From a virus: a stretch of DNA of 23,675 nucleotides. Below the pieces are notes generated by a model, which had not been told where the DNA came from, ran no database searches, and saw only the letters and a program-made list of their open reading frames with translations. The stretch covers positions 1-23,675 of the IMG/VR virus record IMGVR_UViG_3300036980_000141; one strand, given 5' to 3'. This document shows, piece after piece, positions 1-23,675 of this stretch. Within the stretch, counting starts at the first letter, position 1, and the number at the start of each line of letters is the position of its first letter. The position numbers were made by a program, and so were the translations under genes.

Positions 1-86
1 TCAATTCGATTGAGCATTTGGCCTAGTGCGGTTGCGATCCCGGTCCGATTGGCTCTGAATGAAAGAATGGCTTCATCCCTGGTCAT
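1..86 (-). CDS. Start of an unidentified gene (partial)
   Basis: The frame is open to the left window edge. The ATG at 86 has GGAGG seven bases upstream, while the ATG at 92 is too close to it. The 28 visible residues are MTRDEAILSFRANRTGIATA, then LGQMLNRI. They begin a helix and continue beyond the window. Too short to assign. It is the next gene of the same operon. Confidence 0.65.
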   Translation of the reverse strand, partial: MTRDEAILSFRANRTGIATALGQMLNRI

Positions 87-126
87 GGGCATACCTCCAG
101 AACCAACCCGCCTCAATGGCATCCAT
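73..126 (-). CDS. Possible 17-residue coupling ORF
   Basis: An ATG overlapping the previous stop (TGATG), with GGGAGGA just upstream, opens a frame of 17 codons (MDAIEAGWFWRYAHDQG) that ends 14 bases inside the next gene. It fills what would otherwise be a 39-base gap in a coupled operon. It may only carry ribosomes to the next start, or be chance. No conservation could be tested. Confidence 0.3.
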   Translation of the reverse strand: MDAIEAGWFWRYAHDQG

Positions 127-404
127 CAGTCCTCCCTCGGATCATGGAACTTGATGCTGCTGACGATCTCGGCAATGTCGCGCCCGAGGAAAGTCAATGG
201 CCCCCTCGCGAAAGCGGGAGGCGGGCGCAGCTTCGCGTATGCGGGCCATCCCCTGCGCCGCCAGGTGGCCCCGTAAGGAGTGTCCTCGACGATCACACCT
301 TCAGCGTCGAGCGCCGCCCGTATCTCGTCAGCGCGGGCGTACTCCTTCCGCTTGCGCGCGGCCTCTCGTTCGAGCAGCAGTCGCTCGATCTCGGCCTGCT
401 CCAT
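126..404 (-). CDS. Stand-alone domain resembling the cysteinyl-tRNA synthetase C-terminus
   Basis: A 92-residue protein from the ATG at 404. The frame is open further upstream, but that part overlaps the preceding gene and is His/Arg/Gln-rich shadow sequence. Residues 1-50 read IERLLLEREAARKRKEYARA, then DEIRAALDAEGVIVEDTPYG, ATWRR. This matches the C-terminal helical segment of CysRS, whose pattern is 'I..R..AR..KDFA.AD.IRD.L...GI.LEDT..GT.W', which in the enzyme contacts the tRNA anticodon. The catalytic domain, HIGH and KMSKS motifs are absent. Residues 51-92 are unrelated. Whether it binds RNA is unknown. Confidence 0.75.
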   Translation of the reverse strand: MEQAEIERLLLEREAARKRKEYARADEIRAALDAEGVIVEDTPYGATWRRRGWPAYAKLRPPPAFARGPLTFLGRDIAEIVSSIKFHDPRED

Positions 405-415
405 GACGAGCAGAC

Positions 416-841
416 CTACGCGATTCTGATGAGTGCAGTCGCAGCAGCCGGTGCCGGGAACGTCACGGTGAATGTCCCGTTGCTCGAACTGATCGTCGCG
501 CCGAAGTCCCACACGCCGATCGCTCCCTTGTTGGTGTCGGTGTTGTTGTAGATCATGCAACCCCTCGCCGAGATGGTCGAGGTCGGCCACGCCGGGTCTC
601 CCGACCAGTCGATGTACGCCGTCGAGGTGTCGATCGTGCAGGTGTAGGTGGCGAGAGTCTGCCCCGCCTGCGTGTAGCCGTTCGCCCCGGCGACCTCGTT
701 GGTGCTCGCGTACTGCGTGGTTGCGGAGTTGAGCGTCACGGCATCGGTGAAGAGCGCGATGCGGTAGTTGTTGCCGCTGGCGTGAACGCCCGTGAGGAAG
801 TCGTACTTCGCCCTGATCGTGAACGCGGTGGTGATCGCCAT
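416..841 (-). CDS. Predicted virion-associated protein, beta-rich
   Basis: A 141-residue protein with GGAGGAGTAATTCA before its ATG, four bases after the glycosyltransferase. It starts MAITTAFTIRAKYDFLTGVH, and continues NNYRIALFTDAVTLNSATTQ, then EVAGANGYTQAGQTL, ARGCMIYNNTDTNKGAIGVW and a final strand TFPAPAAATALIRIA. I recognise the pattern of a common phage protein of unknown function found near tail-fibre genes ('...F...L..G.H.....KIALYT.A.......T.Y...GEV...GY..GG..L'). Rich in Thr/Ser/Ala strands, it is a plausible tail or capsid surface component and a possible sugar acceptor. The function remains unproven. Confidence 0.78.
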   Translation of the reverse strand: MAITTAFTIRAKYDFLTGVHASGNNYRIALFTDAVTLNSATTQYASTNEVAGANGYTQAGQTLATYTCTIDTSTAYIDWSGDPAWPTSTISARGCMIYNNTDTNKGAIGVWDFGATISSSNGTFTVTFPAPAAATALIRIA

Positions 842-845
842 TGAA

Positions 846-1583
846 TTACTCCTCCTTGACTTCGTCCGTGAGACTGAAGGACTTCATGATGTCGCCCGAC
901 CAGCGGGCGGGTCCCCAGTGCCCGAGCTGTATGCTCGGGTCCAGCCACACTCGGCCTCCAACCGAGCGCCAGCGGTAGTAGAACGCGACGTCCTCTGCGC
1001 GGTAGATGTGCGAGTCGGGTTCGAGGTAGGGGTTGAAGAGCGCTGGCACTCTCTTCTCGCGGTCCTCGTCGTCGATGTACCAGAGGTCCTTGAAGTGCTC
1101 CAGCATCTTCTCGATCGCGTCCTTCGAGGCGAGCATGAAGCAACACCCCCCGGCACCCATCTCGATGCACCCGCAGTCGGGGCAGATCGGGTTCTCCCTC
1201 CCGAGGGGGAACATCGCGAACTCCGGCCTGGCATCCGAGGGCTTCTTCTTCTTCACCCCTGCCGCATAGCAGACCTCGTGCTTGTTCGAGAGGATCTTGA
1301 GGATCATGCGGTGGTCGAAGTCCATATCGTCGTCGATCATCAAGAGATGGCTGAACTCCTCTTTCCGCATGAACTCCTCGATGATGCTGTTCCTCGCCCT
1401 CTCTACTGCCGACGATCCGATGACCCAATAGACGCCGAACTGAATCTCCAACTTCGTGAGGAGTACCGCCGCCTGGATCAAGGCAGTCGCCAGCTCGGTC
1501 CTCATCTCCCCCGAAACGTTCGGGATCGCAATGAGGAGGCCGGTGAAGCCCTCCGGCAACTTGGCGGCGGTTTCCTCGGTCAC
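846..1583 (-). CDS. Glycosyltransferase-like protein, GT-A fold
   Basis: A 245-residue protein from the GTG at 1583, chosen because it overlaps the previous stop as GTGA and gives a start MTEETAAKLPEGFTGLLIAI that matches the paralogue's MTEGTKPVPL...FTGIFIAI. An upstream in-frame GTG at 1619 would add 12 residues. Domain features are ERARNSIIEEF, LLMIDDDMDFD (DDD at 84-86, the metal/nucleotide-sugar binding type), a CPDCGC cluster at 134-139, and AEDVAFYYRWRSVGGRVWLD plus PSIQLGHWG. The whole length aligns with residues 1-245 of the glycosyltransferase-methyltransferase protein but without the methyltransferase. Donor and acceptor are unknown. A virion protein, for example the adjacent 141-residue product, is possible. 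Confidence 0.85.
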   Translation of the reverse strand: MTEETAAKLPEGFTGLLIAIPNVSGEMRTELATALIQAAVLLTKLEIQFGVYWVIGSSAVERARNSIIEEFMRKEEFSHLLMIDDDMDFDHRMILKILSNKHEVCYAAGVKKKKPSDARPEFAMFPLGRENPICPDCGCIEMGAGGCCFMLASKDAIEKMLEHFKDLWYIDDEDREKRVPALFNPYLEPDSHIYRAEDVAFYYRWRSVGGRVWLDPSIQLGHWGPARWSGDIMKSFSLTDEVKEE

Positions 1584-1819
1584 GGCATGATCCCCAGCTT
1601 CCTCTGCTTGTTCTTCCACTTCATGACCTGGAACATGTCAAGCCCGAATATCTTCTCGATCCTCATGTCGCGTTCGATCTTCTTGTCGAGCTCGGCCATC
1701 CACAACCGGACTCTCTCCTTCGCTTCCCGGTGCGCCTCGTAGGGGTCCACCGCCTGCATCGTGGGGACCTCTGCCGCTGCTTCGACCCCGCCGATCTCAG
1801 CCTTGGCATCAGTGGTCAT
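1580..1819 (-). CDS. Small charged helical protein, unknown function
   Basis: A 79-residue protein with ATG at 1819 overlapping the preceding stop (ATGA) and its own stop overlapping the next GTG (GTGA). The N-terminus is acidic and Ala-rich (MTTDAKAEIGGVEAAAEVPT), and the rest is a charged amphipathic helix (AHREAKERVRLWMAELDKKI) with a Lys-rich end (MKWKNKQRKLGIMP). It is locked in place directly before the second glycosyltransferase, so it might be a partner of that enzyme, but this is position only. Confidence 0.72.
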   Translation of the reverse strand: MTTDAKAEIGGVEAAAEVPTMQAVDPYEAHREAKERVRLWMAELDKKIERDMRIEKIFGLDMFQVMKWKNKQRKLGIMP

Positions 1820-1992
1820 TTCTTATCCTCCTCCGTCACCGGATGCGCGGTCCCCACACCCCCGATCATCGGGACTCGCACGTTGACGTCCCTGCCACCG
1901 TGCGCGTTCCTGCGGTACTCGATGATCGTACCCGTGGGCGTGACGATGGTCTCGTCCTCCTGCTCCTCTTTGTCCTTCGGCTCACCTGGCAT
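1816..1992 (-). CDS. Small acidic protein, 58 residues
   Basis: An unbroken 58-codon frame with ATG at 1992, preceded by GAGGAGGGACA, overlapping the previous gene by 11 bases and the next ATG as ATGA. The protein begins MPGEPKDKEEQEDETIVTPT, followed by GTIIEYRRNAHGGRDVNVRV and PMIGGVGTAHPVTEEDKK. An acidic start and end flank a short beta-looking centre. It has no known motif. The ribosome site and double coupling make it very likely real although it is short. Confidence 0.75.
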   Translation of the reverse strand: MPGEPKDKEEQEDETIVTPTGTIIEYRRNAHGGRDVNVRVPMIGGVGTAHPVTEEDKK

Positions 1993-2359
1993 TGTCCCTC
2001 CTCGAACGATTCATCAGTAGGTTCTTGATGTCGTCGTTCTGCGTTCTAATGTACCGCAATTCCTCGCTCGTCTCTCTGTACTCTCGCGTCCTGTCCTGCC
2101 GTTCCTGCTTGAGGTCGTCAGCAATCTTCTCCTGAGTGACCTCTAGCTTCATGATCGCTGCCTTGCTGCTCGTCAGCGCCACCCCCACCTGAGTGCCGAT
2201 GTGCGTCTTGAGACGAGAGGAGAGCGCAGACGAGATGCTGATGATGGCGACTATTATCGCGAGGATCGAGTGCCAGAGTTTGAGGTTGAGGGAGAATACC
2301 GCATCCTCCCCCTCCGACCTGGCTACGCTGAATGTGGCGCGCTTGTGTATCATTTCCAA
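1982..2359 (-). CDS. Membrane-anchored coiled-coil protein
   Basis: A 125-residue protein with one membrane segment, LWHSILAIIVAIISISSA (about 29-46), then a long charged helix KLEVTQEKIADDLKQERQDR continuing to about residue 118 with heptad spacing, a likely coiled coil, and a basic C-terminus. The start is either TTG at 2359 (GAGGT five bases upstream) or ATG at 2353, two codons later. Small single-pass coiled-coil proteins after the tail-fibre genes are often holin accessory (XhlA-like) or i-spanin-like proteins, but no endolysin is visible nearby, so a lysis role is only a suggestion. Confidence 0.75.
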   Translation of the reverse strand: MEMIHKRATFSVARSEGEDAVFSLNLKLWHSILAIIVAIISISSALSSRLKTHIGTQVGVALTSSKAAIMKLEVTQEKIADDLKQERQDRTREYRETSEELRYIRTQNDDIKNLLMNRSRRDNAR

Positions 2360-2361
2360 TC

Positions 2362-3846
2362 TTACCTCGCCACTCCGATAGACAGACGAACCTTGTCAAC
2401 GAAGCACGACCCGGCCGCGTACATGGCTTGGTAAGCGAAGATGTTGAGGTTCGCGTAACCTCCCCCCGGACTCTTGCTCCCCCGATAGACTTCGATGCCG
2501 GCTCTGGTGACGCTGCACTGAGCGGTCGTCCCGTCGCATGAGTTGTTCATCACGAACCAATCCGACCCGATCCTGACCTCGACCCCGGTGTCTACGTTGT
2601 CTACGAATAGGTTGCACCGACTCTGACTGATCCTCCCCGCTCCGACTTTGAATACGTCCTCGACCCCGCAGGCTGAGAACGCGCAAAGATCCTGGTAGTA
2701 AATCTGTCCAGGCTTGAATACCCAATAGGTTGACCACGGACTCGCTCTGACGAAGGTCGCGGCCCCTGCGCCATACCAGAGGTGGAGCGTCCCATAGGCA
2801 ATGCCGTGAATGTTTACTATTCCTGGGTGATTTGTCTCGTCACCGTAGCCGACGTAGGTGTAAGTTCCGAGGTTCCAACCAAGCTCCCCGACATACCCAT
2901 CCTCCGTCCCTCCGGAGGTGAAGTCGTCCACCCAGGACATGTAGGTCATCCGGTCCTCAGTCTTGGGGATCGTGTAGGTATCGAGGGTGATCGCTTCCTC
3001 TGTGGAGTAGTCGGATGCGGCGTACTCGACCATCTCAAGGGTGAACGTCCCGAGTCCTCGCTGAATGGAACGCACCCGAAAGAAGGTCGCGAGAGGACCG
3101 ATGTCGCTCACGATCCCGACAACGTCGCCGGGAGCGAGAAGGGTGCCCTGCTGCCCGATGGTGCAGCCGACCCTCAGCGTCCTCTGGGCCAGGTAGTACC
3201 ACTGCCTCGCGAGCCTGTACGCGCAAGATGCAGAGGGTACGGAGAGGGCTTGAATCGCCAAAACCCGAGGCTGCTCGGTGCCCTGCCTGACCGCGAGAGA
3301 TTCGTACCTCACGGGCTTGTTGATCCAATCCGTCTGATCGTAGAACGTGACCTCGACGGTGTTGGGTGCCTCCTCGCGAGAGCGCGCGATGCTGAGCGAG
3401 GACTTGTTCCCCGAGGCCAGGATCGGGAACACCAGCGTATTGTCCCCGACCACGTCGCGCAGTTCGGCATTGATATACTCGATCTGAAACCAGAAGTCCT
3501 TGTCGGGCTCCTCCGTGTAGACCTCAAGGCTGCCTACGAAGAAAGCTCCGGCCAGCAACCCTCGGAGCGCGACCGAGGAACTGTGCGAGAGCCCCAAGTC
3601 ACCGAGCGACGGATCGACAGAGACTCCGGTGAGTTCGGCGATCTGCCCCGTGACCAGCGATCCCGTCCAAGTCAAGGCGTGCAAGCCCGGCAGGGAGAAC
3701 GAGCCGTCGATCTGTTGCTCCGTCCCAGAGAGTTCCGCAGTCGCCTCAAGGCCGAGCAACTCCACCGCAACATCGGGTCCGCCGATGGGTTCTCCTAGTT
3801 CCGGTGTGGCCTCTAGTCCTTCGAGGTCGTAGTTGTCGTCAGCCAT
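2362..3846 (-). CDS. Tip attachment protein, C-terminal half, with receptor-binding-like domain
   Basis: A 494-residue protein overlapping the previous gene (TGATG). Residues 1-50 hold an internal echo (GLEATPELGEP, then GLEATAELSGT). Residues about 70-290 resemble the second half of a J-like core: DKDFWFQIEYINAELRDVVG, APNTVEVTFYDQTDWINKPV, YRLARQWYYLAQRTLRVGCT and LLAPGDVVGIVSDIG. From about residue 300 a separate beta-rich domain starts at YMSWVDDFTSGGTEDGYVGE with LGWNLGTYTY and ends SCFVDKVRLSIGVAR, the look of a lectin/concanavalin-like module, a candidate for host recognition. Six Cys in this domain might form disulfides or none. J-half similarity is by pattern recognition. Confidence 0.75.
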   Translation of the reverse strand: MADDNYDLEGLEATPELGEPIGGPDVAVELLGLEATAELSGTEQQIDGSFSLPGLHALTWTGSLVTGQIAELTGVSVDPSLGDLGLSHSSSVALRGLLAGAFFVGSLEVYTEEPDKDFWFQIEYINAELRDVVGDNTLVFPILASGNKSSLSIARSREEAPNTVEVTFYDQTDWINKPVRYESLAVRQGTEQPRVLAIQALSVPSASCAYRLARQWYYLAQRTLRVGCTIGQQGTLLAPGDVVGIVSDIGPLATFFRVRSIQRGLGTFTLEMVEYAASDYSTEEAITLDTYTIPKTEDRMTYMSWVDDFTSGGTEDGYVGELGWNLGTYTYVGYGDETNHPGIVNIHGIAYGTLHLWYGAGAATFVRASPWSTYWVFKPGQIYYQDLCAFSACGVEDVFKVGAGRISQSRCNLFVDNVDTGVEVRIGSDWFVMNNSCDGTTAQCSVTRAGIEVYRGSKSPGGGYANLNIFAYQAMYAAGSCFVDKVRLSIGVAR

Positions 3847-5027
3847 CAGAGTCCGATGTAGGCGGAGCCGTCAGGGTAGACGTTGCTCTGCGCCTGGTGC
3901 CAGGTGATTCCCCGGTAGGGCTTGAGGATGAGGTACCACGTCTCTCCCGGTGTGAGGTAGGCTCCCGTCGCTAGAAAGTCAAAGGTGACGAGCTGATTCA
4001 GTCCTGGCGAGAGGCCGGTTGCCGTGGCCTCCGCGTAGAGATTCTCGGGCTGTTGGCGAAGCCAAAGCGTAGGGTCCTCAAAGTCCTCGTCGATGTCCAG
4101 TTTGAGTATGACCTTAATCCTGACGCCAGGAGCCTTGAACGTCTGCGCTCTCGTCCTGACTCCGACGGGTATCGTGTCCGTCGGTCTCGCGCCGATGACG
4201 TTGACCGCGTCGAGCCTCGCGTACCACTTCCCGTCAACCCAATACACAAAGCCCGCGCAGGTGGTCTTGAGGAGGTCGCGCACCACGTCCACAACCGCCC
4301 TGCGGTCGGTGACCATGAACGACGCCCGCCACCTTCCGGCTCCCTCTACCGCATCGTCGCAGATGTTCATTGCGTCGGTCCACGAGTCAGAGTCGAGGAG
4401 CGCAGAGTCAAGCCCCGCCCCGTAGTCTCCGTTCGTCATCAAGTCCCTGGCGATGAGGATGGGGTTCTCCGTCCAGACCCGATCGTCGATGCGGGGATCG
4501 TAGACCTTGATCCCCTTGACGATGACCTCGACCTCCGGGTTTCCCCCGGTGAACTCAGCAGCCGTCAGGTCGAGCCGGATGTAGAGCAGCGCGCGGCCCG
4601 GATAGGAGCTCGACCAATCGGCGTGCGGGACCTCCGTGATCTCGGCCTGGTCCACGGTGCCGGGCCTGACGATGCAGGTGCACCACGTCTTCGACTGCGT
4701 GTAGACCTCGCTCCCGCAGACGTTGACGCTGACGACGGAATGAATCTCTCCCTCGGAGAGCAGATAGACCATATGCAGAAAGGTCGCCACGATCTCGGCG
4801 TGTACGACTTGAGGCTGAAACCTGACCTGCCCGTAGATAATCGGGGCGCAGCGGTTCTCCGCCGTGTCCGAGATGTTCATGCTCATGTCGCGCTGAATCG
4901 TCTCGCCCGCGCCGGAGTCGTAGGAGGGGACGGTGCCTCCTGTGTTCGGAGGTGGCGCAGGAGGTGGCGGTATCTCCGGCGGCGGAGCCGGTGGGAGTCT
5001 CTTGCGCGGAGGGCGAATCTCACCCAC
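3846..5027 (-). CDS. Tip attachment / central hub protein, N-terminal half (J-like)
   Basis: A 393-residue protein starting with GTG after GGGGGAGGAAGTTA. Residues 5-28 are an unusual Pro-rich leader (PPRKRLPPAPPPEIPPPPAP). The middle fits the tip-attachment domain of J-like proteins: CAPIIYGQVRFQPQVVHAEI, YLLSEGEIHSVVSVNVCGSE, VIVKGIKVYDPRIDDRVWTE with NPILIARDLMTNGDYGAGLD, and VVDVVRDLLKTTCAGFVYWV with DGKWYARLDA. After residue 290 the J pattern breaks and a beta-sandwich-like domain begins, with LTPGETWYLILKPY and NVYPDGSAYIGL, of the sort used for carbohydrate binding. The rest of the J-like core appears in the next gene, coupled by TGATG. Confidence 0.8.
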   Translation of the reverse strand: MGEIRPPRKRLPPAPPPEIPPPPAPPPNTGGTVPSYDSGAGETIQRDMSMNISDTAENRCAPIIYGQVRFQPQVVHAEIVATFLHMVYLLSEGEIHSVVSVNVCGSEVYTQSKTWCTCIVRPGTVDQAEITEVPHADWSSSYPGRALLYIRLDLTAAEFTGGNPEVEVIVKGIKVYDPRIDDRVWTENPILIARDLMTNGDYGAGLDSALLDSDSWTDAMNICDDAVEGAGRWRASFMVTDRRAVVDVVRDLLKTTCAGFVYWVDGKWYARLDAVNVIGARPTDTIPVGVRTRAQTFKAPGVRIKVILKLDIDEDFEDPTLWLRQQPENLYAEATATGLSPGLNQLVTFDFLATGAYLTPGETWYLILKPYRGITWHQAQSNVYPDGSAYIGL

Positions 5028-5613
5028 TAACTTCCTCCCCCGAGAAGTTCGCCGTGATGCTGACCTTCCTCCATCCCGTGACCGTGACGATGGGGTCAGA
5101 GGTAAATCTGCCCAAGAGCAGGCGGCGTCCTCGGTAGGTTATGTAGACCTGAGTTTCGTCCCCTGGCTCATGCCCGGACTGGAAGGTCACGACGCTGCGT
5201 TTCAGGCCGGAGGACTCGACGGACATGGTGTAGTCTGTCTCGACCGTCTGCGTCGTGCCGTCAACCTTGACGGTCTCAGTCCCCGCCTCGACCTGTATCC
5301 CTCCAACCTCGAACACCGTTCGACTCCCGGTACCCCAACCAATCTGCGCGTTCTCCCACAACCTATGCGGGTCCACGGTGTAGGCGTTGAATGTCCGAAA
5401 GGAGCCCTCTGCCCAACGGATGAAACTGAGCAGCGTGTCCGCGTTCGTCCCGGTCACGGTGTTCCAGAGGTACTTGACAACCCATCTCGGGGTAGTCCTG
5501 TTCGCCCTCACCTGCGCGATGCCGGTCGCGGATGAGAGGATGAGTTGGTCCCAGGTTTCTTGATCGACGCTGCCGTAACTCGGAGTGATCGTGGGGTCGA
5601 GTAGGTCTACCAT
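5020..5613 (-). CDS. Minor tail / distal tail-like protein
   Basis: A 197-residue beta-rich protein between the gpL-like and hub genes. It begins MVDLLDPTITPSYGSVDQET, followed by ANRTTPRWVVKYLWNT, then ADTLLSFIRWAEGSFRTFNA, a strand-helix-strand pattern typical of distal tail (Dit/gpM/DUF2460-like) proteins that form a ring at the tube end ('...F..f...g.f..F...'). The last third holds beta strands ending RRLLLGRFTSDPIVTVTGWR. The ribosome site GAGGG is rather far from the ATG, and the stop lies within the start of the next gene. Which of the two tip ring proteins it corresponds to is uncertain. Confidence 0.72.
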   Translation of the reverse strand: MVDLLDPTITPSYGSVDQETWDQLILSSATGIAQVRANRTTPRWVVKYLWNTVTGTNADTLLSFIRWAEGSFRTFNAYTVDPHRLWENAQIGWGTGSRTVFEVGGIQVEAGTETVKVDGTTQTVETDYTMSVESSGLKRSVVTFQSGHEPGDETQVYITYRGRRLLLGRFTSDPIVTVTGWRKVSITANFSGEEVSG

Positions 5614-5614
5614 G

Positions 5615-6343
5615 TCATGTCACCCTCTTGAGAAGTAAACGGGGAGGCCGGATGTCAGTGCGTGGAGGAGGAGCGAACGGGTTGTATGAAGGCATCGGAG
5701 GCGTGGCAGAGTATCCGGTCCCGAACCTTGACGAACCTGGAACGAACTCCTGCAGGTAGTATTGCAATCGCGTGTTGAGCGTCGGCATCGCCCGGAAGCC
5801 GCCGTACCGCGCGGCGTTGGAGTGCAGCAGACAGGCTGCGTAACTGTGGTCGCACGAAGTCGCGTCGGTGTTCCCGCAGCGAGTCCCGCCGTACCTATAC
5901 GAGCAGAGCCTGGTCGTCCTCATCCCGACCATTCCCGCGTCCCTCAACTCCGCGAGGCTGCCGATGATCTCCACAGAGGCCGCGTCTGCCGTGAAGCCGA
6001 TGACGATTCCAGAATAGATCGTGAGGTAGTCTCCACCCTCGTATTGCTCATAAATCTTGAGACTCCTCCCCACGAGGCCACCTTGCGCCGTCCCGTCCAA
6101 GTCGCGGATGAGCGGGACGTTGTCGGTGTTGCCGATGCGGACGCTGACGGCCGGCTGGTCGTCGAGCATGACCTCGCCAACCTCTAAGAAGCACGGGATG
6201 TAGGAGTCGGTGCCTATGTCAATCCCCGTGGGAGAGTCCGTATACCTAATGACGGTGTCAGTGCCGATCTCCACCGCCATGAATGCTCGGTACGCCGTTT
6301 GAATGGCGGCGGTAGTAATGGGGGCAGCGATGTCGCGGGGCAC
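5615..6343 (-). CDS. Minor tail protein, lambda gpL-like with four conserved cysteines
   Basis: A 242-residue tail-tip protein starting with GTG, one base overlapping the tape measure stop (TAGTG), with GGAGGAG upstream. The first 140 residues are beta-rich (FMAVEIGTDTVIRYTDSP, SVRIGNTDNVPLIRDLDG, YSGIVIGFTADAASVEII). Then RTTRLCSYRYGGTRCGNTDA, SCDHSYAACLLHSNAARYGG place cysteines at 147, 156, 164 and 171. This Cys pattern is that of lambda gpL and relatives, where four Cys ligate an iron-sulfur cluster. The C-terminus is Pro-rich (ATPPMPSYNPFAPPPRTDI). It should sit in the tip complex between tape measure and hub. Cluster binding here is by analogy. Confidence 0.82.
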   Translation of the reverse strand: MPRDIAAPITTAAIQTAYRAFMAVEIGTDTVIRYTDSPTGIDIGTDSYIPCFLEVGEVMLDDQPAVSVRIGNTDNVPLIRDLDGTAQGGLVGRSLKIYEQYEGGDYLTIYSGIVIGFTADAASVEIIGSLAELRDAGMVGMRTTRLCSYRYGGTRCGNTDATSCDHSYAACLLHSNAARYGGFRAMPTLNTRLQYYLQEFVPGSSRFGTGYSATPPMPSYNPFAPPPRTDIRPPRLLLKRVT

Positions 6344-9300
6344 TACGCGCTCCTCCTGTAGGTGCTAGTTGATGGAGTGGAGGGAGCGATGGAGCGGAGA
6401 GCCGAAGCCGCTCCGTAGGCACTAGAAGCAAGCTCGTCCGCCGACTGCGCTGCCTGTGTCCTGGCCGCAGTCTCCTCATACGCCGCGTTCGTCGCTCTCC
6501 TTCTGGCTTCCGCTTCCGCGTCGATCATTGCGACCAGCGCATCGAGCGAAGCCTGGAGGACGCCGGTCTGTGGCGGCACGACCATCGCCTCAAGTTCGAG
6601 CTGTCTCGTTTGCAATGTGACTGCGTACGATCCAGTCGCAGCTTGGAGCGCGAGCAGCGGGGCGGCCATCGCCGCCGTGATGAGGTCGGCGGGAGAGGTC
6701 GGAGCGCCGACCGGAGTCGTCTCCGCCGGAGGCGGCACAATCGGCGGCATGGTGGGCAGTTGGAGCAGCATCGCGGCGAGCGAGGCCGTCACCCCATCGA
6801 CTGCTATCTGGAGTGAGGCGAGGGGAATGACGACGGCGGTCAACTCGATGACCTTCTGCTGGAACGCGGCGATGAGAAGGGTGACGGCTGCGGCCATCTC
6901 CTGCATCGCCACCTGGGGCTGAGAGAGCGCAGCGACGAAGGCGTCCACCCCGATCTTGAGTCCCTCCGTCGGAACGGTAAGACCTTCGAGCGCCAGCTTC
7001 TTTTCCCTCAGCGAGTCCATGAGGGCCGCGAGCGTATCGCTCAGACCGAGGCCAATACCCGAGAGGTCAACGGGCTGAGGTTGGATCGCTGCGAACTTGA
7101 CCTGGAGTTCTGCAAGCGTCAGCGCGAGCACGGAGAGGGAGGCGACCGAAGCCTGCAACTGCACTCCCGCTTCGAGGAGAGCATCCTGGTACGCCTTCGC
7201 TGCTGCCTGGAGGTCGGCAGGAACGAGCGGGGTCGCCCCGAGCGCGGCTTCTCTCTCCTTCAAGGCGGCGAGGATTTCTTCCGGGGCCAGGGAGAGGGCG
7301 GAAAGTTCCTCCGCTTTTAGCTTGAGCAGATCGACCAGCGAGACCAGCGGCTCTCCGAGCGACTGCAGTCCTACCTGGGCCTGGAGCAGAGCGGCAGCGT
7401 AGGCCGCGAGTGCCGCCTGGAGGTCTGCCGTTGGGACTACGGGAAGCACGGGGGCTGGAGGCGTGAAGCTGGCGAGGGTGCTGGTGAATGTCTGAACCTG
7501 GACCCCGGCGTTCGTGATCGACGCTGCAATTGCTGTCGTCGCCGCCGTCACCGCAGTCGTGTCGAAGGTGGGGAAGGCGAGAACATTGGAGGGCAAGGTG
7601 GGGGCATTCTCCGGTCCCCTCTTCCCGCCCTTGTCCCCCGTCTCCTTGTCGAGCGCATCTCTGAACCTCCCGACCGCTCCCGTAGTGTCATCGAGTTCGT
7701 CCCCAAGGTCTTTCAAGCTCTTCTGGACTGCCTCCGTCTCGATGGTGACGCTCTGCAACGAGACTATCGTTCCGTCGATCGCAGCCTTGAGGAGATCCAT
7801 CTGCGCCTTGACCTCCTCCTGGAACGAGGCGAGGAGCGTGTCCGCAATCTGCGAGGCGAGTTTGAGTTGCGCCTCCGCCCACGAAGCCCAATCGAATCCC
7901 TCGAGGCCGGTGAGCATTCCCTGGAGACCAGTGAGGACATCCACGAGAAGCGCCTGCTGCGCCAAGACCTCATCCTGCATCCCCTTGAGAGCGGTCTCCG
8001 CTGCTGCCTGCGCCTCCTTGAGGAACTGCTCCGCCCATGCCTTCGTATCGAATCCACCGTATGAGCCTGACTCCCCGAGCGCCCACAATTGCTTCCCGTA
8101 CTCCAACATCTGCCGGGTGAGTTGCTCGACCTCCTCGGGGGTGCGCGCCTGCGCGAGTTGCTCCCTGAGCGAGACCATCTGCTGCGTGAGCCAGTACGCT
8201 TCCCATTGAGGACCCTTCTCCTTGGCCCTCGCTTCCTCGAACCCGGCGAAGGTCTCCTCGAATGACGCGGCCACAGACTTCTGCACGTCGGAGATTCGAC
8301 GGAGGTAGTTGAGGTTCGCCTCGTATTGGCTTGCCGCGAGTTGCCCGATCTGCTGCAGGCGCGACACCTGCTCGTCGTTCGCCAGCCCCTCGATCCCGTC
8401 GGCAAGTTCCTTGACGCTCCACAGAGTTCTCTGCGATGCTCTCCACCATTCCTGCTGCTCTGTCCCCGGCTCGCGTCCTTCGATCTTCGCCATCTGCCCT
8501 GAGAGGCCCATCTTCATATCCATGAGGAGCGATGTGAGGCTGAAGCCCGCCTGGTCTGCGCCACTCCCGAGTTGGTAGAGGGCCTGTCCGAACTGCTGAA
8601 TCTTGGCGACGAGTTCCCTGACGACCTCCGGGGTCTTGGCGTTCCTCAACTGCTCCATCAACTTCGTGATCTGCGTGGTGTAGAAAGCCGCCTCCGAGCC
8701 CTTGCCCTTGGCCTTCGCCGCGTCCTCCTCGAAGCCGAGGAAGATGTCGTCGAACGATCGCTTTATCTCCTTCTGCACATCCACAAGGTTCTTGAGATAC
8801 TCAAGGGAGCGGTTGTACTGCTCGGTCGCCAATGCCCCGATCTGCTCCGCACGGACGACCTGCTCCTCCGAGGTCATCTGGTCCATGCCCTCGCTGAGGT
8901 CTGCGATTCCCTTGAGGGTGTCAGTCATGGACTTGAGGAACGTATCCCGCACGGTGAGGGTGACGTCGGCCCGGAGAGTGTCGAGATCCTTTCCGAGTTC
9001 CTTCGTGAGTTCTTGCATATTGACGAGCGCCGAGACGTATCTCGCAAACGCAGCAAGAGCCTTGTCGAAGTCTCCTGTGACGAAGCTCCTCATCTGCTCT
9101 TCGATTCGACCGGCGGAAACCCCGACTGCTGTGAGCCCCGCTACGAGTGCCGGTTTGTAGAACTCGAACACCGCCTTGGGAACGGTGCTCTTGATGAAGG
9201 CGTCGATCGCGCTCTGGAGGTTCTTGCTCCTCTCGTTGAGAGCCAGGGTGATGTTCGGCATGTCTCCGATCGCCTGGCCGAGAAGATGCAGGGACTCGCG

Positions 9301-12300
9301 GAATGCGAAGCTGACGGTGCGGTATCTTGCCGTGATGGTCTCGGCGACTACCCGCTCCGCTTCCTTTCCAACACCTCCCGTGATCTCGGTGATGTATCCC
9401 CTGCCCCCCTTGAGTCCTCCGGTGGCGGTTTCCTTCCCTGGCCCAGCCGAACCGAAGTAAGCCATGAGCCCACCGACCACCGCTCCGACGATAGCCCCGA
9501 CCCAGTTCCAGCCTCCCATGCTCCCCGCTATAGCTCCGCCGACCATGCCGCCCCCGACGCCCCCACTGATAGCCCCTGCTGCCGTCGTGAGCCCTCGATT
9601 CTGCTTCGCCTGCCCGATCTGCCCGAGGATTCCCCCGAGGGTCGCGGCTGCCTGCATCCAGTTAAACGCAAGCTTCTTCGTTCCGTCGGCCAAGGTCTTC
9701 TCGACCATCCAGCCGGATTCTTGCAGCATCGTCTGGCGCTTCTTCGCGTCCGGCTCCATGAGGGCCGTCATCGCGTTTCCGAGAGCGCCCGCAGCGAAGC
9801 CCCCGAATGCGTCGGCGATGAGTTTGAATGCGTCGGTGATCTTGCCGCTCTTGAGTCCCTCTATGATCCCATCGGCGACGGACTTACTGAGGGTCTCCTT
9901 CGCCCATGCGGCGAGCTTGCTGACTTCAGGTTGGACTTGACTCCTATTCAAGACGATATCCCACGGGAGTGGCTGCGCTTTCGGAAGCGTCAACCCTTCA
10001 CGCATCTTGTCCCACAGTTGCTTCCGCTTGTCGTCGAGTTCCCATTGCATCCTCTGAGCAGCGATCTCACCCTCGCGCGCTCTGGTAAGCTCGACGATCT
10101 GCGCGGCCATCCTGTCGTACTCCTGGATCTGCGTCTCGGCTTCTTTCCGACCAAGTACGGCATTCTCGATCCTGCGCTCCTGCGCCTCCATCTCTAACTT
10201 GATCTCGTCCTGCTGACGCCTCGAGACATTCTCGATTGCCTTGGCGAGTGCGCGCTGCGCCTCGACAACTTTCTTTACAGCCTCAGGATCGCCGGATGTT
10301 TTCGCTACCTCCTTCGCTTGATCCGCGAGTTCCTTCATCTTCAGCAGAGCGGGGCCTAGTTCAACCTTCGGAGTCAGAGGGGATTCAATGATGTCCGACA
10401 GCCTCGCCATCTCCGCCTCGATACCCTCCATCGTCAATCGGAACGTGGCGACTGCCGCGTCTGCGACCGCCTGCGCGTCCGGCTTCGGGGGTCCGGCGAA
10501 GCCCCGCTCTTGAAACTTCTTGTACTCGTCGGAGACCTGTTGCTCGATCTGGAGGAACTTGTATGCGTCTTGCTGCGCGAGCTTCATCATCTCCGCGACG
10601 GTCTGCGGGACTCCCTCGATCCCCGCCTTGCGGATCTTCGTCACGATCGTCGTCATGCGAGTGACGTATTCCTGCATCGCGACTTCTGACGCTTTCAGTG
10701 CTGCCTTCTGCTGCGCGTCCGCACCAGCGACACCGAATAATCCCGCTAGCGGACTTCGAGCTCCTCCTGCTTTCCCGGCCTGTGCGTCCTGGTATTTCTG
10801 CGCTTCTGCTTGAAGTCGCTTGAATGCCTCGACGTTCTGTTGCGCGAGACTCGGGGCTCTGGCAAGGAGTTCGTTCCATGCCGCCTGCAATCCAGTCACC
10901 TTCAGTAGCGCAGTCGTGACCTCGTAGGAGAGGTAGCCGACGAGAAGCACTAGGCTGGCTTTCGCTGCGAGCGCTGCCGCTCCGACCCCGCTGAACCCAA
11001 CTCCCGATAGCACGGAGGCCGTATTCGCGGTCTTGATCGCGACAATCAACTGCGCGTAGAGGGGGATCAACAGGCCCACGCCCTTCACGAGCATGGAAAC
11101 GCCAATCGCGAGCGGGCCGAGTATCACAAGGAACGCGGCGAACTGTGCTATGAGTTTCTGCGTCGATGGGTCGAGCGAGCGGAACGCATTCACGACCTCC
11201 TTCACCGCATCCGCAACTCCACGCAGTTTGTCCGTGATAACCGGGAGCGTGACCTCTCCCAGGTCTTTCATGGCTTGCTTGATCTTGATGGTCTGCCGGT
11301 GGAACTCCAACAGTGGACCCTTCGATGCAATGTCCCACGCTTTGTTCATGTCTCCCTGCGTGCCGATCATGCGCCCAAAGATTCCCTCCACAGCTTGCGA
11401 TGACTTTCCTGCAAGAGCCATCAAGCCCGTGTACGCCCGGATGCTGCCGAACACTTGCATGATGGCATTGTCCTGGCCCTCAAATGACTTCACCACTTGC
11501 TGCAGGGCTGCAAGAAGGCCCTTGTTCTTGAGGGTAGCTTGGAGGTCAGAGAGACTCATCCCAACTTTTGAGAGAGCCTCCTCCGCTTGCCGTCCAGCTT
11601 TTCCTGCAAGTACCGCGAGAGCACCGCGCAGCGCAGTCACGGCCTCGGAGGAATCAAGACCGATCCTTGTCATGCTGGCGATGCTGGCTCCGATCTCGTC
11701 GAACGTGACTCCGATCTGCGAAGCCAGAGGGAGGACTCGGCCTAGCGAGCCTGCGAGTTCTTCCGGGGCCATCTTACCTTCTCGAACAGTAGCGACCAGG
11801 ATGTCCGTGGCGTGCTCTGCCGTCATGTTGGAGAGGGCATAGGCGTTCATGGCTGAGGTCACCGCATCCGCGACGATCTTCATGTCGCCCAGGCCAGCGG
11901 CGGCAGCCTTCGCGCTCATGTCGAGGACTGAGAGTGCTTTGTCTCCCCTGAGTCCTGCGGAGGTGATGAAGAACATTGCATCGGCGAGTTCGGTACCGCT
12001 CCTCGCCGTCTCCGAACTTAGACGCGTGATAGTTCCCCTGTAACTGTCAATCTCACTCGCTGCGACACCCACGAGTCCCTGGATTCTCCGCAGGGCGGCA
12101 TCGAACTCTCCGAACGCCAATCCAGATGCGGTCATCGCCGCGCCTATCGGGAGCCCCACCTTCATCGAGAAGGACTTCCCGAAGTCTCCGATGCCCTTCC
12201 CTGCCTTGGCGAACTTCTGCTCGATGGAGGTTGCGGCTTTTCCGGCTTCTCCTTCGATCCTCTTGAGGCCGGAGATGACTCCACTCTCGTCGAGCACGGC

Positions 12301-12330
12301 CTCGAACATGATGCTGACGTTTCCGGCCAT
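6343..12330 (-). CDS. Tail tape measure protein
   Basis: A 1995-residue protein that sets tail length and passes through the tube. The N-terminus (about residues 60-290) carries the TP901-type tape measure domain: DAALRRIQGLVGVAASEIDS, GTELADAMFFITSAGL, VREGKMAPEELAGSLGRVLP and SMTRIGLDSSEAVTALRGAL. Hydrophobic segments at about 390-430 and 460-477, and a Gly/Ala-rich stretch at about 910-965 (GGGMVGGAIAGSMGGWNW), could insert in the host membrane. There are long helical regions throughout. Residues about 1145-1260 and 1307-1425 are a clear duplication, and roughly 1610-1945 holds several weak repeats of about 60 residues. No peptidase or lysozyme motif was recognised. The ATG overlaps the chaperone stop. 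Confidence 0.95.
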   Translation of the reverse strand: MAGNVSIMFEAVLDESGVISGLKRIEGEAGKAATSIEQKFAKAGKGIGDFGKSFSMKVGLPIGAAMTASGLAFGEFDAALRRIQGLVGVAASEIDSYRGTITRLSSETARSGTELADAMFFITSAGLRGDKALSVLDMSAKAAAAGLGDMKIVADAVTSAMNAYALSNMTAEHATDILVATVREGKMAPEELAGSLGRVLPLASQIGVTFDEIGASIASMTRIGLDSSEAVTALRGALAVLAGKAGRQAEEALSKVGMSLSDLQATLKNKGLLAALQQVVKSFEGQDNAIMQVFGSIRAYTGLMALAGKSSQAVEGIFGRMIGTQGDMNKAWDIASKGPLLEFHRQTIKIKQAMKDLGEVTLPVITDKLRGVADAVKEVVNAFRSLDPSTQKLIAQFAAFLVILGPLAIGVSMLVKGVGLLIPLYAQLIVAIKTANTASVLSGVGFSGVGAAALAAKASLVLLVGYLSYEVTTALLKVTGLQAAWNELLARAPSLAQQNVEAFKRLQAEAQKYQDAQAGKAGGARSPLAGLFGVAGADAQQKAALKASEVAMQEYVTRMTTIVTKIRKAGIEGVPQTVAEMMKLAQQDAYKFLQIEQQVSDEYKKFQERGFAGPPKPDAQAVADAAVATFRLTMEGIEAEMARLSDIIESPLTPKVELGPALLKMKELADQAKEVAKTSGDPEAVKKVVEAQRALAKAIENVSRRQQDEIKLEMEAQERRIENAVLGRKEAETQIQEYDRMAAQIVELTRAREGEIAAQRMQWELDDKRKQLWDKMREGLTLPKAQPLPWDIVLNRSQVQPEVSKLAAWAKETLSKSVADGIIEGLKSGKITDAFKLIADAFGGFAAGALGNAMTALMEPDAKKRQTMLQESGWMVEKTLADGTKKLAFNWMQAAATLGGILGQIGQAKQNRGLTTAAGAISGGVGGGMVGGAIAGSMGGWNWVGAIVGAVVGGLMAYFGSAGPGKETATGGLKGGRGYITEITGGVGKEAERVVAETITARYRTVSFAFRESLHLLGQAIGDMPNITLALNERSKNLQSAIDAFIKSTVPKAVFEFYKPALVAGLTAVGVSAGRIEEQMRSFVTGDFDKALAAFARYVSALVNMQELTKELGKDLDTLRADVTLTVRDTFLKSMTDTLKGIADLSEGMDQMTSEEQVVRAEQIGALATEQYNRSLEYLKNLVDVQKEIKRSFDDIFLGFEEDAAKAKGKGSEAAFYTTQITKLMEQLRNAKTPEVVRELVAKIQQFGQALYQLGSGADQAGFSLTSLLMDMKMGLSGQMAKIEGREPGTEQQEWWRASQRTLWSVKELADGIEGLANDEQVSRLQQIGQLAASQYEANLNYLRRISDVQKSVAASFEETFAGFEEARAKEKGPQWEAYWLTQQMVSLREQLAQARTPEEVEQLTRQMLEYGKQLWALGESGSYGGFDTKAWAEQFLKEAQAAAETALKGMQDEVLAQQALLVDVLTGLQGMLTGLEGFDWASWAEAQLKLASQIADTLLASFQEEVKAQMDLLKAAIDGTIVSLQSVTIETEAVQKSLKDLGDELDDTTGAVGRFRDALDKETGDKGGKRGPENAPTLPSNVLAFPTFDTTAVTAATTAIAASITNAGVQVQTFTSTLASFTPPAPVLPVVPTADLQAALAAYAAALLQAQVGLQSLGEPLVSLVDLLKLKAEELSALSLAPEEILAALKEREAALGATPLVPADLQAAAKAYQDALLEAGVQLQASVASLSVLALTLAELQVKFAAIQPQPVDLSGIGLGLSDTLAALMDSLREKKLALEGLTVPTEGLKIGVDAFVAALSQPQVAMQEMAAAVTLLIAAFQQKVIELTAVVIPLASLQIAVDGVTASLAAMLLQLPTMPPIVPPPAETTPVGAPTSPADLITAAMAAPLLALQAATGSYAVTLQTRQLELEAMVVPPQTGVLQASLDALVAMIDAEAEARRRATNAAYEETAARTQAAQSADELASSAYGAASALRSIAPSTPSTSTYRRSA
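8056..8410 (-). repeat. Tape measure internal repeat, copy 2
   Basis: Second copy, about 118 residues from LADGIEGLANDEQ to LWALGESGSYGGF, about 163 codons downstream of copy 1. It has diverged to roughly half identity by eye. A shorter tandem pair follows it (AWAEQFLKEAQAAAETAL against SWAEAQLKLASQIADTLL). Confidence 0.8.
8550..8900 (-). repeat. Tape measure internal repeat, copy 1
   Basis: Encodes about 117 residues from LSEGMDQMTSEEQ to YQLGSGADQAGF. It aligns along its whole length with copy 2: EEQVVRAEQIGALATEQYNR against DEQVSRLQQIGQLAASQYEA, VQKEIKRSFDDIFLGFEE against VQKSVAASFEETFAGFEE, and AKTPEVVRELVAKIQQFGQA against ARTPEEVEQLTRQMLEYGKQ. Confidence 0.8.
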
Positions 12331-13099
12331 CAGTCGCTCTCCAGAAGTTCCTCAGCCTGCGCGTCGAAGGACTCCGCACCAGGACGGAACCGATCCAAGA
12401 CGACGCGCTCGATGATGTCCAGTCCCTTCACGATGTCCGCCGTCCACAACCCGAGCGGTTTCAACTTCGCCTCCATGTCACCCCACCGGAAACTGAGCAC
12501 GCCGCCCGCAGGCGACATATTCACCAGACCGAAGCACGACTGCCATGCCCCGAGGACGAGATGCCCCCATGCAGAAAGACCCGGCAGTTCGACTTCCTCT
12601 CCGGGCCTCCGCTTCGCCAGCATCGCCTCGGCGGCGGCCTTCAGTTTCCCTCGTCACCCTCCTGCCTCACCTTGTGCAGCGCCTCCGCTGCCCTGAGCAC
12701 CGCGAAGAAAACGTCCTGGTGCTCCTCGGCCATCCGGCCCGCGAGCACCTTGGTGTACGGGATGTCCGTCCCGTTCTTCGTGGTGAACTCCTTCCACTCC
12801 AGTACGATCTCCTCGAAGATTCCCCTGCGGACCTTGGGGTCGGAGAACGATGGCTGCCCGTCTCTCCCTCCGCACGCCGGACACTTCGGGGCGTACTTCC
12901 CGAACGGGAGGAAACCCAACCCCCCGCACTTCTGGCAGAGGTGGTAGCGCTGCTGCCACGCCTTTCGACGCGAGTCGTCAACGGGCAGCAGCGTCCACTT
13001 TCCGCTCATCACCAGCTTCCCTTGTTCGTCGAGAATCTCTGTCTCTTGTGGCTCGGCTGCTCCTGCCAGCCACGCATCCGTGAAGGTGATCTGTGCCAT
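12330..13099 (-). CDS. Tail assembly chaperone fusion (G-T-like), made by -1 frameshift
   Basis: The second chaperone frame spans 12330-12653 with no stop. Its first ATG (12623) lacks a clear ribosome site, so independent initiation is unlikely. A -1 shift at 12644-12650 joins the first 152 residues to LKAAAEAMLAKRRPG and onward, giving about 256 residues. The T-like part (GLSAWGHLVLGAWQSCFGLV, then FRWGDMEAKLKPLGLW, ending in an acidic helix AQAEELLESD) is typical of the extension that contacts the tape measure protein. The stop overlaps the tape measure ATG as TGATG. The chaperone frameshift is a widely conserved trait of siphovirus tails. Here it is read from the sequence, not measured. 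Confidence 0.82.
12641..13099 (-). CDS. Tail assembly chaperone (G-like), zero-frame product
   Basis: A 152-residue product from the ATG at 13099, chosen over an ATG at 13111 because GGAGGCGGGA ends directly before it. It lies between tube and tape measure genes, where lambda gpG-type chaperones are found, and its last codons form a frameshift site (see separate entries). The N-terminal part ITFTDAWLAG and the C-terminal helices GIFEEIVLEWKEF and TKVLAGRMAEEHQDVFFAVL fit a helical chaperone. Unusually, four cysteines form CQKC (55, 58) and CPAC (73, 76), a CX2C-X14-CX2C zinc-ribbon-like insert. It is expected to bind the tape measure protein and guide tube assembly. Confidence 0.85.
   Translation of the reverse strand: MAQITFTDAWLAGAAEPQETEILDEQGKLVMSGKWTLLPVDDSRRKAWQQRYHLCQKCGGLGFLPFGKYAPKCPACGGRDGQPSFSDPKVRRGIFEEIVLEWKEFTTKNGTDIPYTKVLAGRMAEEHQDVFFAVLRAAEALHKVRQEGDEGN
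12644..12650 (-). promoter_or_regulatory. Slippery heptamer GGGAAAC for -1 ribosomal frameshifting
   Basis: On the minus strand the end of the G-like gene reads GAG GGA AAC TGA. The heptamer G-GGA-AAC is an exact X-XXY-YYZ site in the correct phase, one codon before the stop, and slippage to GGG-AAA opens the T-like frame. Lambda uses the closely related GGGAAAG at the same place. Confidence 0.85.
12657..12663 (-). promoter_or_regulatory. Internal Shine-Dalgarno-like AGGAGGG upstream of the slippery site
   Basis: AGGAGGG lies six bases before the heptamer, inside the coding sequence. Internal Shine-Dalgarno sequences a short way upstream of a slippery site stimulate -1 frameshifting in bacterial dnaX. 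Its placement here is consistent with a similar stimulator, though the codons QEG would produce it anyway. Confidence 0.45.
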
Positions 13100-13114
13100 T
13101 CCCGCCTCCATTCC

Positions 13115-14086
13115 TCAGTACGTTGTCGAAAGATCGCTCAAGCACACGATCTCGAAGGCCGCTGCCTCCGAGTCGCTGAGGTAGTACCCCCGGAAGTCGC
13201 ACGCGACGCTGACGAGGCCGCGAGTGGTGATCGAGGGCGCTGCCGTCAGTCCGACCTTCGCCTCGGGGAACCAGAACTTCACCATCTTCGTCGGGGCTCC
13301 TGGCCGAGGGCACTCGAGCATGAGGTCTACGGTCGTGTCCCCGGTGACGTACCCCCGGAGGGTGTCCGCTGAGTCCCAGAGTCCGGTGATCGTGCCGCTG
13401 ACCTCGTAGGCTCCCGCAGCGAAGGATGCTGCGTAACGGTTGCCATCGAGAACCGCTGGCATCTCGACTGTCCTCGTGACAGTGAAGTCCACGTCCGTCA
13501 CCACAGCGCTTGCAGTTTGGTTGACCTTGAGGACCGCGTCCACGAGGTAGTGCCGAAGCTGCGTGTAAGAATCCGGCGAGGTGTCGTAGGCCGTGCCGGA
13601 GTTGAGCGTCTTGATCCCCGAACCCAGGAGGGTCCAGGTCGCCTTGAGAACCTCCGCCCTCTTGGTCGCCGTGACCTTCAGAGCCGAGAGGAACACGCCC
13701 TTGAATTGATCGTACTTCCCCTCTGTCGTGTCGCCGACCTCGACCCACAATGACGGTGGGGTCACGGTCCCGATCTTGAACTGATGCGTATACGGTGCCT
13801 GCGTTCCGGTGTTCGAGTAGCTGGTGAGGAAGTATTTCGCCATCCTCCCCAATGCGTCAGTCTCGACGGCCTGCACCAAGTCCCCGGTCGTGGTCCACAG
13901 ACCGCGAATCGGGGCGCTCGGATTGGGGTCGTCCTTCAGTTCGTCCGACGCGGCCATCTCCTCCGTCCAGCCGAACGTGCAACTGGCCTTCGGAATGGAG
14001 TAGCCGGTCGGGGTAGTCTGGCCGGAGTTGAAAGCATCCTCCGGGCCGACCACGACTCGCAGTGCTCCACCTGTCCTGTTTCCCAT
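13115..14086 (-). CDS. Major tail tube protein
   Basis: A 323-residue beta-rich protein with an AGGAGG site ahead of its ATG. It lies immediately before the tail assembly chaperone pair, the standard place of the tube protein in siphoviruses. Supporting features are the start MGNRTGGALRVVVGPEDAFN, PASCTFGW-like strands, LWTTTGDLVQAVETDALGRM (the helix region), YTHQFKIGTV, and a second half with repeating Thr/Ser/Val strands. The duplicated beta-sandwich look and length around 320 fit two tube-type folds or a tube fold plus an Ig-like surface domain. It should polymerise as rings around the tape measure protein. No enzymatic motif is present. Family assignment is by context and composition. 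Confidence 0.8.
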   Translation of the reverse strand: MGNRTGGALRVVVGPEDAFNSGQTTPTGYSIPKASCTFGWTEEMAASDELKDDPNPSAPIRGLWTTTGDLVQAVETDALGRMAKYFLTSYSNTGTQAPYTHQFKIGTVTPPSLWVEVGDTTEGKYDQFKGVFLSALKVTATKRAEVLKATWTLLGSGIKTLNSGTAYDTSPDSYTQLRHYLVDAVLKVNQTASAVVTDVDFTVTRTVEMPAVLDGNRYAASFAAGAYEVSGTITGLWDSADTLRGYVTGDTTVDLMLECPRPGAPTKMVKFWFPEAKVGLTAAPSITTRGLVSVACDFRGYYLSDSEAAAFEIVCLSDLSTTY

Positions 14087-14089
14087 CTC

Positions 14090-14326
14090 TTAGTCCTCCT
14101 CGTCCTTGTCTGGCAGCACTTGATGTTTCCTCCACCCGGCTGGCCTTGTGGGTGCATACTCGCGGGCCTCGACCGGCTCCACCTTGTAGCCTTTCACCCG
14201 CAGTGATTCCGCGTACTCGGGCGACAGATCGACCTCGCGCGGTTCGCCAGCGAGGAACGTTCCCGCTCCCCAATGCGACCTCGCCATGTAACCCGAGTTC
14301 GTTGGCAGTGTTATGCGATAGAGCAT
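14090..14326 (-). CDS. Small protein of unknown function
   Basis: A 78-residue protein whose ATG lies 16 bases inside the end of the glycosyltransferase-methyltransferase gene, with a GGAGGAGGCCGA ribosome site. It contains ARSHWGAGTFLAGEPREVDL, then SPEYAESLRVKGYKVEPVEA, and a charged tail ending PDKDEED. The middle resembles short phage proteins whose pattern is a 'G-x-P-x-x-[IVL]' turn, a short helix, and a final strand; the gene at 17288-17593 has a similar arrangement. No catalytic motif, signal or membrane segment is seen. Function unknown. Confidence 0.72.
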   Translation of the reverse strand: MLYRITLPTNSGYMARSHWGAGTFLAGEPREVDLSPEYAESLRVKGYKVEPVEAREYAPTRPAGWRKHQVLPDKDEED

Positions 14327-15651
14327 TCGGCCTCCTCCTTCGGCTTGCGCCAGACGGCCATCTCGTGAATCGCCGAGACGTCCAGTTTCAGTGCGTCCAG
14401 GTCAGCCCTAACCTTGGGCCAGTTGTAGTCGTGGAAGATCACGCAACCCCCCGGCTTGACCTTGGCTTCCGCGATGTCGAACACGCGGAGCGTCTCGCCT
14501 GCGGCGTGGTCCCCGTCTATGAACATCAGGTCTACCGCGCCGTCTTTCAGTTCCGTGAGAGCCGCCTCGAACGTCGCTCGAATCGGCACGACCGTACCAC
14601 CGAGGACTCCGATCTTCGAGAGGTTCTCAAGGAACTCCGGGTAGACCCCGTCGTCGTCGAGTTGCGCGTCGTGGTGCTCCATGCCCAACTCATCGGGGGA
14701 GCCGAGGAAGTGGTCTACGGCATAGACTCGGATTCCTCTGTCAGCCTGCGCTGCACCCATTCCTAACAGAGCGCTGGAGCGACCCTTCCATGAGCCGAGT
14801 TCCACGACTATCCCGCCGGTCGGGACGAACCGCATCTCTTCGAGGATGACGTCGGCCTGACTGTCGGTGAGCCAGCCCTCAATCTCCTTCCACTCGTCGG
14901 TGACGGAGATGGCCGTGCGCTCGGTCTTGAGGAACCACCTGCCGATGTTCCCGGTCCACCCCTTCGTGCCGTAGTGGGTGAGGTCTATCGAGGGGTCGAG
15001 CCATATCCTGCCCCCCGCTCGTCTCCAGAGGCGGGAGAACGAGTAGTCCTCGCCCCACATCTTGCCCTCCTCGACGAGTTCGTTGAAGAGCGCGTAGAAG
15101 TGCTGGATGATCTCCGGCTCTTTCGTTGGGGGGTTGTCGCACTTCAGAGCAGGGTAGGCCTCGAACATCCTCTCGAAAACCCTGCGGTGCAGCATCGCGA
15201 AGCCGACGTGCGAGGCGTCGAGTTCCACGCAGCCGCAGTGCGCGCAGACGACGAGCTTGTTCCCGGCCTCTTTCGGGAAGGCAACGGTGTACGTCTCGTT
15301 GTCGCTCTTCCTTCTGTACGCCCCGGAGACGAAGTCCTTGTCCGCCTTGAGGAACTTGAGGACGTCCCTCGCGTCCCATCTGAGATCATCGTCGATGCAC
15401 ATCATGTGCGAGCACTTCGACGCCATGAACCACGCCACCAGGGTGTTCCTCGCCCGCATCACCAGCGAGTCCTGCGGAGCGATTCGGATCTCCCCGTATA
15501 TCTTGTTCGCCGAGAACAGGCTCATCGTCTCCATTAGCGAGATGACCGTCTCGTGCCTGATCGCTCCCGAGCCGCAGGGGATGGCTATGAAGATCCCCGT
15601 GAACGGGTGCTCCCCTTGCTCCAGCGGCACCGGCTTCGTCCCTTCTGTCAT
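14311..15651 (-). CDS. Glycosyltransferase-methyltransferase fusion
   Basis: A 446-residue two-domain enzyme. Residues 17-240 look like a GT-A-fold glycosyltransferase: FTGIFIAIPCGSGAIRHETV, ARNTLVAWF, then CIDDDLRW with the DxD-type metal-binding triplet at 87-89, a CxxCGC cluster at 136-141, and GGRIWLDPSIDLTHYG near 213-228. Residues 275-440 are a class I SAM-dependent methyltransferase of the Methyltransf_24 type: VVELGSWKGRSSALLG (motif I, 282-297), YAVDHFLG (acidic loop), DLMFIDGDHAAGET (374-387) and KPGGCVIFHDYNW (399-411). It probably transfers and methylates a sugar, or modifies a shared target; substrate unknown. GGAGGAGAGA precedes the ATG. It sits between tail terminator and tube genes, so a virion protein is a plausible target. 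Its glycosyltransferase half is paralogous to the gene at 846-1583. Confidence 0.88.
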   Translation of the reverse strand: MTEGTKPVPLEQGEHPFTGIFIAIPCGSGAIRHETVISLMETMSLFSANKIYGEIRIAPQDSLVMRARNTLVAWFMASKCSHMMCIDDDLRWDARDVLKFLKADKDFVSGAYRRKSDNETYTVAFPKEAGNKLVVCAHCGCVELDASHVGFAMLHRRVFERMFEAYPALKCDNPPTKEPEIIQHFYALFNELVEEGKMWGEDYSFSRLWRRAGGRIWLDPSIDLTHYGTKGWTGNIGRWFLKTERTAISVTDEWKEIEGWLTDSQADVILEEMRFVPTGGIVVELGSWKGRSSALLGMGAAQADRGIRVYAVDHFLGSPDELGMEHHDAQLDDDGVYPEFLENLSKIGVLGGTVVPIRATFEAALTELKDGAVDLMFIDGDHAAGETLRVFDIAEAKVKPGGCVIFHDYNWPKVRADLDALKLDVSAIHEMAVWRKPKEEAECSIA

Positions 15652-15664
15652 TCTCTCCTCCCGC

Positions 15665-16117
15665 CTATCCCAAGTTCCTGTAGTGTTTGAACCGAGCCGA
15701 GAACACGACTGCTCCGGTCGCGGTCTGGCCCACAGGTGAAACTCCCTCGAACATCACCACGTCACTCTTGCTCTCCGGCCTCCATCCGTTGCTCGGGCAG
15801 AACGCGACTCGTATCGCCTCGATCGCGTCCCATGCTCTCTCCGCCCCGTCGTCATGCGCCGCCGCCCCCATCGAGGAAACGACCACGTCCCACGCCCATG
15901 TCTCCGGCTGGAATACCGCATCCCCGAGCAGTTCCGAATCTGGGGTCGTCATGCTTGCCAGGGCGACATTGATTCCAAGGACGCACGACTCCTGCATGAA
16001 CCTGTCTGGACTCATCCCTCTGTAGACCGTCGTGTCAATCGGGAGAGTGCCACCGTCAACCGCGAGGGCTTCGATCTTCTCGGCTAGGGCGTCGCGGAGG
16101 GTGGCGTAGGCACTCAC
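15665..16117 (-). CDS. Probable tail terminator / minor tail protein
   Basis: A 150-residue protein that starts with GTG, overlapping the previous stop as GTGA, with GGGGGCGAA upstream. It has an N-terminal helix (YATLRDALAEKIEAL), a middle with 'QESCVLGINVAL' and 'AVFQPETWAWDVVVSS', and a C-terminal strand ending ATGAVVFSARFKHYRNLG. Position after the gp10-like gene and before the tail tube, together with its size and alternating alpha/beta pattern, fits the lambda gpU/SPP1 gp17-type tail terminator that stops tube growth and joins tail to head. No motif proves it, so the functional name is inference from synteny. Confidence 0.65.
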   Translation of the reverse strand: MSAYATLRDALAEKIEALAVDGGTLPIDTTVYRGMSPDRFMQESCVLGINVALASMTTPDSELLGDAVFQPETWAWDVVVSSMGAAAHDDGAERAWDAIEAIRVAFCPSNGWRPESKSDVVMFEGVSPVGQTATGAVVFSARFKHYRNLG

Positions 16118-16680
16118 TTCGCCCCCATGCTGCTCTTGAGATTCGCCCCGATGTACGCATTGACTTCAGAGATCGCCTCGGGAGTGATGCCTATGAACGG
16201 GCGAGCCGGGATTCTGACATTCCTATTCCTCCCGGCCTTGTCGGTCCCGTACTGATGCGCCTTGCCGTAGTCGGCAACGGCTCCCGTGACACCCGCCCAC
16301 ACTCTCGCTCTCGTCTTGCTCTCGATCTTGTACCCTGCGGTGATGCCCTTCGAGAGGGCGCCGGATGCGTAGAGCAGAGAATGGGTGATGGCTTTCTTTC
16401 CCTTCGCCTTCTTCCCCTTGCGCTTCGCTCTGCGCTTTGCGAGCCCCGCCCTCTCGTATCCTTCCTTGGTCGAGTCCGCCCAAGGCTTCCACTTGATTCT
16501 GTACCCCGTCATCGGCTCGCCCTTGTTTGCGACGTCGAAGGCGCGCATCGAGGACTCGATGACCTTGAGAGCAAGGAACGCTCCGCACTTCCCCACGCCC
16601 TCGGCTGCTTTTGTCGCGAGCGTTTGGAGCAGGTTCTCGCTCTTCTTGGCGAGCCGAAACCTCATCATAGTGCCGCCCAT
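16114..16680 (-). CDS. Virion morphogenesis protein (HK97 gp10/Mu gpG-like)
   Basis: A neck or tail-completion protein of up to 188 residues. It shows the features of the phage virion morphogenesis family: WKPWADSTKEGYERAG, LLYASGALSKGI around residues 102-113, DYGKAHQYGTD near 138-147, and the end signature RNVRIPARPFIGIT near 154-166. A strongly basic stretch, RRAKRKGKKAKGKK at about 83-96, is unusual and may touch DNA or portal surfaces. Two starts are possible: the ATG at 16680 used here, or the ATG at 16668, which makes an ATGA overlap with the connector stop like most junctions in this operon. Neither has a strong ribosome site, so the first four residues are uncertain. Confidence 0.85.
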   Translation of the reverse strand: MGGTMMRFRLAKKSENLLQTLATKAAEGVGKCGAFLALKVIESSMRAFDVANKGEPMTGYRIKWKPWADSTKEGYERAGLAKRRAKRKGKKAKGKKAITHSLLYASGALSKGITAGYKIESKTRARVWAGVTGAVADYGKAHQYGTDKAGRNRNVRIPARPFIGITPEAISEVNAYIGANLKSSMGAK

Positions 16681-17291
16681 CCCGCTTGAAAATGCGCGAT
16701 CTTGGCAAACACCTCTTGCCTCGTGCTCTTGACATCGTCCACCGCTGCCCCGTCGGGGTTGATCCTCCCCGTCAGCGGGTGCCAGTAGTCGAGCGTGACG
16801 AGTTCCTTGATCGCCTTGCGGATCTCCGCAGGGATGTCAGTCGGGAGAGGCCCGTAGCCGCTGACGTACTTGATGACCAGGCTTCTCTGCGGACGGAAGT
16901 CCGCGCCCCACACTACGTTCCCCTGCCAGACCTCTCCGATGTTGAGCCAGATGCGCGAGGCGTCCCCGACCTCGATGGTGTAGTGGGAAGAGGGAACGAC
17001 GAACTCGTTGTTGCCGGTGTCGTATGTCTTGACGCCGTCGCTGGCGATCGAGATGAGCGGAGGCCTGGGAAGTTCGATGCAGTCCTCGATATGAACGGCG
17101 TCGATCGCGAACTCCCAGGTCTGCGTGTTGAGTGAGCGCAGGAGCACGTTCTCTATCTCGCAGGTCGCCGCCGAGATGAGGCCGAGGATCTTGCCCTCAT
17201 CCTTCCCGGCCTGCTGAGGCATCCACTCCTGCAGAGCGTCAAGGTTGATGGGTTCGACGGTCGGGGCGGTAATTCTGCTGAGGGTTCTCAT
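16665..17291 (-). CDS. Head-tail connector protein (gp6/phiE125 gp8-like)
   Basis: A 208-residue adaptor expected to bind under the portal and prepare the neck for tail joining. The pattern fits the gp6/gp8 connector family: an opening 'EPINLDALQEWMPQQ', then GLISAATCEIENVLLRSLNTQTW (a helix followed by the characteristic TQTWE segment), a beta-rich centre with LPRPPLISI, and a C-terminal helical pair DIPAEIRKAIKELVTLDYWH. Length and position, after the capsid group and before the gp10-like gene, agree. The start is an ATG in an ATGA overlap with the previous gene. Confidence 0.85.
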   Translation of the reverse strand: MRTLSRITAPTVEPINLDALQEWMPQQAGKDEGKILGLISAATCEIENVLLRSLNTQTWEFAIDAVHIEDCIELPRPPLISIASDGVKTYDTGNNEFVVPSSHYTIEVGDASRIWLNIGEVWQGNVVWGADFRPQRSLVIKYVSGYGPLPTDIPAEIRKAIKELVTLDYWHPLTGRINPDGAAVDDVKSTRQEVFAKIAHFQAGWAAL

Positions 17292-17593
17292 CTCTTCACT
17301 TTCAACTTCGGGGCCTTGCGCTTGGAGCCGAGCACGACTGTGGAGCCGCTGCGGTTGCTCTTGAGGTGCATCGGCTTGGGGGCTGGTGTCTCAGCCGGAG
17401 CCCTTGGCTTCATCGCCTTTGCTTTTAGCGCGGGCTGCTCCACCGGTTCGACATCCACCACGACGCCCCATCCCTCCCGAACGAACACGCTCGCCAGGTC
17501 GAACGGGATCTCGTAGACTCGTCCCGCGACGTACTCGCTGATCGTAAGTCCATCAGGCGAGCCCTTCCTTGTTTCCTTCATCCTGACTCTCAT
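17288..17593 (-). CDS. Small basic phage protein, unknown function
   Basis: A 101-residue protein from the ATG at 17593, chosen because GGAGG lies six bases upstream. The frame continues further but without a good site. The N-terminal half (MRVRMKETRKGSPDGLTISE, then YEIPFDLASVFVREGWGVVV) resembles the short proteins often placed between capsid and connector genes that read 'G-x-Y-x-[IV]-P...A..F[IV]..G.A'. The C-terminal 45 residues are a low-complexity Pro/Ala/Lys tail ending KRKAPKLKVKR, strongly basic and probably disordered. The stop overlaps the connector gene as ATGA. A head-completion role is possible but only inferred from position. Confidence 0.72.
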   Translation of the reverse strand: MRVRMKETRKGSPDGLTISEYVAGRVYEIPFDLASVFVREGWGVVVDVEPVEQPALKAKAMKPRAPAETPAPKPMHLKSNRSGSTVVLGSKRKAPKLKVKR

Positions 17594-17643
17594 TGCATCC
17601 TCCACAAAGACGCGGAGCAGGGCGAGCGCCTGGAGCACGAGCT

Positions 17644-17668
17644 GGCGGGATAGAACGAGACACCCGCC
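17644..17668 (-). other. GC-only 6-bp hairpin between two head genes
   Basis: GGCGGG at 17644-17649 pairs with CCCGCC at 17663-17668 across a 13-base loop, in the roughly 90-base gap after the decoration-type gene, one of the few real gaps in the operon. There is no run of T on the minus strand after it, so it is not a convincing intrinsic terminator. It could be a partial terminator, an RNA-processing structure that separates highly expressed capsid genes from the connector genes, or chance in GC-rich DNA. Confidence 0.25.
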
Positions 17669-17684
17669 CGCCCCGCGTCAAGTC

Positions 17685-18134
17685 CTACGTGATCGTGCCG
17701 CTGGTCAGCGTCACCCCGGAGTCCGGCTTGTGGGCCGCATAGTCCATGACGACGAAGGCCCCGATGACTCCCGCGCTGATGGTCGTCCCGGTGTAGACGG
17801 CCTTGACCCCGACGTACCTCTTGCCGCCGACGTAGCCGACGGTCTGAATGCAGATGTCCTCGGTGGTGGCATCCACCTTCGTGAACCCCCCGAGGATGTC
17901 CGCCGCCGCGACCAGGCTGTAGTTGCTCGCCGTGCCCGGCGTGACGGAGGCCTCGTACAGCGTGGGGGTGAGGTAGTTGCTGCCGTCCACGCCCGTGAGG
18001 TCGCCGATGATGACTCCCACGACCGCGCCCTCGAACCCCTGCGTGTCAACATAGCCGAGCCAGGTGTCCGTGTGCGCGAGATCGGTCGGAGCCGCCAGGA
18101 GCTTGACCTTGACGTTGTTGTACAGATCCCTCAT
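17685..18134 (-). CDS. Probable capsid-associated (decoration-type) structural protein
   Basis: A 149-residue, beta-rich protein beginning MRDLYNNVKV directly after the capsid gene, with a strong GAGGAGGACGAG ribosome site. The sequence is rich in Gly, Thr, Val and Ala, with alternating hydrophobic stretches (GFEGAVVGVIIGDLTGVDG, ICIQTVGYVGGKRYVGVKAV). It has no signal peptide and no catalytic-looking motif. Small proteins with a MRDLYNN-type start and a 'DTQGFEGA' strand are often found next to HK97-type capsid genes in phages, and position suggests a capsid decoration or stabilising role. That role is inferred from position and composition only. It could also be another structural component. 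Confidence 0.75.
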   Translation of the reverse strand: MRDLYNNVKVKLLAAPTDLAHTDTWLGYVDTQGFEGAVVGVIIGDLTGVDGSNYLTPTLYEASVTPGTASNYSLVAAADILGGFTKVDATTEDICIQTVGYVGGKRYVGVKAVYTGTTISAGVIGAFVVMDYAAHKPDSGVTLTSGTIT

Positions 18135-18154
18135 CTCGTCCTCCTCTCTGCGAC

Positions 18155-19306
18155 CTAAGAGGTCGCGATCTTGAGCTTGCGGATCGCCTCAGCCTGGATG
18201 ACCAGCCCGCCGACGCGCTTTCTGAACATGAACTCCACGACGCCCGTGGTCTTGCTGCTGTAGGGGTCGCGCAGTACGCTGATCTGCACCCTGTCCGCGA
18301 TGATGTACGCCCTGCGGAAGTCTCCGTAAGCTACGGGGTAGGTGTTGGTCGTGACGTCGGGCATGTCCGTCGCCTCGACGTAGGGCTGGCCGAGAATCCT
18401 CGGGGGGTTGCTGCCGGTGTAGTCCGGCTGCCAGACGTAGCCTGCGCCCGAGGTGATTTCCAGACCGCGAATGAGGCCGAGGGTCTTGCGGTTCATGACC
18501 CACATCCCGTTCCGGGCGTAGTCGGCTTTGATCGCGTGCTGCAGGTTGATGAGACCGGCCGCCTTGAGGACCGACGCATCCGTGCCGGGGGTGTAGCTGA
18601 CCGAGGTGTTGACCATGAACCCTTCCGGCTGCCCGACTCCCGTGCCGTTGACGAACGCCGTGCCCTCTAAGATCGCCAGCCTGAGTCCGGCCTTGTCAGC
18701 CAGGAATGCTTCCAAATTGAATGCCGAGTCCTCGAGGAGTTGATTGGTGATCTTCGGGTAGGCATACATCTCGTGCGCCGTGATGACGTGCTTCCCGAAG
18801 GTCTGCCCCGTTGTCTCGGTGCGCGTCCCGGCCTCTGCCGTCCACCCGCCCGAGAAGTCCCCCGTGTCGCTCGGCCACTCCAGGGTCGAGGTCGTGATCG
18901 GTTGCACCATCGCGATCTGCCGGATGGGGGAGAACTCTTGCACCCTGGCGATGATGCTGTTCATCACTTGCTTGGGCACGAGGTAGCCACCCGCTGTGTC
19001 GTCTGATGCGGACAGCGCCTTCTGCTCGTCCGGCGAGAACCGCCCGTCCCCTTGCCTGCAGTACTTCGCGAACGCCTTGGTCTCAGCGCCCGCCTGCTCT
19101 TCCGCGTTGACCGGAGCGGACGCGGGAGCCTTCCACTTGGCCTCCAGCTCGTCCATCCGCGCGTTCATGCGGTCGATCGCGGCCTTCGTCTCGGGCAGAG
19201 TCACACCGATGGACTTGACCTCGTCGGCCATCTTGTCCCGGTACTCCTCGAAGCCCTTCGCGAGACGAAGGAACTCGTCTTTGACTGCCTTCAGTTCCTC
19301 GCTCAT
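18155..19306 (-). CDS. Major capsid protein, HK97 family
   Basis: Main shell protein, 383 residues. Residues 1-60 are a charged helical coiled-coil region (the delta or scaffold-like domain), followed by an Ala/Pro linker. The mature part probably begins near residues 98-110, KALSASDDTAGGYLVP, a hallmark block of this family and the likely region of protease cleavage. Further motifs are SPIRQIAMVQPITTSTLEWP, GGWTAEAGTRTETTGQTFGK, LLEDSAFNLEAFL and NGTGVGQPEGFM, then IIADRVQISVLRDPYS near the end. The ATG overlaps the protease stop as ATGA and has the strong site AAGGAGGAAAGGACC before it, fitting high expression. The exact cleavage residue cannot be read from sequence alone. Confidence 0.96.
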   Translation of the reverse strand: MSEELKAVKDEFLRLAKGFEEYRDKMADEVKSIGVTLPETKAAIDRMNARMDELEAKWKAPASAPVNAEEQAGAETKAFAKYCRQGDGRFSPDEQKALSASDDTAGGYLVPKQVMNSIIARVQEFSPIRQIAMVQPITTSTLEWPSDTGDFSGGWTAEAGTRTETTGQTFGKHVITAHEMYAYPKITNQLLEDSAFNLEAFLADKAGLRLAILEGTAFVNGTGVGQPEGFMVNTSVSYTPGTDASVLKAAGLINLQHAIKADYARNGMWVMNRKTLGLIRGLEITSGAGYVWQPDYTGSNPPRILGQPYVEATDMPDVTTNTYPVAYGDFRRAYIIADRVQISVLRDPYSSKTTGVVEFMFRKRVGGLVIQAEAIRKLKIATS

Positions 19307-20196
19307 GGTCCTTTCCTCCTTAAGTTGTCGGCGAGTTCGCGGACTATCGCGAGCAACTCCTTGGCATCCTCATCCTCCGAGGGGAGTTCTCCTGGGTCGG
19401 GGGTAGGAGTGTCCGTGCCGGGTTCTTGCGAGTCTCCTTCGGCAGCGTTCGGGCTGTCAGACTCGGCGAGAAGTGGCGTGAGTGCTTCGATGGCATCCTT
19501 GAGCTTCGCCCGTAGCTCCGCGCTGAGGGCGCGGTCCTCCGTCTGCTTGACGGTATCTGGGTAGCCTGAGGTAGTTGAATCCCAATGCGTTGTGGTGGTC
19601 TGCGGACCGTAGCCCGTGCTCGCCGCGTTGTTCGTTGCGATGATCGTGGGCTTAAGATACTCGTTCGCCTTCTCCGTCACGGCCAGGAGCGCGTCACTGA
19701 GAGCTTCGTCCTCGTCGTCTGGGTGCTTCTTCTTGACCGCGATGATCTCCGCTGACTCGTTCGCGGGCCACAGAACGAGCGACCCCTCGAACAGGCGTAG
19801 CTCCTTGAGCCTGCGAATCTTCCCCTCGAACGAGTGCTGGATCACGTCGTAGCCGATTGACATGGCGTTGACGCGCCCCTTCCTCATGTGCTCTAGGATG
19901 ATCTGCGACTTCGGGTCCTTCATCTCCAGTTCGCCCCGAATGAAAAGCCCGTGCTCATCCTCGACGGCATCGTCCGCGCTTATCCCGCCGATCAACTCCT
20001 GGTGCTGCCAGAGCAGCGGGATCTGCTTGCCCTTCTGCCGCCACCTGTCTAGCGTCCGCGAGAATGCCCCCCTCTCCACCACGTCCCCCTGCTGGTCGGT
20101 GTTGCCGAACGTCGAGAGGTAGCCGGTGAAGGTTCCGGCCTCTGTCTGCAATTCCTTAACGTCCATGCGGAAGTCCTTGTCCTCGCGCTTGCCCAT
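19303..20196 (-). CDS. Prohead protease, HK97 family (peptidase U35)
   Basis: Serine protease that matures the prohead by removing the capsid scaffold-like N-terminus. From the chosen ATG at 20196 the protein has 297 residues: FTGYLSTFGNTDQQGDVVERGAF near residues 22-44 is the family opening, QIPLLWQHQ holds the likely catalytic His65, and NAMSIGYDV the likely catalytic Ser113, followed by LWPANESAEI. The last 100 residues are Thr/Pro/acidic-rich (DTPTPDPGELPSEDEDA), a probable disordered tail of the kind lost during maturation. The frame stays open 84 codons further upstream, but that stretch is Arg-rich, overlaps the preceding gene and has no family similarity. The start at 20196 has GGAGGGC ahead of it and TGATG coupling. 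It lies directly before the capsid gene as in HK97. Confidence 0.94.
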   Translation of the reverse strand: MGKREDKDFRMDVKELQTEAGTFTGYLSTFGNTDQQGDVVERGAFSRTLDRWRQKGKQIPLLWQHQELIGGISADDAVEDEHGLFIRGELEMKDPKSQIILEHMRKGRVNAMSIGYDVIQHSFEGKIRRLKELRLFEGSLVLWPANESAEIIAVKKKHPDDEDEALSDALLAVTEKANEYLKPTIIATNNAASTGYGPQTTTTHWDSTTSGYPDTVKQTEDRALSAELRAKLKDAIEALTPLLAESDSPNAAEGDSQEPGTDTPTPDPGELPSEDEDAKELLAIVRELADNLRRKGP

Positions 20197-20426
20197 CACA
20201 GCCCTCCTGGGTTTTCCTTTGCTCGATACCACTGATCCTCGCCAACCGGCTCGAAGACGACTCCACTGTCGCCCGGCTCGGAGACCCAGTGCCCGTTCTC
20301 GCTGCTCGTGATCGACTCGGGGATTCCGCTCGGGAACGCAGCGCACGCCATCCATGCCTCTTCGTTCGTGCGCCCCTTCTCCAGGTGCTTGCACCACATG
20401 CAATGGGGAGCCGGGCCGTAGGTCAT
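20196..20426 (-). CDS. Small phage protein with Cys-x2-Cys motif
   Basis: A 76-residue protein starting with an ATG that overlaps the stop of the head morphogenesis gene as ATGA. Its own stop overlaps the prohead protease ATG as TGATG. It carries APHCMWCKH, a third Cys in ACAAFPSGIPESI, and an acidic, aromatic C-terminus (HWVSEPGD, GVVFEP). Short proteins with this CxxC...C-x-FP-x-GIP arrangement are, to my knowledge, recurrent between portal or minor head genes and capsid genes in siphoviruses, but I know of no assigned function. The two or three cysteines could bind a metal. Function unknown. Confidence 0.8.
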   Translation of the reverse strand: MTYGPAPHCMWCKHLEKGRTNEEAWMACAAFPSGIPESITSSENGHWVSEPGDSGVVFEPVGEDQWYRAKENPGGL

Positions 20427-22111
20427 GTGAAGTACCTCTGCGCTTCATTCATCGCCTCGCAGAACTCACGCATGAAGCCCTTCCACTGTTGCGGGTCTGG
20501 CTTGCGCGACCACGCCTGGAATGCTTCGGCGAACATCTCTTGTTGATTCTTTCCGGCGTAGATGCTGAGTTCACGCTTCACGACAGCTTTACTTGTCTTG
20601 AGGATCTCGGTGAACTTGTCTTGGGTTGATTGGGGAACCTTAGCCCATGATCCACCATGGAAGAACGCGAGATTCCTCTGCTTGTCAATCGCATGGCCCG
20701 CTTCGTGCACTATGACGTCGGCCCAATCCCCATCGGTCTTTGGGTGGAATCCCGCTATCATATCGTCGAAAAGTTGGAGCTTTGTTCCAGCAGCATCCTT
20801 CGCCCAGAAGTAATTGATCCGCATCTCTTGAACTCCGAAGTCTGCATATACCTTTCGATTCAGCATGGAGACTCTAAGGCTTCGGATTCCAGTACCTCCC
20901 CTGGTGAGAGCGCTCGCGTGTGTGAACCCCTGCGCGGTTTTCTTGAGTATGATCGGGTCGATGAGCATTGTATCGACCCCGGCATCGGCTGCTAATCGCA
21001 CGTTGTAGTAGTCCTTCAAGAACACCTCAAGATCCTCGTACGTCGAAATGCTGTTGATCGTTTGAGTGACAGAGCGCGCGGCTGGCGGAGCCCCGAGAGA
21101 AGGAATCGTTGGCTTGAGACGGCTCGGCGGGATCGGCTGCTGACGTGGCTGCGGTCGCGCTGGTGCGATTGCACTCGGCTTGAGCTTCGGAGTGACGTAG
21201 ATGACGGCGCACCTGCAATGCGGGTGTGCGGGAGGATTCGGAACCCCGTTAGCGCCGACCGGGAACATCCCCATCAGCGGAACTCGGGTACCCTTGAGTC
21301 CCGCGCAGATGGGGCAGGTGACCTCGTCGCCCGACGTGAACCACTCCTTCTCCAGTGGCATCGCGAGTCGGTTCGACGCCGCCTTCATCGTCTCAAGCTG
21401 CGCGCTGTTGTGCGCCCAGGACATCTCCGTCCTCGCGATGCGGATCGCTCTCGCTCTGATAAGCGTCCCCTTGTATCTGTCCGTCGCTTTCGCGAGGCGG
21501 TCGCCCGTCCATCCTTTGCCACGGAGACGCTCGACGAGCTTGCCGAACGATCCGGCTTCCGCATTCGTCAGGCCTATCGTCTGCCGAAGGCGCTTGGCGA
21601 TCTCCACCGTGGGCCACTTCTCTCTCGCGCCTTGGCTGAGGATCGAGTATACCGCTTGCTTCTGCTGTCTCGTGAGGTTCACGATGAGCGCCTTATTCCT
21701 GGTCTTGTAGACGGACTCAATCGTGCGCTTCGCGGGCTCGGAATCGAAGATGACTCCCTTGCGATTCGCGAGTCTCTCGACCCCCTCTGCCGTCTGCGCG
21801 ACGACCGAGTCTGCCATCGCCAACTCGATCCCCTCTAGCTCGGCAGCGAAGACCTCGAACGCCTTGACGTATTCATCCTCTAGAGTCCTCGTCGGGCTTC
21901 CCTGCTCGACGCTGTGCGTGATCGCTTCGTCAGAGAGGCGCGCGGAATCAACCGCCGAGAGGAACGCCTTCGCTGCCTTGCGTTCTGGCGATGCGATGAT
22001 AGACTTGAGACGCTCTGAGGGATCACCCTCGTAGAGGACGTCTTCGTGCTCCTCGACTTGCTTGATCGAGAAGATGCGCGCTCTCGCGGCGACCTGCGCC
22101 AGTTGGAGCAT
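20423..22111 (-). CDS. Head morphogenesis protein (Mu F/SPP1 gp7 type) with C-terminal HExxH metallopeptidase-like domain
   Basis: About 562 residues from the ATG at 22111, preceded by GAGGAGG and overlapping the portal stop. The first roughly 310 residues are a minor head protein of the Mu F/SPP1 gp7 family: helical N-terminus, then RIARTEMSWAHNSAQLETM, a CPIC pair near residue 266, and PPAHPHCRC near residue 298, the classic Cys/His end of this domain. Members sit next to the portal and may enter the cell with the DNA. After a Pro-rich linker comes an extra domain of about 220 residues containing HEAGHAID (His469, Glu470, His473) and, 50 residues later, QQEMFAEAFQAW (Glu525/Glu529). This fits a gluzincin peptidase of the type seen in anthrax-lethal-factor-like and polymorphic toxin peptidases. 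The fold assignment is inference; the motif is seen directly. Confidence 0.88.
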   Translation of the reverse strand: MLQLAQVAARARIFSIKQVEEHEDVLYEGDPSERLKSIIASPERKAAKAFLSAVDSARLSDEAITHSVEQGSPTRTLEDEYVKAFEVFAAELEGIELAMADSVVAQTAEGVERLANRKGVIFDSEPAKRTIESVYKTRNKALIVNLTRQQKQAVYSILSQGAREKWPTVEIAKRLRQTIGLTNAEAGSFGKLVERLRGKGWTGDRLAKATDRYKGTLIRARAIRIARTEMSWAHNSAQLETMKAASNRLAMPLEKEWFTSGDEVTCPICAGLKGTRVPLMGMFPVGANGVPNPPAHPHCRCAVIYVTPKLKPSAIAPARPQPRQQPIPPSRLKPTIPSLGAPPAARSVTQTINSISTYEDLEVFLKDYYNVRLAADAGVDTMLIDPIILKKTAQGFTHASALTRGGTGIRSLRVSMLNRKVYADFGVQEMRINYFWAKDAAGTKLQLFDDMIAGFHPKTDGDWADVIVHEAGHAIDKQRNLAFFHGGSWAKVPQSTQDKFTEILKTSKAVVKRELSIYAGKNQQEMFAEAFQAWSRKPDPQQWKGFMREFCEAMNEAQRYFT

Positions 22112-23364
22112 CACTCCTCCTCGGCTGGCGTGCCGGGCATGGCAGTGTTTTCAAGAGGGACGAGGGGGGCTGCGGTGAAGCGACTCGCGCCTATCTCGCC
22201 GCCGAGCTCCTCGTACCCCAACGCTTCCCTCGCCTCGTCAACCGAGAGCAGGCCCGATTGGAAACCTTGCACGACCCGCACCCACATCGAGGTCTGCTCT
22301 TCACCGAGGGCTTCGATGCTGTCCCGGTCGTACTGCAAGACCAATCCAGGCCCGAACTGCGGGGAGAGCCATCGGTTCAACTCGTCGCGGACGTGGTCGA
22401 GTAGGGGAAGGACGGTCTCCTGGTAGAGACTGGCCCTCTCCGACCTCAGCTTCGCGTAGGTCTTCTCTGCCATGTCACCCAAGAGACCAGAGGGAACGCC
22501 GAGAGCAGCAGCGATCTCACGCGCGCTGATCTGCAGCCCGTTCGCCCACTGCATGTCCGCTGGCGACCACGAGGTCTTGTCCACCTTCTGCGTCTTCGGG
22601 AGGACGATGTTCCTGCCAGCTTGAGATGAGCCGCTGCGCTTGTTCAGCCGCTCGAGTAGCTTCTCTGCATCGCTCTCCGTCCCGCCCTCCATGTAGACCA
22701 CGAGGCCGGGGACTCCACCGTGCTCCAGCAGTGCCTTGTTGAGCTTGCGCCCCTCGTTGTTGACGTCAATGGAACGGGAGCAGGCGGACAGCGGGGAGAG
22801 ACCTCGCAGATCATCGAGAGGATTGAAGAACTTGAAGTGCCCGATGTCGTCTGCTTCGATCTCCTCGCGCCCCTTCGATCCCTGGTAGACGTAGCCCTTG
22901 ACCGGATCGCTCTTGCTGTCTCCGGCGATCACGGCGACTAGATCGGGCCTGAGGTTGTACATGATGACCGGAGGACCGTTGCGCGTCTCCGGCCCTACGC
23001 CACGAACGAACCCCTCGCCCGAGATGTAGAGGTGGCAGACCAACTCCCTCATCCACTCCGATGTGCCCTGCTGCTCATTCGGCCTGTGGATGAGTTGCAT
23101 CAGCTTGTGGTCGTCGGGCATCTCGTCGTAGTTGTCGCCCCTCTGCTGATAGAGCAGCCACCCGACTCCTGCGGCAGCATCGGCGATGACGGTGATCGCT
23201 CGGTAGACGTAGGGGTTCTGCCCGTAGGCTTCGTTCGCGTAGGCCTGGAAGTTCCAGGTCGTCCAGGTGGGGGTGCCCATGTTCATGACGTAGCTCGATG
23301 GAGATGTCGTCGCCTTGCCGGAGAACCCGGAGAAGGCAGCACGGAGCCGCGAGCCGAGGCTCAT
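22111..23364 (-). CDS. Phage portal protein, HK97 family
   Basis: Forms the dodecameric ring at the capsid vertex through which DNA enters and leaves. Family signatures are in order: NPYVYRAITVIADAAAGVGW near residue 50, a PNEQQGTSEWMRELV-type block with SGEGFV, GHFKFFNPLDDLRGLSPLSA, and ALGVPSGLLGD followed by LRSERASLYQETVLPLLDHV. The last 50 residues hold a DRDSIEAL / GLLSVDEAREALGYEEL segment typical of these portals. The length of 417 residues is normal. I chose the ATG at 23364, which overlaps the terminase stop as TGATG and follows a GGTAGG ribosome site, rather than the TTG one codon upstream. The C-terminus is acidic and its stop overlaps the next ATG in the same way. Confidence 0.95.
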   Translation of the reverse strand: MSLGSRLRAAFSGFSGKATTSPSSYVMNMGTPTWTTWNFQAYANEAYGQNPYVYRAITVIADAAAGVGWLLYQQRGDNYDEMPDDHKLMQLIHRPNEQQGTSEWMRELVCHLYISGEGFVRGVGPETRNGPPVIMYNLRPDLVAVIAGDSKSDPVKGYVYQGSKGREEIEADDIGHFKFFNPLDDLRGLSPLSACSRSIDVNNEGRKLNKALLEHGGVPGLVVYMEGGTESDAEKLLERLNKRSGSSQAGRNIVLPKTQKVDKTSWSPADMQWANGLQISAREIAAALGVPSGLLGDMAEKTYAKLRSERASLYQETVLPLLDHVRDELNRWLSPQFGPGLVLQYDRDSIEALGEEQTSMWVRVVQGFQSGLLSVDEAREALGYEELGGEIGASRFTAAPLVPLENTAMPGTPAEEE

Positions 23365-23675
23365 CAACCTACCACGATGAATATCTCGCTTGTTGGGAGC
23401 CAGTCGGAAGCGAACGCCATGACGACAGCATCGCCCCGGTCAGGCGAGCGTCCGAGGCGGGATCTAATCTCATCCTTCGACTCCACTTTGACCGCCCCTA
23501 CACTTGTAACATCCCAGGTCGGCGTCGTCAAGTCCGCAGTCAAGGCATCGTCGGGGGGTAGTGACACTCCGCACATATTCTCGGGGTTGAGAAGCTCTCG
23601 GAGCACCCACCACGCTCTCGCTCGCAGGTTGAGGTAGTGCCTCGATCCGTGCTCGCCCTCATTCTGCTTCGACGT
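23364..23675 (-). CDS. terL: Terminase large subunit, C-terminal fragment
   Basis: Partial gene: the reading frame is open to the right window edge, so only the last 103 residues are visible. They match the end of the nuclease domain of large terminases: an aromatic patch RARAWWVLRELL, then LPPDDALTADLTTPTW, and the diagnostic ending VESKDEIRSRLGRSPDRGDA followed by VVMAF. In this family the Asp in SPDR-GDA is one of the metal-binding acidic residues of the RNase H-like headful/cos-cutting nuclease. The protein pumps DNA into the prohead and cuts the concatemer. The stop codon overlaps the portal ATG as TGATG, the usual terminase-portal order. An internal GTG at 23606 is not a real start, because the frame continues upstream with terminase-like sequence. 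The ATPase domain would lie beyond the window. Confidence 0.93.
   Translation of the reverse strand, partial: TSKQNEGEHGSRHYLNLRARAWWVLRELLNPENMCGVSLPPDDALTADLTTPTWDVTSVGAVKVESKDEIRSRLGRSPDRGDAVVMAFASDWLPTSEIFIVVG

Follow-up and report, generated by a model that had tools for sequence, protein, structure and literature searches.

The window, that is, the whole stretch of 23,675 bases that was analysed, is an IMG/VR virus record in which the minus strand carries nearly all genes, and these minus-strand genes form a single head-tail operon. It comprises the portal (22111-23367), a head morphogenesis protein (20423-22114, minus strand, with PHROG matches over residues 31-311), a protease (19303-20448), the major capsid protein (18155-19306, minus, phrog_10), a small protein after the capsid gene (17685-18134, minus, phrog_5707), a head-tail adaptor (16665-17291, minus, phrog_442), a neck or tail completion protein (16114-16680, minus, phrog_26) and the tail terminator (15665-16117, minus), which is assigned from a weak Pfam match (E 0.06) and its position, and whose equivalents in two related contigs, L114 and L115, match the phrog_347 tail terminator. 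There follow a gene for a 446-aa protein that joins a GT-A glycosyltransferase (GT) to a Methyltransf_24 methyltransferase (MT) (14311-15651, minus), a 78-aa ORF (14090-14326, minus), the tail tube (13115-14086, minus; Pfam PF18906, Phage_tube_2, E 1e-21), two small ORFs placed where tail-assembly chaperones usually lie, the tape measure (6343-12330) and the tail-tip genes. In addition, a stand-alone GT-A paralogue of 257 aa (846-1619, minus), which retains the DxD, ED and H motifs, adjoins a 141-aa phrog_644 protein (416-841, minus). The head morphogenesis protein carries approximately 250 extra C-terminal residues with an HExxH-like stretch, VIVHEAGHAIDKQ, and may thus be a MuF-type head protein extended by a metallopeptidase-like domain.

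The fusion gene is an open frame with an ATG start and a ribosome-binding-like GGGAGGAG upstream, and the plus strand at the same positions is interrupted by stops; the single frame of 446 residues described by the sequence-only reading is therefore present, on the minus strand, and its neighbours are the tail terminator and tail tube genes, as had been claimed. The gene starts 13 nt past the terminator gene and shares its last 16 nt with the 78-aa ORF, its GC content (0.615) lies inside the range of its neighbours (0.586-0.656), and so does its third-position GC (0.85 vs 0.71-0.93). This tight spacing, the overlap and the neighbour-like composition indicate that the fusion gene is a resident of the operon. 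A search of the window proteins against NCBIfam gave no match, and searches for related loci with the single window fusion protein, or with the window tail tube, returned nothing. No prophage or host was found for the window, since the fusion alignment (A2), used as a profile against GTDB genomes, detected no fused gene.

Both of the domains that had been proposed gave positive profile searches. In the GT-A half (residues 1-248; 14908-15651, minus), residues 20-230 align to positions 15-232 of the 240 of phrog_1574 (E 1e-23), and there is also a weak match to a PHROG named glycosyltransferase (E 1e-4). The motifs quoted previously, IDDDL (residues 86-90), VVELGSWKGRSS, DLMFIDGDHAAGE and GGCVIFHDYNW, all occur in the fusion. 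The DDD triplet that had been singled out is present at residues 87-89 (15385-15393, minus), although across relatives only D87 and D89 are invariant, and it is this DxD rather than the triplet that is conserved. The ED motif E201-D202 (15046-15051, minus), with D202 invariant, is the expected holder of the GT-A catalytic base, and H226 (14974-14976, minus), invariant among the fusions, is the expected third metal ligand of the site. The nearest fold is that of STIV A197 (Z 18.4, 2.2 A over 163 residues), which is also the sole significant solved match of the sequence profile (E 9e-6); the next fold matches are the glycosyltransferase domain of human LH3, Mnn9, Mimivirus R699 and COLGALT1, with SpsA matching too, so that protein glycosyltransferases are present among the fold matches that come after A197.

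The other half (residues 249-446; 14311-14907, minus) is predicted to be a SAM-dependent domain of the sugar-O-methyltransferase type. It matches Methyltransf_24 (PF13578) with 72.3 bits against a gathering threshold of 26.3 (E 7e-20) and the TylF Pfam family with 32.3 bits against a cut-off of 23, both over residues 283-409. Its nearest fold is MeT1 (6g7d, Z 23.0), followed by a Desulfuromonas O-methyltransferase, SpnH, MycF and NovP, in agreement with the sequence matches. SAM motif I is ELGSWKG (residues 284-290; 14782-14802, minus); DGDH (residues 379-382; 14506-14517, minus) aligns with DGGH of MeT1 and DGD of MycF and SpnH, and HDY (residues 407-409; 14425-14433, minus) with HD of MeT1 and DDY of MycF and SpnH. 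The 1-OH of mannosides is the position methylated by MeT1 (PMC9883506). Given 33 window and IMG/VR sequences, AlphaFold2 modelled both halves of the whole fusion confidently (mean pLDDT 89.7, pTM 0.67), in line with the structural check proposed for this protein, and the GT half alone gave a mean pLDDT of 91.4 and a pTM of 0.88. Across 13 fusions, R68, D87, D89, D202 and H226 are invariant in the GT half and E284, G286, W288, G290, D313, H314, D374, D379, H382, H407 and D408 in the MT half.

The paralogue at 846-1619 is 35% identical to the GT domain of the fusion (E 6e-38), and a search for related loci with it yielded L003 alone, where a different GT lies in a non-structural region. Among the relatives seen, a CAHCGC motif (C-x2-C-x-C; residues 136-141 of the fusion, 15229-15246, minus) is common only to the window fusion, this paralogue and the fusions of L090 and L091, which suggests that the paralogue arose within the lineage of these three fusions. 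The motif may be a small metal site.

The GT and MT pair is not restricted to the window. A scan of IMG/VR, whose query consisted of the MT halves of the window and L055 proteins (both taken from fusions, with no GT sequence), retrieved at least 41 loci. In 19 of the 41 loci listed, the MT is joined to a phrog_1574 GT-A domain, including L119, where the GT is divided over two overlapping frames, and in L104 the two are adjoining genes. Moreover, in L101, L113 and L123 the MT is joined to Pfam family-2 GTs; L118, a homologue of L113, is also among the 41, and the N-terminal region of L102 is GT-like by eye only. The list includes three near-duplicate pairs (L105/L111, L107/L108 and L116/L117). 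This fusion to more than one GT family indirectly supports a sugar hydroxyl as the probable substrate of the MT half. L101 and L113 are very long multi-domain phage proteins with Methyltransf_24, Methyltransf_11 and a family-2 GT domain, which L118 resembles by eye. The combination had been called uncommon, and that description does not hold, as the same pair lies in many further contigs beside capsid or connector genes; it is common in environmental phages rather than rare. In a set of 50,697 deposited phage records, the MT clade has no more than remote matches, and would for this reason escape work based on isolates.

The usual domain order is GT-MT, and MT-GT is found in L114, L115 and L128. 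The two domain orders were considered as proof of many independent fusions, and this argument had to be toned down, because the MT-GT members form one clade beside L055 in both the MT and the GT trees and a single swap suffices to explain the reversed order. In these trees, in which several branches have low support and that of L104 is long, the GT-linked MTs are fully apart (100/100) from the MTs of the early-region neighbours L006, L069 and L089, and the window groups in a clade with L090 and L091 (99/95). A further candidate for the same fusion, MW202691 with L080, was set aside, since the SAM-methyltransferase-like domain that forms its C-terminal half is a different one and is weakly detected, with Pfam scores below the cut-off and a profile-profile probability of 13%. 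These proteins (L004:7902-9179, which is MW202691, and L080:972-2249) join GT-A to an unclassified domain in the same P22-type slot, and the two activities may have been brought together here in a separate event.

The surroundings of these genes are dominated by structural genes. In 15 of 21 GT/MT records, a set that includes near-duplicates and L080 with its different methyltransferase, the same strand carries a capsid gene (PF05065 or P22-type) no more than about 3 kb upstream. The six records lacking that capsid match are L115, where the pair lies between terminator and tube; L092, at 0.7 kb from an adaptor; L091 and L104, where genes of other capsid families lie about 4 kb away or nearer; L090, at 1.8 kb from the large terminase; and L120, which adjoins a 1,948-aa fibre-like ORF. 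Thus, with the exception of the last, every GT-A-linked record has genes for the capsid, connector, tail or packaging at a distance of about 4 kb or less. Among MT-clade members that lack this GT, capsid genes were found above the cut-off in 6 of 18 records. The proposed search of other phages for this gene at a position between the neck and the tube was positive in L114 and L115, in which the pair lies exactly between terminator and tube with the domain order reversed. The capsids near GT-A-linked genes belong to HK97-type, P22-type and other lineages, and the capsids of the fusion phages are only 21-39% identical or show no detectable similarity between lineages, with the exception of two close pairs (55-56%), whereas most MT halves are 48-58% identical to that of L055. 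Since the MT halves are more alike than the capsids, the cassette appears to be mobile and to land repeatedly in structural blocks. Both folds, the conserved catalytic sites, the coupling of the two domains and their placement in structural blocks are thus established computationally, as predictions from sequences and models.

Two types of small protein recur beside these genes. A protein of approximately 68 aa with Thr-rich stretches lies between the coat and GT-methyltransferase genes in P22-type contigs (L127:7096-7302, L117:7036-7251, L121:6826-7029 and L080:766-972), and a PHROG search with the L127 protein gave no match. Small phrog_644 proteins adjoin GT genes at 416-841 of the window and at L105:6918-7340, the latter beside a fusion, and by eye phrog_644-like proteins also lie near the GT in L054 and L057; it is possible that they are acceptors, or merely common tail-region genes.

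The stand-alone relatives of the GT are more widely distributed. PF05065 detected a capsid gene in 2 of the 40 records listed with a stand-alone GT, many of which are T4-like or podovirus-like, with capsids undetectable by that family. By eye, stand-alone GTs lie in replication regions in L012, L023, L026 and L028, and beside virion genes in L030, L043, L048, L054, L057 and L063. The same family occurs in the replication region of Cr30, and in T4-like contigs the GT lies between gp32-like and gp47-like genes; the replication-region relatives neighbour exonuclease, RusA and helicase genes, and in L006, L069 and L089 stand-alone Methyltransf_24 genes adjoin them. In cellular genomes, a flagellar gene is in reach in 12 of the 80 genome-collection GT loci listed, with flgD 10-59 bp away in three, flagellin at about 250 bp in two and flgD at about 4 kb in seven, all Acetobacteraceae; the flagellar genes were identified by inspection and with one-sequence searches. 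This proximity gives a modest but suggestive hint of glycosylation of another self-assembling surface protein. In the alphaproteobacterial genomes L149 and L210 (about 7970-11400), homologues of flagellin, FlbT and FlaF are immediately preceded by a tandem pair of phrog_1574-type GT genes, and the GT family may include flagellin glycosyltransferases.

The most probable function of the fusion, with a probability of roughly two in three, is to put an O-methylated sugar on a virion protein, and this agrees with the target previously suggested: the arrangement is conserved across unrelated structural blocks, and the best matches of the two halves are STIV A197 and sugar O-methyltransferases. According to this proposal, the late operon would co-produce the fusion with the head and tail proteins, and the GT-A domain, with its metal held by DxD and H226 and the ED motif providing the general base, would transfer the sugar moiety of a host nucleotide sugar to side chains of a virion protein. 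The C-terminal metal-dependent domain would then methylate a hydroxyl of that sugar with SAM and cap the glycan, and the role of the paralogue at 846-1619 would be to glycosylate another virion protein, or else to initiate or lengthen this glycan. What we infer from the folds, sites and placement is that the protein is active as an enzyme, which sugar chemistry it performs and in which order and, most of all, that its acceptor is a virion protein. The putative acceptor would be the tail tube, the capsid or a small accessory protein, and no single one stands out because the neighbouring protein differs between phages. In the window, the candidates are the tail tube (20% Ser+Thr), the capsid, the small phrog_5707 protein, the product of the 78-aa ORF and the phrog_644 protein (25% Ser+Thr), and no statistical test singles one out. 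The chemistry, which had been regarded as unknown, is in part narrowed by the placement of the MT among sugar O-methyltransferases.

Location does not prove substrate, and the occurrence of the same GT family and of stand-alone Methyltransf_24 genes in replication regions counts against a virion target. Phage-encoded modification of surface glycans is well established, and the late enzyme might instead alter and methylate a glycan of the host surface, blocking superinfection or aiding release, with the operon supplying late expression only. Polysaccharides, too, are substrates of sugar O-methyltransferases, MeT1 being an example (PMC9883506). However, in phages that are unrelated, such genes would not be expected to persist directly behind the coat gene or in the gap that separates terminator from tube, the GT of known structure that comes nearest is viral and is proposed to act on a coat protein, and a GtrA-type membrane partner was found in none of the 18 GT/MT records, which may be fragments, with a control that was positive in 7 genomes; modification of the host surface is thus an unlikely function. 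It seems equally improbable that the cassette is a tolerated, moron-like passenger in insertion-tolerant gaps of the operon, with a function unrelated to the virion. The varying slot (after the coat, after the adaptor, or between terminator and tube), the similarity of the MT sequences relative to the surrounding capsid proteins, which implies that the cassette moves, and the presence of the GT family in early regions would all suit a passenger, but a passenger would be expected in other gaps as well, and in 20 of the 21 linked records the pair adjoins genes recognised as coding for virion or packaging proteins, while the remaining one has it beside a fibre-like ORF. Moreover, the window gene overlaps its downstream neighbour and shares the composition of its neighbours.

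The replication-region GT relatives, beside exonuclease, RusA and helicase genes, and the name DNA methyltransferase borne by one PHROG that matches the MT half could point to hypermodification of phage DNA by a base glycosyltransferase and a methyltransferase. The thymidylate-synthase family is the family of the hydroxymethyl-pyrimidine synthases, and none of the 18 GT/MT records, which may be incomplete, contains a protein of it, although the control was positive in 9 genomes; a Tet_JBP search was uninformative, its control being silent. As the MT half also resembles sugar O-methyltransferases, a role in DNA modification is considerably less probable than either a surface or a passenger function. 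Finally, the gene is encoded among neck and tail genes, as a virion or assembly component that kept the enzyme folds without catalysis would be, but both sets of catalytic residues are invariant across 13 divergent fusions and a structural part could hardly tolerate the swapped domain order, so that such a role is very improbable.

Modification of a virion protein therefore remains the preferred function, and the recurrence of the pair among capsid and tail genes of very different uncultured phages suggests, at the level of sequence, a widespread decoration of virus particles. Whether a mobile cassette that glycosylates and then methylates, in either domain order, is a standard accessory of structural modules in diverse uncultured tailed phages, with O-methylated glycans on capsid or tail proteins as a common, hitherto unnoticed trait of environmental virions, is an evenly balanced question. 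If the enzyme acts in the proposed way, many environmental phages would be coated with methyl-capped glycans through the spread of a mobile gene cassette, and hydrolases, lectins or host sensing may be kept from the sugar by its methylation. The enzyme is short and its candidate acceptors are encoded next door.

To our knowledge, glycosylation of phage-particle proteins has been shown in few cultured phages only, mostly of mycobacteria. In mycobacteriophages, GTs and an O-methyltransferase have been linked to modification of the capsid and the tail tube (Freeman 2023, as reported in PMC11600133, PMC11256854 and PMC13313380), and in cluster O mycobacteriophages the GT genes lie downstream of an O-methyltransferase gene (PMC11600133). 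This system resembles the window in its phage-encoded GTs, the nearby O-methyltransferase and the reported modification of capsid and tail tube, and it differs in having separate genes and other hosts, whereas the window encodes one protein inside the structural block. A tblastn search with the GT-MT protein returned no mycobacteriophage among its matches, and the Che8 GT is a weak structural match to the fusion (Foldseek E 3e-10, TM 0.26-0.30, rank 20 in a viral structure search). Among cultured phages, Thermobifida phage P1312 has neighbouring O-methyltransferase and GT genes located just behind its tail genes. The open literature yielded no GT-methyltransferase fusion inside phage structural operons, which is weak evidence of novelty.

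A parallel in architecture is PBCV-1 A064R, a single protein with two GT domains and a methyltransferase domain that acts on the glycan of the major capsid protein (PMC9614988). Compared by fold class, it shares with the window the union of GT and methyltransferase domains in one viral protein, which in A064R completes and O-methylates a capsid glycan, and differs in its two GT domains, its eukaryotic virus and an N-glycan of another kind. STIV A197 (PDB 2c0n), the best solved match of the GT half by both profile and fold, is an essential GT proposed to decorate the capsid of its own virus, whose coat protein B345 is glycosylated (PMC10551542); unlike the window protein, it is a single domain from an archaeal virus, without a methyltransferase, and its acceptor is likewise putative. 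MeT1 and the TylF, MycF, SpnH and NovP group are the best sequence and fold matches of the MT half, with aligned acidic and histidine motifs, but their substrates are free oligomannosides or natural-product sugars and the solved proteins are not GT fusions. The stand-alone phrog_1574 GTs of Cr30, Pelagibacter and T4-like phages belong to the same GT-A family, but are single domains and lie in many cases in replication regions, not structural blocks. Glycosylation of virions by phage enzymes is thus already known, and the part that appears new is the fused GT and MT in a structural operon.
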